The position numbers and the translations under genes were made by a program. The notes beneath the pieces are model-generated. The model saw only the letters and a list, made by a program, of their open reading frames with translations. It did no database searches and was not told the origin of the DNA. DNA of 64,000 nt from Pseudobythopirellula maris (GTDB lineage: Bacteria > Planctomycetota > Planctomycetia > Pirellulales > Lacipirellulaceae). Shown piece after piece: positions 1 through 64,000 of the stretch. The stretch is taken from NCBI RefSeq assembly GCF_007859945.1, contig NZ_SJPQ01000004.1, positions 248,001-312,000 of the forward strand. The letters run 5' to 3'. The stretch's first letter is position 1. Each line of letters opens with the position of its first letter.

Positions 1-1
1 C

Positions 2-802
2 GAATCGGCCGCGGCCCTGCAGCAGCTCGTGGACCTGGGCTACGTCGAGGCGCCGAGCGAGGACGCCGCCAAGACGGTCCGCGACACGGTCACGTCGAAC
101 CAGATGAACCTGGCCCACTCGCTCGCCGACAGCTTCCGCCACCGTGAGGCGCTCGACGTCTTGCGGTCGCTCGACGAAGGGTTCCGCAATGAGCCCGCGA
201 GCAGGACCTTCATGGCGACGTGCTTGTTGGCGACCGGCGAGGCGGAGCAAGCCCGTGAGGTTCTCGAACGACTGCTCGAAGAGACCGGCGACAAGCCGCG
301 GATCCACATGATGCTCGGCTCGCTTGAGTTCGCTGGGCGTCGCCCGGAGAAGGCCTTGGAGCACCTCGAGCTTGTCGCCCGGGCCGACTCGCGGCTGCCG
401 GGGCTGCACACCAAACTGGGCGAGGTTTACCTCCACACAAAGCGTCACGCGCTGGCGCTCGAGGCGTTCGAGAAGGCGTTGTCGATCGATGGCGAGAGCG
501 CCCCGGCGTTGTGCGGGCTCGCTCGTGCTCAGCTCGAGCTGAGCCGACCCCAAGAGGCGCTCGACAACGCTTTGATCGCCGCCGAGTTGGTCCACCACTT
601 CCCACGGGCCCACCTGACGATCGGCCGTGCGCTCGCCGCGCTGGGCGACGACGACGGCGCGGTCGAGGCCCTGGAGCTTTGCGTCAAGCAGTCCCCCGGC
701 ATGCTGGCCGGTCACAAGGCCCTGGCCCAGGCGTACCGCAACCTCGGCGAGTCCGACAAGGCGATGCAATCCGAACTGCGGTCCAAGAGCGTGATGGCGT
801 GA
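2..802 (+). CDS. TPR-repeat protein, C-terminal part (5' end outside window)
   Basis: The frame is open from base 2, so this is the C-terminal 266 residues of a longer protein; the GTG at 29 is an internal codon rather than a believable start. The visible part is a run of helix-turn-helix TPR units with the usual small-residue spacing (for example around AREVLERLLEETGD, ALEAFEKALSIDGESA and AVEALELCVKQSP). TPR arrays are protein-binding scaffolds. The lead-in LQQLVDLGYVEAP resembles the junction between an alkaline phosphatase/phosphodiesterase domain and a TPR tail that is common in Planctomycetes, so the missing N-terminus may be such an enzyme; that is inference. It ends 176 bp before the DUF1559 gene. 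Confidence 0.75.
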   Translation, partial: ESAAALQQLVDLGYVEAPSEDAAKTVRDTVTSNQMNLAHSLADSFRHREALDVLRSLDEGFRNEPASRTFMATCLLATGEAEQAREVLERLLEETGDKPRIHMMLGSLEFAGRRPEKALEHLELVARADSRLPGLHTKLGEVYLHTKRHALALEAFEKALSIDGESAPALCGLARAQLELSRPQEALDNALIAAELVHHFPRAHLTIGRALAALGDDDGAVEALELCVKQSPGMLAGHKALAQAYRNLGESDKAMQSELRSKSVMA

Positions 803-978
803 GCCGGAGGCGCCACTCGCGACAGTCGTTCGCTACAAAAAAACTCGGGATCGTGTAATCCACCGGCCGTGTGCGACGCTTTTGCTAGGGCGTTTCTCAT
901 GCCTTACGCCTCGCTGTTGCGAAACCCGCTTTCACGCCGCTAGCCGGCGACAAGACCGCCAGAAAACAAACGGAAACG

Positions 979-2145
979 ATGATGGCGAATCCTGCCTACC
1001 GCTGTTCAGAAACCTCCCCTCGTGGCCGGGGTTTCACGCTCGTCGAGTTGCTGGTCGTGATCGCCATCATCGGCATCCTGGTGGCGCTGCTGCTGCCGGC
1101 CGTGCAGTCGGCCCGCGAGGCGGCCCGGCGCACGCAGTGCAAGAACAACCTCAAGCAGCTGGGGTTGGGAGCGCTCAACTTCGAGTCGAGCTACCGGCAC
1201 ATGCCGCCGGGGCATCTGGGCTGCAAGGTCTGCACTCTGAGGAACTCGAACGGAGAAACGGTCCCTTCGGGATCACCCCCTAAGCCGGATCAATGGGTCG
1301 GCGTGTTGGCTCAGATCTTGCCGTTCATCGAAGAGAACGCGGTTTACGACCTGCTGACCACCAACTACTCGATCGGCGCCGATCAGTACGATTTCTACTG
1401 GCAGACTCGAGCGAACGCTCGCGCCGCGGCCGAGTCGGAGATCAGCAGCTACCTTTGCCCTTCGGCGCCCAACTACGCGCCGCTGTTCGGGCCGACGACC
1501 CGTGTTTACATGTCGGACACGAGTGGCCTGACAACCCCTCACGCCTACGGGGCGTTCGAGACCGTAGGGAACTACGAGCTGGGTTCGGATCGGCTGAATG
1601 TCACTAATGCGTTGTCGCAGTCGGGCAAACGGACCCACTACCAAGGCGTGTTCGGGGTGTACGGCGAGCTCGGCGCCAACACCGAGGTGCTTGGTCCAAA
1701 CGGCCAAGGCTTCGTGGTCGACAAAGACTTGATCGGCGTCTTCAGCATCCGCTCGAAGACCAAGCTCGCCAAGGTGACCGACGGCACGTCGAAGACGCTC
1801 ATGTTCGGCGAGGCGCCCGGAACCATTGGCAGCAACTTCGAGGACGGCGACAGCGGCGAGCTCGTCAGCGGTTACACCGACGCCTTCCTCTGGATGGGCG
1901 CCAACCTGCTGCCGACCTACCAGGGACTCGACCTCGGTCGCGAGAACTTCATCGGCTCGGCGGGCACGAATCCGAACTTCGATACCAAGTGGTCGTACTA
2001 CGGCTCGATGCACCCCGGCATCGTTCAGTTCTGCATGGTCGACGGCTCGGTGAGGGCGCTGGGCAAAGGAATCGACATCCCGGTTTTCAAGGCGATCTCA
2101 TCCATCCACGGCGGCGAGACGGTCGACACGAACGACTTGCTCTGA
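979..2145 (+). CDS. DUF1559 protein with prepilin-type N-terminus
   Basis: 388 residues. The N-terminus has a short basic leader ending at Gly18, then [18 protein letters not shown], the class III (type IV prepilin-like) cleavage site with Glu at +5, followed by [11 protein letters not shown], the signature of the planctomycete DUF1559 family. The C-terminus ends with the family's H-P-G...DGSVRAL block. Members are abundant in Planctomycetes and are thought to be pseudopilin-like, processed by a prepilin peptidase and exported; their role is unknown. Two ATG codons are adjacent (979 and 982), with no strong ribosome binding site to choose between them. It is followed, tail to tail, by the GH13 lipoprotein gene. 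Confidence 0.93.
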
Positions 2146-2217
2146 TTGCCGTCGACGCTCGATGGTTCGGCGTCTTAGGCGGGGCGATGACGGCGAGAGG
2201 CGGCAGCCACAACGCGT

Positions 2218-4188
2218 TTATTTGTCGGCCCCGCCCGGCTCGCCGGGACGGCTCAGCACGACCACCGCGTCGAGCCCCGGCAGCCGCACTTTGAGTCGGC
2301 TCCCTTCGCTGCGCACCTCCACACGATCTGACTGGCCGGACGCGGTGAAGGCCTCGTGGATGGCGCCGCCCGCCGGGAGTTCGGTATCGATCTCGTGCGT
2401 GTCTTCGCTGCGGTTGAAGAAGACAAACGCCGTGACGTCGCCCTGCGTGCGTTTGAAAGCGAAGAGGTTCCGCCGGTCGTCGGCCGTTACGACTTCGTAG
2501 TCGCCGCCGCGCAGCGCGGTGATCTGGCTCCGCAGCCAACAGGCCGACTGGTAGAACCGCCACAGCTCGTCGTCGACGCCGACCGGGTCGGGCTCACGGG
2601 GCCGGCCGAGTGGGTCGGCGGCTTGGTCGTCGTAAGCTAGGTCGCCCCAGACCATCGGCATGCGGTCGTCGGGGTCGTCGGCGCCCCACATGCCGGCCTC
2701 GACGCCGTAATAGAGCGTTGGCGCACCGGGGAACGTCACTTGCATCAGCGCGACCATCCGCTGCAGTCGGCGCTCGCGCTCGGTCGGCTTCCGGACTTGG
2801 TATTCGCTCCAGCCGCGGGGTGACGACCGCTCGCCGGCGTCGTAGTCGAACCGCTCGGGGTTGAAGTACGGCCGCTCGCCGTCGGCGTTGACGATCATCG
2901 ACGCCACCCGCTGCGTGTCGTGCGAGTCGATGAGGCTCCACTGAGCGTGCCGCCGCGATTGGGGGAACGCCTCCCACCGCTCGGTGATCATCCGGGCGAA
3001 CTCGCTCGGCGGCAGCACGCCGTCGATGAGGTAACCCTTCACCGGGTAGGCGAAGCCGTGGTAATTCATCGTCGAGCCGAAGCCGGTCGCTTCGAGGTAG
3101 GCGGGGGCGTTGTCCCATTGCTCGGCGACGGTGAGCGCTTGCGGGTTGATCGAGCGGACCAGGCCGTTCCACTCGAGCCAGAAGGGGGTGGGGACCTCGG
3201 GCGCCACGTCGAGCCGCCAGCCGTCGACGCCGTCGGCCGGGTCGCCGTCGCCATCGGGGTCCATCCAGCGACGCGTGGCGGCGAGCACGTAGGCCTTGGG
3301 CCCGGGGGCGAGGTCGTCGCCGCGAGGCGTGTCGGCCAACTCGGGCAACGCGCGATGCCCGTTCCAGCCCCGCACACGCAGCTCGTCGGCGGGCGTCGCC
3401 GGGTCGTCGAACGCTCCGACCTTGTACCAGTCCTTGTAGGTTGAGTCTTGCTGCCGTTCAACAAGGTCTTGGAAAGCGAAGAACTGGCGGCCGGTGTGGT
3501 TGAACACGCCATCGATAACCACCCTCAGATCACGCTCGTGCGCTTCGCGCAGCAGGCGGAGAAAGAGCTTGTCGGCTGCGGTCCAAAACCACTCGTCCGG
3601 AGCGTGGTGGGCCTCGGCGGCGATCTGGGCGAGATCGCCCGCGGGGTCTGGCCCGAAGTGAGGGTCGATGTGGTGGAAGCTCGCCCCGTCGTACTTGTGC
3701 AGCGAGGGGGCGTAGAAGATCGGGTTGAGATAGATCGCGTCGACACCCAGGCTCTTGAGGTAAGCGAGCTTGTCGATCACGCCCTGCAGATCGCCGCCGT
3801 AGCGGCGGTCGTAGACTCCGTCGCGGTAGAAGTTGTCGCCGCGTTGGGTCTCCCACTCGTCGCGGGCGTACCAGTCGGCTCCCCAACGCGAAACGCGCCA
3901 GTCTTCGCTAACACGGGAGGGGGCTTCGAGCGACTCGCGGATCGGATCGTTCGAGGGATCGCCGTTGCGGAATCGCTCGGGGAAGATTTGATAGAACACC
4001 GCCCCCTCGGCCCACGCCGGAACGGGGGCGGGGGGAGAGGGCGGCGCGGCGGTTGATGGCGGCGCGTTGGCGTCGCACCCGGAGAGAGCGATCACGGCGA
4101 CGAGCGCCAGCCCTAAACCCGTCGGCGATGAGGCGGCGTTGCCCCAGACGCCCGAGCGCCTCATCGCCGATCGGTTGGGATGCTTCAT
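2218..4188 (-). CDS. GH13 alpha-amylase/neopullulanase-like lipoprotein
   Basis: 656 residues. A signal sequence ends in the lipobox LSGC (Cys38), so it is probably an outer-surface or periplasmic lipoprotein. The GH13 (beta/alpha)8 motifs are complete: region I DGVFNH (226-231), region II GWRLDV with nucleophile Asp327, region III TVAEQW with acid/base Glu356, and region IV DSHDTQ with Asp424. The block GGDLQGVIDKLAYLKSLGV and the LHKYD segment are like cyclomaltodextrinase/neopullulanase enzymes, which cut alpha-1,4-glucans and maltodextrins. It is the last gene of a minus-strand alpha-glucan series, 38 bp after the PEP-CTERM gene. Exact specificity cannot be read from sequence. Confidence 0.92.
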   Translation of the reverse strand: MKHPNRSAMRRSGVWGNAASSPTGLGLALVAVIALSGCDANAPPSTAAPPSPPAPVPAWAEGAVFYQIFPERFRNGDPSNDPIRESLEAPSRVSEDWRVSRWGADWYARDEWETQRGDNFYRDGVYDRRYGGDLQGVIDKLAYLKSLGVDAIYLNPIFYAPSLHKYDGASFHHIDPHFGPDPAGDLAQIAAEAHHAPDEWFWTAADKLFLRLLREAHERDLRVVIDGVFNHTGRQFFAFQDLVERQQDSTYKDWYKVGAFDDPATPADELRVRGWNGHRALPELADTPRGDDLAPGPKAYVLAATRRWMDPDGDGDPADGVDGWRLDVAPEVPTPFWLEWNGLVRSINPQALTVAEQWDNAPAYLEATGFGSTMNYHGFAYPVKGYLIDGVLPPSEFARMITERWEAFPQSRRHAQWSLIDSHDTQRVASMIVNADGERPYFNPERFDYDAGERSSPRGWSEYQVRKPTERERRLQRMVALMQVTFPGAPTLYYGVEAGMWGADDPDDRMPMVWGDLAYDDQAADPLGRPREPDPVGVDDELWRFYQSACWLRSQITALRGGDYEVVTADDRRNLFAFKRTQGDVTAFVFFNRSEDTHEIDTELPAGGAIHEAFTASGQSDRVEVRSEGSRLKVRLPGLDAVVVLSRPGEPGGADK

Positions 4189-4226
4189 CCTCGAATCAGA
4201 CTCACCTGGGGGATTGGCTTCGGCGT

Positions 4227-5801
4227 TCAGACGTTGGCGCGTCGCGTAGAAAAGAGTCCCAACGCCACGAGCAGCATCAGTCCCAGCGCGCCCGGCTCCG
4301 GCGCAGCGTGCGCATTGCTCGTCGAGAGCGGGATCGTGATGAACTGGTCGCCGGGCACGTCGGCAAACGTTCCCGCCGGGGGGCCGCCCGCATTGATGAG
4401 CAGCTGGCCCAGGTTGGCGTCGAGAACGCCCACACCGGCGAACTGGTTCGACATGAAGTCGTGGCCGTTGCTGTTGACGAACGCCATCAGCTTGATGCTG
4501 CTGCCGAGCGTGCCCAGCTCGCTGAGCGGCACGCTGAACTCGATGCCGGTGAGCACCTCCTCCGGGTTGTCTTCGCCGTTGACCAGCGTGAACGGCTGGG
4601 AGCCGGCGCCAAACACCCCCTCGGTGTTGCTGTTGTCGATCGCCATATGCAGGTCGATGATGTTGTTGAAGTTGCGGTGGTTCTTCTGGTTGTTCATCGC
4701 CGGGTCGGCCATGCCGGTCTCGGCCGGGTCGACGTCGAGAGCGAACTCCAGATCGCGGGCCACGCAGCCGGCGCCGGTGTCGTCCGTGCAGCCACCGTCG
4801 ACGCTGAGCGCGTAGTTGCGGTCGATCAGCTCGCCCTGACCGAGGCCGGCGAGGGTGAAATCGCTGATCAGCTCGTCGCTGTTGCCGGGGTTGCCGAACG
4901 GTTTGAACGAGAAGTCACCGAGGCCGCCGGCCGGGCCAGTCGCTTGCGCGAAATTCGCCACCCACGTGTCGTAGTCGGCTTGCGACACGTCGCCGCTGTT
5001 CTCGGGGTCGCGGTTGGGCAGCTCGAACGAGGTGTCGAGGTTGTCACGCCACACGGTGAAGTCGGCGGCGTTGACAGACCCGTCGTCGTTGTAGTCGCCC
5101 ACCACGGCGGTGACCGCCGGCGAGCGCATCACACGCGGCTCGCCGCGTGGGGCGAGTTGGTAACCGAGCGACGCAACGTCGCCGCTCACGCCGTTCTGCA
5201 GGTTGGCGTAGTGCGAGCTGAGGGCCCAGAACTGGTTGTTGTCGGGGTCCTCGGGGGCGTTGCGGACCGACTCACCGCCGTGGGTGAAGACCAGGGCGTG
5301 GTCGGCGTTGAAGCCCGAGTCGAACGTCAATCCATCGAGCCGTTGCAACGCGCCGTCGTTGTTGGTGTTGCCGCCCTTGGGGGGCTCGAGCCCGCCGCAG
5401 CAGAAGCCGTCGAGCCCGCCGGGCAGGGCGGCGCCGTCGATCGTGTTCACGCCGCCGGGGCCCGAGTCGATGAACAGCTGCAACTTGTTGAAGTTGCCCT
5501 CCAGGTTGCCCGCCACCAGCACGTAGAGGCGGTCCTCATAAACCGTGGCGAACACCTGGTCGATTTCCGATCCGCCCGCGTCAGCCAGGTTGTTACCGGT
5601 GATGACCGGATCGGGGTTGCCGGCCCCGTCGCCAAACTGCGTGCGGGTGTTCTGCACGGAAAGAGCCGCCCCGTAGAAGCTCTCGTCGCCGGCGAGCGAG
5701 CCGTCGATCATGGGAGAGGTCGGCAGGCCGGCGAGGGCTGGCGGGGCGGACAACGGTGCGGCCAACAGCGCGGCCGTGAGCGCGATAGTCAAACGCTTCA
5801 T
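4227..5801 (-). CDS. PEP-CTERM protein with internal dockerin-like repeat
   Basis: 524 residues. Cleavable signal peptide (about 1-24), a beta-rich body and a C-terminal PEP-CTERM sorting signal: PEPGAL, a hydrophobic helix and a basic tail (STRRANV). In the middle (about 229-280) lie two dockerin-like calcium loops, GDYNDDGSVNAADFTVWRD and a second starting NSGDVSQADYD. The sequence on both sides of this insert matches the protein at 14530-15492 (shared INNFNKL/GNFNKL and LFIDS segments), which lacks the insert. The body may be a DOMON/CBM9-like sugar-binding sandwich, but this is a guess. It lies between two GH13 genes, so a helper role in glucan binding is plausible. Confidence 0.85.
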   Translation of the reverse strand: MKRLTIALTAALLAAPLSAPPALAGLPTSPMIDGSLAGDESFYGAALSVQNTRTQFGDGAGNPDPVITGNNLADAGGSEIDQVFATVYEDRLYVLVAGNLEGNFNKLQLFIDSGPGGVNTIDGAALPGGLDGFCCGGLEPPKGGNTNNDGALQRLDGLTFDSGFNADHALVFTHGGESVRNAPEDPDNNQFWALSSHYANLQNGVSGDVASLGYQLAPRGEPRVMRSPAVTAVVGDYNDDGSVNAADFTVWRDNLDTSFELPNRDPENSGDVSQADYDTWVANFAQATGPAGGLGDFSFKPFGNPGNSDELISDFTLAGLGQGELIDRNYALSVDGGCTDDTGAGCVARDLEFALDVDPAETGMADPAMNNQKNHRNFNNIIDLHMAIDNSNTEGVFGAGSQPFTLVNGEDNPEEVLTGIEFSVPLSELGTLGSSIKLMAFVNSNGHDFMSNQFAGVGVLDANLGQLLINAGGPPAGTFADVPGDQFITIPLSTSNAHAAPEPGALGLMLLVALGLFSTRRANV

Positions 5802-5867
5802 GATGAGATTCCTCCTGGTAAGCTGATTATCGTTGGTGGTTGGTTTCGGGGCAAAGATTTTGCGTCG

Positions 5868-8800
5868 TCAGTTCTCACGCCTCGCACGCAGCCGTCCGAG
5901 CAGCCAACACGCGCACGGCGGCAGCGCGAGGCATGAGCCCGGTTCGGGCACGGAGACGGCGACGCCGCCGACCGGCTCGCGGGTGAAGCCGTACGCCGCA
6001 ACCCACACGCCGTAGTCGTCTTGGTCGACGTCGCCGTCGAAGTCGCCGTCGGCCGCCAACGCGGGGCCCGTATCGTTCAGGCTGTCGCGCCACACGGTGA
6101 AGTCGGCCGCGTCGACCGCCCCGTCGAGGTTGTAGTCGCCGGGCGACGTGCGGAGCAGTTGCGTGATCAGGGTCTTGGCGTCGTGCGCGTCGGTCACGCC
6201 GTCGACGTTCAGGTCGAAGAGCCACTCGCCCGGGCCGTAGTTGGCGCCGAGCAGGACGAGGTCCGCGGCGTCGGTGTCGCCGTCGTCGTTGAGGTCGCCG
6301 CGGCGCCGGAGCACGGCGTCGTACTCGGCTAGCACGGCCGGCGTGGCGCCGCCGTCGACCAGCAGCGGGCCGATGGCGAACAAGTCGCGGTTGTCGATCA
6401 ACCCGTCGGCCGTGGCGTCGAGCGTGGCGCGGAAGATGTTGTTCTGGCTGTTGAGCACCGGCTCCAGGGCGCCGAGCCCCACCAGGTCGTTCACGCCGAA
6501 CACGCCGTCGGCGTTCGCGTCTCCGATGCCGGCGCCGAGGTTGGTCGCTGCCCCGAGGCCGGCGAAGCGTTGGATGTTGTAAGTGCCGGTCGGCTCGATC
6601 GTGACGACCGTCGCCGTGTGGTTGCCGTTCGTCACGCCGGTGCGACCCGCCACCCACTGGTCGCGGTCGTAGTAGCCGGCGGCGCCCTCGCCGCCCGCGA
6701 CACGGGCGAGCAGCTCGGCTTCGGTTTCGCCGATCGGGTAGTCGAAGAAAACGTGCACGCTCTCGGCCGTCTTGTCGAGCGATTCGACGATCAGGTCGCG
6801 GTTGTTCGGGTTGCCCGGGTCGCTGGAGAACGGCTCGAACGACACGACGGTGGACTCGGGCTTGAGCCGATCGACATAAATCACCCGCCGTGCGTCGCTG
6901 AACACGTCCGGCCCGCCGTCGCCGCCGGTGGCGGCGTCGCGGTGGCGGAACACACGGCCTGTGAGGTAGTGGCGGCCCTCGGCCAGTTGCGTCGTGTCGA
7001 TCGTCTGCTCGAACACGCCCGAGCCTAGGCCGACGTTCTGAGAACCGTCCCACTCAAAGCCGGGCTGGTTGGTTCCGGTGAACTCCTCGAAGCCGTAGGC
7101 GACCGAACCGGGGGTGACGTGGTCGACGGCCCCGCTGCCGTTGGCGTCCGTGCCGGCGTCGACGCTGAACAGGGCGCGGTCGCCGTCGGCGTGGTGGTCG
7201 CGGTAGCCGTCGGGCAGTGTTACGGGCGATGTCTCGACCCGCAAATTGAACGAATCGCCGGTCACCACCGTGATGTCCGCGAGCCGGGTGACGCCGTTGA
7301 AGAAATCGTCCGACGGGCCGCCGACGCCCCCTTGGCCAGCGGCGGGCGTGGAGCCGGCGAGCACGCCCATCAGGTCGGCGCCCGAGGCGTCGGTGAGCCG
7401 CATCGTCGCCTCGGGGGGGGCCACGCCGTAGACGAAGTACCCGCTGCGGTGCTCCGTGCCGTCGGCCCCGCGATTGCGAGGCACACGCAGGTCGACCGCG
7501 CCGGTTGGGCCCACGGTGAGCACCTCGGCGAACTCGCCCAGCTGGTTGACCAGCGGGTCGTTCACGTTGCCCGAGAGCTCGACCAAGCGAGTGCCGGGAG
7601 CGAACGATGTTTGCACGGTGCGATCGTCGTAGCCGCTGTCGCCGCGATTGCTCAGCACCACCAGCGCCGAGTTCTCGCGCTCGTAGACGAGCGTCTCCTT
7701 CTCGTCGCCGCTGGGAGTGCGGTCGATGTAGTTGCCGCGGCCGTGGGTGTTGCGCAGGTTGACCAGCCGGGTGACTTTGTCGCCGTAGAGGCCGCCGAGG
7801 GCGTCGCCCTTGCCGTCTTGGGGGAAATCGCGGTTCTCCCCGAACTGCTTGGCGTTGAGGTAAACGAGCGCTTGGCCGGGACGCATGAGCATCCAGGCGT
7901 GGGCCACCGGGTTGAGGTGCGACGGGCCGTCGTCGTGGCTCTGCACGAACGCCACGCCCTGCGTGCCGTTGTTCGCCAAGCCGTCGTCGACGATGTCGAT
8001 GCTGCGGTTCTTGATGTTACGCCAGTCGTTGGCCAGACCGTTCTCTTGCAGGTTGTCGCGGAGCGTGAAGAACAGGTTGAAGTCGAGCGCGTCGCGGTTG
8101 CCGCCGATCGTGCCGAGGTCGTTGTTGTCGATGTCCTTGCGGATGAACCCGTTGACGAACGCGTCGCTGTCGCCGCCGGTTTCGATGAACGAGTAGACGT
8201 GGTCGGGCGATCCGTCCAGGAGCGGCTCCTGCTTGGCGAGGAAAGCGCCCTGGTCCAGGTAGTCGAGCACCCAGCGTGGGAAATGGCGTGCGGCGTCGTA
8301 GCGGAAGCCGTCGACGCCGATCTCCTGCACCATCCACCGCAGGTTGCGGATCAGCAGGCCGGTGGCGTTCTCGGCGTAAGCGTCGCCTGCCATCGGGTCC
8401 GAGGTGTTGAAGTCGTAGAGCGTAACACTCGAGCCGATCTTCGGGTCGTACACCGTGTTGCCGCCTAAGCCTTGGTCGGGGTAGAAGCGGGCGTTGGCGG
8501 CGTCGGGCGCGTTGACCGGCCCGCGGCCGAAGATCCCCTCCGTGCCGGCCGGGATGTTTTGCGGGTCGCCCGCCACGACCGGGTGGCGTATGAACTGGTG
8601 GTTCTTCTCCTGGGCGATGTCGATCAGCCCCGCGAGCCGCTCGAATTCTTGGTCGGTGGGCCCCAGCGGGTGGTAGTCGCCGTCTGGATCGCCCGGCAAC
8701 TCCATTACGAAACCGGGGTAGCCGCCCGACTCGTTCCAGTAGACGTCGTCTGACGGGTCGGCCGTGCCCTGGCTGTCGAACGTGCGGTCGTCGCTGAACC

Positions 8801-9188
8801 CGTTGTGGTTGGCGATGTAGTCGGTGTTCACCCGCACGCCGGCCGAGTGCGCCTGGTCGATGAGCGTCTTGAGGCCCGTCTCGGTGCCGTAGAGCGTTTC
8901 GTCGCGGGGCGAGCCCAAGTCGAATCGGTCGAACACGTCGTAGCCGACCGAGTGATCGCCCGAGTCGGCCTTCGCCGGCGGCGGCAGCCACATCCGCCCG
9001 TAACCGGCGACGAAGATGTCGGCCATGCGGTCTTCGATCACGTCCCAGCGGGCCTCGAACATCTGCAGGATGGCGGGCTGTGAAACGTCTTCGCCGCGCG
9101 CGGACGCGCAGCTCGCCAGCACGACGAGCACGGCGGCCGTTAGGCGCGTGCAAAGCGAGGGGGCGTGTTGCCGATCAGTGCGGGTCAT
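5868..9188 (-). CDS. Large secreted GH13 alpha-amylase with dockerin repeats and PEP-CTERM anchor
   Basis: 1106 residues. Signal peptide (about 1-32), then a GH13 catalytic domain to about residue 580 with all signature regions: DYIANH (region I, about 123-128), GFRYDAARH with nucleophile Asp298, FIETGG with acid/base Glu336, and VQSHDD with Asp419. A beta-rich middle part (about 600-860) follows, then three dockerin-type calcium repeats (starting GDANADGVFG, GDLNDDGDTD and GDYNLDGAVD, about 880-1070) and a PEP-CTERM signal (VPEPGS, hydrophobic stretch, RARREN). It should hydrolyse extracellular alpha-1,4-glucan. No cohesin is seen in the window, so the dockerin repeats may be structural or serve surface attachment. 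Confidence 0.93.
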   Translation of the reverse strand: MTRTDRQHAPSLCTRLTAAVLVVLASCASARGEDVSQPAILQMFEARWDVIEDRMADIFVAGYGRMWLPPPAKADSGDHSVGYDVFDRFDLGSPRDETLYGTETGLKTLIDQAHSAGVRVNTDYIANHNGFSDDRTFDSQGTADPSDDVYWNESGGYPGFVMELPGDPDGDYHPLGPTDQEFERLAGLIDIAQEKNHQFIRHPVVAGDPQNIPAGTEGIFGRGPVNAPDAANARFYPDQGLGGNTVYDPKIGSSVTLYDFNTSDPMAGDAYAENATGLLIRNLRWMVQEIGVDGFRYDAARHFPRWVLDYLDQGAFLAKQEPLLDGSPDHVYSFIETGGDSDAFVNGFIRKDIDNNDLGTIGGNRDALDFNLFFTLRDNLQENGLANDWRNIKNRSIDIVDDGLANNGTQGVAFVQSHDDGPSHLNPVAHAWMLMRPGQALVYLNAKQFGENRDFPQDGKGDALGGLYGDKVTRLVNLRNTHGRGNYIDRTPSGDEKETLVYERENSALVVLSNRGDSGYDDRTVQTSFAPGTRLVELSGNVNDPLVNQLGEFAEVLTVGPTGAVDLRVPRNRGADGTEHRSGYFVYGVAPPEATMRLTDASGADLMGVLAGSTPAAGQGGVGGPSDDFFNGVTRLADITVVTGDSFNLRVETSPVTLPDGYRDHHADGDRALFSVDAGTDANGSGAVDHVTPGSVAYGFEEFTGTNQPGFEWDGSQNVGLGSGVFEQTIDTTQLAEGRHYLTGRVFRHRDAATGGDGGPDVFSDARRVIYVDRLKPESTVVSFEPFSSDPGNPNNRDLIVESLDKTAESVHVFFDYPIGETEAELLARVAGGEGAAGYYDRDQWVAGRTGVTNGNHTATVVTIEPTGTYNIQRFAGLGAATNLGAGIGDANADGVFGVNDLVGLGALEPVLNSQNNIFRATLDATADGLIDNRDLFAIGPLLVDGGATPAVLAEYDAVLRRRGDLNDDGDTDAADLVLLGANYGPGEWLFDLNVDGVTDAHDAKTLITQLLRTSPGDYNLDGAVDAADFTVWRDSLNDTGPALAADGDFDGDVDQDDYGVWVAAYGFTREPVGGVAVSVPEPGSCLALPPCACWLLGRLRARREN

Positions 9189-9241
9189 TCGATTGAGAGA
9201 GGAGCAACAGGTGGAGAAGCAGCAGAAGAGAGTTCGCTAGT

Positions 9242-11326
9242 TCAGTCGGCGGGGTTCAGCACGGTCCTCGGCTGGGGGTCGAGCGGGGCGAAGCGGATCG
9301 CCTGCCCGCCGCCGGGGGCGAGTCGCAACGTGAGCGTCGTGCCGGCGTCGACCCGGCGCCGTTCGACCGTGTAGGCGGTCGGGTTGTCGCGCCAGTCGGC
9401 GTCGTCGGCGTCTCGGTAGATGTGGGCTTCGTAGGCTCGGTCCGCCTCGAGGAACGACAGCTCGGCTTGCAGCTCGCGCGCCTGCTCGTCGGTCACCGCG
9501 CCGAGGAACCACTCGTCGCCCCCACGCTCCTTGCGGGCCACCACGGCGTAGTCGCCGATGACGCCTTGCAGGGTGTGCGACTGCTCCCAGTCGACGGCGA
9601 CCTCGCGGATGAAGCGGAAGGCGTCGGGGTGCGATGCGTAATTCTCGGGCAGGTCGCAGGCCATCTGCAGCGGGCTGTAGATCACGACGTAGAGCGCGAG
9701 CTCTTTGGCCAGGGTGCCGGGGATCTGCTCGCCGGTGCGATTGCCCGACGTGAGCTTGATGTCGAATACGCCCGGCGTGTAGTCCATCGGCCCGGAGAGC
9801 ATGCGCGTGAACGGCAGCACGGTGACGTGGCTCGGCGGGTTGCGGTACTCGCCGCTCCAGGCGTTGTACTCCTGCCCGCGGGCGCCCTCGCGGCTCATCA
9901 GGTGAGGCCACGTGCGTCGCAGCCCGGTGTCCTTAATCGGCTCGTGAGCGACGACCATCACGTGGTGCTTGGCGGCAACCTCGGCGACCCGCTGGTGGTG
10001 ACGCACCATGTACTGCCCGTGGTGCCACTCGCCCTGCTCGGCGCCCGACTCGTCGCGTCGCTCGACGTTGGAACCGAAATCGACGTAGCCGGTCTTCACT
10101 GCTTTGACGCCGAGCCGCTCGTACAGCGCAAAGGCGTCTTCGAGCTGACGCTCGTAGTTGGGAATGCCGCCCGCCGTCTCGTGGTGGCCGACGAGCGTCA
10201 CGCCACGCTCGCGGGCGTAGCGGGCGAGGCCCTCGAGGTCGAAGTCGGGGTAGGGCTCGGTGAAGCTGAATCGGTCGCCGTTCTCCATCCAGTTGTCGTC
10301 CCAGCCCTTGTTCCAGCCCTCGACCAGCACGCCGTCAAAGCCGTTCTCGGCGGCGAAGTCGATGTAACGGCGCGTGTTCTCGGTCGTGGCGCCGTGCCGC
10401 TCGCCCGAACCCCAGGTCGCGGTGTCGAGGTGCATCTCCCACCACACGCCGACGTACTTGCCGGGGCGGATCCAGCTCGTGTCGTCCAACGCGCACGGCT
10501 CGTTGAGGTTGAGGATCAGGTTCGAGTCGGCCAGCCCAGCCGGGCTGGAGGCGACCTGGATCGTGCGCCACGGCGAACGCAACGGGCCTTTGCCGCGCAC
10601 CTTCACGCCGTCCGACCAAGGGACGAGTTTCGCGCGGAGCGTGTGCCCGCCGTCGTTCTGCAGCGTCATGCTCGAGAAGTCGACCAGCGCCGCCTCGTGG
10701 AACGCGACGTAAGTGTTGTCGTCCGCCTTGCAGGTGAGTGGCGTGTGGACCGTTTCGAGTTCGCTGACGGGGGTGTTCTCGTAAACGTACTCGTAGCGAT
10801 TGTCCTCAAGGGCGGGGACCCACCACGCCGACCAATCGCCCGCGAGCTCGAAGCGGGTCTTCTCTTCGGTGATGACGAACTCGTCGATTGCGGGCTGAAG
10901 GGGCGCCTCGTAGCGGAACGCGACGCCGTCGTCGAACGCGCGGAAAACGATCGACAGACTCAGGCCCTCGGGGCCCGGCTGCTTGAGCCTTAAGCGCAGT
11001 TCGTGGTGATGGTCACGCACCTCGCGGCGTTGGCCCCAAGGCTGCGTCCAGGTTTCGTTCGCCTCGGAGGTGGCGTGATCGACTATCTCGAACCCGCGGG
11101 CCAGCGACACGCCGTCCGCCAGTTCGAAGCCCATCGGCGAGGCATGGATCAGCTCGCGGCCGTTGTTGGTAAGCGAGTAATGCGGCGCCCCGTCGCGCAG
11201 CTCAAACGTCGCGCGCAAGGCGCCGTTGGGCGAAGAGACGACCAGCGGCTGGGCTGCAAGCAGCGGCGCAGTCGTGGCCAGGAGCCAAGCAAGCAGGAGC
11301 CAATGACGGGGGCGGGTGTTGCTCAT
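9242..11326 (-). CDS. GH97 alpha-glucosidase (SusB-like)
   Basis: 694 residues from the ATG at 11326; the frame runs back to a TTG at 11344 with another ATG at 11335, but the ATG at 11326 gives the best signal peptide (MSNTRPRHWLLLAWLLA). The N-terminal beta-sandwich, the central TIM barrel (YVGVWWEMH, GVLVEGWNKGWD, VKAVKTGYVDFG) and the block HEPIKDTGLRRTWP...SREGARGQEY carrying the conserved glutamates are GH97. The best-known member, SusB, releases glucose from maltooligosaccharides in the periplasm; other GH97 enzymes act on alpha-galactosides, so the substrate is inferred from the two GH13 neighbours. The gene is 53 bp upstream of the large amylase gene on the same strand. Confidence 0.93.
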   Translation of the reverse strand: MSNTRPRHWLLLAWLLATTAPLLAAQPLVVSSPNGALRATFELRDGAPHYSLTNNGRELIHASPMGFELADGVSLARGFEIVDHATSEANETWTQPWGQRREVRDHHHELRLRLKQPGPEGLSLSIVFRAFDDGVAFRYEAPLQPAIDEFVITEEKTRFELAGDWSAWWVPALEDNRYEYVYENTPVSELETVHTPLTCKADDNTYVAFHEAALVDFSSMTLQNDGGHTLRAKLVPWSDGVKVRGKGPLRSPWRTIQVASSPAGLADSNLILNLNEPCALDDTSWIRPGKYVGVWWEMHLDTATWGSGERHGATTENTRRYIDFAAENGFDGVLVEGWNKGWDDNWMENGDRFSFTEPYPDFDLEGLARYARERGVTLVGHHETAGGIPNYERQLEDAFALYERLGVKAVKTGYVDFGSNVERRDESGAEQGEWHHGQYMVRHHQRVAEVAAKHHVMVVAHEPIKDTGLRRTWPHLMSREGARGQEYNAWSGEYRNPPSHVTVLPFTRMLSGPMDYTPGVFDIKLTSGNRTGEQIPGTLAKELALYVVIYSPLQMACDLPENYASHPDAFRFIREVAVDWEQSHTLQGVIGDYAVVARKERGGDEWFLGAVTDEQARELQAELSFLEADRAYEAHIYRDADDADWRDNPTAYTVERRRVDAGTTLTLRLAPGGGQAIRFAPLDPQPRTVLNPAD

Positions 11327-11487
11327 CAAGATCATCGATGCCAAGCGAGGAGTACCAATCGACGCGCGCGTGGTCGGCCGAGCCCCCGGGGGGCCCGCTG
11401 CGCGGTGAAGTTTGGTCTGAACAGAAAAGAACGAAACGTCAGCAGTGAAAAGCGGTTAGGGAGAAGTCAACGACACGGCGGCGTTCG

Positions 11488-13287
11488 CTACAAGTCGCTC
11501 GGGAAGCTAGGTCGTAGGAATGCGGCGGCGAGCCCGGTGCTCCGCACGGCCGCGTGACTCGAAGCACGCAGCAAAGGCAGCTGCTTGGTCGCCACGCCCG
11601 GGTTGGCGGCCGTTGGCGACCCGGTGACGGCGGCGAAGTCGGTTCCGATGCGGATCTCGTCGATCTCGTGCAGCTTCGATCCCTTGAAGTTGCCCAGGCT
11701 TACCCGGTCGAAGGCGAACACGCCGTTCATGCTGGCCGACACGTCGCAGTCGCTCTCGTGCGACATCGAACGGGGGTTCCTGTAGATGGTGGCCCGGTCC
11801 TCGCCGTCCTCGCCGAAGTCGATCCGCAGAACGATGAAATTCGCCTCGGTGTTCTCTTCGCCGAGCGGCGCGAAGCGGACCCGCTCCTGGGCGGCGTAGT
11901 TCGACGAAACCCCATAGCCGTGGCCCTCGGCGCCGTTGCCGACACAGAGCACGCGGTTGAAGTTGCCGTCGCCGCGGTGCAGCTCGAAGCCGTAGAACAC
12001 GTCGTCGGTCTTCGAGGCCCGCTGCAAAAAGCTGATGTAGAGGGTCGTCCCGTCTCGGCCGATCAGCGGCAGGCCGTCGGCGTTCTCGACCAACCCGGCG
12101 GCGTCGAACACGCCGCCGAGGCTGGTGCTCAGGGCGCGTCGCACACGGTTGCCGTTGCCGGTCTGCAGCAGCCGGTTGCCGAGCGACACCATGTCGGCCG
12201 TCGAGAGGCTTCCCCGGGCGACGCCGTTGGTCGACGCCACGACGCCCGTCGGATCGTCCGAGGCCTCGATGTCGGCCCACGGGCCGGCCCAGCCGAAGCC
12301 GCCGTTTTGCCAAGCGAGCGGCCCGCTGGGGTAGGCGAAGTTGTCGAACGCCAAAAGCCCGTCGCCCGGTCCGCTGCGGGTCGATAAGCTCCGCACGAAG
12401 CCGTGGTCGTCGGCGCTGAGCAGCGTGAATCCGTCGTCGGCCGATCGCAGCCGCGCAGCTTGCAGGTTGGCGAGGCTCACGGCCCCGGTGGCGCGGCCCT
12501 GGCGGTCGAGCGAATGGGCCCGGACCGGACCTTCGAACACGTGAACCTCATCGCGGCCGCCCGCCTCGGCGACAACACCGAACTGGGCGCCGCAGTCGGA
12601 CACGACCAATCGCGGCGTGCGGACCGAGAAACGGCCCGCTTCTTTAGGAACCGCAGCGGCCACGCGGCCGACGTAAAGCTCGATTGTCTCGTGGTCGGGA
12701 ATGCGGAAGGCGGCTGGCCCCTCGAGCACCAGCCGGGCTCCGCCGGAGAATGTCAGCTCGGCGACCCCGGTTTCGAGCTCCAGGAGCTGGCCCCCTTCGA
12801 GTTCGGCGCCGTAGCCGATGTCGACCCGTTCGCCCCGCCAACGGCAGTTGCGCGTGGCGGCGATGCGGGCGACGGCGCCCACCGGCTCGCCCGCTTCGGT
12901 CGCCAGCAGCGAAGCCAGCGGCCCCCGGCCGCGCGTCCCTTCGAGCGTGAGCCACGAAGAGCACGCCATCGCCAGGGCGATCGAAGCCGCTAGCGCCACG
13001 ATCGAGCGGGAGATCCGCAACGAGGGGCGGCTTTGCTTCGGCGCCGGTCCGGCGGGCGACACCGCCTGGGCGGCGTCCAATCGGGCTGCGGGCTGATCTG
13101 GCTGTTGTGTGCGGTCTGGAGTCATTTGCTCAAGCGGCATGTGCATGGCGCCGAGCTCCGCCTCGATCCGCATCAGGTTCATGAACTTGGTTCGCGCATC
13201 GGCGTCCGACTCGAGCATCCGATTGAGCAAAGCCATTTGCTCATCGGTGATCGTCCGATCGTTCAGTGCGTCGACCAATTCGTCCAT
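11488..13287 (-). CDS. FecR-type anti-sigma/regulator protein with LamG-like domain
   Basis: 599 residues from ATG 13287 (MDELVDALND); a frame extending upstream into the sigma gene is not used. Order: cytoplasmic N-terminal helical segment typical of anti-sigma factors (1-50), Pro/Gln-rich linker, one membrane helix (about 93-112), periplasmic FecR beta domain (about 135-250, with LETGVAELTFSGGARLVLEGP and RTPRLVVSDCGAQFGV), then a concanavalin/LamG-like sandwich (about 310-560, FDNFAYPSGPL...). This layout is a planctomycete form of transmembrane regulator that pairs with an ECF sigma factor. It lies 79 bp downstream of the sigma gene and upstream of the GH97 gene. The LamG part could sense a carbohydrate; that is inference. 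Confidence 0.88.
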   Translation of the reverse strand: MDELVDALNDRTITDEQMALLNRMLESDADARTKFMNLMRIEAELGAMHMPLEQMTPDRTQQPDQPAARLDAAQAVSPAGPAPKQSRPSLRISRSIVALAASIALAMACSSWLTLEGTRGRGPLASLLATEAGEPVGAVARIAATRNCRWRGERVDIGYGAELEGGQLLELETGVAELTFSGGARLVLEGPAAFRIPDHETIELYVGRVAAAVPKEAGRFSVRTPRLVVSDCGAQFGVVAEAGGRDEVHVFEGPVRAHSLDRQGRATGAVSLANLQAARLRSADDGFTLLSADDHGFVRSLSTRSGPGDGLLAFDNFAYPSGPLAWQNGGFGWAGPWADIEASDDPTGVVASTNGVARGSLSTADMVSLGNRLLQTGNGNRVRRALSTSLGGVFDAAGLVENADGLPLIGRDGTTLYISFLQRASKTDDVFYGFELHRGDGNFNRVLCVGNGAEGHGYGVSSNYAAQERVRFAPLGEENTEANFIVLRIDFGEDGEDRATIYRNPRSMSHESDCDVSASMNGVFAFDRVSLGNFKGSKLHEIDEIRIGTDFAAVTGSPTAANPGVATKQLPLLRASSHAAVRSTGLAAAFLRPSFPSDL

Positions 13288-13366
13288 GCGGCTCGTTTGC
13301 TCTCTTGGAAAATATATAGTTGGTTGGGGGCACGTCGCCGTGATAGCGGCTTCGCTAGTTGTCTGC

Positions 13367-13885
13367 TTAGCCTTGGGCGGCGACCTTGCGGTCGACGCAG
13401 TCACGCAGCACCCGCCTCACACGTTGCAAGGCCTTGTAAACCGTGTTGGGCTGGCGCCCCAGCCGCTCGGCCACGCCCCGGAACGACCGGGTGCGGTCGC
13501 CGTAGCACTCGGCCACGAGTTGTCGGTCGGATTCGGGCAGTCGGTCGAGGCAGCCCTGTAGCGCCGTGCGGCGGTCTTCGAGCAACTCGGCTCGATCGAC
13601 CGCCTCCTCGGCGAGCAGTTCGACCGCGACGTCCGAAATCCGCCGCGATCGCTTGTGCTGCTGCGAGCGGAAGCGGAGCACCCGGTTGCGGGCGATCACA
13701 CTGGCCCAGCGGCGGAAATCGGTGGTGGTGTCGAACACCTCGTAGTCACTCCACAAGGCGACACAGACTTCCTGGAACACCTCTTCGGCGTCACTGATGT
13801 TGCCCAGCAGCGTGACCAAGTAGGCGTAAAGCCAGCTGTAGTTCCTTGCGAAAACCCGGGTGAACGCTTCTCGCTGACTGTCCAT
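13367..13885 (-). CDS. ECF RNA polymerase sigma factor
   Basis: 172 residues from ATG 13885; GTG 13888 and TTG 13891 lie just upstream in frame. The sigma2 region (FARNYSWLYAYLVTLLGN, DAEEVFQEVCVALW, then FRRWASVIARNRVLRFR) and the sigma4 helix-turn-helix (RSFRGVAERLGRQPNTVYKALQRVRR) are both present, with no sigma1.1 or sigma3. The family is the planctomycete/Verrucomicrobia ECF group usually found beside FecR-domain proteins. It is the first gene of a minus-strand group that continues with the FecR/LamG gene and the glucan enzymes, so it may control that locus and itself. Confidence 0.93.
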   Translation of the reverse strand: MDSQREAFTRVFARNYSWLYAYLVTLLGNISDAEEVFQEVCVALWSDYEVFDTTTDFRRWASVIARNRVLRFRSQQHKRSRRISDVAVELLAEEAVDRAELLEDRRTALQGCLDRLPESDRQLVAECYGDRTRSFRGVAERLGRQPNTVYKALQRVRRVLRDCVDRKVAAQG

Positions 13886-14529
13886 CACCAACCGCCTGGC
13901 TAAGGATTACCCCCGAAGCAACTCGGGCCGCCCCATTGGAGCACCAGCCCCTCTTTGGAGCGGCCGTTCGTAAGCTCTACTGATACAAGCCTCCGAATAT
14001 CGCGGATTGGTACTGAAATCGATGGGGATTCTCTAAAACGGCGGTAAAAATAGCCTTGGGCGCCCCGCGATGCGGGATTGAGCCCATGCGATATCGCTCT
14101 TTAAGCAGCTCCTTGGTAATTGGCAGGCCGCCCATGCCTTGCCTGCGTTTCTCGGCATCGGGCTAGAAATTTGGTTTCGCGACGTTTTTTCGGTACCAAT
14201 ACAGCCTTGCGCCGTGCTTGTATTAGTGTGCGGCCTCGCTGTCTTGGTGGCATGTTGGGGCGATACTGGCGAGAGCGGCCAGGGCCATAAGGGCGCTGGC
14301 GCCGATCTCATCACCGTCTTTTCGAAACGACTTATCTTCGCTGGCTACTCGACTCGGAGGCGTTTTCTTGCGACAGCGTGGCGGCGAGAGCCCACGCGTT
14401 GTTGAGGCAGAATCGCTTCCGGCGTATTACGCCTTACGTCACCCGACTGCTTACCAAGTAGCGGTTGGCGAGGGAAACACGACTCCTTTAGTACGACACG
14501 CTTCTCTTTCTTCTCTGGAGGTACCGCTC
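13886..14529. promoter_or_regulatory. Divergent intergenic region, no gene recognised
   Basis: About 640 bp between the ECF sigma gene (minus) and the PEP-CTERM gene (plus). It must hold the promoters for both directions. Short open frames exist (for example plus strand 14139-14405) but they lack a family signature and a ribosome binding site. It is more AT-rich than its surroundings between 13,990 and 14,240. A clear ribosome binding site (CTGGAGGT, 14515-14522) closes the region before ATG 14530. Confidence 0.5.
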
Positions 14530-15492
14530 ATGAAGTCTCTCTGCTGTTCAGTCAGTTCCCTCGCATTGCTGGTGGCGCTAGCCGCACCGGCGTCGGCCGC
14601 CCCCACCGTCGACGGCACGGTCGACGGTAGTTACGGAGCGCCGCTTGCCGTGCAAACGGTGCAGACGAATTTTGGCGATTCGACCGGCGGGGTCACCGGT
14701 GGTGGCGAACTCGACGCCGCGTACGCCACGGTCTCGGGCGACCGGCTCTACGTGATGATCACCGGCAATATCGAGAACAACTTCAACAAACTGTCGCTGT
14801 TCATCGACTCGAAGGCGGGCGGCGAGAACACGCTGTCGGGCGGCCCTTCGTACGACGGTGGGGTGAGCAGCAACTTCGCCGGGCTGACCTTCGACACGGG
14901 TTTCGAGGCCGATTACCACGTGTTCGGTCGCTGGGGCGGCGCCTTCGAGGTCGACGTTGTTGACCGCGCCGGCGGCGCTTGCACGAACGATTGCTTGGGC
15001 GACTTCGGCGCCGCCACGGTCGGCGCCGGCACGGCCGTGCAGTCGGGCACGGTGCTCGGCGACGGCAACGGCACGACCTCGTTCCTCTCGTCGCCCGCCG
15101 AGTTCGGCTTCAACAACAACAACGCCGCCGGCGTTGGCGGCGGCACGGGCGCCGTTGTCGGCGACCCGGCCAGTGTGACGACCGGCTTCGAGTTCTCGAT
15201 CGCCCTGGCCGATATCGGCAGCCCCGTCGTGGGAAGCGAGATCTTGATCCACGCCGCCTACGGCAATGGCGACAACAACTTCCACTCCAACCAGATCCTC
15301 GGCGGTCTCGCCGCGCCACAGGACAACCTGGGTGGTGACGGCGGCGGCAACTTCACCGGCAACCTCGGCGGGATCGACTTCAATCAGTTCGCCGGGGCGC
15401 AGTACTTTTCGGTGACCGTCGTCCCCGAACCGGGCGCTCTGATGATCGCGATGCTGGCCGTTTGCGGCTTCGTTGCGCGGCGTCGGGCGTAA
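14530..15492 (+). CDS. PEP-CTERM secreted protein, paralogue of the 4227-5801 protein
   Basis: 320 residues; ATG 14530 is preceded by CTGGAGGT at 8-bp spacing, which rejects the longer frame from 14368. Signal peptide (1-23, ending ASA), a beta-rich body and a C-terminal VPEPGA, hydrophobic helix and RRRA, the PEP-CTERM sorting signal for exosortase. The body aligns by eye with the protein at 4227-5801 (start VDGTVDGSYGAPLAVQT, DRLYVMITGNIENNFNKL, LFIDSKAGGENTL, GLTFDTGFEAD) but has no dockerin insert. Glycine- and asparagine-rich near 195-260. Its position opposite the sigma/FecR genes suggests a shared control region with the glucan genes. Confidence 0.85.
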   Translation: MKSLCCSVSSLALLVALAAPASAAPTVDGTVDGSYGAPLAVQTVQTNFGDSTGGVTGGGELDAAYATVSGDRLYVMITGNIENNFNKLSLFIDSKAGGENTLSGGPSYDGGVSSNFAGLTFDTGFEADYHVFGRWGGAFEVDVVDRAGGACTNDCLGDFGAATVGAGTAVQSGTVLGDGNGTTSFLSSPAEFGFNNNNAAGVGGGTGAVVGDPASVTTGFEFSIALADIGSPVVGSEILIHAAYGNGDNNFHSNQILGGLAAPQDNLGGDGGGNFTGNLGGIDFNQFAGAQYFSVTVVPEPGALMIAMLAVCGFVARRRA

Positions 15493-15654
15493 GCGAAAGA
15501 ACGAAGCCTGGCCACGCGGCCCCACCAGCAGGGGCCGCGTGGCGCGGGCGGTCGTCCGTTGGGGCGACGAAGCTTTTCCTCCGCAACTCATCCATCGATT
15601 CGGGCTCACGAACGGCGGTTCCGTCGCCATGGCCCGGGCAAGGGTCGTACGTCC

Positions 15655-16779
15655 ATGAACAAGCCAAGCCACCGACCACCCGCTCACCGCTCGGCGCGAC
15701 GCCGCTTTGGGTTCACGCTGGTCGAGTTGCTCGTGGTGATCGCGATCATTGGCATGCTGGTCGCCTTGCTCTTGCCCGCGGTGCAGTCGGCCCGCGAGGC
15801 CGCGCGGCGTATGAGCTGCCAGAACAATCTCAAGAACCTCGCGTTGGCGTGTCTCAACTACGAGAGCGCCAACAAGCACCTGCCGATCAGCATTCCCCAG
15901 TGGAAGGACGACGAGCGCGATCTTTACCACCGTCCCGTGGGACCCGACGGCGGCTCCCTGGACATTGGCAAAGGAGGCCCGGGCTACAGCGGCAAGGGGT
16001 GGATCACAGAGCTGTTACCTTACATCGAAGAGCAGCCGCTCTACGACGCGATGAGCCCCGGCTTCACGGGGAACTTTTATCCTCAGAGCAATCTTTTCGG
16101 GAAGGGGATGTACAACAAGGACATCCGAGACGATATCCAGAAGCAGCTGCCGCTTATCACTTGTCCGTCGGACGGGATCTCGCCACGTCCATCGCTCGTG
16201 CAGTTCTACTTTCGCGGGCTGCCCGTCGCCACGACGAATTACAAAGGTTGCATCGGAGACTCGATCATCGATACCACCGAATCGTACGATCCTGGCACGC
16301 TCGCAACGAATTCGGACTTTGGCGCGGTGAGCGACCCGCCCCAGCCGACCGACATCGGATCGGCCGACTGCCACAACACGGTCGACTGCAACGGCTTGAT
16401 CTGGCGGGCGAGCTACTTCCGTCCGGTCAAACTCGCCAAGATCACCGACGGACAGAGCAAGACGTTCCTCATCGGCGAGGCGGTCCCCGCCCAGGACGAC
16501 CACTCGGCAGCCTTCTTCTCCGATGGCGACTGGGCCACCTGTGGCATCCCGCTGAACGTGCTCGATTTCGATGTCCCACCGACCCAGGCCGATGACTACC
16601 GCGAATCGGTGTTCTACATCGAGTGGTACCGCTACCGTGGTTTCAAGAGCCTGCACCCGGGCGGCGCCTTCTTCGCGATGGCCGACGGCTCGGTCCACTT
16701 CATCAGCGACGGCATCGAGACGCCCGTCTACCGCGGCCTGGCCACCCGCAACGGCGAAGAAGCGGTCTCGCTCCCTTGA
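15655..16779 (+). CDS. DUF1559 protein with prepilin-type N-terminus
   Basis: 374 residues from ATG 15655; the frame is open further upstream (15559), but the leader from 15655 (MNKPSHRPPAHRSARRRFG) is a normal prepilin leader with cleavage after Gly19 before [35 protein letters not shown] and the C-terminal SLHPGGAFFAMADGSVHFI are DUF1559 signatures. It follows the PEP-CTERM gene by 162 bp and precedes two lipoproteins, an order seen repeatedly in Planctomycetes (DUF1559 then small carboxypeptidase-regulatory-like lipoprotein). Function is unknown. Confidence 0.93.
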   Translation: MNKPSHRPPAHRSARRRFGFTLVELLVVIAIIGMLVALLLPAVQSAREAARRMSCQNNLKNLALACLNYESANKHLPISIPQWKDDERDLYHRPVGPDGGSLDIGKGGPGYSGKGWITELLPYIEEQPLYDAMSPGFTGNFYPQSNLFGKGMYNKDIRDDIQKQLPLITCPSDGISPRPSLVQFYFRGLPVATTNYKGCIGDSIIDTTESYDPGTLATNSDFGAVSDPPQPTDIGSADCHNTVDCNGLIWRASYFRPVKLAKITDGQSKTFLIGEAVPAQDDHSAAFFSDGDWATCGIPLNVLDFDVPPTQADDYRESVFYIEWYRYRGFKSLHPGGAFFAMADGSVHFISDGIETPVYRGLATRNGEEAVSLP

Positions 16780-16832
16780 GGTTGGCTGTGGCTGATGTCG
16801 GTCCAGAATCCTTCCACGCGGCGAAGAGAACC

Positions 16833-17525
16833 ATGCGACTCCTTACAAGAACGAAGTGGTGCTGCCTCTTGGGCGCCGCGGCTCTGCTGGCCGCTGGCTG
16901 TGGCGAAAAGCCGCAGGCTTCGGTGACAGGCACCGTGCTGGTAGACGGCGAACTCGCCTCGTCCGGCACCGTGACGCTCCACCCGGTGGGGGAGGGGGGC
17001 GTGGTCGCCACGGGACGCATCCACAAGGACGGCAGCTTCGTGGTGAAGTCGGGGCAGGGCGATCGCGACGACCCCGACCGCTCGACGATCGCCGCGGGGG
17101 AGTACGTGGTGACGGTCGTCGTGAACGCCCCCCCGAAGCCCTCCGACACCAGCCTCGCAGGACCCCCGCTCCCAGGCGGTAGGCTGACCGCGGCCAAGTA
17201 CGCGGACAAATCAACTTCCGACTTGCGCTACACCATTGGGACCGGCGCCGAAGTCTTGTCGCTCACCCTCGAGGGAGAGCCGATCTCGGCGCCGGCCGAA
17301 GCAAGCGCCGATGGCGCAGGTGAAGAAAGCGAGGACGCGGAAGAGGCCACCACAGAGGGCGCCAATGCAGAAGAAGCAACCGCCGATGGGGAGGACGCCG
17401 AAGCGGGCTCCGCCCCCGAGAACTCTTCGGAAGGTGAAGAGGATGAACCGGCCCCGGAAGTCGAGTCGCCCGCCGCCGAGGCCGCTGAGACGGCGCCCAG
17501 CACGGAGGAGAACACCGGTGCGTAA
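16833..17525 (+). CDS. Small lipoprotein with transthyretin-like fold and acidic tail
   Basis: 230 residues from ATG 16833. Signal peptide with lipobox LLAAGC (Cys19 or nearby), then a domain of about 130 residues (VTGTVLVDGELASSGTVTLHP...GEYVVTVVV...GGRLTAAKYADKSTSDLRYTI) matching the planctomycete lipoproteins related to carboxypeptidase regulatory-like/transthyretin folds. The last 75 residues are almost all Glu, Asp, Ala and Ser (EESEDAEEATTEGANAEE type), a disordered acidic extension not shared with its neighbour. It overlaps the next gene by 8 bp, so the two are likely translated together after the DUF1559 gene. Confidence 0.82.
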   Translation: MRLLTRTKWCCLLGAAALLAAGCGEKPQASVTGTVLVDGELASSGTVTLHPVGEGGVVATGRIHKDGSFVVKSGQGDRDDPDRSTIAAGEYVVTVVVNAPPKPSDTSLAGPPLPGGRLTAAKYADKSTSDLRYTIGTGAEVLSLTLEGEPISAPAEASADGAGEESEDAEEATTEGANAEEATADGEDAEAGSAPENSSEGEEDEPAPEVESPAAEAAETAPSTEENTGA

Positions 17526-17973
17526 CACCAAGCAAAAATACCGCGTGGGTCGGGGGGCTGTGGCCTCGGTCGTGGCCTTACTCGCATTGATGACCGCCGG
17601 CTGCGGCGGGCCCTACGACGCCACGGTCTACGGCGCCGTGACTCTCGATGGCCAACCGTTGCCGAGCGGCACGGTATCGTTCTTTCCTACGTCGGATGGC
17701 CCCACCGCGTACTCACGCATCGACGATTCGGGCATGTACCAAATCCGCACCGGCCGCGAAAAAGGGTTGCCGCCTGGCGAATACGCCGTCACCGTGGTGG
17801 CGCGTGAGAAGCCGACTGTCGATCAATCCAACAGCGGAGGGCCGCCCCCCGCGGGGAGGATGCTCACCCCGCAGCGGTACCGCAACCGCGATCAATCGGG
17901 TCTCGTCTACACCGTGGAGCCGGGGGCGAATCAGATAGATCTCGAACTCACTTCCCAGCCGCCGGCGGGTTGA
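17518..17973 (+). CDS. Small lipoprotein, transthyretin-like (paralogue of upstream gene)
   Basis: 151 residues starting at GTG 17518, inside the end of the preceding gene (stop at 17523-17525). This start gives MRNTKQKYRVGRG followed by a hydrophobic stretch and lipobox LMTAGC, a good lipoprotein signal; a longer frame upstream is only the shadow of the acidic tail. The mature part (YGAVTLDGQPLPSGTVSFFP...PPGEYAVTVVAR...LTPQRYRNRDQSGLVYTV) repeats the domain of the upstream lipoprotein without the acidic tail. The pair probably arose by tandem duplication. Role unknown. Confidence 0.85.
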   Translation: MRNTKQKYRVGRGAVASVVALLALMTAGCGGPYDATVYGAVTLDGQPLPSGTVSFFPTSDGPTAYSRIDDSGMYQIRTGREKGLPPGEYAVTVVAREKPTVDQSNSGGPPPAGRMLTPQRYRNRDQSGLVYTVEPGANQIDLELTSQPPAG

Positions 17974-18119
17974 GAGCCTCGGACCGCGAGAGGGCGATCG
18001 CTATAGCGAAGTCATTGAGCGACTCGCTCAGGGTCGATGCGCCGCACTGCCGGCCAGAGTGAACCCGCGTGGTTGGCTCGAACGCCAAGTGATGGCTTTG
18101 ACGGGGGACGCGTGCGTCC

Positions 18120-19193
18120 CTATTCCTCGGTCGGCGGCGAAGCAGGGAGAACGCGCTGCTCGTTCAGTTGGAGCGTGAACTGCTGGTCGGACGAGGTGTC
18201 GCAGCGGTCGAGCACCGGCGAGTAGGTGCGGACCTCGACGGTCTTGCCGTCCTGCTTGAACTCGAGCAGCCGCATGTCGCCCATGCCTCCCTGCTCTTTG
18301 AACTGGTAGTTCGCCAGCATTTGGTGGACGGCGTTGCCCCGCTCGCCGAGGCTGCTCTGGAAGCCCGTGCCGTCACCCAGCACGTGGCCGTTGAAGGTGA
18401 AGCGGAAACGCTCGTGGCGTGAGACGAGTTTCTCCCACAGCTGCTGGCCGTCGTTGATCGTCTCGCCGGGTTGCTTGGCCAACGCATAGGCGTGGGGGTT
18501 CCACGACTGCGTGTCGTGCTTGGCGGCCCAATCGTAGCGGCTCTCGTCGAAGTACATGTAGGCGTGGGTGACCAGCATCACGAGCCGATCGGGGTGGTCC
18601 GTCACCACACGGTTCGCCCAGGCGACAACTTCGTCGCGCGGCGCCCACTCCAGGGCCAACACGAGCCACTCCTTGCCGCCCGCACTAAAGGTATGGAAAG
18701 TGTTGTCGGTCTTGTCCGTCTCAAAGGAGCCTGCGAGCGAGTCTTGCTGGGAGTAGTACGAGCCCGGTCCGAAGTATTCCGAATCGTTGAAGCGGCTCGT
18801 CCGCGCCGAGGAGTTTCCTCCGGGGCCGTAGTCGTGGTTCCCCGGCGAGATCGCGAAGGGGACGACGCCGTTGAGCGTGTCCATCGCCCGCAGGGCGTGG
18901 TCCCACTGCTCGGGCGTGTTGTGCTCGGTGACGTCGCCCTCGTGCAGCACGAACGCGATGTTGTGCGACGCCGCGTGGTCGGCGATCCACCGTGTCTGGG
19001 CGGCGTAATGCTGCGGGTAACGCTCGGAATAGACCTGCGTGTCGGGCAGGATCGCCAGGGTCCACGAGCCCGGCTCGATCGACGGCGCCTCGGCGGCGGC
19101 GAACCGGCCGCTCAGCAGGCCGAGGCCGATCACCAGGCAAGCCAACGAGACGGTGCGCCGGCAAGCCGAGCGGTTCGGGTCGATCAATGTCAT
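18120..19193 (-). CDS. Secreted metallophosphoesterase
   Basis: 357 residues. Signal peptide (about 1-34), then calcineurin-like phosphoesterase motifs in order: [15 protein letters not shown] (metal-binding Asp, about 50), HEGDVTEHN (about 84-92), [11 protein letters not shown] (GNHD motif, about 115-121), THAYMY and [10 protein letters not shown] (histidine ligands). These bind a dinuclear metal centre that hydrolyses phosphate esters. Secreted planctomycete members are often of unknown substrate. It is the last gene of a long minus-strand group of secreted proteins, 86 bp after the SGNH-like gene. Confidence 0.9.
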
Positions 19194-19279
19194 GCCGCCT
19201 CTTCAATGTGGGTGAAAGTCGAATCGCAGGATAGAAGGAAGGGGCGTCGCACGCAAACGCCGCCCCTTCCTACGGTGCG

Positions 19280-20173
19280 TTACACCAAGGCCGTTCGGCG
19301 GCGGGGATTCGCCATCGCCGCAAGCCCCAGCGCCGCCAGAACGAGCGACGTCGGTTCCGGGACCAGCACGGAGTCGGCGGCCGCCGTGAGAGTCTGCCCG
19401 TCGGCGGTCGACAGGCCGAGCGACGACAGCACGCCGCTCAGGTCGATGTCGCTCGTCGTCGTGTCGCCGTAGATCGTGCCGTACAAGACCAGCGCGTTGA
19501 GCAACGAGCCGCGGTTGTTGGCGTGGTAGATGTCGCCGGCGTAGAGGTTCGAGGCGAAGCCCGCAGCCTGCCAGGCGTCGCCCGCCGGCGCGTAGAGCGC
19601 CACGCCGTCGCCCGCCGTGGCGTTGATGTTGGCGGTCGACTGGAGGTAGCCGTCGCGCAGCTCCGCCTGCATCTCGGCCGGTCCGCCCGGGAACGCCGGG
19701 CTGCCGCCGGTGTAGTACGAGTGCGACGGGCCACGGGCCCAGGTCTCGTACATGACGGCGCGCACGCCTGGGCTGCGTGTGGCCACCTGCTGGTACATCG
19801 CCAAGGTGCTGCTCAGGTGCACCGAGAGGTTGCCCAAGCGGGTCGGCGACGTCGAGTAGTCTTGCAGCACCACGATGTCCCAATCGTCGCCGCTCGCGAT
19901 TTCGCTGTCGATCGCCGCGGTGTTGTTGAGGAGGTGCCACGAGAGCGCCTGGCCGTTGACCGCGGCGTTGTGCTGGAAGGGAGCCGGATGGCCAGCCGCG
20001 ACGGCGATGTCCGACACGACCGCCGGGACCGACCGCGAGCCGCCGCAGCAGGTGGCGTTTGTGAAGCTGTTGCCGTAATACAGGATGTTGAGCTCGGCCC
20101 ACGCGGCCCGCGGCGAGCCGGCGAGCGCCAGCACGACCGCCGCGAAGGCTGTGGCTTGGAATATGCGTTTCAT
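19280..20173 (-). CDS. SGNH-hydrolase-like PEP-CTERM protein
   Basis: 297 residues from ATG 20173 (MKRIFQATAFAAVVLALA), chosen because the longer frame puts 33 odd residues before a perfect signal peptide. The mature protein opens with LNILYYGNSFTNATCCGG, where GNSFT matches the first block of SGNH/GDSL-like hydrolases (Ser as nucleophile), and has DWDIVVLQDYS as a plausible second block. A final Asp-x-x-His block is suggested by DIYHANNRGS. The C-terminus is a PEP-CTERM signal (VPEPTS, hydrophobic helix, RRRTALV). Such enzymes remove acyl groups from carbohydrates, which would fit the locus, but the catalytic assignment is by motif only. Confidence 0.75.
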   Translation of the reverse strand: MKRIFQATAFAAVVLALAGSPRAAWAELNILYYGNSFTNATCCGGSRSVPAVVSDIAVAAGHPAPFQHNAAVNGQALSWHLLNNTAAIDSEIASGDDWDIVVLQDYSTSPTRLGNLSVHLSSTLAMYQQVATRSPGVRAVMYETWARGPSHSYYTGGSPAFPGGPAEMQAELRDGYLQSTANINATAGDGVALYAPAGDAWQAAGFASNLYAGDIYHANNRGSLLNALVLYGTIYGDTTTSDIDLSGVLSSLGLSTADGQTLTAAADSVLVPEPTSLVLAALGLAAMANPRRRTALV

Positions 20174-20250
20174 CGGGAGGGGTCTCTTCGAGGTGGAGGG
20201 TGATGGGGGCGTCGGGTTGCGGCACGCCTTGCAGCGCGAGGACCGATCGT

Positions 20251-20955
20251 TCAGCGGCGGCGGATGACGCACGCCACTCCGGCGAGTGTCAGCAAGACCA
20301 CTGCGCTCGGCTCGGGCACGGTCGTGCCGACCAGCCGCATCGCTCCCAGATAGAAGAAACCATTCCCGTTGTTGTTGCCCGGCCCCTTGGTGACCGTGAT
20401 CGTGATCTCGCCGGCGGCGGTGGGCGTGATGCCGGCGACCGTCGCCAGGTTGGCCGTGTTGTTCGCGGCGTCGAGCACTCCGGAGCCGCTGTTCAGGCCG
20501 GCCACCGCGTAGAGGGCGTCGCGGTTGTCGCCCACGCCCGAACGCGCGGCGAAGAAGTCGAATTCGTAGGTCGTGTCGCCGCTGCCGTCGAGGCCCGACA
20601 AGGTGAGCAAGCCGGTCTCCCGCGGGCCGGCTGAGCCCCAGCTGGTGCTGTGCCCGTAGAGGCTGTCACGCGTCGCGTTGGCGACGAACATGTCGGCCGG
20701 CGCCGCCGGCGATCCCGTGCCCGACTCGTTGCCGCCGAACTCGTGGAAGCCGCTCGTCACGAGCTGGACGCCGGTCGGCGATCCGGTTGAGTCTTGGGCG
20801 TTGGGCACGGTGTGCGTCACGGCCGAATAGACCTGGTTGTAAACGCCGCCCGCCTCGATCGACCCGTTGCCGAAGTCAAAGAACATCGTTGCGCCGCGGG
20901 CGTCGGCGCCGCAGGCGAGGGCAAGGACAAGAACCGCCAGAGTTGACTTGGACAT
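20251..20955 (-). CDS. PEP-CTERM secreted protein
   Basis: 234 residues from ATG 20955 (MSKSTLAVLVLALACGA), with GGGAGC upstream at a reasonable distance. Signal peptide, then a beta-rich body (MFFDFGNGSIEAGGVYNQV, TYEFDFFAARSGVGDNRDALY, GEITITVTKGPGNNNGNGFFYLGAMRL) that resembles the jelly-roll proteins planctomycetes attach with a PEP-CTERM tail. The end has VPEPSA, a hydrophobic stretch and VIRRR. No enzyme motif was found. It lies between the GH32/43-like and SGNH-like genes on the same strand. Confidence 0.82.
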   Translation of the reverse strand: MSKSTLAVLVLALACGADARGATMFFDFGNGSIEAGGVYNQVYSAVTHTVPNAQDSTGSPTGVQLVTSGFHEFGGNESGTGSPAAPADMFVANATRDSLYGHSTSWGSAGPRETGLLTLSGLDGSGDTTYEFDFFAARSGVGDNRDALYAVAGLNSGSGVLDAANNTANLATVAGITPTAAGEITITVTKGPGNNNGNGFFYLGAMRLVGTTVPEPSAVVLLTLAGVACVIRRR

Positions 20956-21107
20956 TAGCTCAGCTCCCAAAAGTAAAGGCACGGAAAAAGGAATCGTTAT
21001 CGATGAGTTCGCCAGCCTCTGTGGCTAGCGAGGTTGCAACATGGTGAAATCGATCCTGATCAAGCCGGCCAGGGGGCTGGCGGTCGGGGAACTGGAGCAA
21101 CGCCGCA

Positions 21108-22097
21108 TTATTCGACGGCGTCAGCCGCCACGGCGATGTTGGTTTCGGGGTCTTCTTGGCCGTCGAGCCAGGTGAGCGGCGCCAGGTAAACGCCGCCCTT
21201 CCCCCAACCGCAGCGGCTGACAAACCAATCGCCCCGCGCGTCGCGGACCACCTCGGCCGCGTGGGCCGGGATGTGGCCGACAAGGTTCTCTAGCTCCCAG
21301 CCGTAGGGCGAGTCGCTGACGAACACATCGGTGCCGTCGTAACCGCCGCGGGGGCCGATAAAGAGGTAATACTTCGCGCCGCGCCGCACGACGAAGGGCG
21401 ACTCGCATGGCCCGCCGAAGGTGCCGCTGACCGTGTCGGTGAAGGCGATCTTGCGTTCGCTCCACGTCAGCAGGTCGTCGCTCGTGACGTACGCCACGAG
21501 GTGGTTCCCCCCCTCGGGGCGGCTGTTGGCCGTGTAGTACATCACCCATTGGTCATCGACCCTCATGAGGAACGGGTCGCGGGCGTCGTAGCCGTCGACC
21601 ACCATCGGGTTCTTGGCGTGACGCTCCCAATGCTTCAGGTCGGTGGAAGTGGCCAGGTGGATCTTGTACTCCGTGTGGTCGGCGTCGCCCGCGCAGTAGT
21701 ACATGTAGTACAGGCCGTCTTGCTCGATGACGTGCGGCGCCCAGAGATGCTGCTCGTTCCACGGCGCCTCGGTGGCCACGCTGAGGGCGAACGGCTGCTT
21801 GTCCCAAGGCTGCTGCAGCAGCTTTTCAGCCGTGGCGTGGGCGAGGTTGTCCTCGTCGGCCGGGTCGAGCGGCTCCTCGTGCGTGATGCCAAACAGGTTC
21901 CACCGCCCGTCGGGTCCTTGGACGAAGCAGTGGTCGTTGATGTACCACGCCTCCTCCTCGCCGACGCTGGGGTCGTAGATCTTGACGAACTCGCCGCTGC
22001 GGACGAGCGTCTCGGCCTGTTGGCCGTACGCCTCGATAGCGGCGAATGAGACGACGAGTGAGGCGGCGGCCCAAACGAACGTTGTTTTCAGTCTCAT
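21108..22097 (-). CDS. Secreted GH32/GH43-like beta-propeller glycosidase
   Basis: 329 residues from ATG 22097; the frame extends 89 residues upstream into the preceding gene but only 22097 gives a signal peptide (MRLKTTFVWAAASLVVSFAA). Blade motifs fit the five-bladed propeller clans: YINDHCFVQGPDGRW near the start, DGYDARDPFLM (RDP motif) and GGPCESPFV (E-x-P, like the catalytic ECP of GH32), plus repeated YYMYY/WVMYYT/KYYLFIG strands. GH32 and GH68 act on fructosides; GH43 acts on arabinosides and xylosides. Which clan applies cannot be fixed by eye. It lies 55 bp after the ADP-ribosylglycohydrolase gene. Confidence 0.8.
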   Translation of the reverse strand: MRLKTTFVWAAASLVVSFAAIEAYGQQAETLVRSGEFVKIYDPSVGEEEAWYINDHCFVQGPDGRWNLFGITHEEPLDPADEDNLAHATAEKLLQQPWDKQPFALSVATEAPWNEQHLWAPHVIEQDGLYYMYYCAGDADHTEYKIHLATSTDLKHWERHAKNPMVVDGYDARDPFLMRVDDQWVMYYTANSRPEGGNHLVAYVTSDDLLTWSERKIAFTDTVSGTFGGPCESPFVVRRGAKYYLFIGPRGGYDGTDVFVSDSPYGWELENLVGHIPAHAAEVVRDARGDWFVSRCGWGKGGVYLAPLTWLDGQEDPETNIAVAADAVE

Positions 22098-22152
22098 CGC
22101 TACTCTTCGACGGTTCGGTGTGGTGTGAGAAATCAAGCGATTGTGGCGAGCA

Positions 22153-23430
22153 TCACTCGGCGGGCGAAATTTGCGCCATCTCTTCTTTAGTGAAATAGGG
22201 GTGGCCGATCGGCTCGGGCGAGTAACTCGAGACCAGCTTGCTCGGCCGGGGCGCCGTGATCGGCAAAACGAACTGCTCGTCGCCCTGGGCGTCCCGCTCG
22301 ATGCGGCCCCCTTGCGCAACGACCGCCTGCCTGGCCAACGCCAGCGACGCCTCGACCAGCCCATCGAACGAGTACGCCGTGTGGCTGAACGGCGTCTCGG
22401 TGTCGAGGGCCGAGGCGAACCGCTCGGGCAAGGCCTTGCGGCCCACGGTCGTGAACAAGATCCCGCCGGCGTTCGACGGGTTGCAGTCGGAGTCCTGACC
22501 GCAGCGCATCGCGATGACCATCGTCTGGTCGAGGTCGCCCTCGCCGTAGAGCATGCCGATCAGGATGTAAGCGCCGTTGAGCTTCACGTCGATCGAGAAA
22601 TGTCCCTCACCACCGTGGCCGCTGCAGAGTTTGCGAGAGTGGCGGGGGTCGCTGTGGTATTTGGCTTCGACCTCACGCCAGGTCGCTTGCCAGTCGCGGG
22701 GGTTTTGCCTATGCCAGGCCACCACGTCACGCACCATCTCGGCGTAGCCGCTTTGCGGCGGGACGCACCGCAGGCCGGCGTCGATAAGGCGGTGGACGTC
22801 GGTCTCGAAGAAAGCCTCGGCGTACATGCCGCCGACGAACTGCCCGCCGTAAACGCCGTCGCCGTAGTTCATCAGGCGGCCGAACTTATCGCCCAGATCG
22901 ACCACGACCTGGGGCATGCCGGGGGCGATCAGCCCGCTGTAGTCGGCCTCGATCTGGTAGTCGATGTCGTCGGCGTGCCCGTTGAACCGGGGGTGCCCCG
23001 AGCCGGGAGGGGCGATGCCTCTCCGCAGGTTGTCGCGGCCCGCCTCGTTGGCGTGCCACAACCGGTAGCGGCTGTTGGCGAAGTCGATCCCCGCCTGCCG
23101 GATCGAGCAATCAAGGCCGTGCAGTTCGAGAGTCCGCAGGAACGTCATCTCGACGTAGAGGTCGTCTTGATCGAATTGGTTGATCGTGTCGGGGGTCCAC
23201 TCGGGCACGTCGTCCTCGGGGACGATCTTGCCGAGGCTCTGGAACTCGGTCGGGAAGCCCCAGCCGACGCCGGCCATCTGCCCCAGCCAACCGGCCTGCA
23301 TCTTGTCGACGTACTCGTCGACCGCGATGCGGCGCACCTGCTCCGCCCCGGCCGTGCTCGCCGCGACGACGATCAGCAGAGCCATCAGCAGAATGCGCGG
23401 CCAGGCGGGTTTTGTGCGAGGTCGTTTCAT
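22153..23430 (-). CDS. Secreted ADP-ribosylglycohydrolase-family protein
   Basis: 425 residues. Signal peptide (about 1-29, WPRILLMALLIVVAASTAGA). The body has the ADP-ribosylglycohydrolase (DraG/ARH) layout: KMQAGWLGQMAGVGWG near the start, QFDQDDLYVEMTFLRTLE in the first metal-binding position, and CGQDSDCNPSNAGGIL in the place of the usual G-x-D-T/S-D metal-binding motif. Classical members remove ADP-ribose from proteins in the cytoplasm; a secreted form among glycosidases more likely acts on a nucleoside-like or furanosyl substrate. That is inference. Same operon direction as the downstream GH32/43-like gene. Confidence 0.88.
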   Translation of the reverse strand: MKRPRTKPAWPRILLMALLIVVAASTAGAEQVRRIAVDEYVDKMQAGWLGQMAGVGWGFPTEFQSLGKIVPEDDVPEWTPDTINQFDQDDLYVEMTFLRTLELHGLDCSIRQAGIDFANSRYRLWHANEAGRDNLRRGIAPPGSGHPRFNGHADDIDYQIEADYSGLIAPGMPQVVVDLGDKFGRLMNYGDGVYGGQFVGGMYAEAFFETDVHRLIDAGLRCVPPQSGYAEMVRDVVAWHRQNPRDWQATWREVEAKYHSDPRHSRKLCSGHGGEGHFSIDVKLNGAYILIGMLYGEGDLDQTMVIAMRCGQDSDCNPSNAGGILFTTVGRKALPERFASALDTETPFSHTAYSFDGLVEASLALARQAVVAQGGRIERDAQGDEQFVLPITAPRPSKLVSSYSPEPIGHPYFTKEEMAQISPAE

Positions 23431-23621
23431 GGCCGGCGACAGTCTTCTTCATTGGGGCAAGGGAATGGCCAGCATGGCGACATGGCCTCGACGTCGTCGG
23501 CGGGCAAGATCGGCCGCGGGGCGCAGACCTGCGGCTGCGCCCCGCTCGACGAGAAGACGCCCGGACTCCCGATCCGATACGATTCGATTGCGTTGACAAA
23601 CACGCTAGTCCATCGGCCTGG

Positions 23622-24827
23622 CTACACCGAACGTTTCCGCCGCGACGAGCAGCCGAGCACGGACGCGAGGAGGAGCACCCCCGCACCCGGCTCGGGGACC
23701 GAGAGCGACGCGCCGGGCGGCGTGATTGTCGAGGCGATGGTGTTGCCGAAGTTCGACGCCCAGATGTTGTAATCCTCGTCACCAACGACGCCATCGAGGT
23801 TGCCGTCGCCCATCGTGCCGGGCGTGACAGTCAGCGTCTCGTTGTCGCGCCACACGGTGAAGTCGGCGGCGTCGACCGTGCCGTTGCCGTTGTAGTCACC
23901 GGCCAGCGCCGGCGCCTCGGGGAGGACATCGATCGTGAAGCCGGAGACTCCCGAATTGCCGTACGAGACCTCGCCATCCCTCGCCTTGACGCCCACGGCA
24001 AAGAAGTCGCCTTCCTGGGCCCCGGTGATATCAAAGAAGTGCATGTCGACGAAGCGGTTTGATTCGGTTGTGAGCGAACTCGCCGACCCCACGATCGACC
24101 CGCCCCCGAACGCCGATACCTGCGCCAGCACAATCTCTTCCGGCACGAAGTCCGAGTTGTCGGTGCCGTCCACCATCACGCCAACCCGGAAATGGTCCGG
24201 CGAGCCGGCTCCTACTCTGAAGCCCCAGCGTCCGGCCGGCAACGAATCGGCATTGGCGGGGTCGTTGCCGAACTGGTCCCAGCCGTCGAGGATGCCGAGC
24301 TGTACGTAGGGCGGCTGGCCGAACGATTGGGGCGATTGGCTCTCGCCCCAAGCCCAATCGCGGATGCCGCTGGTCAACGTCGGGTCGTCGATCAGGGCGT
24401 AGCCGTAGCCGCCGACGATGCGGCTGGCGAGCACCTGCTGGTCGGAGATGAAGTCAGGCATCTCGATCAGATTAGGAAAGAGCGACTCGAAGATCGGGTC
24501 GCCCGGCGACGCGCTGCTGCCCGGGGCGACGTAAGCGCTGGGGTAGTCGTGGCGGGTCCCGAACAACGCGTAGCCGTCACGGCCGTAGTAACGCTCGCCG
24601 TCCTCGTCGACCGCGGCGAACTGGTTGCCGACTCCGGAGGTGCGCCACGGCACAACCACGTAGGGTTGGTTGGGATTGCCCTGCGGCCCGGCGCCTGGGA
24701 AGAACGTGCCGCCGATGTCGTAATCGGCGCCGGCATACTGGAGCCCGGCCGCGTGCGCCGCTGGGGCGCCGGTCATAGCCGTGAGGGCGCCCAGCAGGCA
24801 CGCCCGTATCATCGTATTCGTAAACAT
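23622..24827 (-). CDS. PEP-CTERM protein with C-terminal dockerin repeats
   Basis: 401 residues from ATG 24827 (MFTNTMIRACLLGALTAMTG); the longer frame has no signal peptide. The body starts LQYAGADYDIGGTFFPGAGP and aligns with the protein at 26087-27004 along most of its length (DGYALFGTR, NLIEMP, ASRIVGGYGYALIDDP, RFVDMHFFDITGAQEGD). After it come two dockerin-type loops (GDYNGNGTVDAADFTVWRD and GDGNLDGVVGDEDYN, about 315-365) and a PEP-CTERM signal (VPEPGA, hydrophobic stretch, SRRKRSV). Function unknown; possibly a surface binding protein. Confidence 0.83.
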   Translation of the reverse strand: MFTNTMIRACLLGALTAMTGAPAAHAAGLQYAGADYDIGGTFFPGAGPQGNPNQPYVVVPWRTSGVGNQFAAVDEDGERYYGRDGYALFGTRHDYPSAYVAPGSSASPGDPIFESLFPNLIEMPDFISDQQVLASRIVGGYGYALIDDPTLTSGIRDWAWGESQSPQSFGQPPYVQLGILDGWDQFGNDPANADSLPAGRWGFRVGAGSPDHFRVGVMVDGTDNSDFVPEEIVLAQVSAFGGGSIVGSASSLTTESNRFVDMHFFDITGAQEGDFFAVGVKARDGEVSYGNSGVSGFTIDVLPEAPALAGDYNGNGTVDAADFTVWRDNETLTVTPGTMGDGNLDGVVGDEDYNIWASNFGNTIASTITPPGASLSVPEPGAGVLLLASVLGCSSRRKRSV

Positions 24828-24903
24828 GGTTGTCCGACCTGAAAAAGTGCTATACGGGTGAGCGGGTCGCCCGAGTTGCTGAAGAGTGAAAGACTCCGAG
24901 CTG

Positions 24904-25977
24904 TCAGAAGCTATCGACGGTTTCTCCGTTGGAGCGTGTCGAGATGGCGTGCCACAAGTCGATGTCCACCCCGTCCGTGACGAACGTGACGTGGCCATCG
25001 CAGTACGCCGTCATCACGCCGCCGGGGTGCTGGCTGCGCGCCGTCTGCGACATCGGCCCCCGCGGCAGGTTGCGGCAGAATTTCGAGTCGCACGGCGCCG
25101 AGGGGTTGAGCACCCCCCCGGGGTCGTCCGATCCGGGGCCGTTGGCGTTCGCGCACCACTCCAATTGGTCGAGGCCCTCTTTGACGCTAGTGGTCGTCGG
25201 GTCATCGGTGGACTCGTTCGGCAGGGACTGATGTGAGTAGAGGCAACTCGCCAGGTACAGCAGCCCACGCGAGTCTTCGCCGGGGTACTGCCGGACCTCA
25301 CCGAGCATCACGGTCTTGCTGGTTCCGTCCGTTATCTTACGGAGTGGTGTGCCCTCGTTTTCTTCGCCATAAACCTTTTCGAACGGGCCGCGTTTGTCGA
25401 CGCCGCTGATCTGGAGATCGTTGTTGCGGAAGAAATCCCAGTTGGCTTCCGGCAGGGCCTGGTACCAGTTCCACCAGCCCACGTTCGCCAGGTAACTGCC
25501 GTGCGCGAAGCACGCCGCGCGGCCGGTGTGGATGCCCGGCGGCTGATCGGACGGGCACAGGAAGATCGGCAACTGGGTGTAGGTCCAGGGCGAGTCGTTC
25601 GGGCACGAGTCGCCCGCCGCGTTGAAGTCCTCGAAGACCGGCTTGTCGAAGTCGATCTGGCCGAAGACCGACGCCTCTTCCATGTAGGGCAGGATGTACG
25701 ACGCCCAGGTGTGGTTCAGGTCGCCCGATCCGTCAACCGTCGTGAAGCCCGCCGGCAGTGCCCCCATCGCGTTCTCGTGGTTGAGCATCGCCAACGAAGT
25801 CTGCTTCATCTTGTTCTGGCAAGCGTTGCGACGCGCGGCCTCACGCGCTGCCTGCACCGCCGGCAGCAGCAGCGCCACCAGGATGCCAATGATCGCGATC
25901 ACCACCAGCAGCTCCACAAGCGTGAAGGCCCCGCTGGCGCGTTTCTTCTCGTGTGTTGTGATTCCAAGGCTAGCCAT
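24904..25977 (-). CDS. DUF1559 protein with prepilin-type N-terminus
   Basis: 357 residues from ATG 25977 (MASLGITTHEKKRASGA). [18 protein letters not shown] and AVQAAREAARRNACQNKMKQ are the family signature, and the C-terminus has SQHPGGVMTAYCDGHVTFVTDGV. The residue just before FTLVE is Ala rather than the usual Gly, with Gly one place earlier, so the prepilin peptidase site is slightly unusual. It lies between the two paralogous PEP-CTERM genes (23622-24827 and 26087-27004) on the same strand, which suggests a duplicated unit. Role unknown. Confidence 0.92.
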   Translation of the reverse strand: MASLGITTHEKKRASGAFTLVELLVVIAIIGILVALLLPAVQAAREAARRNACQNKMKQTSLAMLNHENAMGALPAGFTTVDGSGDLNHTWASYILPYMEEASVFGQIDFDKPVFEDFNAAGDSCPNDSPWTYTQLPIFLCPSDQPPGIHTGRAACFAHGSYLANVGWWNWYQALPEANWDFFRNNDLQISGVDKRGPFEKVYGEENEGTPLRKITDGTSKTVMLGEVRQYPGEDSRGLLYLASCLYSHQSLPNESTDDPTTTSVKEGLDQLEWCANANGPGSDDPGGVLNPSAPCDSKFCRNLPRGPMSQTARSQHPGGVMTAYCDGHVTFVTDGVDIDLWHAISTRSNGETVDSF

Positions 25978-26086
25978 GACGATGTCCTTCGCTCCGTCCC
26001 TGTTCCCTAAAAGCCGTGGAGGGGCGGGCTGCGACGCCCACCCGCTCCACGACGAAACCGCCTGTCTCAAAAAGTCGCAACTTGTC

Positions 26087-27004
26087 TCAAACGTTTCCGC
26101 GGCGCCGGCTTCCCAACCCCACCAAGAGGGTCGTGGCGACCAGTACCAAAGCCGAGGGCTCGGGCACGTTGCTGCTCTCGAAGGCGAAGCCAGCAATGCC
26201 CGCCGACCCGCCGCCGGGGTTCGACGCCAGGAAGACGAACTCGTCGCCCGACTGGGCGCCAAAAATGTCGAAGAAGTGCATGTCGATGAAACGGTTCTTC
26301 GCAACCGTGCCCGTCGTGGCCGAGCCGCCGCCGGTCATCTGCATGATCACCTCGCTGGGCGCCCAGTTGGTGCTGTCGAGGCCGTCGGTCATCACTCCCA
26401 CCCGGATGTGACGCGGGGCGGCGGGGCCCACTGTGAACGACCACCGCTCGGCCGGGCTGATCGTCGGGTCGGCGCCCGATGGCGAACCATTGCCGTCCAG
26501 CACGCCGAGCTTCACGTACGGCGGCTGGAACACCGAGGCGGGCGTCTGCGAGGCGCCCCAGCTGTAGTCACGCACGCCGTTGGTCAGCTGCGGGTCGTCG
26601 ATCAAGGCGTAGGACCAACCGCCCGCCTTACGACTCGCCAGGATCTGCGAGCTGGCGACGTAACTGGGCAGGTCGATCAGGTTCGGGTAGACGCTGTTGT
26701 CGGTGGGGGTCACAAACGCGTTGCCGCCCGTCGCGTTGGCGTTGGGGTAGTCGAAACGCGTGCCAAACATCGCGTAGCCGTCGCTGCCGTAAACGTCGTT
26801 GCTGTCTAGGTCGAGCGTCTTGGCCACGTCGTTGGCCCGCCAGCCGGCGACCACGTAAGCGTTCGCGTCGGCCGGTCCACCGCCCGGGAAGAACGTCCCG
26901 CCGATATCATATTGAGTGCCCTTGTAACCTAGCGAGGCCGCCCCAACCGGGGTAACGCCTGCGGCCAGCACGGCCATGAGCATGATGAGTCGCCGTACGT
27001 TCAT
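26087..27004 (-). CDS. PEP-CTERM secreted protein, paralogue of 23622-24827
   Basis: 305 residues from ATG 27004, which has a strong ribosome binding site (AAGGAGAG, six bases from the ATG). Signal peptide (1-22), then SLGYKGTQYDIGGTFFPGGGP and a body matching the 23622-24827 protein, but with no dockerin repeats; it goes straight to VPEPSA, hydrophobic helix and GSRRRGNV. It is the gene nearest to the XylR-like regulator on this side and probably opens the minus-strand operon. No enzymatic motif was recognised. Confidence 0.85.
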   Translation of the reverse strand: MNVRRLIMLMAVLAAGVTPVGAASLGYKGTQYDIGGTFFPGGGPADANAYVVAGWRANDVAKTLDLDSNDVYGSDGYAMFGTRFDYPNANATGGNAFVTPTDNSVYPNLIDLPSYVASSQILASRKAGGWSYALIDDPQLTNGVRDYSWGASQTPASVFQPPYVKLGVLDGNGSPSGADPTISPAERWSFTVGPAAPRHIRVGVMTDGLDSTNWAPSEVIMQMTGGGSATTGTVAKNRFIDMHFFDIFGAQSGDEFVFLASNPGGGSAGIAGFAFESSNVPEPSALVLVATTLLVGLGSRRRGNV

Positions 27005-27450
27005 TAGTCTCTCCTTGGGTGAAAAGCATTTTCGACTTGAGTCAGCTAGCCGAGTTGAATAGGACGGGGGAAGAGGCATCAGAGCTCACCCCTCGCTCTG
27101 GGGGGAGCAAGCGGCGGGCAGAGCAGTTTGTTGCTTGGCAACTACTTTAATAGCTTTGTGATAAGGACCTGGTGAGCAGAAATCAACAACCGATGAGGGG
27201 AAAATCGACTCGCTGACAGTTTGGCAGCTCCGTGGTAGCGTCCCTACCAGGGCGCCCCAGTGGTCCGTTCAACCGGGGTCTCACGCCGGATCACCGGCTA
27301 TGGGTTGAAAAGGAGAAGCGAGTTGGGGGAGAAGTGTCTCAGAGGCTCTCTAAACGACGATGGGAGACAGGCCGATCGATGCCCGCAAGTCTCTTCCCTG
27401 ATATCACTTTGGTTCAGACCAAGATACCCCGCGATACGCGTATGCGTAAA
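27005..27450. promoter_or_regulatory. Intergenic region between regulator and PEP-CTERM operon
   Basis: About 445 bp with no convincing gene. It should carry the promoter of the minus-strand PEP-CTERM gene starting at 27004. An AT-rich stretch lies near 27,120-27,200. I see no strong palindrome or terminator. A short plus-strand frame at 27232-27516 overlaps the end of the regulator gene and looks like chance. Confidence 0.4.
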
Positions 27451-28644
27451 TCATGTGTCGTTATGCGACAGGCTATTGTGCCGGCGGACAGATTCGCGAA
27501 ACTCCGATGGCGTTAGCGTCTCTTCTTGGCGAAAAACAACTGCCAGGCGTCTGGCGCCAGAAAAGCCCGCCCGCTTCGCGACAGCGGGCATCGGAAGGTC
27601 GGTCTCGGTAAGAAGCTGCTTGGCCAGCTCGATCCGGGTCCTGCGGATTTCGTTCAGCACGGTCCTTCCCAGACGCTCACGGAATTTCCGCTCGAGCAAT
27701 CTCCTCGAAACCGCCGCGTGTTCATGCACCGACTCCACGCTGATCTCCAAATGCGCGTGGCTGCGAATGTAGGACAGCGCCACCCGCAGGTCGGGGTCCT
27801 CGACCGCCAGCGTGTCGGTCGAGAACCTGCTCACGACTCGGATCGGCGCCAGGTGAGTCCTTTGCTGACGAAGCGGCTCGCCCGCCATCAATCGCTCGAG
27901 CTGCTCGGCCGCTTCGTAGCCGATCTGTTGCGCCGGGAGCACGATGCTCGACAGGGGAGGTGTTGCGAGGTTGCACTCCAGCTCGTCGTTGTCCACGCCC
28001 AGCAAAGCCACCTGGTTCGGCACGTCGAGCTTCAGTTGCCGGCATATGTCGGCGAGTTCACGAGCTGGAACGTCGTTGCTCGAAAGGATCGCCACGGGCT
28101 TGCTCAGTTCGTTGAGCCACGCCCGCACGCAAGCGTCAACGTTCACCCAGCTCACGTCGGCCGAGGGACGCGGCAAGTACTCGGCGTAGCAAGCGGTAGC
28201 CGAATAGCCCCTGGCGGCGAGCGCTTCGCGGAAGCCGGCCTCACGCTCGCGGCTGAATCCGGCATGGGCACTGCCGAAGAAACCAAAGTTGGTGAATCCT
28301 CGGTCCATGAAGTAGGCGGCGGCCATCCGGCCGACGGCGCCATGGTCGGCTTCGACCAGCGGGTGGTTCAGTTCCGACAGCGTGCTGGTGGTGTTGACCA
28401 AAGGCACACGGAGCTCGCCGAGCTCCTCGGCGACCTTGCGGTCGAGCAGGTGGGCAATAACGCCGTCGGGGCCCCACTCCCGGAGTGGCTTGAGGACGTG
28501 CTGCGCCATCGGCCCATCGCGGATCACCCAACCGGCGTGCGAATGGGCGTACGCCTGCACCCCCCGCATGACCTCGCGGTTGTAGGCGAGGTCTTGGCCC
28601 ATGATCAGGGCGACCCGCCGACTTGCTAGTTTTTCGGGCTTCAT
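27451..28644 (-). CDS. XylR-like AraC-family transcriptional regulator with sugar-binding domain
   Basis: 397 residues from ATG 28644; an in-frame GTG at 28653 is an alternative. The N-terminal two thirds is a LacI/periplasmic-binding-type effector domain (VALIMGQDLAYNREVMRGVQAYA, GVIAHLLDR, AILSSNDVPARELADICRQL, VALLGVDNDE, SSIVLPAQQIGYEAAEQLERL). The last 110 residues are an AraC double helix-turn-helix (ISVESVHEHAAVSRRLLERKF, RTRIELAKQLLTETDLPM, VAKRAGFSGARRLAVVFRQE). This is the architecture of XylR, which binds a sugar and activates catabolic genes. It is divergent from the sugar transporter genes and probably controls both sides. Confidence 0.93.
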   Translation of the reverse strand: MKPEKLASRRVALIMGQDLAYNREVMRGVQAYAHSHAGWVIRDGPMAQHVLKPLREWGPDGVIAHLLDRKVAEELGELRVPLVNTTSTLSELNHPLVEADHGAVGRMAAAYFMDRGFTNFGFFGSAHAGFSREREAGFREALAARGYSATACYAEYLPRPSADVSWVNVDACVRAWLNELSKPVAILSSNDVPARELADICRQLKLDVPNQVALLGVDNDELECNLATPPLSSIVLPAQQIGYEAAEQLERLMAGEPLRQQRTHLAPIRVVSRFSTDTLAVEDPDLRVALSYIRSHAHLEISVESVHEHAAVSRRLLERKFRERLGRTVLNEIRRTRIELAKQLLTETDLPMPAVAKRAGFSGARRLAVVFRQEETLTPSEFRESVRRHNSLSHNDT

Positions 28645-28781
28645 TTGCCCCACGGCCGTATCTCCGGTTTACGAGAACCGCTTGGGAGGCTTCCAGTCGG
28701 GTAGCAAAAAATGCCTCACACCCGCTGGAAAAATACTTTAACATGATTACGCTCAAAGAAAAGTAGTTCGCCGATCGCCCT
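28645..28781. promoter_or_regulatory. Divergent promoter region of regulator and sugar ABC transporter
   Basis: The 137-bp gap between the two divergent starts is AT-richer than its surroundings. A 6-bp inverted repeat, TACTTT (28734-28739) and AAAGTA (28760-28765), could be a half-site pair for the AraC-type regulator. The link is only positional; no consensus for this regulator subfamily can be applied by eye. Confidence 0.35.
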
Positions 28782-30335
28782 ATGCAAGCCACCCCCCCAA
28801 CCGACTGCCCGCTCCTGAAAGTGAGCGGCGTTTCGAAGAGCTTCGGCCACGTTTCGGTGCTGCGCGACGTCGATTTCGAGCTGGCCGCGGGCGAGGCGCA
28901 CATCCTTGCCGGCGAGAATGGCGCCGGTAAGAGCACCCTCATCAAGATCCTTGCCGGGGTGCACACCGACTACCAAGGGCGCCTCGCGATCGAGGGTCAC
29001 GAGGTTCGTTTCCGTGATCCCAGCGAAGCGGTCGAGCATGGGGTGGCGGTGATTCACCAGGAGCTCTCGCTCATCGGCCCGATGTCGATCGCCGACAACC
29101 TGTTCCTGGGACGACCACAAACCTCGTGCGGGTTCGTGCGGGACGGGCGCCAGCGTGAGCTGGCCCGCGAGTGGCTCCGCGAACTCGACATCGACGCCGA
29201 TCCCTCGACGCCCGTCGAGGCCCTGGCGATCTCCACGCAGCAGCGGCTGGAGATCGCCAAAGCATTGTCGCTCGACGCCAAGATTCTCGTGATGGACGAG
29301 CCGACCAGCTCGCTCAACGCGCACGAAGTGGAGAAGCTCTTCAAGCTCATCGACGAGCTGCGAGCCGCCGGGGTGGGAATCATCTACATCAGCCACAAGA
29401 TGGACGAGATCGAGCGGATCGCCGACCGGGTCACGGTGCTCCGCGACGGCCGGCGTGTGGCGTCGGCCCCCGCCAGCGAGGCGCCGGCCGAGAAGATCAT
29501 CGAGTGGATGGTGGGTCGCGAGGTGGAGCAGCAATTCTCCGCCACTGCCCGCAGCCCCTCGGAGCCGCGACTTGAGGTCAGCGAGTTCAGCGTCCCTAGC
29601 CCCAGTGGGCCGGGGTTGGCTGTCGACGCCGTTTCGTTGTCGGTCCGGCGGGGCGAGGTGGTCGGCGTCGGTGGCCTGCAGGGTTCGGGGGCCAGTGAGC
29701 TGCTGCTGGGCCTTTTCGGTGCGACGGCCGGTTGTCGTGGCCGGGTCGCGGTCGATGGCCAGCCAGTCGAGGTCCGATCTCCACGCCAAGCGATCCGGCA
29801 GGGCCTTGCCTTGCTCACGGCAGATCGCAAGACGAGCGGCCTGGTGCTGCCTATGTCGATCACGGCGAACACCACGCTGGCCAGCCTGCCAGCGTTCTCA
29901 ATGGCCGGCTGGCTCCGGCCACGCAGAGAGTTGGTCGCCGCCGAGCGTCACTCCGAGGCGTTGCGGCTGCGGGCGGCGAGCCTTGACATGCCGGTCGGGG
30001 CGCTCTCGGGGGGGAACCAGCAGAAAGTCGCACTCGCCAAGTGGCTCGAGACGGCCCCCCGCGTGCTGCTCCTCGACGAGCCAACCCGCGGCGTCGATGT
30101 CGGCGCTAAACGCGAGATCTACGAACTCATCGACCGCTGGGCCGAGGCGGGCATGGCGATCCTACTCATCTCGACCGAGATGCCGGAGCTGCTCGCCCTC
30201 AGCGACCGGATCGTCGTGCTGCACCGCGGACGTATCATCACCACCCTCGACCGCGCCGAAGCGTCTGCCGAGACGGTGCTCGCCGCCGCTATGGGATCCG
30301 AAGCCCTCACTCCGACTGCCGCAATCGATGCCTGA
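28782..30335 (+). CDS. Sugar ABC transporter ATP-binding protein (RbsA-type)
   Basis: 517 residues with two fused ABC cassettes. The first has Walker A GENGAGKST (44-52), a modified signature (AISTQQRLEIAKAL) and Walker B ILVMDEPTSSL. The second has the degenerate Walker A region typical of RbsA/MglA (GLQGSGASELLLGL), signature LSGGNQQKVALAKWL and Walker B LLLDEPTRGVD. These proteins power uptake of pentoses, fructose or galactose in the CUT2 class. The start ATG 28782 follows the divergent promoter region. It overlaps the permease gene by 8 bp. Confidence 0.95.
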   Translation: MQATPPTDCPLLKVSGVSKSFGHVSVLRDVDFELAAGEAHILAGENGAGKSTLIKILAGVHTDYQGRLAIEGHEVRFRDPSEAVEHGVAVIHQELSLIGPMSIADNLFLGRPQTSCGFVRDGRQRELAREWLRELDIDADPSTPVEALAISTQQRLEIAKALSLDAKILVMDEPTSSLNAHEVEKLFKLIDELRAAGVGIIYISHKMDEIERIADRVTVLRDGRRVASAPASEAPAEKIIEWMVGREVEQQFSATARSPSEPRLEVSEFSVPSPSGPGLAVDAVSLSVRRGEVVGVGGLQGSGASELLLGLFGATAGCRGRVAVDGQPVEVRSPRQAIRQGLALLTADRKTSGLVLPMSITANTTLASLPAFSMAGWLRPRRELVAAERHSEALRLRAASLDMPVGALSGGNQQKVALAKWLETAPRVLLLDEPTRGVDVGAKREIYELIDRWAEAGMAILLISTEMPELLALSDRIVVLHRGRIITTLDRAEASAETVLAAAMGSEALTPTAAIDA

Positions 30336-31341
30336 TCAATCCCCCCACAAGCTTGTCGCAACAGCCAAGGCGGTGCTCCTGTCGCCGGTCGGCCGGGCCG
30401 TCTTGGCCCTCGGGCTCGTGTTGCTGGTCGGCGTCGCCTTCAACGCGGACGGCGCCTTCTTCAAGACCGGGACCCACCGCGACGCCCTCCGCCAGATGTC
30501 GGTTTACGGCATGCTGGCCTGCGGCATGACCTTGGTGATCACCACCGGCGGCATCGACTTGGCCGTGGGCAGTGTGCTCGCGCTGGTGGCGGTTTGTTCG
30601 GCCACGATGGCGATCCACTGGGAGTGGTCCGCTTGGCTGGTTGTGCCACTGAGCGTGCTGATCGGGGCGGCGTGTGGGCTGGGGTCGGGAGTTGTGACCG
30701 CCTGGCTCCGAGTGCAGCCGTTCATCGCCACGCTGGCGATGATGGTGTTCGCTCGCGGCCTCGCCAAGCAGCTGGCGGGCGGCATGAAGGTGTCGACCGC
30801 GGTGCCGCAGGCCGACGGGACTTACCAGTACGTTGACGTCCCCTCGCTCTACAGGGCGATCGACGCGCGGCTGCTGGGCGGCCACGTGTCGACCGTCACG
30901 CTGGTCTTTCTTGCCTGCGCGGCGGTCGCCTACTTGGTGCTCTCTCGCCACCGTTTGGGGCGAGAGTTCTACGCCATTGGCGGCAACGCCGAGGCGGCCC
31001 GGCTCTCGGGCGTGCCGGTCGTGCGCTCGACCGTGTGGGCCTACGTGCTGTCTGGCGCCCTCGCCGGCGTGGCCGGACTTTGCCAGGCCAGCCAGGAGCA
31101 GCAAGGCGACCCCGAGGCGGGCGCCGGCTACGAACTCACCGCGATCGCCATGGTCGTGATCGGCGGCACGAGCCTCATGGGCGGCCGGGGCGGCATGGGG
31201 CTCACGCTCTTGGGCGTGCTGACGATCGGCTATCTCGACAAGATCCTCAGCATCAACGCCGTCCCCTCGGCCACGCGTCTCATGCTCACGGGCGTGATCA
31301 TCGTCGCGGCGGTGCTCACCCAAAAACGTGGACGGTACTAG
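30328..31341 (+). CDS. Sugar ABC transporter permease (RbsC-type)
   Basis: 337 residues from ATG 30328, which overlaps the end of the ATPase gene (stop 30333-30335), so translation is probably coupled. About nine or ten membrane helices; the CUT2 permease signature is clear: GMTLVITTGGIDLAVGSVLAL, FIATLAMMVFARGLA, GREFYAIGGNAEAARLSGVPV, YELTAIAMVVIGGTSLMGGRG and a terminal SATRLMLTGVIIVAAVLTQKR. It forms the membrane channel for the RbsA-type ATPase. The long frame running upstream of 30328 is only a shadow of the ATPase gene. Confidence 0.95.
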   Translation: MPDQSPHKLVATAKAVLLSPVGRAVLALGLVLLVGVAFNADGAFFKTGTHRDALRQMSVYGMLACGMTLVITTGGIDLAVGSVLALVAVCSATMAIHWEWSAWLVVPLSVLIGAACGLGSGVVTAWLRVQPFIATLAMMVFARGLAKQLAGGMKVSTAVPQADGTYQYVDVPSLYRAIDARLLGGHVSTVTLVFLACAAVAYLVLSRHRLGREFYAIGGNAEAARLSGVPVVRSTVWAYVLSGALAGVAGLCQASQEQQGDPEAGAGYELTAIAMVVIGGTSLMGGRGGMGLTLLGVLTIGYLDKILSINAVPSATRLMLTGVIIVAAVLTQKRGRY

Positions 31342-31401
31342 CGCCACACTGGCCGTCGATCGGCCCACGCCAACACCCCTCTTTCCCCCACTCTTGAAGC
31401 T

Positions 31402-32352
31402 ATGCATCGCACAATCACAGCTCTCTGCCTGATTCTCAGCTTCGCCCTCCCGGGCTGCTCGGGAAGCTCGTCATCGTCCGGTTCACAATCGGACAGCGCC
31501 GCCACGGGCGGCGCCGAGCCGAAGTGGACGATCGCTATGAGTCAATGCAACCTCGGCGAGCCTTGGCGTGCGCAGATGAACGCCGATCTGAAGCGCGCTG
31601 CAGCCGAGCACCCCGAGATCCGCCTTGTCTTCAACAACGCCGAGAACGACACGCTCAAGCAACGGTCGCAGATCGAGGAGTTTGTCAGCGCCGGCGTCGA
31701 CCTAATCATGGTCTGTCCCAAAGAGGCTCAGCCCCTTACCGAGCCGATTGCTAAGGCTTACCGCTCGGGCATCCCGGTGGTGGTGATCGACCGCCAGGTG
31801 CTGGGCGACGACTTCACCACGTTCATCGGCGCCGACAACGTGGCGATCGGCCGCGAGGCGGGCCGCTGGATCGCCTCGCACGCGAAGCCCGACGCACGGA
31901 TCGTTGAGCTCAAGGGGCTGATGACCAGCGTCCCCGCTCAGGACCGCCACGCCGGATTCCGTGAGGGGCTGGGCGACGTGGGCGAGGTGATTTTCGAGGC
32001 CGACATGCAGTGGCTCGAGCCCCAGGCTCGCAAGGAGATGGACTCGGCCCTCGCGCGATTCGATGAGATCGACGTCGTGTTCGCTCACAACGATCCCGGC
32101 GCCCATGGCGCCTACCTCGCAGCCAAGGCGGCCGGCCGCGCAGAGGGCATGCTGTTCGTCGGCATCGACGCGCTGTCGCACGAGGGGATCGCGTACGTCA
32201 ACCAGGGATTGCTCGACGCCACGTTCGAGTACCCCACCGGCGGCACGGTGGCGATCGAGACGGCGCTGAAGATCCTCGCCGGCGAAGAGGTTCCTAAGAA
32301 CATCGAGCTGGGTACGAGCACGCACGCCCAAGCGAAGTACGAGGACGAATAG
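31402..32352 (+). CDS. Sugar ABC transporter substrate-binding lipoprotein (RbsB-type)
   Basis: 316 residues. Lipobox ALPGC places the acylated Cys at about 19, followed by a Ser-rich linker. The mature part is a type I periplasmic binding protein of the RbsB group: WTIAMSQCNLGEPWRAQMNADL, a QRSQIEEFVSAGVDLIMVCP segment, VVVIDRQVLGDDFTTFIGADN, GREAGRWIA and VVFAHNDPGAHGAYLAAKAAG. It captures the sugar for the adjacent permease and ATPase. It follows the permease by 60 bp. The ligand cannot be read directly; the neighbouring enzymes point to a furanose such as fructose or arabinose. Confidence 0.94.
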   Translation: MHRTITALCLILSFALPGCSGSSSSSGSQSDSAATGGAEPKWTIAMSQCNLGEPWRAQMNADLKRAAAEHPEIRLVFNNAENDTLKQRSQIEEFVSAGVDLIMVCPKEAQPLTEPIAKAYRSGIPVVVIDRQVLGDDFTTFIGADNVAIGREAGRWIASHAKPDARIVELKGLMTSVPAQDRHAGFREGLGDVGEVIFEADMQWLEPQARKEMDSALARFDEIDVVFAHNDPGAHGAYLAAKAAGRAEGMLFVGIDALSHEGIAYVNQGLLDATFEYPTGGTVAIETALKILAGEEVPKNIELGTSTHAQAKYEDE

Positions 32353-32474
32353 GAATCATTGTAGTGAGGCTCAACACGCCCCTTGCTTCTTAGAGTCGAG
32401 ACCACGATCCCCCCTTCTTTCCCGGCCTTCGATGCGGCAGGGAATGCACCCATCACAGAACCATCAGGCATCCT

Positions 32475-33965
32475 ATGAATCTTTTCCATCGCTGTTTTCT
32501 CAGCACCGCGTTGCTGGCCTGCGCATCGGCGCCGCTCTTCGCCCAGCCCGCCGGGCCGTTAGGCAGCCTCGAGCGTCTGCAGCCGGGCCGCTCGATGCGA
32601 TCCTCCTCGAGCGACAAGTGGGATTGGCGTAACGGCAACAGCGACAACCGCCAGATCGCCCCGGGCGAGACACTCGTGATCGCCGACCTCGAGGGGCCCG
32701 GCCGCATTCAGCACATCTGGAACACCCTCGCGACCGAAGAGCAAGGCGCCTCGCGGCTGCTCGTGGTGCGCATGTACTGGGACGGCGAGCAGGAGCCATC
32801 GGTCGAGGCGCCGCTCGGCGATTTCTTCGTCATCGGCCACGGGGTGAACCGGCCGATGGAGTCGCTGCCCGTGATGGTCAGCTCCGAGGGGCGCTCTCGC
32901 AACTGCTACTGGCCGATGCCGTTTCGCAAGAGCGCCAAGGTCACCATTACGAACGAGGGCAAGCTGCCGGTCGGGGCGTTCTACTACTACGTCGACTGGC
33001 AGAAGCTCCCCTCGCTGCCCGAAGAGACCCCCTACTTCCACGCCCAGTACCGCCAAGAGTACCCCACCACCGAGGGCCAGGACTACCTGATCGCCGACAT
33101 CGAGGGCCGCGGCCACTACGTCGGCACGGTGCTCAACGTCCGCCAGCGGGCGGGCGGTTGGTTTGGCGAAGGGGACGACTTTTTCTACATCGACGGCGAA
33201 GAGATCCCCTCGATTCAGGGCACCGGCACCGAGGACTACTTCTGCGACGCCTGGGGCTTTCGCGAGTTTGATGGCCCCTACTACGGCGTGCCGATCTTTG
33301 ACCACTACCAGCCTAAAGGTCTGATCACCGCTTACCGTTGGCACGTGGCCGACCCGGTAAGCTTTGAGAAGTCGCTGCGGATGGAGATCGAGCACAAGGG
33401 AGCGGCGTTCGATGAAGAGGGCGAGCTGCGCAGCGGCTACGAGCCGCGCGTGGAGGACTTCGCCTCGGTCGCGTACTGGTACCAACTCGAGCCGCACAAG
33501 CCGTTCCCGGCCTTCCCCAAGGCCGAGGACCGACTCTACCGAGACTTCAAGAACCGCTTCGAGTCGGAGCTCTATGTTTCTTCGGCCCGGGTCAGCCGCG
33601 GCGATCTCTCCGCCCAGGAGGGGGGGCAATGGAGCAACAACGCCCAGCTCTTCTGGCGGCCGCCGGTGGCCGATCAGTCGCTCGAGTTGCCGCTGCTCAT
33701 CCGCGAGAGCGGCTCGTACAAGCTGACGCTCGTGATGAGCCAATCGTGGGATTATGGCAAGTTCGAGGTGCTCCTCGACGGCGAATCGCAGGGCGAGCCG
33801 GTCGACCTGTACAGCAAGTCGCTCGCCAGCAAGAAGCACTTCCTGCCCCCGCTCACACTCGAAGAAGGGGAGCACACCCTCACGCTCCGCAACGTCGGCA
33901 AATCAGACGAAAGCGGCGGCTACTTCCTCGGCATCGACATGGTCATCGCGACCCAAGCCGAGTGA
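32475..33965 (+). CDS. DUF2961/GH172-family glycoside hydrolase
   Basis: 496 residues. Signal peptide (1-23, ending LFA). The double jelly-roll DUF2961 family, now GH172, is recognised by GPGRIQHIW near the start, SRNCYWPMPF, GAFYYYVDWQ and above all GTGTEDYF (249-256), whose Glu253 is the expected catalytic residue, followed by the DAWGF segment. Known GH172 enzymes handle alpha-D-fructofuranosides (difructose dianhydride) and D-arabinofuranosides. A C-terminal beta domain (400-490) ends the protein. It is 122 bp after the binding-protein gene, so the enzyme and transporter probably work on the same sugar. Confidence 0.92.
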   Translation: MNLFHRCFLSTALLACASAPLFAQPAGPLGSLERLQPGRSMRSSSSDKWDWRNGNSDNRQIAPGETLVIADLEGPGRIQHIWNTLATEEQGASRLLVVRMYWDGEQEPSVEAPLGDFFVIGHGVNRPMESLPVMVSSEGRSRNCYWPMPFRKSAKVTITNEGKLPVGAFYYYVDWQKLPSLPEETPYFHAQYRQEYPTTEGQDYLIADIEGRGHYVGTVLNVRQRAGGWFGEGDDFFYIDGEEIPSIQGTGTEDYFCDAWGFREFDGPYYGVPIFDHYQPKGLITAYRWHVADPVSFEKSLRMEIEHKGAAFDEEGELRSGYEPRVEDFASVAYWYQLEPHKPFPAFPKAEDRLYRDFKNRFESELYVSSARVSRGDLSAQEGGQWSNNAQLFWRPPVADQSLELPLLIRESGSYKLTLVMSQSWDYGKFEVLLDGESQGEPVDLYSKSLASKKHFLPPLTLEEGEHTLTLRNVGKSDESGGYFLGIDMVIATQAE

Positions 33966-34009
33966 CCGGTGTTCCTGGCAGCGGACCGCAGACCCGTCAC
34001 CGCTACCAA

Positions 34010-34031
34010 ATAGCCGAGGCGGGACTCGAAC
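34010..34031. repeat. Left attachment-site repeat (tRNA-Leu 3' end remnant)
   Basis: These 22 bases are identical to 48651-48672 in the same orientation. On the minus strand they are the T-loop, the 3' T-stem and the 3' acceptor strand of a tRNA-Leu. The rest of the tRNA is absent here; beyond the 22 bases the two copies share only a few more bases (TGCGG) with an indel. The site lies 45 bp after the GH172 gene, at the sudden change from carbohydrate genes to mobile-element genes. Confidence 0.75.
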
Positions 34032-34110
34032 AACCGCAGGAACCCCAGGAAAGAACGCGAGCCGTGAAGGTGCGGCGCATTATCCGGGGCAGGGGGGATC
34101 AGCAATCGGC

Positions 34111-34272
34111 CTAAGAAGCACCAACCGCTTCGCGTTGGTTCTCTTTGTTCTTGCTACGCGAAGATCCCAGCAGCTTTGCAAGATCGGCCACCGTACCGCC
34201 GGACTTCTTCAGGCTCGTTGGCAGCTTGCGAAAAACTACTGCACCAGTTTTGAGTTGAGCAGTTCTGTACAT
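34111..34272 (-). CDS. Small basic protein, function unknown
   Basis: 53 residues from ATG 34272, which has a clear ribosome binding site (AGAGGGA, five bases away) just 10 bp after the stop of the 2TM/GAF-like gene. The protein (MYRTAQLKTGAVVFRKLPTS...) is rich in Lys, Arg, Ser and Gly with no membrane helix. A longer frame from 34296 would overlap the upstream gene and lacks a site. The tight spacing suggests a two-gene unit with the membrane protein. No family recognised. Confidence 0.55.
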   Translation of the reverse strand: MYRTAQLKTGAVVFRKLPTSLKKSGGTVADLAKLLGSSRSKNKENQREAVGAS

Positions 34273-34282
34273 GTAATCCCTC

Positions 34283-35044
34283 TTAGGTAGGCACATAGAA
34301 GGCCAAGATATCGACTAGCGTAGGCAGAGGGTGCTCTGGATTCCCCTCAATGTCAGACGCCACTTGGGCCAATTGGCTCGCCGCGGTTTCGTCCGACGTA
34401 TCTATTGTCAATACGGCGTAGATTCGGCCGCCGTCTGGATTATCGGCTGATCGTATAGGAAAAGCCAGGATCGCCGTAACCCCTTCTGTAAGCATAGCTT
34501 GTTTCTTAGAAAGCCCGAAAATCCCCCTCACATCTGCGTTATCTCGCCGTAAAAAAAGTCCGTACTCGCATTTAACGCAAACATCCCAGACCAGCCCCTG
34601 ACAGCAGCACTGGAGGCCCAGCCACCTAAAGCACCGCCAGCTTGCTTGCCATGGGAAACCTACTCGCCACCAGCGGATCCCAGCGTCCTTGTCGTTAGGC
34701 TTTAGCTCGTAGTGGTAAACGGCTCGGAACCATTCAATCGGCATCCGCCCCTGTCGCAAGTAGAGGTGGGCTCGAAATAACCCTGGCCTGGGGTTCGGGT
34801 GGCCCGCTTCTAGGCTCCGATAAAAATCCCCGAATCGGTCTCTTATGGTGGCGTCCCGCGCATCACTCAATTGCCGCCGGAGCCGATCTTCACGCCCAAA
34901 CAGCCCGTATAGGCTCATGAAAAAGCTAAAGAAGGCGTAAGCCACTATGGCAAACGGCTTCAAATCATCTGCTGTTAAAACCGCGATGCTCAAGCCACCT
35001 ACTACTAGGATGGTCTGCAAGCCCGCCCGTATTTCCTTGTGCAT
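34283..35044 (-). CDS. Two-helix membrane protein with GAF-like domain
   Basis: 253 residues. Two hydrophobic segments at about 10-25 and 30-48 (ILVVGGLSIAVLTADDLKPFAIVAYAFFSFF broken by a short loop) form a hairpin in the membrane. A helical linker follows, then from about 145 a segment that fits a GAF domain: QGLVWDVCVKCEYGLFLRR, RGIFGLSKKQAMLTEGV, ILAFPIRSADNPDGGRIYAV, LTIDTSDE. GAF domains bind small molecules or act as sensors. Membrane-hairpin plus sensor proteins occur near anti-phage genes, but no effector is obvious here. It forms a unit with the 53-residue gene. Confidence 0.6.
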   Translation of the reverse strand: MHKEIRAGLQTILVVGGLSIAVLTADDLKPFAIVAYAFFSFFMSLYGLFGREDRLRRQLSDARDATIRDRFGDFYRSLEAGHPNPRPGLFRAHLYLRQGRMPIEWFRAVYHYELKPNDKDAGIRWWRVGFPWQASWRCFRWLGLQCCCQGLVWDVCVKCEYGLFLRRDNADVRGIFGLSKKQAMLTEGVTAILAFPIRSADNPDGGRIYAVLTIDTSDETAASQLAQVASDIEGNPEHPLPTLVDILAFYVPT

Positions 35045-35104
35045 CTATCGCTTTCCCTCCCCCAGAATATCGTCGCTGAGCCATTCACTGCAAAAATGGC
35101 AATT

Positions 35105-35287
35105 CTACCCCTCACACCCCTTGCCCTCATCCGCCAAGCACCAGTGCCCGGTCTTCGTGGTCCCGTACCATTTGCATCTCGCATTGTGCCGCGTACCCGA
35201 TCCTTCATTGAGCCAGTAGAGCCCAGCCGCGACTTGCTCAGGGAACCGTTCCTTGGCCTCACTCCTGCTGACCGGCTCCTCCCCCAC
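35105..35287 (-). CDS. Small Cys/His/Trp-patterned protein
   Basis: 60 residues from GTG 35287, inside the end of the S1/P1 nuclease gene (29-bp overlap in another frame). The second half reads GLYWLNEGSGTRHNARCKWYG then TTKTGHWCLADEGKGCEG. The pattern W-L-N...R-H-N-x-x-C-x-W...C...C looks like a small domain I have seen appended to nucleases and secreted planctomycete proteins, where the Cys and His residues may bind metal; that recollection is not checked. The start is chosen because GTG is the only usable codon before the conserved part. It may be a companion of the nuclease. Confidence 0.5.
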   Translation of the reverse strand: MGEEPVSRSEAKERFPEQVAAGLYWLNEGSGTRHNARCKWYGTTKTGHWCLADEGKGCEG

Positions 35288-36359
35288 TAGCCTCGGGCTC
35301 CGCAGGACGCACCAGCGGCTCCCTGACGCCCTCAGCCGCAGGCAGACGCCCCTTGAGTGTCTCGGCGATTCGATAGCCCGCCTGGACCGCCCGGTGCTTA
35401 GAAGTGATCCCAGCGTCTCGGAGATACTTGGTCGGTAGCTCGAGCTTGTGCAGCCTCGGCGAGCCATCCGCCGCCGTGATGGGGGCGAGCACGGCATCGG
35501 TGTAGACCATGGCACGAGCTAGGCGCCACGAATCTACCGCCCACTGCTTGGGCTCCAGCTCAGCAGCGGCGGCCTTGCCCGACTCGGCGTGCTCTTGCAC
35601 GAGGTCTAAGGCTTCCTTGCGGACCCGGTTGAAGTCGGTTCGCCTGGGCAGAATCGCCCGATCCCACAACGCGTGGAGGTCGCCGCCATGGCCACGCACG
35701 GGAATCGAGTTACCACCTCGGTCACCAGCGGGGAACCGACCGACCGAGTAGAGCGCTGACGAGTGGAGCGGCTGGTGAACGTCGCCGGCCAAGTGCAGGA
35801 ACCAGCACAACGACACCGCCTTCGCCTGCCGGTCGGTTGCCGGGTCGTCGATGATCCGCAGGCTGTTGCCGATCGCCTGCACCACGTTCTGGTTGCGGTC
35901 GTCGCGGTCGTCGGTCGGCTCGGTCTCTCGGTTGTTCGTCAGCTTGCCGGCCAGGGCGTCGCGGTCGGAGTCGCTCAGGAAGACCCACAGATTGACGTAG
36001 TGCCACGTCGACCGCCCGTAGCGTCGCACGTCGTCGCGGGTCACCTGCCCACGGGCCGAACGAACCTGATCGGGCCACGTGCCCGCATGGGCGAAGATCC
36101 ACGCGTCTATCTCCGCATCGGAGCCGGCCCACACGTTCGAAGGCATCGAGCCGAGGAAGTGCTGCTCGAAGCGGGGGTGATCCCGCAGCAGGTCGATCGC
36201 GGCGGCTTGGTCGGCTTCGGCTAGCTGTGACCATGCGACTAGGTCGATTGTCTGGTGACCGGGGCCGTTCCAGGCGTGTGCAATCGACACTGTAAGCAAT
36301 GCGACTGCATATGCACTTGGGAAAGGCAAAAAGCTGAGGGTGAAGGTGGCGACGCGCAT
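35259..36359 (-). CDS. Secreted S1/P1-type nuclease
   Basis: 366 residues from ATG 36359; a longer frame starts at 36407 but lacks a better signal peptide. After the signal peptide the mature N-terminus is AWNGPGHQTIDLVAW, supplying the N-terminal Trp and His metal ligands of the family. Other zinc ligands are in STWHYVNL, FLHLAGDVHQPLHSS and GGDLHALWD. Three zinc ions cut single-stranded DNA or RNA and remove 3' phosphates. The family is about 280-330 residues, so this one is slightly long, with a loose Pro/Glu-rich tail. It sits inside the integrative element, an unusual place for a secreted nuclease. Confidence 0.9.
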   Translation of the reverse strand: MRVATFTLSFLPFPSAYAVALLTVSIAHAWNGPGHQTIDLVAWSQLAEADQAAAIDLLRDHPRFEQHFLGSMPSNVWAGSDAEIDAWIFAHAGTWPDQVRSARGQVTRDDVRRYGRSTWHYVNLWVFLSDSDRDALAGKLTNNRETEPTDDRDDRNQNVVQAIGNSLRIIDDPATDRQAKAVSLCWFLHLAGDVHQPLHSSALYSVGRFPAGDRGGNSIPVRGHGGDLHALWDRAILPRRTDFNRVRKEALDLVQEHAESGKAAAAELEPKQWAVDSWRLARAMVYTDAVLAPITAADGSPRLHKLELPTKYLRDAGITSKHRAVQAGYRIAETLKGRLPAAEGVREPLVRPAEPEASGGGAGQQE

Positions 36360-36428
36360 TAGAGCAGGATAGCCTAAGCGTGGGTGCTGTTGACGAATCC
36401 TTTGCATTTCCCTGGCGAAAGCGGCCCA

Positions 36429-37115
36429 ATGTCTGACGAAATTGATACCTCATCCCACGCCCCTATCATCCTCTCTGAGATCCTCCGGCTTCACCGATGG
36501 GCAGGTGGTGACATTGTCAGAATGGATCGAATCTTCGGCCTAGCGCGCGGGTTCGAATCTGTTTTAGAGCAAGAGCGGGAATCGTTTGGGATTAGTCGTG
36601 AAACTCAAGATCGAGTCGAAGACATGCTAGAGGATGTTGAGAGTGGGAGACAGAGCCCCAAAGGCTTAGCGATCAAACAGCGCCTGATCAGTGATCAAAT
36701 TGACGAAACGGTTGCCGGAGATGTCATCCAGCTATGCATTCTCCAGAGCAGATTTCTGGATGCAGCTAAAAAACTGACCGAGGCATCCTCGCATTTTTCC
36801 TACCTAAGATCGAAAGATGCGGTGCTCCCCCAATGGCTTGGCGCCACCCACTTTATGGAGTTGGTGGACCGCACCGAAGGCACCCACAAGAAGATGCAAG
36901 GCTGCTATGCAGCATCCGTTCCACGAATCGGAGAGATTATGACCCCAGAGAACGGCCCCCCCATGAAGGTCGTGGACGTGGAGTGGGTTATGATACCCCA
37001 GGGCGACAGGGAGTCGCAGCGCCAATGTGTTCTCGTGCCTCATGTTTACCTCGAAAACGAATCTGATGATGAGGAGGCCGAGGCGTTGGTCGATCAAGGT
37101 GACGCAGCCCACTAG
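36429..37115 (+). CDS. Hypothetical protein of the integrative element
   Basis: 228 residues from ATG 36429; an upstream GTG at 36384 is weaker. The sequence is mostly helical and acidic (VLEQERESFGISRETQDRV, DMLEDVESGRQSPKGLAIK), has no signal peptide or membrane helix and ends with an acidic tail (ENESDDEEAEALVDQ). No family recognised. Codon use is more AT-rich than in flanking chromosomal genes, consistent with transfer. It is divergent from the S1/P1 nuclease gene. Confidence 0.65.
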   Translation: MSDEIDTSSHAPIILSEILRLHRWAGGDIVRMDRIFGLARGFESVLEQERESFGISRETQDRVEDMLEDVESGRQSPKGLAIKQRLISDQIDETVAGDVIQLCILQSRFLDAAKKLTEASSHFSYLRSKDAVLPQWLGATHFMELVDRTEGTHKKMQGCYAASVPRIGEIMTPENGPPMKVVDVEWVMIPQGDRESQRQCVLVPHVYLENESDDEEAEALVDQGDAAH

Positions 37116-37438
37116 GGACTCCCACCATGGCCAGAATCCGCTATTTTGGGAACTGACAATCCAAGCCGTCGCGCATGGCGGCACAGCTGGATAGCCTGCC
37201 ACTCTGTGGCACCGCTCGTGAAAACTTCTTGCCAATCCCTACCGGGGGAGTGGGGGGCTGTGCGCTGCTTCTAGCCGCCCCCTGTTTTCCGGTACAATAC
37301 CGGCAAGCCGAGACGCTCTCGGCCTTCTAGACACAATTGACCAACTAGCGGGGTAGCTCCTCGCGTCGCGGCCTCGGCGGCTATGTCCCTCCCCAGGGCG
37401 GCCGTCGAGGCGGCGGGTTGGCACTGGGGAGACAGAGC
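37116..37438. promoter_or_regulatory. Intergenic region with a short perfect inverted repeat
   Basis: About 320 bp without a gene. It contains CCGGTA-CAA-TACCGG (37289-37303), a perfect 6-bp inverted repeat overlapping a TACAAT box, which could be an operator on a promoter for the plus-strand gene at 37439. Nothing else stands out. Confidence 0.35.
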
Positions 37439-38596
37439 GTGGATGACCACCATGGGCTTCGGGCCGTCAAAAGAGAGCTTCGTGCACTTGCCAAGATTGC
37501 GTCCGTACGCAGTGACAACGACGAACACGCGGTCCTGATCTGGCTCGGCAAAGCAGACGATGATGCTACGCCAGAGGTGCTACGAGGTGACTTCGCCGTA
37601 TTTCCTGCAAGGTGGGCACAGTACCCACTTCACGGCGGAGAAGATCGGCGGCAAGTCTGGCTTCCGGAGGGCTACGAAAGCCTTTTCCAGGAGCAAATCA
37701 TGGCTTTGCGCTCCCTGGGCAAGGCGTGCAGACTAGCAGCTGAGCCAGTAAAGAAAGCGATCTTCCCCCGCTGGTGCACGCACCACCTGTCGTCGCTTGG
37801 CGAACCTAACCCCCGATACGCCGATTTTGCTGACGAGGTCTATGCGATCGAAGCGTTATTCAACAAGCACGATCATGTGGTAGAGGAAGCCCGCCGCGCC
37901 GATGGCTGGGCTGCATGTTCCTTTTCCCTTTGGCCCAAAGTCGCCGAGCACTGTGAGCGTCTGCAAGTCAGACTCACGGGTCAATTACAGCCATGCTTTG
38001 AAGCTCACCCCCCCTGTTGCTGCGTGGTGGGCCAAAGAGAAGAGTCGCAGCGCGACAAATCGCTGGAGGAACTTACAGGCATAATCGGCAACGCGATGCA
38101 TACCTGGCCGATTAGCGACGACGGACCATATGACCCTATGGATATTGTCGAGCAGATCGAGCACGACTTGCGATCTGCCGGTCTATGCCCGCCACATTTC
38201 TCGGACCCAGCTATACCTAGCCTCTACGCACGGCGGGGCGACTCTGACCACGTGCAGCGAGAACACCGCAGGAAATTCCATCAATTCCTAGATGAGTGTA
38301 ATGCCCGCGTCCATGAAGCCGGAAAGGTGGCCAAGCCCAAGAAAGCTAAGGCCAAGAAGCCAGGCCCAAAGACCGATGACGAGACCGACCTGGCTTGTTT
38401 TGTAGCAGTGAAAGCCTATCGCGATTCTTGCTCTCGCAAAAGCAAAGGCGTAAACCGCCGCCCACTGAAAGCTAACTTCTGGGATTGGATGTTAGAGTCT
38501 GAGCACGATTGTGGATCGGCCAAAACAGCAGATGATGCTTACAAACACGCGAAGAATTACGCCGCGAGGCAGGTGGCTGAGACGGCTAGTGCCTAG
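37439..38596 (+). CDS. Hypothetical protein with Lys/Ala/Pro-rich hinge
   Basis: 385 residues. The start is set at GTG 37439 because it has GGGGAGA about six bases upstream; an in-frame TTG lies at 37418. Two parts are visible: a mixed alpha/beta N-terminal 290 residues with several Cys and His (PRWCTHHL, AHPPCCCVVGQ) and, after a basic hinge (KPKKAKAKKPGPK, about 308-320), a compact C-terminal 60-residue helical domain (FVAVKAYRDSCSRKSKGV, ANFWDWMLESEHDCG). No catalytic motif or family recognised. A strong intrinsic terminator follows at 38670. Confidence 0.65.
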   Translation: MDDHHGLRAVKRELRALAKIASVRSDNDEHAVLIWLGKADDDATPEVLRGDFAVFPARWAQYPLHGGEDRRQVWLPEGYESLFQEQIMALRSLGKACRLAAEPVKKAIFPRWCTHHLSSLGEPNPRYADFADEVYAIEALFNKHDHVVEEARRADGWAACSFSLWPKVAEHCERLQVRLTGQLQPCFEAHPPCCCVVGQREESQRDKSLEELTGIIGNAMHTWPISDDGPYDPMDIVEQIEHDLRSAGLCPPHFSDPAIPSLYARRGDSDHVQREHRRKFHQFLDECNARVHEAGKVAKPKKAKAKKPGPKTDDETDLACFVAVKAYRDSCSRKSKGVNRRPLKANFWDWMLESEHDCGSAKTADDAYKHAKNYAARQVAETASA

Positions 38597-38608
38597 ATTC
38601 GGGGCGGA

Positions 38609-38739
38609 ATCCGAATTGCCGCCCAAATTCCGATCTCGGACCTGAAAAAAAACCCACTACTTCTCCGCTATGGGGCACGTGCGAAAGCGCGGGCCCCATT
38701 CTTTTTTGCGGTCCGAATTCCTGTCACGGCAATTCGGAT
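38609..38739. promoter_or_regulatory. 13-bp inverted repeat pair upstream of the HTH operon
   Basis: ATCCGAATTGCCG at 38609-38621 returns in inverted form, CGGCAATTCGGAT, at 38727-38739. A further partial copy (TCCGAATT) is at 38712-38719. The arms flank the terminator at 38670-38707 and lie 70-200 bp upstream of the HTH gene start. Repeated half-sites in front of a MerR/excisionase-type gene suggest an operator. Confidence 0.5.
38670..38707 (+). terminator. Intrinsic terminator of the 37439-38596 gene
   Basis: The arms ATGGGGC-A-CGTGC and GCGCG-G-GCCCCAT pair around a GAAA tetraloop (38670-38699), with one A/G mismatch and one G-U pair, and are followed by TCTTTTTT (38700-38707). A GNRA-capped GC stem plus a T-run is a textbook Rho-independent terminator on the plus strand. 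It separates the unknown gene at 37439 from the downstream HTH/replication operon. Confidence 0.85.
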
Positions 38740-38811
38740 GCGAGGCCTCGGTCTACTTGGGCCATGCGAGTTCACGGTTCACGCAAAGCCACCGAGATCA
38801 TGAGGCCAGCC

Positions 38812-39012
38812 ATGCCGACTCTTTTTACCCTCGGAGATATCGCCCGAGCCCTTGGCATAGACAAGGACAGGGTCCGCTACATCATCGAGTCACGCCAAAT
38901 CGAGCCGGTTGGGCGGGCTGCGCACTTTCGACTTTTCGACGAAGACGGTCGAAATGCCGTCAGTGCAGCCGAGAAGGCCATGACTGCCCAGCGGGAGGCT
39001 GTCGCCCCGTGA
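38812..39012 (+). CDS. MerR/HTH-type small DNA-binding protein
   Basis: 66 residues from ATG 38812, chosen for TGAGG six bases upstream; in-frame ATGs at 38764 and 38800 give longer versions. PTLFTLGDIARALGIDKDRVRYIIESR is a winged helix-turn-helix of the MerR/excisionase kind, and IEPVGRAAHFRLFDEDG continues the wing. Likely a regulator or recombination directionality factor of the element. Its stop overlaps the next start (GTGA at 39009-39012), so it opens a compact operon of replication genes. Confidence 0.75.
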   Translation: MPTLFTLGDIARALGIDKDRVRYIIESRQIEPVGRAAHFRLFDEDGRNAVSAAEKAMTAQREAVAP

Positions 39013-39287
39013 CCCTCACACTTGATCCCACCGACCTGGACGCTCTCGCAGATCGCGTCGCCAAGAAGCTCTCCGCGAGCTTGCGGCCCTCGCTGCCCAA
39101 GGCCTCGGCAGTCGCTGCCCCCGCCAAGCTGGCATTCTCGATTCGCGAAGCAGCACACCTGCTGAGCCTCGGCGAGCGGACCGTGGCGGACGCGGTGGCG
39201 TCGGGAGCGATCGCGTCGACCAAGATCGGCCGGCTAAGGCGGATCAATCGGGCGGAGCTAGAGCGGATCGCCAGAGAAGGAATTTGA
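39009..39287 (+). CDS. Excisionase-family HTH protein
   Basis: 92 residues from GTG 39009, which overlaps the previous stop by four bases. The N-terminal half is a linker (VTLTLDPTDLDALADRVAKKL); the C-terminal half is the helix-turn-helix-17 excisionase fold: LAFSIREAAHLLSLGERTVADAV, ASGAIASTKIGRLRRINRAEL. Such proteins bend att-site DNA to favour excision, or repress. A long frame starting at 38670 through this region is not the gene. Together with the upstream HTH gene it forms a possible two-regulator module. Confidence 0.82.
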   Translation: MTLTLDPTDLDALADRVAKKLSASLRPSLPKASAVAAPAKLAFSIREAAHLLSLGERTVADAVASGAIASTKIGRLRRINRAELERIAREGI

Positions 39288-39316
39288 CCACTAGCCCGGC
39301 GGGTCGGCACGAAAAA

Positions 39317-39348
39317 GCCCGGCCCCGCGGACCAGGCGGAAGCCGGGC
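39317..39348. promoter_or_regulatory. Hairpin in leader of 39368 gene
   Basis: GCCCGGC (39317-39323) and GCCGGGC (39342-39348) form a 7-bp stem with an 18-base loop, preceded by AAAAA. On the minus strand that would read as stem plus T-run, so it could stop antisense transcription; on the plus strand it lies in the leader 19 bp before the ATG and 7 bp before the ribosome binding site. Confidence 0.4.
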
Positions 39349-39367
39349 AAATCGAAAGGAATCAGCA

Positions 39368-39721
39368 ATGAGTAAGTCTATCACAGAGAACGCGGCCGGT
39401 CATAGTCGCAAGCAGACTATCAGGGTTTGCAACCATCGCACCATCTACGGCGATAAGGCCTCGGCAATCACTTGCCGGCACAAACGGCGTCGCCATCGGC
39501 TCACATCGGCCGAGATTCACCGCCGCTATGGGGCTCTCACTAAGGGCTTACCGGCCCCTACGCATGCGATCTTCGTCAGCCGATCTGGCAAGCTGCAACG
39601 CTTGGATGACCGGGGCGACGCCTACCAGCTCTTCGTGGGGGAGCCCGATCACGTGCGGGTGACGCTGGCTCGACTGCTATTCGCTATCGACGCCGTTCTC
39701 TGCGGGGGGGCGTCACGATGA
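39368..39721 (+). CDS. Hypothetical protein of the replication operon
   Basis: 117 residues from ATG 39368, preceded by AAAGGAA at good distance; the open frame from 39284 lacks a site. Basic N-terminal half with Cys and His (RVCNHRTIYGDKASAITCRHKRRRHRL could hold a metal), then a mixed domain (HAIFVSRSGKLQRLDD, HVRVTLARLLFAIDAV). No family recognised. Its stop overlaps the next ATG (ATGA at 39718). Confidence 0.65.
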   Translation: MSKSITENAAGHSRKQTIRVCNHRTIYGDKASAITCRHKRRRHRLTSAEIHRRYGALTKGLPAPTHAIFVSRSGKLQRLDDRGDAYQLFVGEPDHVRVTLARLLFAIDAVLCGGASR

Positions 39722-39897
39722 GCAAGACCCACACGCCAGAAGTTCACGAAGTGCCCCCGTTCGTCGTTCGTCACCTCGAGCACAAACTCTACGTGCTATC
39801 CCGACAATGCCCCTACTGGCATCGCCGCCTGCTGGCGGACCTGATGCGCAAGCAGGCGGACGCCCTCGATGACGAGTGCGGGGAGGCTGGCCGATGA
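39718..39897 (+). CDS. Small hypothetical protein coupled to replication gene
   Basis: 59 residues, too short for most gene callers. ATG 39718 overlaps the previous stop by four bases and its own stop overlaps the next ATG (39894) by four, so it is embedded in a translationally coupled series. Sequence MSKTHTPEVHEVPPFVVRHL then EHKLYVLSRQCPYWHRRLLA and a charged end. No family recognised; the overlaps on both sides argue that it is real. Confidence 0.65.
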   Translation: MSKTHTPEVHEVPPFVVRHLEHKLYVLSRQCPYWHRRLLADLMRKQADALDDECGEAGR

Positions 39898-42002
39898 TCG
39901 CCGAAGTGAATGGGGTCGCCACCGTCCGCAAATTGTTCGATTCTCACCTGCGAGAGCTAGCCGAGTCGGGCATCGACCAAGCCACCGCCGAGGCGGCCGG
40001 CGTCTATTCGGAGCACGACGCTAAGAAATTGGCGGCGCTGGTCGGGTGGAAAAGCTGGCCACAACGGTACGGGCACGGGCTTGTGTTCGAGTACCGCGAT
40101 CTTGACGGCAACCTGCGGTTCTGCCGCGTGAAGCCGGAACGACCGCCCGAGCGGAACGGCAAGCCGGCCAAGTACCTGCAACCTGGCGGCGAGAAGTCAC
40201 GAGCCTACTTCCCGCCCGGCGTCAGTTCGCGTCTCGCTGGCGACGGCGTCGAGGTGGTCATCACAGAAGGCGAGAAGAAAGCCCTTTCCGCGACCAAGCA
40301 CGGGTTCTCGACGATCGGGCTCTCGGGTGTCTGGAATTTCAAGCCGGGCGGACGGGTGAGCGTGCTGCTGCCCGACCTCGAGCGGATCAACTGGCACGGC
40401 CGCAAGGTGTTCATCGCCTTCGACTCCGACTCCACGGAGAACGCATCGGTCGCTTCGGCCGAACAAGTCCTGTCTGCGACGCTCAAGAGTAAGGGCGCCA
40501 TCGTCAAAGTGGTTCGCATCCCCGCCAGCAAGCCGGGCGACAAGCAGGGGCTCGATGACTTCATCGTCAGCAGCGGCGCCCCGGCACTGCGGAAGTTGAT
40601 GGACGAGGCCGGCGAGCCGGAGCCGGTCGACCCGGGCACGCTCCGTGGCTCAATCGCCGACATCGACCCGTCCGACGTGGCACGAATGTTCCTCAAGTCG
40701 CTCACCGTCGACGAACTGCCGAGGCTTAGATTCTGGCTCGGCGAGTTCTGGCACTGGTCGGGTTACAGTTACCACAAGACGCCCGATCACGACCTCAGGG
40801 CCAAGCTGGTCGAGTACATGGACCGCGAGTTCCTCGGCGTGAAACGGGGCCACGTTTCGGACGTGCTGGAGCACTTGAAGTCCCAGACGCTTCTGCCCGC
40901 TCACCGCACGGCTCCGTGCTGGCTCGACCTGCCCGACGCCAAGCGGCCCGATCCGAGCGAGTGCGTGGCGACACGCTCGGGCATCGTTCACCTGCCCGCG
41001 TTCGTCGACGGCTCATCCAATCACCTGATCCCCGCCACGCCGAGATACTTCTCGACCGTAGCGGCCGACTACGCGTTCGATCCCAAGGCCCCGATGCCCA
41101 AGCACTGGCAGGCGTTCCTCGGGTCTCTGTGGGCGAATGACCCGCACAGCATCCAAACCTTGCAGGAGTGGTTCGGCTATTGCCTGACGGCCGACACACG
41201 GCAGCAGAAGGCCCTTCTCGTCATCGGTCCCAAACGGAGCGGCAAGGGGACGATCGCACGTGTTCTCTCGGGTCTGATCGGCGAGGGCAACGTCGCGGGG
41301 CCCACGCTGTCGAGCATCGCCACCAACTTCGGCATCTGGCCACTGATCGGCAAGCCGCTGGCCATCATTTCCGACGCCCGCTTCTCGTCTCGCCTCGATT
41401 CCGCCGTGGTGGTCGAGCGGCTGTTGAGCATCACCGGTGAGGATCGCCAGACGATCGACCGGAAGAACATGCAGCCTATCGAGTGCAAGCTGCCGACCCG
41501 GTTCATGATCCTGACCAACGAGCTGCCGAGGCTCAGGGATTCGAGCGGTGCGTTCGCCAGCCGATTCATCGTTCTGAACACGCCGGTCAGCCACTTCGGG
41601 GCCGAGGATCACGGTCTCACCGATCGGCTGTTGGGTGAGCTGCCCGGGATCTTCTGTTGGGCGGCAGCCGGCTGGGCTCGTCTCAGGGCTCAGGGCCGGT
41701 TCACCGTGCCACAATCGACCGAGGGGCTCGTCAGCCAACTGGCGGACCTATCGAGCCCCATATCGGCGTTCGTTCGGGATGCGTGTGTGGTCGGAGCCGA
41801 CGAGCGGGTGAAGGCCAATGACCTGTTCAAAGCCTGGAAGGACTGGTGCGAGGAAGCCAACCAGAAGCCGGGAGACGCCCCCCGTTTCGGTCGCGACCTC
41901 AGCGCCAACGTTCCCAGCGTGACCCGCATTCGAGGGCGTGAAGGCAATGAGCGACCCTATTTGTACACCGGTATCGGACTCGATTCGGATTTTAGGTCCT
42001 AG
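39894..42002 (+). CDS. Replication protein: TOPRIM-like primase plus SF3/D5-type helicase
   Basis: 702 residues from ATG 39894 (overlaps previous stop). The N-terminal 240 residues hold a DUF3854-type TOPRIM-like domain: VVITEGEKKALSATKHG (Glu motif) and KVFIAFDSDSTEN (D-x-D motif). The C-terminal 300 residues are a P4/D5-family helicase with Walker A GPKRSGKGT (about 443-451), Walker B-like PLAIISDARF, and sensor RFMILTNELPRL. Such proteins start replication of phages, satellites and plasmids by priming and unwinding at the origin. The last codons run into a repeat array at 41994-42105 that could be that origin. Confidence 0.88.
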   Translation: MIAEVNGVATVRKLFDSHLRELAESGIDQATAEAAGVYSEHDAKKLAALVGWKSWPQRYGHGLVFEYRDLDGNLRFCRVKPERPPERNGKPAKYLQPGGEKSRAYFPPGVSSRLAGDGVEVVITEGEKKALSATKHGFSTIGLSGVWNFKPGGRVSVLLPDLERINWHGRKVFIAFDSDSTENASVASAEQVLSATLKSKGAIVKVVRIPASKPGDKQGLDDFIVSSGAPALRKLMDEAGEPEPVDPGTLRGSIADIDPSDVARMFLKSLTVDELPRLRFWLGEFWHWSGYSYHKTPDHDLRAKLVEYMDREFLGVKRGHVSDVLEHLKSQTLLPAHRTAPCWLDLPDAKRPDPSECVATRSGIVHLPAFVDGSSNHLIPATPRYFSTVAADYAFDPKAPMPKHWQAFLGSLWANDPHSIQTLQEWFGYCLTADTRQQKALLVIGPKRSGKGTIARVLSGLIGEGNVAGPTLSSIATNFGIWPLIGKPLAIISDARFSSRLDSAVVVERLLSITGEDRQTIDRKNMQPIECKLPTRFMILTNELPRLRDSSGAFASRFIVLNTPVSHFGAEDHGLTDRLLGELPGIFCWAAAGWARLRAQGRFTVPQSTEGLVSQLADLSSPISAFVRDACVVGADERVKANDLFKAWKDWCEEANQKPGDAPRFGRDLSANVPSVTRIRGREGNERPYLYTGIGLDSDFRS

Positions 42003-42105
42003 AGGTCCTAGTCCTTTCCTTTGCACGCGAAGCGAATCATGTCACCCGTACATACATATGCCCCATTAGAGGTGCAATGGTCAGGTCCTAGGACCTCTAG
42101 GACCT
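41994..42105. repeat. Five-copy AGGTCCT repeat array, candidate replication origin
   Basis: AGGTCCT occurs at 41994, 42003 and 42083, and its complement AGGACCT at 42090 and 42099. Each pair is spaced 9 bp. The 16-bp arm at 41994-42009 is perfectly inverted at 42090-42105, and 42083-42096 is a perfect 14-bp palindrome. The array spans the stop codon of the replication gene and the start of the next small gene. Iteron-like repeats beside a replication initiator are the usual form of a plasmid or satellite origin; a regulatory hairpin is the other option. Confidence 0.65.
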
Positions 42106-42308
42106 ACGTCAATCCGTTCAAGCAACGCATCGCAAAACGATTGGCACGCCTCGGCGGACCACACCGAGCGAGCACCGCAAACGACGACCGAATCCACACA
42201 GCTGACCAAGCGGCCATCGACGCCGCACGAGAGCGAGCCGACCCGCACGGCTTCAAGGCCGAGAGCTACAGCCTGGCCGCCCTTGCCGAGCCCGAGACGC
42301 CGTTCTAG
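42039..42308 (+). CDS. Small hypothetical protein downstream of replication gene
   Basis: 89 residues from ATG 42039 (the frame also has TTG at 42021). Basic middle part (NPFKQRIAKRLARLGG) and a polar tail. Part of its N-terminal coding region coincides with the AGGTCCT repeat array, so the coding status is uncertain. No family recognised. Confidence 0.4.
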   Translation: MSPVHTYAPLEVQWSGPRTSRTYVNPFKQRIAKRLARLGGPHRASTANDDRIHTADQAAIDAARERADPHGFKAESYSLAALAEPETPF

Positions 42309-42420
42309 CCCATAAAGAGCCGGCCAGTGCGCCGCAATCGCACAGCCACCAACTAAACCGCACGAAACAGCGGGGCAGATTAGCCCCCCCACGAATCGAA
42401 CCCCGAACGAAGGAACGATA

Positions 42421-42816
42421 ATGACCCCTCAGATAGCACGGAACCACTACTCCAAAGCAGACGGCATGTTCGCCGCGATTGCTGCTCGGCACGGAGTCAC
42501 GGAGCCTACCACCACTGGGCAACGCCCTGATCCCAGAAGCCATCTGACGCCAGCCGAGCTGATTTTCGGCAGCCTACCGCCTCGGAATATCAAGCCGAGA
42601 ACCGTCGACAGAACGCGACCGCGGCATTCTGGCGACGAGATTCTAAGAACGCTCCTTGAGGGCACCGGAGTACCAACCGGAAAGGATGCCTCGGATCGGT
42701 ACGCTCGATTCTTCCAAGGAGTCAAAGCGATCGCCGAGAGTAGCCCGGCGATCGATGACTCGGAGAAGCTTCATAAAATCATCGAGCTAATCGCCCGATG
42801 CGAGCCCAGCGAATAG
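42421..42816 (+). CDS. Hypothetical protein of the integrative element
   Basis: 131 residues from ATG 42421, with GAAGGAACG upstream as ribosome binding site. Pattern: basic Pro-rich middle (PPRNIKPRTVDRTRPRHSG) between two helical ends (KADGMFAAIAARHG; FQGVKAIAESSPAIDD). No signal peptide, membrane helix or known motif. It lies between the repeat array and the coiled-coil gene on the same strand. Confidence 0.6.
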   Translation: MTPQIARNHYSKADGMFAAIAARHGVTEPTTTGQRPDPRSHLTPAELIFGSLPPRNIKPRTVDRTRPRHSGDEILRTLLEGTGVPTGKDASDRYARFFQGVKAIAESSPAIDDSEKLHKIIELIARCEPSE

Positions 42817-42888
42817 GACGCTTGCAAGAGTTACCGGGGAGCCGGTTCAAGATTGCCCGACCTGGCTGAAATGGTGTGAGGCCCTGCG

Positions 42889-43854
42889 ATGAATTCCGCT
42901 GATCCCTTTCTCGATGTGTACTCGCAAATTGTCCAATGGCCTCCGGACAACTTGGGCAAACACGACTTACTTACCATCCGCGCGTCATTGCTGAAGCTGC
43001 TCAGGCTGTCGCGCGAATACCCACCCGAGCAAAACAAGGAACCGATAATGTCTACAGCAACGAAAGCGAATCCATCACAGAGCGTTGACCTGGGAAACGT
43101 TGAAGAGTTGATCCGAAGTGAAGGCAAGCGGAAGTGCCACGACCTGGCTATCCAAATCGTTGAAGGCGATAAGGTCGAAGTAGCCGAGATTGGCGCGGCG
43201 CTGTCACCAGCCGGCTGGACTGCCGACGACTTCACGGCCCACGTTCGCAAGCTGCAGAAACGAAAGCAGGCCATCGAAGATCAGGCCTTCGCGCAGGAGC
43301 TGGACGCCGGGATGGATGCCCTTTGTGAAAATGCCCGCATAGCCAGCGAGGCAGTCGAGGCCGAGCGGGAGGCGCATCGCAATCGTATTGACCCACTGCT
43401 TGAAGTCTCCAAGCAGGCCCACGATGAACTCCGGAAAACGAAAGAGCGGGTGCAAGCACTACGGCTTAACTCCGTCCTGATCTTGGCTGAAACACTCAGG
43501 TCATCGGACAAGGCGAAGCTAGCGAGTCTTTCCGACTCCCAAACCAGACTGCACACCGCTTGGCTTGAGGCCGAGGGTGACCGTGAAGGACTGGAACGCG
43601 ACGCCATCGCTTTGGAGGCAACGGTCAATAAGTTGGGAAATAAGATCAAAGCCCTCGCCGAGAACCCTAACACAGAACGGGCCCGTGAGAACTGCGAGCG
43701 GCAGTTGGCGGAAGCAAAAGCCGATCGCGACCGAGTCCAGGCGGAGTCAAACGCGATTGCCGATCTGCGACAGCGGAGCCAACTAGCCGCCGAAGAAAAG
43801 AGCCGATCGGAAGCGGCGATCGCTAGCGATTGGCGGCTCGTCTCCGTGGAATAA
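42889..43854 (+). CDS. Coiled-coil protein
   Basis: 321 residues. After a short N-terminal part it is dominated by charged heptads (about 110-310: VRKLQKRKQAIEDQAFAQEL, ARIASEAVEAEREAHRNRI, DHELRKTKERVQAL-like, ARENCERQLAEAKADRDRVQ), so it should form a long coiled coil. An internal ATG (43048, MSTATKANP) is an alternative start with a cleaner beginning. No enzymatic motif. Could be a structural or scaffold-like protein of the element. Confidence 0.65.
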   Translation: MNSADPFLDVYSQIVQWPPDNLGKHDLLTIRASLLKLLRLSREYPPEQNKEPIMSTATKANPSQSVDLGNVEELIRSEGKRKCHDLAIQIVEGDKVEVAEIGAALSPAGWTADDFTAHVRKLQKRKQAIEDQAFAQELDAGMDALCENARIASEAVEAEREAHRNRIDPLLEVSKQAHDELRKTKERVQALRLNSVLILAETLRSSDKAKLASLSDSQTRLHTAWLEAEGDREGLERDAIALEATVNKLGNKIKALAENPNTERARENCERQLAEAKADRDRVQAESNAIADLRQRSQLAAEEKSRSEAAIASDWRLVSVE

Positions 43855-43932
43855 ATGAACGCGGCGAAGGCGGTATGGGAGCCGGGGCTGATAGTGCCAG
43901 CTCCCGCCGCCTAGCCAACAAAGGGGCTTAAA

Positions 43933-44337
43933 ATGGCGAATAAGAGCAAACGAAAAGGCGAAGATTCGGCAGTTCTCGCATTGGCGGGCGGGGCTGACGT
44001 TCGCCACGCCGCGGCTACTGCGGGAATCGGCGAGCGAACATTGCACCGCTGGCTTAAGACCGATCCCGCTTTCCGCCAGCGTGTTGATGAGGCACGAGAC
44101 GAGCTATTCCGATCGACGTTCGGCGCCTTGGTAGCTTCAGGCGCCAAGGCAGTGGAGAAGCTCACTAAGCTACTGAATGCCGAATCCGAACAGGTTCAAC
44201 TTGGCGCTGCCCGTGCAATCCTCGAGCACATGAGCAAGGGCCGTGAGCAAGTCGAGCTGACCGAGCGCGTCGCCGAGCTAGAACGACGCATAACCGAAGG
44301 GAGGGCTACGTGCGGGAACGACTTACGAGCCGCCTAG
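43933..44337 (+). CDS. Terminase-small-subunit-like HTH protein
   Basis: 134 residues; ATG 43933 follows AAGGGGC. The N-terminal part GGADVRHAAATAGIGERTLHRWLKTDPAFRQRV is a helix-turn-helix of the kind seen in phage terminase small subunits and transposase-like HTH proteins, and the rest is a coiled helix (KAVEKLTKLLNAESEQVQLG, ERVAELERRIT). Phage small terminases recognise packaging sites. No large terminase is nearby, which fits a satellite that borrows a helper phage; alternatively it is a regulator. Confidence 0.65.
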   Translation: MANKSKRKGEDSAVLALAGGADVRHAAATAGIGERTLHRWLKTDPAFRQRVDEARDELFRSTFGALVASGAKAVEKLTKLLNAESEQVQLGAARAILEHMSKGREQVELTERVAELERRITEGRATCGNDLRAA

Positions 44338-44513
44338 AGCGGCTGCAGCAGCAATTAGACCGCGAAAGGGGCCAGACTGAGGGCGGGGCGCTCGTGTGCG
44401 TCTACACCGCCAGTGAGGGCCTAGAAAAGGCCCAAGAGCGAATGCCGGGGGCGATCTACTTTCTGCCGGACAACGGCCGAGACGATAACCCGTCGGCTGA
44501 AGTCAGTTGCTGA
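44310..44513 (+). CDS. Small hypothetical protein overlapping the terminase-like gene
   Basis: 67 residues from GTG 44310, with AGGGAGG five bases upstream, starting inside the last 28 bp of the preceding gene. Sequence begins RERLTSRLERLQQQLDRERG (helix) and continues LVCVYTASEGLEKAQERMPG. No family recognised. The good ribosome binding site and overlap support coupling to the gene at 43933. Confidence 0.55.
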   Translation: MRERLTSRLERLQQQLDRERGQTEGGALVCVYTASEGLEKAQERMPGAIYFLPDNGRDDNPSAEVSC

Positions 44514-44527
44514 GTGCCGTTGGGTGC

Positions 44528-44569
44528 GCCGCAATCGCTTGTGGCCCACGCTTTGGCCCTGATTGCGGC
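44528..44569. promoter_or_regulatory. 9-bp inverted repeat downstream of 44310 gene
   Basis: GCCGCAATC (44528-44536) and GATTGCGGC (44561-44569) form a perfect 9-bp stem around a 24-base loop that holds GTGGCCCAC, itself self-complementary. There is no T-run, so it is not a plain intrinsic terminator. The rest of the gap up to 44787 holds nothing I can name. Confidence 0.45.
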
Positions 44570-44787
44570 ACGGGTTGGATTCCTCAGGGGACTACTCGGC
44601 CCAGCAGCAGCGTTCCACGCTGTCGACAATTGCCGGTTCTTTGACAACTGAATTATCAGGATGCGGGCGGGGCCCACAAAAGGCGCCCGCCTCGTGCCCT
44701 GGCCCCAGGTTGTTGTGGCGCCGTTGCGGATCGCACAGGCGGGGGTAGATTGCCGCCCCGGATTCCTTCACCCCAGGCGGCGCCCCG

Positions 44788-44988
44788 ATGTTTTGCGTAT
44801 CCGACGACGATCCCGACGAGCCACTCCGCCGAGCCGCTCTCGACCTCGTGCGCGACCGACAGCGGATGCTTGTGTGCGACCTAGGCCGCATGCTCGGCAC
44901 CAGTCGCTTCGACCTGGATCGGGTTCTCGATCGACTTGAGTCGTGCGAGTTGGTGGGGCAGCGTGGCGGGTTGGTCTGGCCGCGGTGA
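44788..44988 (+). CDS. Small winged-helix-like protein
   Basis: 66 residues from ATG 44788. RRAALDLVRDRQRMLVCDLGRMLGTSRFDLDRVLDRLESCELVGQRGG has the helix-turn-helix-wing order of small DNA-binding proteins. Only a weak ribosome binding site is visible. It faces the tail-collar-like gene on the opposite strand. Could be a regulator of the element, but the assignment is by fold impression. Confidence 0.45.
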   Translation: MFCVSDDDPDEPLRRAALDLVRDRQRMLVCDLGRMLGTSRFDLDRVLDRLESCELVGQRGGLVWPR

Positions 44989-45009
44989 TGGCGATTGAGA
45001 AGGGTGTCC

Positions 45010-45603
45010 CTACCGCATTCGAATGATGAATCGCACACCGGCATGCGGCGGCATCCAAGTGGCTTGCTCAGCTTGGACGCCGTCTTTCTTAACAGTGTGC
45101 GCTAAGCCGCTATCTATTCTGTGGCGGTGCTGACCTTCTCCAGTACCTTCTTCATCGGTCTCAATGTGATCGGCCCCGTCGGTGTGCTCACCATCGCCCT
45201 GAGTTACTGAATATACGTTATTCTTACTTGGCCAATCAGGCCCTCTCAATTCGATTCCGACCGTATGCCCCTGTACGGCCAATGTTGGAATATTGACATC
45301 ATGCCGATGCCCTGCTTCGCCCAAAGCATCACTACCGAGACTGTCGCCCTCGGAGACGCCAGCCAGCATTCTGCCATCCATATTAGGGACGGGCTTACCT
45401 ACTAGGTGCGCCGGCACCCATCTTTGATCAGGCCACTTCGTTTTCCCATCTGCCCAAACATAACCATCCGGAAGGGCGTGCCCGAAATACGGCAGCATTA
45501 CCCCCCGCGGGACTGTTGGAACCCGGTCCGGAGCTTGGCCAGACGTTGGAGCTGTGAATATAACAGCAAGAAACAAAGCGGCAACGAAATCAAGATTCCT
45601 CAT
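45010..45603 (-). CDS. Secreted phage tail-collar-like protein
   Basis: 197 residues. A signal peptide (about 1-23, AALFLAVIFTAPTSGQA) is followed by a segment like phage tail-collar domains: VPRGVMLPYFGHALPDGYVWADG, then PNMDGRMLAGVSEG and GEAGHRHDV, the G-P-x-L-P-x-G...P-N-x-x-G-R...G-x-x-H-x-H pattern of collar domains. A second His-rich stretch (EGQHRHRIDSG) and a closing PPHAGVRFIIRM complete it. Collar domains normally lie in tail fibres; here it carries its own Sec signal, so it would act outside the cell. Confidence 0.6.
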   Translation of the reverse strand: MRNLDFVAALFLAVIFTAPTSGQAPDRVPTVPRGVMLPYFGHALPDGYVWADGKTKWPDQRWVPAHLVGKPVPNMDGRMLAGVSEGDSLGSDALGEAGHRHDVNIPTLAVQGHTVGIELRGPDWPSKNNVYSVTQGDGEHTDGADHIETDEEGTGEGQHRHRIDSGLAHTVKKDGVQAEQATWMPPHAGVRFIIRMR

Positions 45604-45924
45604 CGCACAACCTCCAGAATAGAGAGCGTGACCAATGGGCGCAAGGTATCAGCTCGCCGTGGTAATGCAACTATCTCAGATATAATTCAAGTCGCATCTC
45701 TGAACTAGCTCATGCGTTATCGCATCCCGGTGCCAACAGATGGCACCCCCCATTACTACTACTACTCTGCTGATCTTGTGCCCTGCTGCGCGAATCAGCC
45801 AAGCGTGGCGAGCTGATGCCGGCCAGCCCGCCTGGCAGGGGGAAGAAAAAATCCCTGACCCTGGGCCAGGGTTTTAGCGACCGTGCCCTAGCCAAGTTCC
45901 GCAAGGTCTCCAAGAGCAAGGAAC
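45604..45924. promoter_or_regulatory. Intergenic region with two short hairpins
   Basis: About 320 bp without a supported gene. GGTGCCA (45729-45735) and TGGCACC (45741-45747) make a 7-bp stem with a 5-base loop, followed by four TAC/ACT units. At 45858-45872 ACCCTG-GGC-CAGGGT forms a 6-bp stem followed by TTTAG. These may end or control transcription on either side. Confidence 0.4.
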
Positions 45925-46155
45925 ATGGCGGCGAAGCTTGAGCCGCATTGTGCGGTGAAGGCTAAGGAGCGGCGAGACTCAAAGCTCAAACAATACAACC
46001 GTTGTGGAAACGATTCCACAACGGAGGAAGGCCGTGCCCGCGACGAGGCCGGCGCTCTGTACGAGGTGAGTGAGCGGAGCGTGTCGAAGCCGGTGGCGGC
46101 GTTCATCGAGCGCAATAAGGACGGCGACGAGTGGAAAGACGGCGGCGGGGGGTGA
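45925..46155 (+). pseudogene. Possible ParB-like gene fragment
   Basis: A 76-codon frame whose end (EGRARDEAGALYEVSERSVSKPVAAFIERNKDG) resembles the helix-turn-helix part of phage/plasmid ParB-like partition proteins, which read R-A-R-D-x-A-x-x-x-x-V-S-x-x-S-V. The usual N-terminal nuclease-like domain and C-terminus are missing, and a 10-bp perfect hairpin (46000-46023) cuts through the frame. This looks like a remnant rather than a working gene. Confidence 0.35.
46000..46023. repeat. Perfect 10-bp inverted repeat
   Basis: CGTTGTGGAA (46000-46009) and TTCCACAACG (46014-46023) are exact complements around a four-base loop ACGA. No T-run follows. Such a tight palindrome can be a protein-binding site or a cruciform; it lies inside the ParB-like fragment. 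Confidence 0.55.
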
Positions 46156-46163
46156 GCCAAGGA

Positions 46164-46577
46164 TCATGAGTTACTGTAATCCACTCTTGCAAAGAACATG
46201 TTCTTGCAACCGGGGCAGCGGCAATTGCCTTCTTTGTTTTTACCTTGAACTATGGACAACCTGACGAGCTGCTTTTTCGTATCCATGCAGTAGGTGCAGA
46301 AAATGCCGCCAGCGATGCCGGCTTCATTTTCGTCGTCTAAGCGATACGTCCCCCGGTCGATGCGAAGGTACTTCCGAATGTCTTTGAGTTCTTGTAAATC
46401 GGTGAGTTTCTCACTGAGGACAAGGTTCTCTTGCTTGAGATCAGCGGCCTCCATCTTCACATCAGCCACCGCGTTCATTAGCTCCGCAATCAACGTTTTA
46501 TGCTCGGCGTCGCGCAGCGAGTCCCTAAGCTTGACCCCAATGTCCCAGACTTTTTGAGCGCCGCCGGTGATATCCAT
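46164..46577 (-). CDS. Coiled-coil zinc-ribbon protein
   Basis: 137 residues from ATG 46577 (MDITGGAQKVWDIG); the longer frame upstream is not supported. A coiled coil (about 20-75, LIAELMNAVADVKMEAADLK, LVLSEKLTDLQELKDIRKYL) is followed by a zinc ribbon: FCTYCMDTKK and CRCPGCKNMFF give two C-x-x-C knuckles about 27 residues apart. This type of short protein, coiled coil plus ribbon ending in an aromatic, is a frequent unnamed gene on phages and plasmids. It probably binds nucleic acid or protein. Confidence 0.72.
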   Translation of the reverse strand: MDITGGAQKVWDIGVKLRDSLRDAEHKTLIAELMNAVADVKMEAADLKQENLVLSEKLTDLQELKDIRKYLRIDRGTYRLDDENEAGIAGGIFCTYCMDTKKQLVRLSIVQGKNKEGNCRCPGCKNMFFARVDYSNS

Positions 46578-47360
46578 GCATCTGATCCCGAACAAGAGTG
46601 AGGAGTGACAGGCCGATTGTCGTCTTCGGACGGGCGGGCAGCAAGTTGGCCAAGACCCCCAACCCAGGGTGAGGGATTTGGCCGAGCCCTGAGCCGCCCC
46701 CCTAACGCACCAATCCCCAAGACGACCTAGACACCGGCCCGCCGCGTTTGGGCCCCAGACGCGGCGACTCAGAATGCCGTTTTCGGGGCGACGTTGACAA
46801 ACCGACCATCGAACCGCCATGATTCGGGTGTCAAAGCTACTTCGGAAACTGGCAACGAGGTTGTCGGTTTTCTACTCTTGGCGCCGCTGGCGTCTGAGCA
46901 CTACTAAGAACCATGTCGAATTCTCTACTAAAAACAGTGCGCGTGGCTGCGCGGGTGTCCCCTGAGGCAACGATGGGGGGGTGGTTTAGTAGCCGCCTGA
47001 CAACGCCAGTGCAGCCACGCGCTCTCTTTCCTCTCGCCACTCTGGCGGAGGATGAAAGTCTCTCACGATCAGTACGCATGCGCTCACAGCTACGGCGATA
47101 GATGCCGACTACGTTGCCGTAATCCAAGTGCTGCCCGGCGACCGGGTACTCGTGTCGACCCGTGGCCTGCGCCGGGTCATCGATGATCGGACCGGCGCCG
47201 TGCTGCTATTCGGACTGCGAGAAGCCCGTCCGCGCGATCCGTGCGGCGTCGACCGACGAGCTACAAACAATCGAGGGGCTGATTCACTGACCGCAACGCT
47301 GGCCGCTCCGATTGGGGCGGCCGGCTTTCCAACCTCAATGCAAACACACACAGGAATTCC
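46578..47360. other. Long intergenic stretch before the integrase
   Basis: About 780 bp with no secure gene. A plus-strand frame from GTG 47128 to 47373 (LPGDRVLVSTRGLRRVIDDR...) could encode a short beta protein, but it runs into the integrase start and lacks a site. CCCAGGGTGAGGGATTT at 46663-46679 is the near-perfect inverse (one mismatch) of 45849-45865. The integrase has AGGAATTCC just before its ATG. Confidence 0.35.
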
Positions 47361-48704
47361 ATGGCAAGTCTAAGCAAAGAGAGGGGACGACCCCGCAAGT
47401 CAGGCCCCCGCCGTGACGGCTGGCGCGTGCTGGTGTTCGTCGACGGGGATCGCAAGACTATCCGACTGGGGGCGATACCCAGAAAACAGGCCGAGGCCAT
47501 GCTGCGGCATATCGAGGCCCTGGCGGCTTCGCTGCTGGATCACAGCGCCCCGCCAGAGGCCACGGCCCGCTGGCTTGCGGAGCTGGACGAGAAGATCAGA
47601 GAACGGATCGTGCGGGCCAGCCTGGCCCAGCCTCGGCATAAGCCCAGGGGCGTGACCGTGGGAGAGCTGATCGACCACTATAAGCGTCTTAAGTATCAGA
47701 GTGATGGGGCGGGGGGGTACGCTCAGGGCACGATCAACGTTCACGAAGCCGCCTTCGCGTCGATGCTCGGCCACTGGCCGGCCGATACGGTGGTTGCTGA
47801 TATTTCTGGCGGCGACTGCGACGACTTCGTCGACTGGATGAGCCAGAAGGGGCTCGCCGAGGCAACCATCCGGAAACGGTCTGCGATCGCTAAAAAGCTC
47901 CTGGGCTACGCGGTCAAGAAACGCTGGCTGGACCGGAACCCCTACGAAGATTCGGGCGTGAAGACTGCGAGCGTGGGCAATTCGGCCAGGCAGGTGTTCA
48001 TCCCGCCAGCGGATGCCCTGAAAGTCCTTCAAGAGTTGCCAGACACGCAATGGCGGCTGCTGTTCGTCCTGAGCCGATTCGGTGGCCTCAGGGTGGGCAG
48101 CGAGCCACGGCAATTGAAGATTGGCCACGTGAACGCCGCGGCCGGCACGCTGACCGTCCCAAGCCCCAAGACGAAGCGTTACCAGGGAAAGGCAGAACGA
48201 ATCATCCCGCTCTGGCCCGAGTTAGAGCGGCTTATCACCAAACGATTCCACGAAATGGAGGAAGGGGAGGAAATGCTGCTTCCGTTCCTGCGGGGCCGGA
48301 CAGACGCCTCCCTCCGAAAACCCATGTTCGCGGCCATCCAGCGGGCAGGCCTCCAACCGTGGCCGCGACTCTGGCACAACCTGCGAAGCTCACGGCAGAC
48401 GGAACTGCTGGGGCCGCACTACCGTTGCAACATGGTTGAAGTCTGCGCGTGGCTGGGCAACAGCGAGGCCGTGGCGAACCGGCACTACGTGCAGGCGACA
48501 GCCGACGGATTCTCGCGTGCGGCGCAAATTGCGGCGCTGCCAGAGACCGCATGGGGCGACAGCGAGCCCGAAGCGGTCGAAGGGCAGGGGGCCAAACGCC
48601 CTGTTATCGTCGCTCCTGCGCTGTCCGGCGGTTCCTCGCAGAAAAAAACGATAGCCGAGGCGGGACTCGAACCCGCACGAGGGTTACCCCCCACCGGATT
48701 TTAA
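47361..48704 (+). CDS. Tyrosine recombinase/integrase (element 1)
   Basis: 447 residues; ATG 47361 with AGGA five bases upstream. N-terminal arm-binding segment (KSGPRRDGWRVLVFVDGDRK), SAM-like core-binding domain (about 95-190), then the catalytic domain: Arg in FGGLRVGSEP, Lys in SPKTKRYQGK, H-x-x-R in LWHNLRSSRQTEL, and the nucleophile Tyr in VANRHYVQ. These cut and rejoin att sites. The last 17 residues (IAEAGLEPARGLPPTGF) are read from the antisense strand of the tRNA-Leu remnant, and its stop TAA lies in the anticodon loop. The gene directly adjoins the right repeat, as expected for an element integrated in a tRNA. Confidence 0.92.
   Translation: MASLSKERGRPRKSGPRRDGWRVLVFVDGDRKTIRLGAIPRKQAEAMLRHIEALAASLLDHSAPPEATARWLAELDEKIRERIVRASLAQPRHKPRGVTVGELIDHYKRLKYQSDGAGGYAQGTINVHEAAFASMLGHWPADTVVADISGGDCDDFVDWMSQKGLAEATIRKRSAIAKKLLGYAVKKRWLDRNPYEDSGVKTASVGNSARQVFIPPADALKVLQELPDTQWRLLFVLSRFGGLRVGSEPRQLKIGHVNAAAGTLTVPSPKTKRYQGKAERIIPLWPELERLITKRFHEMEEGEEMLLPFLRGRTDASLRKPMFAAIQRAGLQPWPRLWHNLRSSRQTELLGPHYRCNMVEVCAWLGNSEAVANRHYVQATADGFSRAAQIAALPETAWGDSEPEAVEGQGAKRPVIVAPALSGGSSQKKTIAEAGLEPARGLPPTGF
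48651..48672. repeat. Right attachment-site repeat (tRNA-Leu 3' end)
   Basis: Identical to 34010-34031 over 22 bases, same orientation. It is the 3' end of the tRNA-Leu half at 48652-48709. With the left copy it brackets element 1. Confidence 0.75.
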
Positions 48705-48709
48705 GTCCG
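48652..48709 (-). pseudogene. tRNA-Leu(UAA) 3' half (att remnant)
   Basis: On the minus strand this reads from the anticodon stem to the discriminator base: stem/loop with CTTAAAA (anticodon UAA at 48703-48701), a long class II variable arm, T-arm GCGGG-TTCGAGT-CCCGC, the acceptor strand CTCGGCT and A. The 5' half (acceptor AGCCGAG, D-arm) is not found upstream, and the outermost anticodon-stem pair does not match, which marks the junction. A 3' half beginning in the anticodon stem is the typical block carried by elements that use the anticodon region as att site. No CCA is encoded. Confidence 0.8.
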
Positions 48710-48870
48710 CGATTCTTGTATTTCTTTTGCATTGCTTTTGGACACTTAATGCGTACCTGCGCCACTCTAAACGGCGTTTTGGTCGATCGATGCCTACGGT
48801 CGCATTGGAGTAGCGGGTAGCTTGGATCGCCCGTATTGTTCCGAATTTGTTCCGAGTTGCTTCATCCACT

Positions 48871-48915
48871 GGATTGTGATTCCGAAGGTCGGGGGTTCGA
48901 GACCCCTCAGCCACC
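48871..48915 (+). pseudogene. tRNA-His(GUG) 3' half (att remnant)
   Basis: Plus strand: anticodon loop TTGTGAT (anticodon GUG, 48876-48878), variable loop AGGTC, T-stem/loop GGGGG-TTCGAGA-CCCCT, acceptor strand CAGCCAC and discriminator C (48915), as expected for tRNA-His with C73. The 5' half, which should begin GTGGCTG, is missing; the bases before 48871 do not pair with the anticodon stem fully. It lies 173 bp before the second integrase, matching an att remnant of that recombinase. Confidence 0.78.
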
Positions 48916-49087
48916 CTTTATCTGGCAACGACTTACGTCGATTGGCCCCCCGGCCCCTTGGGCCACCTGACACGGATCTGACACACCGTGGCGCCCGTGT
49001 GGCGGTCACATTGGTGGCCCGTCATTGGGCAGTAGGAAAGGATGATTGCGTCACAAGAACGCTCTCTTTCGCTCCCACTGCCCCCAA

Positions 49088-50320
49088 ATGGCCAGCCTCG
49101 AAATCGACCCCCGTTCGGGTCGCTACCGTGTCCGGTTCCGCTACGCCGGCCAGGAGTACAAGCGGTCGCTCCGCACCAAAAGCCGACCCGTCGCCGCCGC
49201 CTCTCTCGGGCAGGTAGAGGAAGCTTTGCGGATGATCGAGATGGGGCTGGTTGAGCTGCCCCAGGATGTGGAGGAGGGCGCTTTTATCGTCTCGGGGGCC
49301 CGGGTCCGGAAAGCCAGGCGGCAGCCGTCAAAAGTGCAGACGTTGGACGACCTGTTCCGCGTCTATCAAGCTGAACTCCCGACCGGGTCGAAGGAGCCGC
49401 GGACGCTCGCCGGCGAGCGTTTGCACTTCAAGCACCTGCTCCGGCACTTGAAACCCAAGACCCGGCTGGCCGCGATCACGCCACGCACCGTGCAGGGTTA
49501 CGTCGAACTCCGCTCCAGAGACCAGTACGCCAAGCGATCAATCACCCCCGACACGATCAAGAAAGAGATCACGACCCTCCGGTTGGTGTGGAACTGGGCG
49601 AAGCGGCAAGAGTACGTCGAGAACCCGCCACCGATCAGCCACGTGATCTACCCGAAGCGGGATGAGAAGCCCCCCTTCCAGACCCTGGCGGAGATCCAAC
49701 GGGCCGTCAGCGGGGGCAAGTTGTCGAAGGCTCAAGAAGCCGCTCTTTGGGAATCGCTCTTCCTAACCCGCCCCGAGGTCGATCGCCTGCTCGACCACGC
49801 CTCAAAGCAGGCCGGGCTTCCGTTTGTCTACCCGATGTTCGTGCTCGTGGCCCACACCGGGATGCGACGCAGCGAGCTGCTCCGCGCCGAGAAGGCCGAC
49901 TTTGACTTTGAGGGCCGCACCATCTTAGTCCGAGAGAAAAAGCGTTCGCGCAAGCACGCCCTGAGCTTCCGCCGGGTTCCGATGACGAATCTGCTGGGCC
50001 GGGTGTTCAAGCAGTACTTCGCGGAACACCCATCCGGTCCGTACGCACTGACGCGAGACAATGATCAGCCGTTGACCACCGATGCAGCCGATCACTTCTT
50101 CGAGGTCGCCTTGAAAGGTTCGGCTTGGCAGGCGGTCCGGGGCTTCCATGTCTTCCGGCACTCTTTTGCGTCGAACGCCATGGCAGAGGGCATCGACCAA
50201 CGCATGATCGACGCCTGGATGGGCCACCAAACCGAAGAGATGCGGCAACGCTACCGTCACTTGGCCCCGACCCAGCAGCAAGCCGCTATCGACGCCGTGT
50301 ACCGAGACGAAGCGTCTTGA
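49088..50320 (+). CDS. Tyrosine recombinase/integrase (element 2)
   Basis: 410 residues from ATG 49088 (MASLEIDPRSGRYRVRFRYA); an upstream in-frame TTG-type start at 49046 is less likely. An arm-type N-terminal domain (YKRSLRTKSRPVAAASLGQV), core-binding domain (about 90-180) and a complete catalytic set: Arg in HTGMRRSELLRA, Lys near REKKRSRKH, H-x-x-R in FHVFRHSFAS, WMGHQT, and Tyr in RQRYRHL. It is only distantly similar to the other integrase in the window. The tRNA-His remnant upstream is its probable attachment site. Confidence 0.93.
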   Translation: MASLEIDPRSGRYRVRFRYAGQEYKRSLRTKSRPVAAASLGQVEEALRMIEMGLVELPQDVEEGAFIVSGARVRKARRQPSKVQTLDDLFRVYQAELPTGSKEPRTLAGERLHFKHLLRHLKPKTRLAAITPRTVQGYVELRSRDQYAKRSITPDTIKKEITTLRLVWNWAKRQEYVENPPPISHVIYPKRDEKPPFQTLAEIQRAVSGGKLSKAQEAALWESLFLTRPEVDRLLDHASKQAGLPFVYPMFVLVAHTGMRRSELLRAEKADFDFEGRTILVREKKRSRKHALSFRRVPMTNLLGRVFKQYFAEHPSGPYALTRDNDQPLTTDAADHFFEVALKGSAWQAVRGFHVFRHSFASNAMAEGIDQRMIDAWMGHQTEEMRQRYRHLAPTQQQAAIDAVYRDEAS

Positions 50321-50702
50321 GACCTGAAACTTGCGCCGTAAAGAGTCTCTAGTATCGACGACGGCCGGCGAGAGTCTCGGTCGGTTCGACATCGGTCACA
50401 AGGTACGACAGCGAGAAGCACGCTGCTTGATCAACCGCTACGGCGTTCTCGTCTCCCGCGAGCGTAGACTGCCTTGCGTCGAAGCACCGTGCGGTGGAGA
50501 TGGCTAGTGAGTCAACACAATGGCTCTGAAGCGTGACGAACACTCCTCGGCGTGTCGGGCCGACGCAGGTGAAAGCGGTCGCGAGTTGTACTACCGGATC
50601 GTCCGTAGCTCGACACTAGGGGCAAGTCCGCTATAATGCGTGCCTCCGTTGGATGCCTATTCGTAAAGGAGACGTCCATTCGCTACTCAACGCACTGATC
50701 TT
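50321..50702. promoter_or_regulatory. Leader region of the PHP-ATPase gene
   Basis: About 380 bp without a gene. It holds the promoter at 50610-50637 and a ribosome binding site AAGGAG (50666-50671). The only ATG near that site (50653) opens an 17-codon frame that stops at 50706. Short minus-strand frames here look like chance. Confidence 0.45.
50610..50637 (+). promoter_or_regulatory. Sigma70-type promoter
   Basis: TCGACA (50610-50615), a 16-bp spacer and a perfect TATAAT (50632-50637). Transcription would begin near 50644 and run into the PHP-ATPase gene. Such a consensus-like promoter is rare in this GC-rich DNA and suggests the gene came from elsewhere or is strongly expressed. Confidence 0.7.
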
Positions 50703-53513
50703 CTGAAGCAGCTCGTCGCCGGGGGTACCAACGGAAACCGTTGGTATAAGGTCAACCTCCACGCACACGGCCTCGGGCATTCCGCCAAGGACATGGTCTC
50801 CGAGGCACGTAAGGCCGAGATCGACATTCTTGCGATCACGGACCATCAGACATTCGACGCCTACGACAAAGTCTACGCGGAGTCGAAGACCGAAGGCCGA
50901 GCACTGACCGTGCTGCCAGGCATCGAGATCACGACTCACGAAGGCGTCCACATCATCGCGATCTTCCCGCAGGAATACTCTGCGAGGCAACGCGAGCACT
51001 TCATCGGCTGGCTGGAGATCCCCGGCACTGGCGATACCAAGATCGGCTCGAAGAAAACGGTCGATGAGGTACTCCAGCATATCGTGGAAGAGGGCGGAAT
51101 CGTCGTTGCCCCGCACCCGTGGACGCCGAATATTGGCTTCCTGTCCTGTTCGCCGAAGATACAGACTCGCGTTAATTGGCTAGAGACCGGACACATCAAG
51201 CTAATTCAGGTCAAACAGGACGCGCACGCCAACAAGGTCACTTACATCGGCCACGACAAGGACGGCACTTGGGTCAACCGCTACGTCCTCAGCTCGGCGT
51301 CACCTAAGCAGATAGCAGAGAGCACCTACTGCTTGGCTCCGTTCAACCGTAGCGACGCACACAAGCCGTCAGAAATTGGCGACGGATGTTCGTGGTTCCG
51401 CATGGAAGCTCCGACCATCGACGGCCTACGACAGGTGGCTTGCGAGCCTCGCACCCGTATCTCACTAGATGAACCGCTGGCTGCCGTCCACGATTGCATC
51501 CTCGCCGTCCGTGTCCACGGCGGGTACTGCAAGGATCAGACGTTCTGCTTTAACGAATCGCTGAACTGCATTGTCGGTGACAACCACGCCGGCAAGTCAG
51601 CCGTCTTCGACTTTATCCGGTTCGTGCTCGGCCACACTGAAGACCCGACCGACAGTAATTCGCGGCTGACACTGCTGCGGCGCTTGGACAGTATCCTGCA
51701 GGCCGAAAACAAGGTCGAGCTGTTCTTGCGCTCCAACGGCGAGTACTACGTTGTCGAGCGTACGTTCCGACCAACTACGAACGGCAGGGACGTGACCGGC
51801 TGTTGCGACCTAGCGATTGCCTACGTGTACGACGAAGAAAACGAGAATTTAGAACCGGCAGACGACTTTTCCTTCCAGATCGAGGTCTACGAGCAGGGTC
51901 GGATCGGTCTCCTTCGCAGTGACATCGACAGGCAGCTGGAAATGCTCGACGAGTTCGCAGAACTCAACAGCACGAAGGCGAATCGCGATGAACTTTTCGG
52001 GAAGCTGACGACCAATGCCACTGCCCTGAAGCCGCTCAACGCTGAGCGTGAGACACTGAAGACCGAGATCGCAGCGCTCAAACGGCTGGAGGAGGAGCTG
52101 GAGGGCTTCAACGAGCAGCTGCCCGACGAAGCAACGGAAGGCGAATGGGGCAACGCGGTTGCCGTTGTGGATGGGATCACCGGCGCCGTGGAAACTATCA
52201 CACTCGCGGCAGCGCAAATCCCAGACCCCGCCGTCCCGAATGAGCTGGCCGACGAAGACGACGTACTGGTCCAGCTCTTCTCTCAATCGCTTCCGGCCGT
52301 ACCGGCTGAGAACGTAGCCGACCGGGATGCCATCGAGGCTTGGCGTGAAGACGCCCAGAAGGGTCTAAAAGAGATCGAGACCACCCGAGCGCAGCTGGTG
52401 GGTGCTATCAAGAAGCTCAGCGCTACTCATCAGTCGCATCTGAAGCCTTGGAAGGCGAAGCACGCCGATCACGAGAAAGAGATTGCCGAGCAACTGAAGA
52501 AGAGCGGCGTCGAATCACCGACCCAATTACGCCAACAGATCACGTCACACCGCGCGAAGATCCGCAAGATCAAGGAGAAGGATCAGCCCCGGCTGGGGAG
52601 CGTGGAGACGGAGATCAGCCGACTGGAGAATGAACGAGATACGCTGCGCACGCAACTGAAGGCCGCGAACACCACGATTTCGAAGACGCGCTCAGAAAAG
52701 GCCGAGGAACTGAACGGCACCTTCGATAAGAAGATCATCGTCAACGTGGAGGGGGGTGGCGACCAACGAGAATACCTTGAATCGCTGCGTGAAATCTGCG
52801 ACGAGATCACCAACCAATACCAGCGAATCCAGAAACGCGAACAGCACCTGCAAGCCATTGCTTCAAACGTGACACCGTTGGAGCTGGCCGAGGCTATCTG
52901 CAATGACGGCAAGGTTATCAGCCGATCTGGTTCGCCGTCGTTGACCGACTTGTGCGAGATCACCAAGAACACGCAGGAAGTGCTCTGTACGATTGGGTCC
53001 GACATCGAGTTAGTCAACAAGATAGAGATCGTTGACGTTCCCGATGTACCGCGCATCAAAGTCAAACGTGAGGGCGAAGAAACCTACGCGGATCTCGCCA
53101 CCGGGCTTTCACCGGGCGAGCAGAGCGCAGCTATCCTGACGCTGGCGCTTCAGACGCGATCGCGGCCCCTCATTGTTGATCAGCCGGAAGACGAGCTAGG
53201 TTACTCGTACGTCGTCAACCTGATCGTTCCCAAGATGCTGAGGGCGAAGTTCCTGCGGCAGCTGATCGTCGTCACCCACGTCGCCAACATTCCCGTCCTC
53301 GGGGATGCCGACTACGTGATCAAGCTGGAGAATCGGCCGCACGCCGATACCGGCCGTCAGTGCGTCGTCGTTGCCGAGGGCTGCTTCGAGCGATCAGAGG
53401 TCACAACCGCCGTGGTGCAGCTCGAAGGTGGTGAGCAAGCGTTCCGGTTTAGACAGCACCGATACTCGCTCACAAGGCTGAGCGAAGTCGTGCCAGCCAA
53501 GGCCGTGCAATAG
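50703..53513 (+). CDS. PHP-domain ATPase (TrlF-like), SMC/RecN-type
   Basis: About 936 residues. The N-terminal PHP phosphoesterase fold has metal motifs HAHG (about 50757-50768), DILAITDHQTFDAYDK, LPGIEITTHEGVHIIAIFP and GIVVAPHPW. Next come an ABC/SMC-type ATPase head with Walker A VGDNHAGKS, a long coiled coil (about 380-740), and the head's second half with signature GLSPGEQSAAILTLAL and Walker B PLIVDQPEDEL. TrlF-like proteins join a PHP nuclease or phosphatase to an ATPase. The frame opens at 50667; its only start-like codon before ATG 50793 is CTG 50703, and starting at 50793 would remove HAH, so the true start is unsure and a frameshift is possible. Confidence 0.85.
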   Translation: MKQLVAGGTNGNRWYKVNLHAHGLGHSAKDMVSEARKAEIDILAITDHQTFDAYDKVYAESKTEGRALTVLPGIEITTHEGVHIIAIFPQEYSARQREHFIGWLEIPGTGDTKIGSKKTVDEVLQHIVEEGGIVVAPHPWTPNIGFLSCSPKIQTRVNWLETGHIKLIQVKQDAHANKVTYIGHDKDGTWVNRYVLSSASPKQIAESTYCLAPFNRSDAHKPSEIGDGCSWFRMEAPTIDGLRQVACEPRTRISLDEPLAAVHDCILAVRVHGGYCKDQTFCFNESLNCIVGDNHAGKSAVFDFIRFVLGHTEDPTDSNSRLTLLRRLDSILQAENKVELFLRSNGEYYVVERTFRPTTNGRDVTGCCDLAIAYVYDEENENLEPADDFSFQIEVYEQGRIGLLRSDIDRQLEMLDEFAELNSTKANRDELFGKLTTNATALKPLNAERETLKTEIAALKRLEEELEGFNEQLPDEATEGEWGNAVAVVDGITGAVETITLAAAQIPDPAVPNELADEDDVLVQLFSQSLPAVPAENVADRDAIEAWREDAQKGLKEIETTRAQLVGAIKKLSATHQSHLKPWKAKHADHEKEIAEQLKKSGVESPTQLRQQITSHRAKIRKIKEKDQPRLGSVETEISRLENERDTLRTQLKAANTTISKTRSEKAEELNGTFDKKIIVNVEGGGDQREYLESLREICDEITNQYQRIQKREQHLQAIASNVTPLELAEAICNDGKVISRSGSPSLTDLCEITKNTQEVLCTIGSDIELVNKIEIVDVPDVPRIKVKREGEETYADLATGLSPGEQSAAILTLALQTRSRPLIVDQPEDELGYSYVVNLIVPKMLRAKFLRQLIVVTHVANIPVLGDADYVIKLENRPHADTGRQCVVVAEGCFERSEVTTAVVQLEGGEQAFRFRQHRYSLTRLSEVVPAKAVQ

Positions 53514-53515
53514 AA

Positions 53516-53542
53516 GGCGGAATCAGCCGTGGCTGAACCGCC
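53516..53542. terminator. Two-part hairpin after the PHP-ATPase gene
   Basis: GGCGG-AAT-CAGCC-GT-GGCTG-AA-CCGCC gives a 10-bp stem with a small internal loop, right after the stop codon at 53511. There is no T-run, so termination would need another factor. It lies between convergent genes and may serve both. Confidence 0.45.
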
Positions 53543-53670
53543 AGTCGAAGCCGCAGACGTATCAGTCTGACGTACTCTCATACTATGGCAAGTAGCAGAG
53601 GTGCGAACGTACACAGGACGTAAACGCCGAGGTCGCTTGTCACCGCTTAGTGCCACTGGAGAGACATTCG

Positions 53671-55152
53671 TCACTCCGTCGTATCGACCCCGCAACCGAC
53701 GGCTCGCTCTAGCTGAGCGATGGCCCCGGCGAGCGTGGCTTTGGTCCGGGCGACTTGTAGTTCGATCATCAGCAGTTCGGTGAAGCCGGCGGTGACCTCA
53801 CCGAAATCGACGAGGCGGCCCCGGTAGTCGGCCGAGGCGAGTTCGAGAGCCCGTTTAGATCGGGGCATCAGGCGATTCTCGTACAGGTCGAGTTGCTGCT
53901 GGGCTGCCTGCGCCTGTTCGTTGTAGCGGCGGATGCGGCGGAATGTGTCGTCGCGTGTATCGGCGTACTCGCGTGACGCGGCCGCGAAGGCAGCCGACGC
54001 TTCGTTAATCCCCGCTCGGATCCGATCTCGCCAAATCGGCAGCGTCAGCCCCACCGCGAAGCTGATGTTGTCGTGCCCGTTGGCGACTGGGGAGATGGCG
54101 TCGCTCTCGGTGATGGTTTGCCAGCCAACTCCGAACGTGAAATCAGGACGCTTCTGCAAGCAGGCAAGCTCTTGCTTCTGCCGATCACGTGAGATCGCCC
54201 ATCGCTGCTCGTTCAGGCTGGGGTTGTATTCGAGCGCGAGTGCGAACAAGGCCTCACGTTGTTGCTCAACGCCGGTGAGGTCGATGGTCTCAATCGGCTC
54301 GATGCCTTGCGCGCTCGGCTGCTGCGTCAGGGCGGCGAGGTCGGCCTGTGCGAGCGCTTTTTGCTCGGTCAGGCTGATCAACTTCGAGTCGAGATTGTCA
54401 ACTTGCAGTGAAGCACGCAGCACGTCCTGCTGACTCCCGCCGGCGGCGTTTCGGGCCTCGGCGAGCTTGACCAGTTCGATCGCGATCTCACGGTTCCGCT
54501 CGGTAATCCCGATCGCGCGATCGGCGAACCAGAGTTCGTAGTAGGCAAGCCGGACCAGCTCTTCGATCTCCAGCTCGGCCTGCCTGATCTTCGTTGCGGC
54601 GATTTGGGCCTCCCTTTCGGCGATCGCCCCTTTCACTTCGCGCTTAGCTGGCCACGGGTACTTCTGCGACAGCGACATCGTGTTGCCAGCCCGACCGCCC
54701 GCTGTTTGCAGAGCCTGATCCGAGATCGGAAAGAATGTGTTTGACAGCATCGGATCATCGAGCGAACGGGCTTGCTCCGGCCGCCAGGTTGCCGAGGCGT
54801 ACCGTGCTCGGGCCGCTCTCACGCGGGGGTGCTGAACGATTGCTACGGCGACCAGTTGCTCGACCGGTTGTCGGGCCGGGGGGGTTGGCGTTGAGCTGAG
54901 CCGAATCACCCCGGGCTGGACCGGTTCTAGGGTAGGTCCCCCATCTGGGAGGCTTACAGCCACCGCCTCATCCCGTTCCGCCGCGGACTCGAAATCAACG
55001 AGGACCGCCCGATGGTCAGCAGATGGCGTGGTGGGCTCGACGCAGGCGTCCCCTTGCCCCAGGGGCGCACGGCAGCCAGCCAAGAGTGAGAGTCCCGCGA
55101 CGACGATTCCTAGCGTGGATAGGCTCCACACGCCCTGTTCTTGCTTATCCAT
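53671..55152 (-). CDS. TolC/CusC-type outer-membrane efflux lipoprotein
   Basis: 493 residues. Lipobox LLAGC places the lipid-modified Cys at about 27, as in CusC/CzcC. The rest is two outer-membrane-efflux repeats with long helices: VAIVQHPRVRAARARYASATW, IRQAELEIEELVRLAYYELWF, RLMPRSKRALELASADYRGRLVDFGEV and QVARTKATLAGAIAQLERAVG. It would form the trimeric outer-membrane channel for the adaptor and pump encoded from 55984. It is transcribed away from them, sharing the region at 55153-55278 that carries a CsoR-type operator. Confidence 0.9.
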   Translation of the reverse strand: MDKQEQGVWSLSTLGIVVAGLSLLAGCRAPLGQGDACVEPTTPSADHRAVLVDFESAAERDEAVAVSLPDGGPTLEPVQPGVIRLSSTPTPPARQPVEQLVAVAIVQHPRVRAARARYASATWRPEQARSLDDPMLSNTFFPISDQALQTAGGRAGNTMSLSQKYPWPAKREVKGAIAEREAQIAATKIRQAELEIEELVRLAYYELWFADRAIGITERNREIAIELVKLAEARNAAGGSQQDVLRASLQVDNLDSKLISLTEQKALAQADLAALTQQPSAQGIEPIETIDLTGVEQQREALFALALEYNPSLNEQRWAISRDRQKQELACLQKRPDFTFGVGWQTITESDAISPVANGHDNISFAVGLTLPIWRDRIRAGINEASAAFAAASREYADTRDDTFRRIRRYNEQAQAAQQQLDLYENRLMPRSKRALELASADYRGRLVDFGEVTAGFTELLMIELQVARTKATLAGAIAQLERAVGCGVDTTE

Positions 55153-55206
55153 GCGTTCGGAATGGCTATTGAGACAGTCGCCGCGAGGTGCTCAAGCGAA
55201 CTACAC

Positions 55207-55250
55207 TTGCTGTGGTGGGGCATCCTGCCGATAATACCCCCCAGAGGTAT
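55207..55250 (+). promoter_or_regulatory. Promoter with CsoR-type operator
   Basis: TTGCTG (55207-55212), 17 bp, then GATAAT (55230-55235) form a sigma70-type promoter on the plus strand. ATACC (55234-55238) and GGTAT (55246-55250) form an inverted repeat around a C-rich centre, matching the known shape of CsoR copper-repressor operators (GC-tract flanked by TAC/GTA arms), and it overlaps the -10 box. A CsoR gene lies at 63081-63368, so metal-responsive repression is a reasonable inference. Confidence 0.6.
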
Positions 55251-55278
55251 CTGCGTTACCAACCTATCGACCGGTCCG

Positions 55279-55806
55279 TTGATCAAGTCCCGTGCAATCC
55301 GTTCGGCCGTCAAGCTCTTCCTGATCGGAATGCTAGCGTTGCCGCTGCACGGTCTTCCGCGAGCACACGGCTCGACTTGCACTACCAAAGCAGGCGTCGA
55401 TGCGACTTGTGCCGGCTGCGGCTCCTGTCCCGTGACGCAGGTAGGTCAGCGTTGTGGCTGTTGCTCGAAAATGCGGAAGCCTGCCGTCACCCGACCGCCC
55501 AAGGCGACTTCGGGATGCTGCAGTAAGAGGGACAGCGGCCAACAGGAGAGCCGCTCATCCGACGCCGGAAGTGACTCTGGTTCTGTTGGCGAGGGTTGCT
55601 TGTGCGTGAAGCCCGCCGAACCCGCTTTTCCGGAGAGCGACGCCCGACCCGTCTTGAAGCGGCTTGCCGAACAGCTGCAAGGGGCGGTCGTTCGGCTACC
55701 AAGTCGATGGCTAGCCGATTCATCTGAGCGGCGTGAGTATCTCATCGATCCAGCCGTCGAGCCGTCCAACGGACGCTTAGCTCGGCTTGGCGTTTGGCGT
55801 ATTTGA
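55279..55806 (+). CDS. Cys-rich secreted protein of the metal cassette
   Basis: 175 residues from TTG 55279, chosen because it lies downstream of the promoter and gives a signal peptide (IKSRAIRSAVKLFLIGMLALPLHG); ATG 55330 is the alternative and an upstream frame overlaps the TolC gene start. The mature part has 11 cysteines clustered in CAGCGSCP, CGCCSK, GCCSK and CLC, which is metallothionein-like in density. The C-terminal half is without Cys (LAEQLQGAVVRLPSRWLADSS). It may bind copper outside the cytoplasm. No family recognised. Confidence 0.6.
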   Translation: MIKSRAIRSAVKLFLIGMLALPLHGLPRAHGSTCTTKAGVDATCAGCGSCPVTQVGQRCGCCSKMRKPAVTRPPKATSGCCSKRDSGQQESRSSDAGSDSGSVGEGCLCVKPAEPAFPESDARPVLKRLAEQLQGAVVRLPSRWLADSSERREYLIDPAVEPSNGRLARLGVWRI

Positions 55807-55983
55807 GTCGCTAGCGCCCCAGGTGCGCGCCGAGCCATCCGCCGGCGCAACGACGACACGCCTTTTCTGGGCGGTCGTATCACAGGGAAGCCTTCAGTTG
55901 GCTGCTGCGCGCCGCCACGAATCCGTTGGTCACGATCGAGAACTTGATCGTGACCTGCTCTCCCGTCTCGTGAGACCTTACGC

Positions 55984-57660
55984 ATGAAAACCGCTAACGA
56001 GTTCGTCCGTGGCGAGACGCAATCATCGTCGCGACCCGGGGCCATGCGTAGCTGGGTTGCCCGCACGACGAGGCAGGCCGGCATCGCGGTTGGTGCGATG
56101 GTGCTCTGCCTCTTCTTAGTCGGCTTGAGCCAACGCATTGGATGGATCAGGAGCGCCGACGGGACAGCGTCGGCGCCCGAATCCGTTGAGGCGGCGACGG
56201 CCGAGTTCACCTGCCCAATGCACCCGGAGATACGCCAAGACGCCGAAGGCAAGTGTCCGATCTGCGGGATGGCGTTGGTCCCTGTAGCGGTCGCGTCCAG
56301 TAAAGAAACTCCTGAGGTTAAGGCCGACGCCGAGAGCGAGCGCTACATCTGCCCCATGATGTGCACGCCACCGCAGGGCGAACCGGGCAAGTGCCCGGTC
56401 TGCGCCATGGATTTGGTGCTCGCCGAAGCGGGGGGGGGCGGGGAGCGATCGGTTTCGATCGACGCCGCGGCGCGACGCATCCTCGGCATCCGCACCGCCA
56501 CGGTTCAGCGCAAGCCGGCCTACCGCACGATCCACAGCATCGGCCAGCTCGCCTATGACCAGGAGCGGATGGCGACAATCGCGGCCTACGTTGATGGTCG
56601 CTTAGAAGAGATGTACGCCGAGTACGAGGGCGTCGAAGTGGCCAAAGGTGACGACTTGGCGCTCGTCTACAGCCCGGCGCTCTACTCGGCCCAGGTTGAG
56701 TACCTGTCGAGCCTTGATACGCCGGCTCTTTCGGTGCTTGGCAATCGGAACGACAAGTTGAGCGAGGTCGCTCAGGACAACCTGCAAGAGTTGGGGATGA
56801 CCCCGTCGCAGATCGATCGGCTGCTGACGACACGGCAAGCGGATAAGCGACTCCGAATCACCTCGCCGATCACTGGCACCGTTGTCAAGCGTTTCAAGGT
56901 CGAAGGCGACTACCTCAAGACGGGCGAGCCGATCTACCGTGTCGTTGATCTCTCAACCGTCTGGTTGATGCTCGACCTCTATCCAAGCGACGCCGCCCGG
57001 GTCCGGTTCGGCCAAGAAGTCCAGGCCGAAGTCCAATCCTACCCCGGCGAGGTTTATACCGGACGGGTTGCCTTTATCGACCCGGTGGTCAGCGACAAGA
57101 CCCGGACAGTCGGCGTGCGGGTTGAGCTGTCGAACTTCGATGGCCGCCTCAAGCCGGGCGACTACGCCACCGCGACGATCCGCGTCCCGGCGATCCCACT
57201 TGATGAGGTCTATGACCCGGCCCTCGCCGGCAAGTGGATCAGCCCGATGCACCCCCAGATCGTCCGCACCGAGCCGGGGGTCTGCCCGATCTGCCAGATG
57301 GACCTCGTCCCGACGACGCGCTACGGCTACGCGGCGCAGCCGCCAGCAGATGACGGGGAGATCGTCGTGCCGCGGAGCGCTGTGTTGATGGCTGGCGACA
57401 ACTCCGTCGTTTATGTCGAGACCAAGCCGGGCGAATTCGAGCTGCGGGAGGTCACGATCGCGGCCCTCACGGATGAGTCGGCCGTCCTGCTCGACGGGTT
57501 AACGGTGGGCGACACGGTGGCGACCGACGGCAACTTCCTCATCGACTCCCAGATGCAGCTCGGTGGCAAGCCTTCTTTGATGGACCCGAGCCGCGGCGAA
57601 GACAAGAACGAGGCCGACGCCCCCATGCCTGCCATGACGGAGGCTCCTCATGCTCACTAA
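55984..57660 (+). CDS. RND efflux adaptor with three heavy-metal-binding motifs (CusB-type)
   Basis: 558 residues. An N-terminal membrane anchor (about 31-50) precedes two heavy-metal-binding motifs: FTCPMHPEIRQDAEGKCPIC (about 75-94) and YICPMMCTPPQGEPGKCPVC (about 121-140). The HlyD/CusB body follows (barrel-sandwich hybrid and helical hairpin), and a third motif, ISPMHPQIVRTEPGVCPICQ (about 419-438), lies between the beta-barrel and membrane-proximal domains, an unusual place. CusB adaptors carry metal from the periplasm to the RND pump. The gene overlaps the pump gene by 11 bp. Confidence 0.92.
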   Translation: MKTANEFVRGETQSSSRPGAMRSWVARTTRQAGIAVGAMVLCLFLVGLSQRIGWIRSADGTASAPESVEAATAEFTCPMHPEIRQDAEGKCPICGMALVPVAVASSKETPEVKADAESERYICPMMCTPPQGEPGKCPVCAMDLVLAEAGGGGERSVSIDAAARRILGIRTATVQRKPAYRTIHSIGQLAYDQERMATIAAYVDGRLEEMYAEYEGVEVAKGDDLALVYSPALYSAQVEYLSSLDTPALSVLGNRNDKLSEVAQDNLQELGMTPSQIDRLLTTRQADKRLRITSPITGTVVKRFKVEGDYLKTGEPIYRVVDLSTVWLMLDLYPSDAARVRFGQEVQAEVQSYPGEVYTGRVAFIDPVVSDKTRTVGVRVELSNFDGRLKPGDYATATIRVPAIPLDEVYDPALAGKWISPMHPQIVRTEPGVCPICQMDLVPTTRYGYAAQPPADDGEIVVPRSAVLMAGDNSVVYVETKPGEFELREVTIAALTDESAVLLDGLTVGDTVATDGNFLIDSQMQLGGKPSLMDPSRGEDKNEADAPMPAMTEAPHAH

Positions 57661-60600
57661 TCTCGTGAGGTTCTGCGTCAAAGAAGCCTGGCTGGTTGTC
57701 CTGCTGGCGGTGGGGTTGAGCGTCTACGGCTGGTACAGCTACCGGACCGTGCCGATCGATGCGATCCCGAACATCGGCGAGAACCAAGTCATCGTCCTAA
57801 CGCCTTGGCCGGGACGTTCACCGAAGGACATTGAGGACCAAGTCACCTATCCGCTGAGTGTCTCGTTGCTTGCCGTGCCGGGCGCGGAGAGCGTGCGCGG
57901 CAAGAGTATGTTCGGCTACTCGTTCGTCCAAGTCACCTTCAAGGACTCGGTCGATTTCTACTGGGCGCGTAGCCGAGTCTCCGAACAGCTGGGATCGGCC
58001 GCCGGCCAACTTCCCGATAGCGTCGTTCCTCAGCTCGGACCCGACGCAACCGGACTCGGGCAAGTCTACTACTACGTGCTGCGCCCACCCCCAGAGGGCA
58101 TGAGCCTCGCCGAGTTGCGGTCGCTTCAGGACTTCGTCGTGAAGTTTGAGTTGCAAGCGGTGGAGGGGGTCAGCGAAGTCGCTTCGATAGGCGGCTACGT
58201 GCGTCAGTATCAGATCGAGGTCGATCCCGACCGGCTACGATTCCACGGTGTCGCGTTGGATCAGGTGGTTTCGGCGGTGCAGGGATCGAACGTCGATGTC
58301 GGCGCTAAGACCGTCGAGACCAGCGGCATGGAGTTCATCGTCCGTGGCAAAGGATTCCTGGGCGGCGACGGTGACGCAACCAAGGCGATCCGCGACATTG
58401 AGCAGACCGTCATCCGCCAGCAAGACGGGGTGCCGCTGAAGGTGGAGGACGTGGCTCGGGTGCAGTTGGGGCCCGACTTCCGCCGGGGTGCGCTCGACTA
58501 CAACGGGACCGAGGCGGTCGGTGGCGTGGTCGTGATGCGGTACGGCGAGAACCCGCGGCAGGTAATCGACCGCATCAAGAAGCGGATCGAGCAGATCACG
58601 CCCGCCCTGGACGGCGTCACGATCCACGGCGTTTACGATCGGACCGGGTTGATCGATGAAACGATCGGCACCCTGACGACCGCCCTCCGCGAAGAAATCC
58701 TCATCACGGGGGTCGTGATCCTGCTCTTCCTGCTGCACATCCGCAGCAGCTTCATTGTCGCCGCCACGCTGCCCGTCGCGGTGCTGTTGGCGTTCGTCGC
58801 AATGAAGACCCTTCACATCGACGCCAACATCATGTCGCTTGCGGGCATCGCGATCGCGATCGGAACGATGGTCGATATGGGGATCATCGTCTCAGAGAAC
58901 ATCTACCAGCACCTCGCCGAGTGGGAGCAGGCGGGCGAAGAGGGGGGCTCTGAACGCCGCAGCCAAGTCATCGCTGACGCCGCGACCGAGGTCGCCCCGG
59001 CGGTCGTGACCGCTGTGACAACCACCATCGTCAGCTTCCTGCCGATCTTCTTCCTGACGGGCCGCGACTACAAGCTTTTCAGCCCGCTAGCTTGGACCAA
59101 GACCTTCGCCATCGCCGCGGCGTTGGTCGTCGCTGTGACCTTGGTGCCGGCGCTCGCCCGACTCTTGCTCCGCAGCGCTCGCTGGCCACGCTCTGCGAAC
59201 CTCGCCGTGGCTTTGGTCGGCGGCGTTCTGGGCGGTTTGCTGGTTTCTCTGCTATGGACCGAGGCGATTGAGGCCGAGTACGGCGTCGCACCGCTTATCG
59301 CAGTCTCCTTATCCGTCGCCTTAGGCGGGCTCGGTGGCTACCTGCTCACTAGGGAGCGTATCCGACCGATCGAGGAGAGCTTCGTCAGTCGCGCAATCGT
59401 GAGAGCGTATGTGCCCACGCTCAACCTTTTCCTACGGAATAAAGCCGCGTTCCTGGTGGTCCCGGTCTTGATCATGGTCGTTGGGCTGGGGGGTTGGATC
59501 GGACTGCCAACCGTGATGCGGCCTTTCGAGCGGATCGCCACGGTCCTCGGCGTGAAACCTAACGAATTGCCGGGGTACGTCGATCTAAAACACACTTTTA
59601 CCGGGCTAAAGAGTGACGACTGGATCGCGCTAGACGAGGGGAGTTGGTTCTACATGCCGACCCTTTACCCAGCCGCCAGCTTCAGTCAAGCGATGCAGGT
59701 GCTCCAAGCTCAGGACGTGCTCATCGGGCAGATCCCCGAAGTCCAGGACGTGCTCGGCAAGATCGGCCGCGTCGAGTCGGCCCTCGATCCGGCGCCCGCC
59801 GCGATGGTCGAGACCTACGTCATGCTCAAGCCGAAGGACCAATGGCGTGAGGGCGTCACTTCCCGCGACGTGTGGGACGAGATCAACGCGGCCGCGACGC
59901 TGCCGGGCGTAACACCCGCCAGTCCGCTTCAGCCAATCGAGGGCCGTGTCGTGATGCTCCAGAGCGGCATCAAGGCGCCGATGGCGATCCGCATCTACGG
60001 CGACACGCTCGCGGAGCTGGCCGACGCGGCGGTCTCGATCGCTGAGCACTTGCGTGGCTCGCCGTATGTGAACCCCGCGACGGTGAACCCCGACATCGTG
60101 CTGGGTAAGCCCTACATCGAGTTCACGGTCGATCGCGCCGCCGCCGCTCGCTACGGCATGTCGGTGCAGATGGTCAACCAGGTCGTCGAGACAGCGCTCG
60201 GCGGCATGAATCTGATCAAGACCGTCGAGGGCCGTGAACGCTACCCGGTCCGCATCCGCTACCGCCGCGACCTGCGGGAACGCATCGACCAGTTGGAGAG
60301 CCTGCCGGTCGTCACCCATGGCGGGCAGGTCATCCCGCTTGGCGAGCTGGCGAAGCTAGAAACTACGTGGGGGCCCGGCGCCATCAACAGCGAGAACGCC
60401 CGATTGGTCGCGCACGTCGCGTTCGCTTCGAGCGGTGTGACGGGTGACCTCGAATCGGTCGCAGCGATTGAGAAGTCGCTGCGTGACGCGATGGCTTTGC
60501 CTGAGAACGATCCCTCGCGGCTGGCGTTGCCGGCCGGCTACTCGCTCGAAGCGGTCGGCAGTTTCCGCAACCAGATCGAAGCGAACCAGCGGCTGATCTG

Positions 60601-61165
60601 GCTAGTGCCCCTGGTAGTGTTGATCAACCTGCTGGTGATCTATCTCCAGTTCCGCCACGTGCCGATCACGCTCGCGGTCTTCGCCGGCATCCCGGTGGCG
60701 TTTGCCGGCGGGATGATCGCCCTGGCGTTCGCCGGCGCTGAAATGAACACCGCTGTCTGGGTCGGCTTCATCGCTCTGTTCGGCATCGCGGTGGACGACG
60801 GGGTGGTGGTCGCCACCTACCTCGATCAGGTCTTCAGTCGCGTGAGGCTCAACAGCGTGCAGGACATCCGAACCGCGACGATCGAGGCAGGCATGCGCCG
60901 CATCCGACCCTGCCTGATGACAACGGCAACCACGGTCCTGGCGCTCGTGCCGGTGCTCCTATCCACCGGGCGAGGCGCCGATGTTGCTCACGCGATGGCG
61001 TTGCCGGTGTTTGGCGGCATGATCGTCGAGCTGGTGACGCTGTTTGTCGTTCCGGTCGTCTACTGCGGCTACAAGGAAATGAAGATGCAGATGGGCCTTC
61101 CGGATCGGCACTGGGCCGGCACCGAGTCGGCCAAAGAAGTCTCAGAACTCGTGCCAACGGCGTAA
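57650..61165 (+). CDS. Heavy-metal RND efflux pump (CusA/CzcA-type)
   Basis: 1171 residues. N-terminal VPIDAIPNIGENQVIVLTPW and QVTYPLSVSLLAVPGAESVRG are CusA-like. The proton-relay segment GTMVDMGIIVSENIYQHL in helix 4 has the conserved Asp of the HME-RND class. Two large periplasmic loops and a repeat of the helical half are present, with a conserved end (MALPVFGGMIVELVTLFVVPVVY). An extra stretch at about 512-580 (ANLAVALVGGVLGGLLVSLL, LIAVSLSVALGGLGGYLLT) adds two hydrophobic segments not present in E. coli CusA (about 1050 residues). It probably exports Cu(I)/Ag(I) or another soft metal. Confidence 0.94.
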   Translation: MLTNLVRFCVKEAWLVVLLAVGLSVYGWYSYRTVPIDAIPNIGENQVIVLTPWPGRSPKDIEDQVTYPLSVSLLAVPGAESVRGKSMFGYSFVQVTFKDSVDFYWARSRVSEQLGSAAGQLPDSVVPQLGPDATGLGQVYYYVLRPPPEGMSLAELRSLQDFVVKFELQAVEGVSEVASIGGYVRQYQIEVDPDRLRFHGVALDQVVSAVQGSNVDVGAKTVETSGMEFIVRGKGFLGGDGDATKAIRDIEQTVIRQQDGVPLKVEDVARVQLGPDFRRGALDYNGTEAVGGVVVMRYGENPRQVIDRIKKRIEQITPALDGVTIHGVYDRTGLIDETIGTLTTALREEILITGVVILLFLLHIRSSFIVAATLPVAVLLAFVAMKTLHIDANIMSLAGIAIAIGTMVDMGIIVSENIYQHLAEWEQAGEEGGSERRSQVIADAATEVAPAVVTAVTTTIVSFLPIFFLTGRDYKLFSPLAWTKTFAIAAALVVAVTLVPALARLLLRSARWPRSANLAVALVGGVLGGLLVSLLWTEAIEAEYGVAPLIAVSLSVALGGLGGYLLTRERIRPIEESFVSRAIVRAYVPTLNLFLRNKAAFLVVPVLIMVVGLGGWIGLPTVMRPFERIATVLGVKPNELPGYVDLKHTFTGLKSDDWIALDEGSWFYMPTLYPAASFSQAMQVLQAQDVLIGQIPEVQDVLGKIGRVESALDPAPAAMVETYVMLKPKDQWREGVTSRDVWDEINAAATLPGVTPASPLQPIEGRVVMLQSGIKAPMAIRIYGDTLAELADAAVSIAEHLRGSPYVNPATVNPDIVLGKPYIEFTVDRAAAARYGMSVQMVNQVVETALGGMNLIKTVEGRERYPVRIRYRRDLRERIDQLESLPVVTHGGQVIPLGELAKLETTWGPGAINSENARLVAHVAFASSGVTGDLESVAAIEKSLRDAMALPENDPSRLALPAGYSLEAVGSFRNQIEANQRLIWLVPLVVLINLLVIYLQFRHVPITLAVFAGIPVAFAGGMIALAFAGAEMNTAVWVGFIALFGIAVDDGVVVATYLDQVFSRVRLNSVQDIRTATIEAGMRRIRPCLMTTATTVLALVPVLLSTGRGADVAHAMALPVFGGMIVELVTLFVVPVVYCGYKEMKMQMGLPDRHWAGTESAKEVSELVPTA

Positions 61166-61215
61166 GGAAGCGTCCGCGGCGATCAATCTAAGAAGTGAAC
61201 CTAGGGAGAGAAACG

Positions 61216-62352
61216 ATGAGAGTCCTCAATTACTTGGTGCTCGCTTGCGGTCTTGCAATCGCGGTACCTGCATTTGCTCAGCATGATCAAGCAACGCACG
61301 GGTCCGGCCACAAGATGGCTGCGCAACAACCACCGGTCGCTCCCCCAGCACCAGCCGTTGCCGATGACCAAGGCCCTCACGGCGGTCGGCTGGCCGACGT
61401 CGGCGCGATGCAGATCGAAACCGTGATTGCTCCAAGCGGAATTCGACTCTTCGCCTATACCGAGCAGAAGAATCCGCTTGATCTACGCGATGTCCGTGGC
61501 GTGGCGACGCTTCAGGTCCAGGGCGACGCTAAGCGTTATCGGTACGACCTTTTCGCTGAGACACGCTCCGACGGCTCGGCCGAAGCGTTGGCGGTGGCGG
61601 TTGATCTCTCGCCGATCGCCGGTCGTCAAATTGAACTCGACGTCCAGCTCGCCGGCCTCTCCGGTCCGCAAGATCAGCCGGTCCGATTCCAAACGACCGC
61701 GGTTGCCCCGAGGACCGAAGCCCAGCAGGTAGCGGCCGCCATCGCCGAGCAGAGGGTCTGCCCCGTCAGCGGCCAACCGTTGGGTTCGATGGGCAAGCCG
61801 ATCCCGGTGCAAGTCGGTGATCAAACGGTCTACGTTTGCTGCGCGGGCTGCATTGATGCCGTCAAAGACAACCCGTCTCAGTACGTGATCGGCAAGCCCG
61901 ATCTCAAGGTCGCGCCGGCCACGGAAGCCGACACGGCGGCGATCGCGGCCCAGAAGCTCTGCCCCGTGATGGACGAGCCCCTCGGCTCAATGGGGACGCC
62001 GCTCAAGGTCACCGGCTTGCCGCGTGATGTCTATCTCTGCTGCAAAGGATGTCTGAAGTTCTTGGAAAAGGAGCCGCAGAAGTACCTTGCCAAGCTGCCC
62101 ACTGCGAGCGGTACGGCGAAGCCAGAGATCACCAAGGCGACCGCGGCGGACGCCCCATTTGTAGCCGCCCAAAAGCTCTGTCCCGTGATGGATGAGCCGC
62201 TCGACGCGATGGGCGGGCCCTACCGGACCGTTGTTGAAGGACGGGTGGTTTACCTGTGCTGCCCAGGCTGCGCGAAGAAGCTGCACGCCAACCCCCAGGG
62301 CTACCTCCAGAAGCTAGCCCAACAAGGCGTCGAACCGCCGCGGGTTCGATAA
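61216..62352 (+). CDS. Periplasmic protein with three YHS-like Cys repeats
   Basis: 378 residues from ATG 61216, with AGGGAGAG five bases upstream. Signal peptide (1-22), a His-rich spacer (HDQATHGSGHK), a beta domain (about 55-170) and then three similar units: CPVSGQPLGSMG...YVCCAGC (about 182-212), CPVMDEPLGSMG...YLCCKGC (about 249-279) and CPVMDEPLDAMG...YLCCPGC (about 322-352). Each has a CP start, an SMG/AMG turn and a C-C-x-x-C block, like YHS/heavy-metal domains. Expected to bind metal and pass it to or store it for the pump. It follows the pump gene by 50 bp. Confidence 0.8.
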   Translation: MRVLNYLVLACGLAIAVPAFAQHDQATHGSGHKMAAQQPPVAPPAPAVADDQGPHGGRLADVGAMQIETVIAPSGIRLFAYTEQKNPLDLRDVRGVATLQVQGDAKRYRYDLFAETRSDGSAEALAVAVDLSPIAGRQIELDVQLAGLSGPQDQPVRFQTTAVAPRTEAQQVAAAIAEQRVCPVSGQPLGSMGKPIPVQVGDQTVYVCCAGCIDAVKDNPSQYVIGKPDLKVAPATEADTAAIAAQKLCPVMDEPLGSMGTPLKVTGLPRDVYLCCKGCLKFLEKEPQKYLAKLPTASGTAKPEITKATAADAPFVAAQKLCPVMDEPLDAMGGPYRTVVEGRVVYLCCPGCAKKLHANPQGYLQKLAQQGVEPPRVR

Positions 62353-62444
62353 GACGCGATTCTCGCGGGGGCGGCGACGTGCCGAGGGGAGGTCCTCCTA
62401 CCCGGAGCGCCCCGTCGCCCCCGCCCTTTTTGGAGAATGACACG

Positions 62445-63062
62445 ATGTCTTTCTGGCTAAAACGGTTTGCCTACCGCTGCTTGCAACGCGTCATGGTGCT
62501 CGAACGGGTCACCGTGATGATCGCCGAGACTTCTAAGCTCGCGGCAGAGTCAATCAACGGGCAGGCGGAGCGGATTTCAGTAGCAAAGCTGAAGCGATTC
62601 ATCGAAAGCGGCGAGGCTCGCTATTGCGAGGAGCTTGTCGAAAGACTCGACGACCCAAGACTCAGTTGCTTCGCTGTTACTGCCGCCGAAAGGCTAAGCT
62701 CGTTTGCGTGGTTCTTTCAAGGCTCGGCAGAAGCCGGCATGAACTACGGTCGATTGAAAGCTACGGCTACCGCGATCGAACTCGACGAGCGTAGCGTTTT
62801 CGTTTTTCACGCCTACACGGCCGCCGATTCGCGTGGCGTCGGATTGATGAGAGAAGTCCTTTGCTGCGCCGCCAACGAGCTAGCCGAGTCCAGCGGCGTT
62901 AATTGGTTCGTCGCGACGACGGAGAGCCTCAATACCTCGGCACTCCGTGCCTTCGGCAGAACGGGCTTCCAGGAGATCGGTCACTACACGCGTTATGGCA
63001 TCGGCCGCCGAGTGTTCGGAAGCTACCCGAAACCCGTCCCGCCGATCCAATCTTTTGGATAG
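62445..63062 (+). CDS. GNAT-family N-acetyltransferase-like protein
   Basis: 205 residues from ATG 62445, with GGAGA upstream. The core fits GNAT: a beta strand with VFVFHAYTAADSRGVGLMREVLCCAANEL, where the R-G-V-G-L turn is the acetyl-CoA binding loop (usual Q/R-x-x-G-x-G/A), and VATTESLNTSALRAFGRTGFQEIG, the usual last helix-strand. The N-terminal 60 residues are helical (KRFAYRCLQRVMVLERVTV). Substrate unknown; its place at the end of a metal-resistance operon is unusual. Confidence 0.75.
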   Translation: MSFWLKRFAYRCLQRVMVLERVTVMIAETSKLAAESINGQAERISVAKLKRFIESGEARYCEELVERLDDPRLSCFAVTAAERLSSFAWFFQGSAEAGMNYGRLKATATAIELDERSVFVFHAYTAADSRGVGLMREVLCCAANELAESSGVNWFVATTESLNTSALRAFGRTGFQEIGHYTRYGIGRRVFGSYPKPVPPIQSFG

Positions 63063-63080
63063 CCAGACAGGTCAGCTGGA

Positions 63081-63368
63081 TCAGTCGGTTACGCGGCCAT
63101 ATTTCTGGAAGAGGGAGGCTAGCTCTTCGAGCATTGCATCGCGCTTCGCCTCGTCGTCTCCTTCGAGGGCGCTCTGGATGCAGGTTTGGACATGCGTCTC
63201 TAGGATCATCCGGCCCACTTTGCTGAGGGCGCCGTTGGCGGCGGCGATCTGGGTGAGTGTCTCGACGCAGTAGGCGTCTTCGTCAATCATCCGCTGAACG
63301 GCCGAGACTTGCCCCGCGATCCGCCGCAGGCGATTGCCGATCTTCGTCTTGTCGTCGTCGGAGAGCAC
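63081..63368 (-). CDS. CsoR/RcnR-family metal-responsive repressor
   Basis: 95 residues, all-helical DUF156 family: DDKTKIGNRLRRIAGQVSAVQRMIDEDAYCVETLTQIAAANGAL, then ETHVQTCIQSAL. The CsoR ligand set Cys-His-Cys is present: Cys34 in DAYCVET, His59 in ETHVQ and Cys63 in QTC, which in CsoR binds Cu(I) and releases the operator. It is transcribed convergently with the GNAT gene. The operator-like site at 55234-55250 could be its target. Confidence 0.92.
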   Translation of the reverse strand: MLSDDDKTKIGNRLRRIAGQVSAVQRMIDEDAYCVETLTQIAAANGALSKVGRMILETHVQTCIQSALEGDDEAKRDAMLEELASLFQKYGRVTD

Positions 63369-63430
63369 GGGGGCAGCAACTCACGGTGTCGGGTGGAATT
63401 ACCCAGCTTACCTGTCCGAGAGGAGCAGGC

Positions 63431-64000
63431 CTAGCTGGTTGTCTCTGCCGAGCGTGACTCGCCATGCTTCCAGCCGAGAAACCACCGCTCGCCGCCGAAG
63501 ATCAACAAGAATCCAGCCGCCCCAATTGCAAGCAGCCACGGATCGGCGGCCCCCTTCACGGCGATCAAGGCACCGAGCACGACCAAGTCGAGCCCAATCG
63601 CGGTCAGGAGAACCGGCCCACTGGCCCCGATCTGTTCGCGTAGGCTCCGATAGATACCCCAGTGGATCGCGATATCCATCACGAGATAGAAGAACGCTCC
63701 GAGGGCGGCGATCCGGCTGAGGTCGAAGAAGATCGTCAAGACGATCGCCAGCACGACCGTGTAGACGAGCGTGTGCTTCTGCACGTCGCCGGGCATCCCG
63801 AAGTGGCGGTGCGGGACCAATTCCATCTGGGTGAGCATCGCCAGCATCCGCGAGACCGCAAACACGCTCGCAATCACTCCCGAGATCGTCGCCACAATCG
63901 CCAATCCGACCGTGAAGTAGACCGCTGCTTCGCCAAGAGCCGGCCGTGCTGCTTCGGCCAGGACGTAGTCTTTGGCGGCGACGATCTCGTCGAGGCTCAG
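63431..64000 (-). CDS. APC-family amino-acid/cation permease, C-terminal part
   Basis: The frame is open to the right edge, so only the last 189 residues are in the window. Several membrane helices are visible (FTVGLAIVATISGVIASVFAVS, LVYTVVLAIVLTIFF, ALGAFFYLVMDIAIHWGIY, VLLTAIGLDLVVLGALIAV, LLAIGAAGFLLIFGG), with SRMLAMLTQMELVPHRHFG resembling the loop after helix 8 in amino-acid/polyamine permeases. It lies 62 bp from the CsoR gene and reads the same way. Substrate unknown; a link to the metal cassette is uncertain. Confidence 0.7.
   Translation of the reverse strand: MSLDEIVAAKDYVLAEAARPALGEAAVYFTVGLAIVATISGVIASVFAVSRMLAMLTQMELVPHRHFGMPGDVQKHTLVYTVVLAIVLTIFFDLSRIAALGAFFYLVMDIAIHWGIYRSLREQIGASGPVLLTAIGLDLVVLGALIAVKGAADPWLLAIGAAGFLLIFGGERWFLGWKHGESRSAETTS

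Follow-up and report, generated by a model that had tools for sequence, protein, structure and literature searches.

An island at tRNA-Leu(UAA) of Pseudobythopirellula maris that was probably retargeted from tRNA-His

What brings the 3' halves of two different tRNA genes to within 161 bp of each other, each with an integrase gene on its outer side? This arrangement lies in the window, the whole stretch of 64,000 nucleotides analysed here, which corresponds to C4:248001-312000 of the Pseudobythopirellula maris genome (5.07 Mb, 6 contigs; C3 and C4 denote contigs, and coordinates without a contig are those of the window). An earlier note, made from the letters alone, had described a tRNA-Leu(UAA) half on the minus strand and a tRNA-His(GUG) half on the plus strand, had read each as attP-like, with the 3' half followed by an integrase, rather than as a simple attL or attR, and had suggested that elements had inserted in tandem, that a single composite element has two integrases or that two elements had fused.

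The tRNA halves, island A and element B

The two halves, the gap between them and the flanking integrases are all as the earlier note had described them, and both halves are broken in the anticodon stem, on its 5' strand. The Leu half matches the intact tRNA-Leu(UAA) gene (C4:362294-362379, minus strand), 65.6 kb away, at 58 of 58 positions, and the His half, from 48871 on, matches C3:564405-564454 at 50 of 50 positions within the query, the intact tRNA-His(GUG) gene being C3:564376-564449 (plus strand). These identities far exceed chance, and the strong divergence from the genomic tRNAs that would have spoken against the halves is absent. Complete tRNA genes were likewise sought, and ARAGORN found none within the window; the only Rfam match, over the Leu half, was a sub-threshold one to tRNA-Sec (27.7 bits, cut-off 47). 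The halves and the elements that they delimit are as follows.

34004..34031, minus: tRNA-Leu 3' remnant reaching from the T-loop to 8 nt beyond the gene, 28 bp, 96% identical to the tRNA-Leu 3' end and flank
34032..48651, no strand: element B (about 14.6 kb), between the Leu remnant and the Leu half, in tandem with A at tRNA-Leu(UAA); int1 at its tRNA-proximal end
47361..48704, plus: int1, tyrosine recombinase of B, with a PF13102 SAM-like domain and the R..HxxR..Y pattern in alignment
48652..48709, minus: tRNA-Leu(UAA) 3' half, at once the attR of A and the tRNA-proximal att of B, 58/58 identical to C4:362294-362351
48710..64000, no strand: share of island A that the window covers; the 58-bp Leu repeats delimit A, which ends at C4:362293 (114293 in window coordinates)
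48871..48915, plus: tRNA-His(GUG) 3' half, apparently the relic core of an old His attachment site, identical to C3:564405-564449

Island A spans 65,584 bp from 48710 to C4:362293 and has the make-up of a tyrosine-recombinase tRNA island: it is enclosed by direct repeats of the tRNA 3' end that agree at 58/58 positions, and the integrase gene int3 (C4:360846-362108, minus strand) adjoins the intact tRNA-Leu at its far end, outside the window. Joining the flanks of A in silico restored a full tRNA-Leu. The int3 frame is open and contains the R, HxxR, GH and Y motifs; its product is related to that of int2, the integrase beside the His half (44% identity), and its closest relatives (72-73%) are likewise linked to tRNA-Leu(UAA). 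Since Leu repeats occur at both ends of A and int3 lies beside the intact tRNA-Leu, the Leu half is the attR of A and not an attP. Given the full repeats, both arms (see below) and an open gene with its motifs, int3 is predicted to excise A through the two 58-bp Leu repeats.

According to Pfam, A carries a TrwC relaxase, a VirD4-type coupling protein (T4SS-DNA_transf), ArdC, RepC and a Toprim protein, together with CusA/CusB-type efflux, multicopper oxidase, P-type ATPase and MacB-type genes as cargo. It also holds a TacA antitoxin/acetyltransferase pair. No VirB4 was matched among the scanned ORFs of A longer than 600 aa, and with a relaxase and a coupling protein present A would best be called an integrative mobilizable element with copper/metal cargo. 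Elsewhere in A (C4:350313-354901), two adjacent protein-kinase genes share an exact 1,087-bp duplication (C4:350615-351701 and 352828-353914).

On the other side of the Leu half lies element B. The 28-bp Leu remnant, at which the GC content begins to drop, is probably its outer att, so that intact tRNA-Leu, A, Leu half, B and Leu remnant follow one another in the order of a tandem accretion. Another genome of the survey described below (G018) also has a tandem at tRNA-Leu(UAA), made up of an int3-type integrase (72% to int3) and a gene of the int1 type, with their order reversed. The tRNA-Leu copies bounding B and this second tandem indicate that A and B are ordinary tandem neighbours, and the suggestion of tandem insertion thus applies to them. 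The last codons and the stop of int1 (48652-48704) come from the antisense strand of the Leu half; int1 relatives in several genomes likewise end at a tRNA-Leu copy, the G018 relative (C1:1721791-1723023) ending inside an intact tRNA-Leu(UAA) at 1721755-1721841. B also encodes a DUF3854/DUF5906 primase-helicase-like protein (39876-42002) and an HTH_17 protein (38670-39287), as in phage-satellite-like islands.

Arm sites around the His half

The stretch from the gap through int2 to the first genes of A contains the following features.

48710..48870, minus: P arm of int3's attachment site, 161 bp, holding the int3 arm-site pair at the family-typical spacing from the Leu half
48838..48855, minus: putative int3 arm-site pair, TCGGAAC-N4-TCGGAAC; other copy at C4:362215-362232, at the opposite end of A
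48967..48984, plus: putative int2 arm-site pair on the P' side, CTGACAC-N4-CTGACAC, an exact pattern match common to the Botrimarina P' arm and the C3 scar (both described below)
49091..50320, plus: int2, tyrosine recombinase of the His element; ATG just before 49091; PF00589, E=3.4e-24; 98% to the integrase beside the Botrimarina tRNA-His
50793..53513, plus: large AAA/SMC-type ATPase gene, related to the Ppl model, in a variable slot beside int2
53671..62352, no strand: metal efflux genes (OEP, CusB-type, CusA-type, TRASH/YHS protein; Pfam), the start of the backbone common to Botrimarina

The assignment of these pairs relies on a survey of relatives of int2 and int3 collected from 397 genomes of the order. 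Of these relatives, 48 have immediately upstream an intact tRNA gene, for Leu, His, Asn, Gln, Pro or Val. In 43 of the 48, a direct-repeat pair with a period of 11 bp was the best short repeat between the tRNA and the gene (at least 8/9 match). The sequence of the pair varies among family members, as expected for integrase-specific arm sites, and we infer that the pairs are bound by the integrases. On the P side, four stacked elements of other genomes have the pair at 123, 131, 133 and 143 bp from the tRNA half. Another short sequence, GACTTACGTCGATTG, was considered as an arm site and dropped; it occupies the same position in many family members and often resembles the 5' arm of a terminator hairpin. 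In two family members (G374:C452 and G125:C311; loci L160 and L174) the tRNA half is reversed and has the integrase on the side of its P arm, where the P' side is usual.

Across all 5.07 Mb of the genome, the int3 pair is present just twice, at the two ends of A. Its copy in the gap lies 128 bp from the Leu half versus 15 bp from the His half. Being int3's pair, and spaced as usual from the Leu half, it identifies the 161-bp gap as the P arm of int3; no homologues of the gap beyond its tRNA parts were among the matches listed for the 397 genomes. The 13-15 bp that separate the pair from the His core could derive from either element.

The His half is followed directly by its P' arm and its own integrase, int2, and to that extent the description as attP-like stands. 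However, no int2-type P-arm pair was found across the 160 kb of C4 examined, nor, at 0-1 mismatch, any int2-type pair elsewhere in the genome other than the P' pair of the C3 scar. By sequence, the His half thus retains its P' arm and int2 and lacks a P arm; an unsplit attP(His) was ruled out, the upstream pair being int3's. For the Leu half the description fails altogether: it is a plain attR of A that doubles as the tRNA-proximal att of B, and the integrase next to it, int1, belongs to a different element than the P arm of that half. The two halves are therefore not equivalent attP sites. If A were circularized, its attP(Leu) would, by sequence, be complete, and its attP(His) would be without a P arm.

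Within 3 mismatches, the genome contains no second His half besides the intact gene, so that nothing marks the other end of a nested intact His element, and this arrangement was rejected. With neither a P arm nor a second His repeat, int2 is not expected to excise A. What A does contain is int3 with tRNA-Leu on the outside and int2 with a His half on the inside of one outer repeat pair; neither another His half nor a P arm of the int2 type lies within it. A can thus be described as a composite island with two integration systems and without an intact inner att pair, and both further suggestions of the earlier note, a composite with two integrases and a fusion of two elements (His backbone with int2, Leu-type int3), apply to it.

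A related element at tRNA-His and the origin of A

The clearest view of what A may have been before comes from Botrimarina hoheduenensis Pla111, a member of the same family group (Lacipirellulaceae, Pirellulales by NCBI taxonomy). There, an integrase 98% identical to int2 adjoins an intact tRNA-His, and the 1.7-kb module is 93% identical in DNA; the His half itself is 93-94% identical to this locus. The far end of the Botrimarina element, with its own His half, lies on that genome's contig C4, and the DNA next to it is collinear with C4:301619-358781 of A at 75-92% identity. The element runs off the start of the Botrimarina contig C3 and the end of its contig C4, and from the collinearity the two contigs probably join into one element. 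In total, 76% of A aligns to it at a mean of 84.7%, and the DNA from 53619 onward at 92%; the shared backbone comprises relaxase, coupling protein, RepC and copper/efflux genes.

The Botrimarina element thus has the same collinear backbone, int2, His core and P' arm as A. Unlike A, it sits at tRNA-His, has its own P arm (with a pair about 131 bp from the far-end His half), lacks int3 and carries Gabija gajA/gajB in the slot beside int2, which in the window holds the Ppl-like ATPase. The C-terminal part of this ATPase (50793-53513) matches the Ppl defence model, and the gene may be a new defence gene. At its other end, the Botrimarina element reads repC, about 130 bp and the His P arm, whereas A reads repC, an FGE-sulfatase-like gene, int3, the P' arm and tRNA-Leu, with no trace of a His P arm at this repC/int3 end. 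No homologue of the backbone with int3 but without the His module was seen; around the two nearest int3 relatives, in stretches of 57 kb in G018 and 9.8 kb in G033, tblastx, which is noisy and was read for strong matches only, gave no clear shared backbone.

The simplest account is that A is a His element whose P arm was replaced by an int3/tRNA-Leu module, and we consider it probable that A is a composite mobilizable island, formerly a tRNA-His element, that was retargeted to tRNA-Leu by this addition. The repeats, the arm-site pairs, the collinearity with Botrimarina and the missing His P arm are observed directly; the order of events is our reconstruction. The ancestor would have resided at tRNA-His, with P arm, His core, P' arm, int2, a defence slot, the metal-resistance/mobilization backbone and repC. 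Its P arm would then have given way to a tRNA-Leu(UAA) module of FGE-sulfatase-like gene, int3, P' arm, Leu core and P arm, which would lead to the present state, with int3 beside the intact tRNA-Leu and a relic His half with int2 at the opposite end, 15 bp from the P-arm sites of int3. The fusion probably began with an int3 element resident at tRNA-Leu: at a secondary site next to the P arm of that element, int2 would have inserted the His element, which would afterwards have lost its own P arm. Insertion mediated by int2 gives the left junction in a single step.

The strongest competitor agrees with this account except for the role of int2: illegitimate or homologous recombination would have joined the int3 module near the His core, and the fit at the edge would be due to chance. 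The join could have occurred anywhere in 48858-48871, and to the left, apart from GGA, nothing similar to the anticodon arm of tRNA-His can be seen that might be a pseudo-attB; yet recombination by int2 would place the boundary at the crossover region of the His core, which is where it lies. We regard joining without int2 as possible, though somewhat less than an even chance, and since no empty or intermediate site was found, the two routes are not separable. A simple tandem, with the His half and int2 assigned to a distinct element H next to A, would be in keeping with the family, in which stacking at a single tRNA is common (G015, G026, G222 and G249) and of which A and B are themselves a case. 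Stacked elements, however, use the same tRNA, whereas His and Leu differ; moreover, int2 through the backbone to repC is one unit in Botrimarina, the Leu repeats enclose everything, and there is no second His half inside the island, which makes this explanation very unlikely. An assembly chimera of unrelated loci joined at the tRNA halves, each of which does repeat another genomic place, is more doubtful still, given long contigs, the collinearity of int2 and backbone with Botrimarina and int3 arm sites at both ends that fit one element.

A different possibility is that the His half still works, through the P arm of int3 or through its P' arm alone, so that A could dock at either tRNA-His or tRNA-Leu and, when integrated, recombine with tRNA-His, like the extra attP sites of tripartite ICEs. 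In keeping with this, int2 is an open gene, 98% conserved, with its P' arm sites present, and the tRNA-His locus on C3 bears a sign of recent contact. Downstream of the intact tRNA-His, identity to the window module extends over 228 bp at 99.1% (2 differences); an inserted repeat, about 100 bp long, then separates this part from 96 bp of int2, where identity is 87.5% (12 differences), and beyond these the DNA is unrelated. So sharp a change in identity suggests that the window module and an older remnant were recently in contact, by conversion or through an integration that was later lost, and no single move explains the scar. Against a working His half, there is no int2-type pair on its P side, where Botrimarina has one about 131 bp out, and the int3 pair differs in sequence and is wrong in orientation and spacing for the His half. 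We therefore judge a functional double attP improbable, and just as little or slightly less is to be given to its specific form, in which a single P arm serves both integrases in a head-to-head double attP circle (int3, P', Leu core, 161-bp P arm, His core, P', int2). If a double attP did exist, one element could dock at either tRNA gene and rearrange the chromosome between them.

In Botrimarina the His element is followed by a HerA-like gene. Its counterpart in the window's genome was found 51.6 kb further on the same strand, which indicates that the tRNA-His locus is broadly syntenic in the two genomes. The repeat that interrupts the int2 remnant (C3:564632-564729; locus L042, 10232-10329) has an 87% copy at C4:236190-236287 and is perhaps a MITE.

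Comparison with known systems

Related islands often differ in integrase and target gene, which is usually ascribed to exchange of the integration module. Island A retains both the presumed old module (tRNA-His, int2) and the presumed new one (tRNA-Leu, int3), and a relative displays what would be the state before the switch, which would make the steps readable base by base and A an unusually clear record of a change of docking site. The survey also points to a family of planctomycete integrases whose arm sites bear a recognisable signature, a pair of 11-bp period about 130 bp out on the P side, by which element ends can be assigned to integrases and such switches searched for. In the literature on retargeted islands and planctomycete tRNA islands we found no such case by title or abstract.

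Composite islands, tandem accretion and ICEs with several attP sites are already known, and A is a further composite island. Tandem accretion of ICEs, IMEs and CIMEs, as reviewed in PMC5704250, uses one shared target; A and B conform to it, being stacked at one tRNA with a copy of the 3' end between them, but a shared target does not account for the His module of A. ICEMcSym1271 of Mesorhizobium (PMC5882170) resembles A in having several tyrosine integrases and several attP types. It is tripartite, with three working att systems and the element split over three loci, whereas A is in one piece with one att complete and one half. The composite genomic island CGI48 of Shewanella putrefaciens CN-32 (PMC8978831) lies at a tRNA gene and holds GI21, whose relatives use another site: CGI48 and A are both cases of an island inside an island, and capture through a secondary att site is proposed for both. 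GI21, however, keeps both att sites and can excise, whereas the inner element of A appears to have lost one att arm; and GI21 is a passenger part of CGI48, whereas the inner element of A supplies most of the island.

Follow-up and report, generated by a model that had tools for sequence, protein, structure and literature searches.

The cysteine-rich gene at 55279–55806 (+) of the 64-kb stretch of DNA analysed here (the window), for which the working name cysR is used, appears to be the CsoR-repressed first gene of a cusBA operon, and its product is probably an exported leader that senses extracytoplasmic copper during translation. From the comparison of homologous loci, we put the probability of this reading at roughly 55%.

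Upstream of cysR, and divergent from it, lies a gene for a CusC-like outer-membrane efflux protein (53671–55152, −). Downstream follow cusB (55984–57660, +), encoding a membrane fusion protein with three heavy-metal-binding domains, and cusA (57650–61165, +), encoding an RND pump of the CusA/CzcA family. The cassette also holds an acetyltransferase-like ORF downstream of cysR, and a gene for a protein with three TRASH-like metal-binding motifs (61195–62352, +), which was found 3′ of cusA in nearly all cassettes examined. The sequence just past the end of the window encodes a permease and a Csp/DUF326-type copper storage protein, for which the PDB contains four-helix Csp relatives; also encoded there are a multicopper oxidase, another TolC-like protein and a P1B-type ATPase. 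The comparison set comprised 50 cassettes from 41 genomes. A preliminary description of this DNA had proposed a search for homologues beside cus genes; they are indeed found there, with cysR between a divergent cusC and cusB–cusA in nearly all 50 loci. In every one of them cysR is 5′ of cusB, except in L142, where cusB went undetected, and the gap between cysR and cusB ranges from about 40 to 560 nt. Two integrase ORFs (47361–48704 and 49046–50320) and an SbcC-like ATPase ORF (50793–53513) directly adjoin the copper cassette, which may lie on a mobile island.

The TTG at 55279 is most likely the start of cysR, because homologues begin there (with ATG, GTG or TTG) and share M-x-K-S-R-x-x-R-x-A-V-x-L. 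Read from this codon, the product would be a protein of 175 residues with a signal peptide-like N-terminus, a 66-residue C-terminal part and 11 cysteines, at positions 34, 44, 47, 50, 59, 61, 62, 80, 81, 107 and 109. The cysteine cluster C34...CxxCxxC...CxCC...CC (residues 34–81; 55378–55521, +) is conserved at 85–100% in 48 homologues. Six of the 11 cysteines are invariant among these and the other five are present in 85–98%, with total cysteine counts of 11–18 across the homologues. Comparison of cysR with its nearest relative gave a dN/dS of 0.22 over 522 sites, indicating purifying selection. No Pfam or NCBIfam model matched CysR, metallothionein families in both libraries included; its ten nearest homologues matched no informative model either, and a search of the PDB for relatives of the family found none (best E = 0.85). 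The preliminary description had reported 11 clustered cysteines, a signal peptide and no recognised family, and had made the conservation of the cysteines a point on which its reading could fail. The ORF is as described, the lack of a family was confirmed for Pfam and NCBIfam, and the cysteines proved to be conserved. Among the 396 genomes searched in the order, 45 have a cysR homologue, nearly all of them in two bacterial families. Apart from the window, a sample of 294 genomes from the phylum gave a single weak case, and a profile search of genome contigs with a subset of the alignment found only Aeoliella straminimaris.

The export signal, the 11 conserved cysteines and the lack of CusF make it plausible that CysR is an extracytoplasmic copper binder, and the arrangement of its cysteines is compatible with multi-Cu(I) binding as in metallothioneins. 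The main rival to the leader starts from this point: CysR would be secreted and, in the manner of a metallothionein, buffer Cu(I) or act as its chaperone, replacing CusF by binding copper in the periplasm and passing it to CusB/CusA, with CsoR as the sole regulation. We regard this account as plausible, though less likely than the leader, and CysR may act in both ways. In its favour are the CxxC, CxCC, CC and CxC motifs of an exported protein, CsoR control common to the copper storage protein gene, and the position of cysR, which occupies the place of cusF in cusCFBA. CusF of Escherichia coli is likewise a small exported protein encoded just 5′ of cusB; it binds copper through Met, His and Trp residues in an OB fold, whereas CysR is cysteine-rich. 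The CusF family (PF11604) had no match in CysR and none in 21 genomes, in a search that detected the E. coli control. Bacterial metallothioneins and Csp proteins resemble CysR in their many cysteines in CxC, CC and CxCC motifs; they differ from it in that CysR matches no family and that Csp, which has the same CsoR operator in the window genome, is encoded by a separate gene. Set against a buffer is an AlphaFold model of CysR that contains no folded C-terminal domain, a model built from a two-sequence alignment and of low confidence throughout (mean pLDDT 48).

In front of cysR, the preliminary description had placed a −10 box overlapping an ATACC-N7-GGTAT inverted repeat, and this arrangement was confirmed. 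A pattern scan of the 64-kb window located the exact repeat ATACCCCCCAGAGGTAT at 55234–55250 (+). This predicted CsoR operator, ATACC-CCCCAGA-GGTAT, is conserved in homologous loci, and its first two bases are the last two of the −10 element GATAAT (55230–55235, +). The −35 element TTGCTG (55207–55212, +), read by eye, lies 17 bp further upstream. A strict sigma-70 scan did not call a promoter at 55207–55235; we retain it because the −35/−10 layout is conserved in homologous loci, with TTGaac/TTGnnn 17 bp 5′ of the −10. Throughout the bacterial family of the window, which we take to be the Lacipirellulaceae (that of Aeoliella), the operator overlaps the −10, and GATAAT is kept even in loci that lost the operator. 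The second bacterial family conserves TTGAAC-17-GATAC at the cysR promoter and has the operator about 8 bp further downstream, just after the −10.

Alternatively, the repeat might have arisen by chance or belong to a different regulator, with CsoR inactive here, and one such site per 64-kb window is not rare: at least one match with at most one mismatch occurred in 25% of shuffled windows. Composition alone predicts about two sites per genome, which is also the number found, the exact pattern occurring at two places only in the whole 5.07-Mb genome, before cysR and before csp. What makes the operator meaningful is therefore its placement and conservation and not its count. In 34 of the 50 cassettes (23 distinct sequences), the 150 bp upstream of the cysR homologue contain an exact operator, compared with an expectation of about 7e-5 per 150 bp, and across these 34 loci the arms are fixed while the centres vary. 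The second genomic site (L003:13255–13271), 1.25 kb past the window end and 10 kb from the first, directly precedes the gene for the Csp-type copper storage protein, after which come genes for an amino-acid permease and CsoR. The identical operator type was also found before csp, multicopper-oxidase and P1B-ATPase genes. CsoR type 2 operators, such as those of Streptomyces lividans copZA/csoR, have a common TAC-X9-GTA core, and the copZA1 operator contains ATACC-N7-GGTAT (PMC3902906). The same core is present at 55234–55250, although the planctomycete centres, unlike those of S. lividans, are often not G/C tracts and the position relative to the −10 shifts.

CsoR itself, which the preliminary description had assigned to the cassette, is encoded at 63081–63368 (−; PF02583, E = 5e-27), some 8 kb from the cysR operator. 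Its nearest relative in the PDB is the S. lividans repressor, and residues C34, H59 and C63 align with the copper ligands of 4adz and 4m1p, giving the Cys-His-Cys pattern of a copper-type CsoR. The operator precedes cysR in 27 of the 29 genomes with CsoR and in 1 of the 12 without it (27 genomes with both, 2 with CsoR alone, 1 with the operator alone and 11 with neither; Fisher 2.8e-7). The three exceptions, G023 with an operator and no CsoR found and two genomes with CsoR and no operator, would fit a chance match or another regulator; the conserved arms with varying centres, the co-occurrence with CsoR and the sites before csp and other copper genes make that explanation most improbable. The CsoR-operator reading of the preliminary description is strongly supported by the same observations together with the TAC-X9-GTA match, and we infer that CsoR binds at 55234–55250. 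The operator-less cassettes (L019–L022, L024, L114, L130–L132 and L137) come mostly from genomes without CsoR, and in several of them the leader gene and its GATAAT element persist; a scan of a few ORFs flanking such cassettes gave no clear candidate for a different regulator. Genomes that have neither CsoR nor the operator keep the cysR protein, often its promoter and mostly the motif after its stop codon, which fits a control independent of CsoR.

The C-terminal part of CysR is conserved in length and, apart from its end, hardly in sequence. Its last CxC (C107-L-C109; 55597–55605, +) is 100% conserved and stands 66 residues before the C-terminus; the corresponding distance is 65–68 residues in 47 of 48 distinct homologues (SD 0.9), whereas the spacing between CxCC and CxC varies from 26 to 100 residues (a span of 74; SD 14). 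Most positions between the last CxC and the tail are near 3 bits of entropy, with almost no indels. The tail, LGVWRI and the stop codon in the window (55786–55806, +), has the consensus SQRxLC[VI]WR[IL]-stop, in which W is invariant, Q is present in 96% and C in 90% of the 48 homologues; in the window species the otherwise conserved Q167 and C171 are replaced by L and G. At one locus (L138:6099–6662, −) the tail is duplicated, reading LCIWRIWRI-stop instead of LCIWRI-stop, and the CxC distance is 70. The tail was also considered as a synonymous-site-constrained region, for which support was weak, and was not kept as one.

A docking domain would account for the constant length and terminal motif too: on this view CysR would have a small folded C-terminal domain of low sequence conservation, docked through LCVWRI on CusB/CusA, and cusB does adjoin cysR in nearly all loci. 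Near-random sequence over about 50 residues would, however, be unusual for a domain, and two other sets of cysteine-rich proteins described below (CysR2 and a third set) keep the length with a different sequence. This account would also make the motif after the stop codon an unrelated operon-internal element and so leave it unexplained, and we consider it unlikely.

That motif belongs to a conserved element at 55811–55831 (+), recognised by comparison of homologous loci and containing TGCGCGC (55824–55830). TGCGC occurs 13–40 nt past the stop in 37 of 50 cysR loci; for the other ORFs of these loci the count is 10 of 515 (Fisher 1e-37). Over the whole genome, the combined pattern of tail and motif occurs at five places, one of which is cysR. 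In the second bacterial family, TGCGC is the 5′ side of a hairpin that starts about 14 nt after the stop and has a mean folding energy of −12.5 kcal/mol, compared with −6.5 kcal/mol for shuffled sequence. For 14 aligned sequences, 85% of cells in the helix pair, against 39–61% when it is slid; the covariation score lies above all 500 shuffles, a number that does not amount to a probability since the 14 sequences are related. The hairpin partner of TGCGC is not the same between families, and Rfam contains no family for the element. Elsewhere, at L084:2549–2662, Rfam microRNA models matched both strands below their gathering scores; this feature is unrelated to the post-stop element and is probably a long inverted repeat. 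Within the gap between cysR and cusB of the window, an inverted repeat, GGTCACGATC-N8-GATCGTGACC (55928–55955, +), is largely kept in the sister genome. This 10-bp hairpin is absent from loci other than those of the window species and its sister, and for this reason it is not taken as central.

Were CysR a buffer, the hairpin after its stop codon could be an mRNA stabiliser by which the first gene is expressed above the pump, and a hairpin in that position can indeed shield the upstream mRNA. Left unexplained by a buffer are a length fixed to about one residue with free sequence, a tail ending exactly at the stop, and a nucleotide motif after the stop that is common to protein families of low similarity. 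The spacing, the tail and the post-stop element, none of which figured in the preliminary description, suggest a regulatory leader, rather than a CysR that only binds copper. A fixed length of free sequence, a tail at the stop and then a nucleotide element at fixed range would together suit a leader that works as a nascent chain; translation pausing, copper binding and control of cusBA by CysR are inferred.

In CsoR systems generally, Cu(I) releases the repressor from DNA. CsoR on ATACC-N7-GGTAT would here cover the promoter, which Cu(I) would free, and the nascent CysR chain would pass through Sec. A stretch of 65–70 residues is about the length required to span the ribosome tunnel and the translocon. 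With the ribosome at the stop codon and the LCVWRI tail in the exit tunnel, a CxC lying 66–70 residues back would reach the far side of the translocon. Copper bound at this CxC might alter the duration of a ribosome pause, and the pause might act on the RNA element 14–28 nt after the stop and, through it, on cusBA expression, in either direction and possibly by attenuation, Rho or mRNA stability. In such a scheme CsoR would respond to copper in the cytosol, and the leader to the extracytoplasmic copper that CusCBA exports; CysR may, once released, bind copper as well. Against a leader it must be said that 11–18 cysteines, and up to 26 in CysR2, exceed what a sensor needs. The two deviating tail residues of the window protein, the wide variation of the cysR–cusB gap, the change of hairpin partner between families and the small size of the 14-sequence helix alignment also speak against it.

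Two exported leaders of the DUF2946 family, CruR and CutF, head copper operons, and in these the spacing between CXXC and RAPP is conserved and both motifs are required (PMC9426467, PMC9973294). CysR shows a conserved distance of the same type, from a cysteine motif to the C-terminus, and the analogy is one of working and not of membership in DUF2946. No Pfam match to DUF2946 was obtained up to E = 10 in 11 members of the CysR family, and a RAPP or proline-rich C-terminal motif is absent from CysR, the tail of which is LC[VI]WR[IL]-stop. Like CysR, CruR of Bordetella pertussis (bp2923; PMC9426467) is exported and encoded by the first gene of a copper operon, with a long intergenic region after it, and in both proteins a conserved spacing separates a cysteine motif from a conserved motif at the C-terminus. 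CruR is a DUF2946/RAPP protein with 45 residues between CXXC and RAPP that represses an uptake operon via Rho (PMC9426467), whereas CysR matches no Pfam family, ends in LCVWRI, has its CxC 66 residues from the end and 11 or more cysteines, and is preceded by a CsoR promoter. CutF of Rhodobacter capsulatus is Sec-exported, carries a cysteine motif and a conserved C-terminus and heads a copper-handling operon, and its translation and export are coupled to expression of the next gene (PMC9973294), as is proposed here for CysR. CutF has a proline-rich tail and a stem-loop that hides the cutO Shine-Dalgarno sequence (PMC9973294), neither of which was found at the cysR loci, and there is no detectable homology between CutF and CysR. 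A search of the cysR–cusB gaps revealed no conserved structure that would cover the start of cusB, so masking of the Shine-Dalgarno sequence as in CutF is unsupported.

If the leader reading is right, metal sensing outside the cytoplasm by a ribosome-bound protein arose outside DUF2946 as well, with a different tail and ruler length and in a phylum in which copper regulation has been little studied. It would also explain how a cytosolic sensor, CsoR, is combined with control of a pump for periplasmic copper, and a fixed distance with free sequence would provide a sequence rule to find leaders that are missing from profile libraries. Even if CysR is a buffer, the analysis defines a CsoR regulon of the order Pirellulales as well as conserved, unannotated families of exported cysteine-rich proteins whose genes head cus operons.

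Other unannotated cysteine-rich families at the head of cus operons resemble CysR in the spacing (66–70 residues), in the tail and, for the most part, in the post-stop motif. Two further genomes contain a second cus cassette downstream of csp–csoR, headed by a different cysteine-rich exported protein, CysR2, relatives of which occur in 23 of 396 genomes from several families of the order. The CysR2 genes (L120:5447–6022, −; L126:6367–6927, −; and those at L150–L169 and L175–L180) are unannotated and encode 15–26 cysteines; most precede cusB or a TRASH gene, and their products end in LCRFTL or similar. When measured in the same way as for CysR, and after the rule had been noticed there, all 19 CysR2 proteins had their last CxC 67–70 residues before the C-terminus. 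Of the 19 CysR2 genes, 17 have TGCGC 13–40 nt past the stop, against 10 of 515 other ORFs (Fisher 3e-23). The mean folding energy after the stop is slightly below that of shuffled sequence (−7.3 versus −6.5), so that after CysR2 the sequence motif is common and a compact hairpin is without support. A profile comparison of CysR with CysR2 gave a probability of 51%, and the two may be distant homologues.

Whether at least three such planctomycete families of exported cysteine-rich proteins make up a new class of copper-sensing leaders gating cus pumps is, in our estimate, an evenly balanced question. The proposed ruler would run from a CxC over 66–70 free residues to a stop-codon tail of the form LC-x-[WF]-x-[IL]. 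Together with an RNA element after the stop, it would make pump expression depend on extracytoplasmic copper, on top of CsoR or instead of it. A third set of cysteine-rich exported proteins, from the same loci as CysR2 (L158, with its stop at position 88 on the − strand, L176 and L183), ends in QxILCxWLI, has a CxC 67 residues from the end and TGCGC after the stop. In L098, from a more distant member of the phylum, an ORF with eleven cysteines also has its CxC 67 residues from the end, and in further ORFs from another order or class the distance from CxC to the terminus is 66–68 residues.
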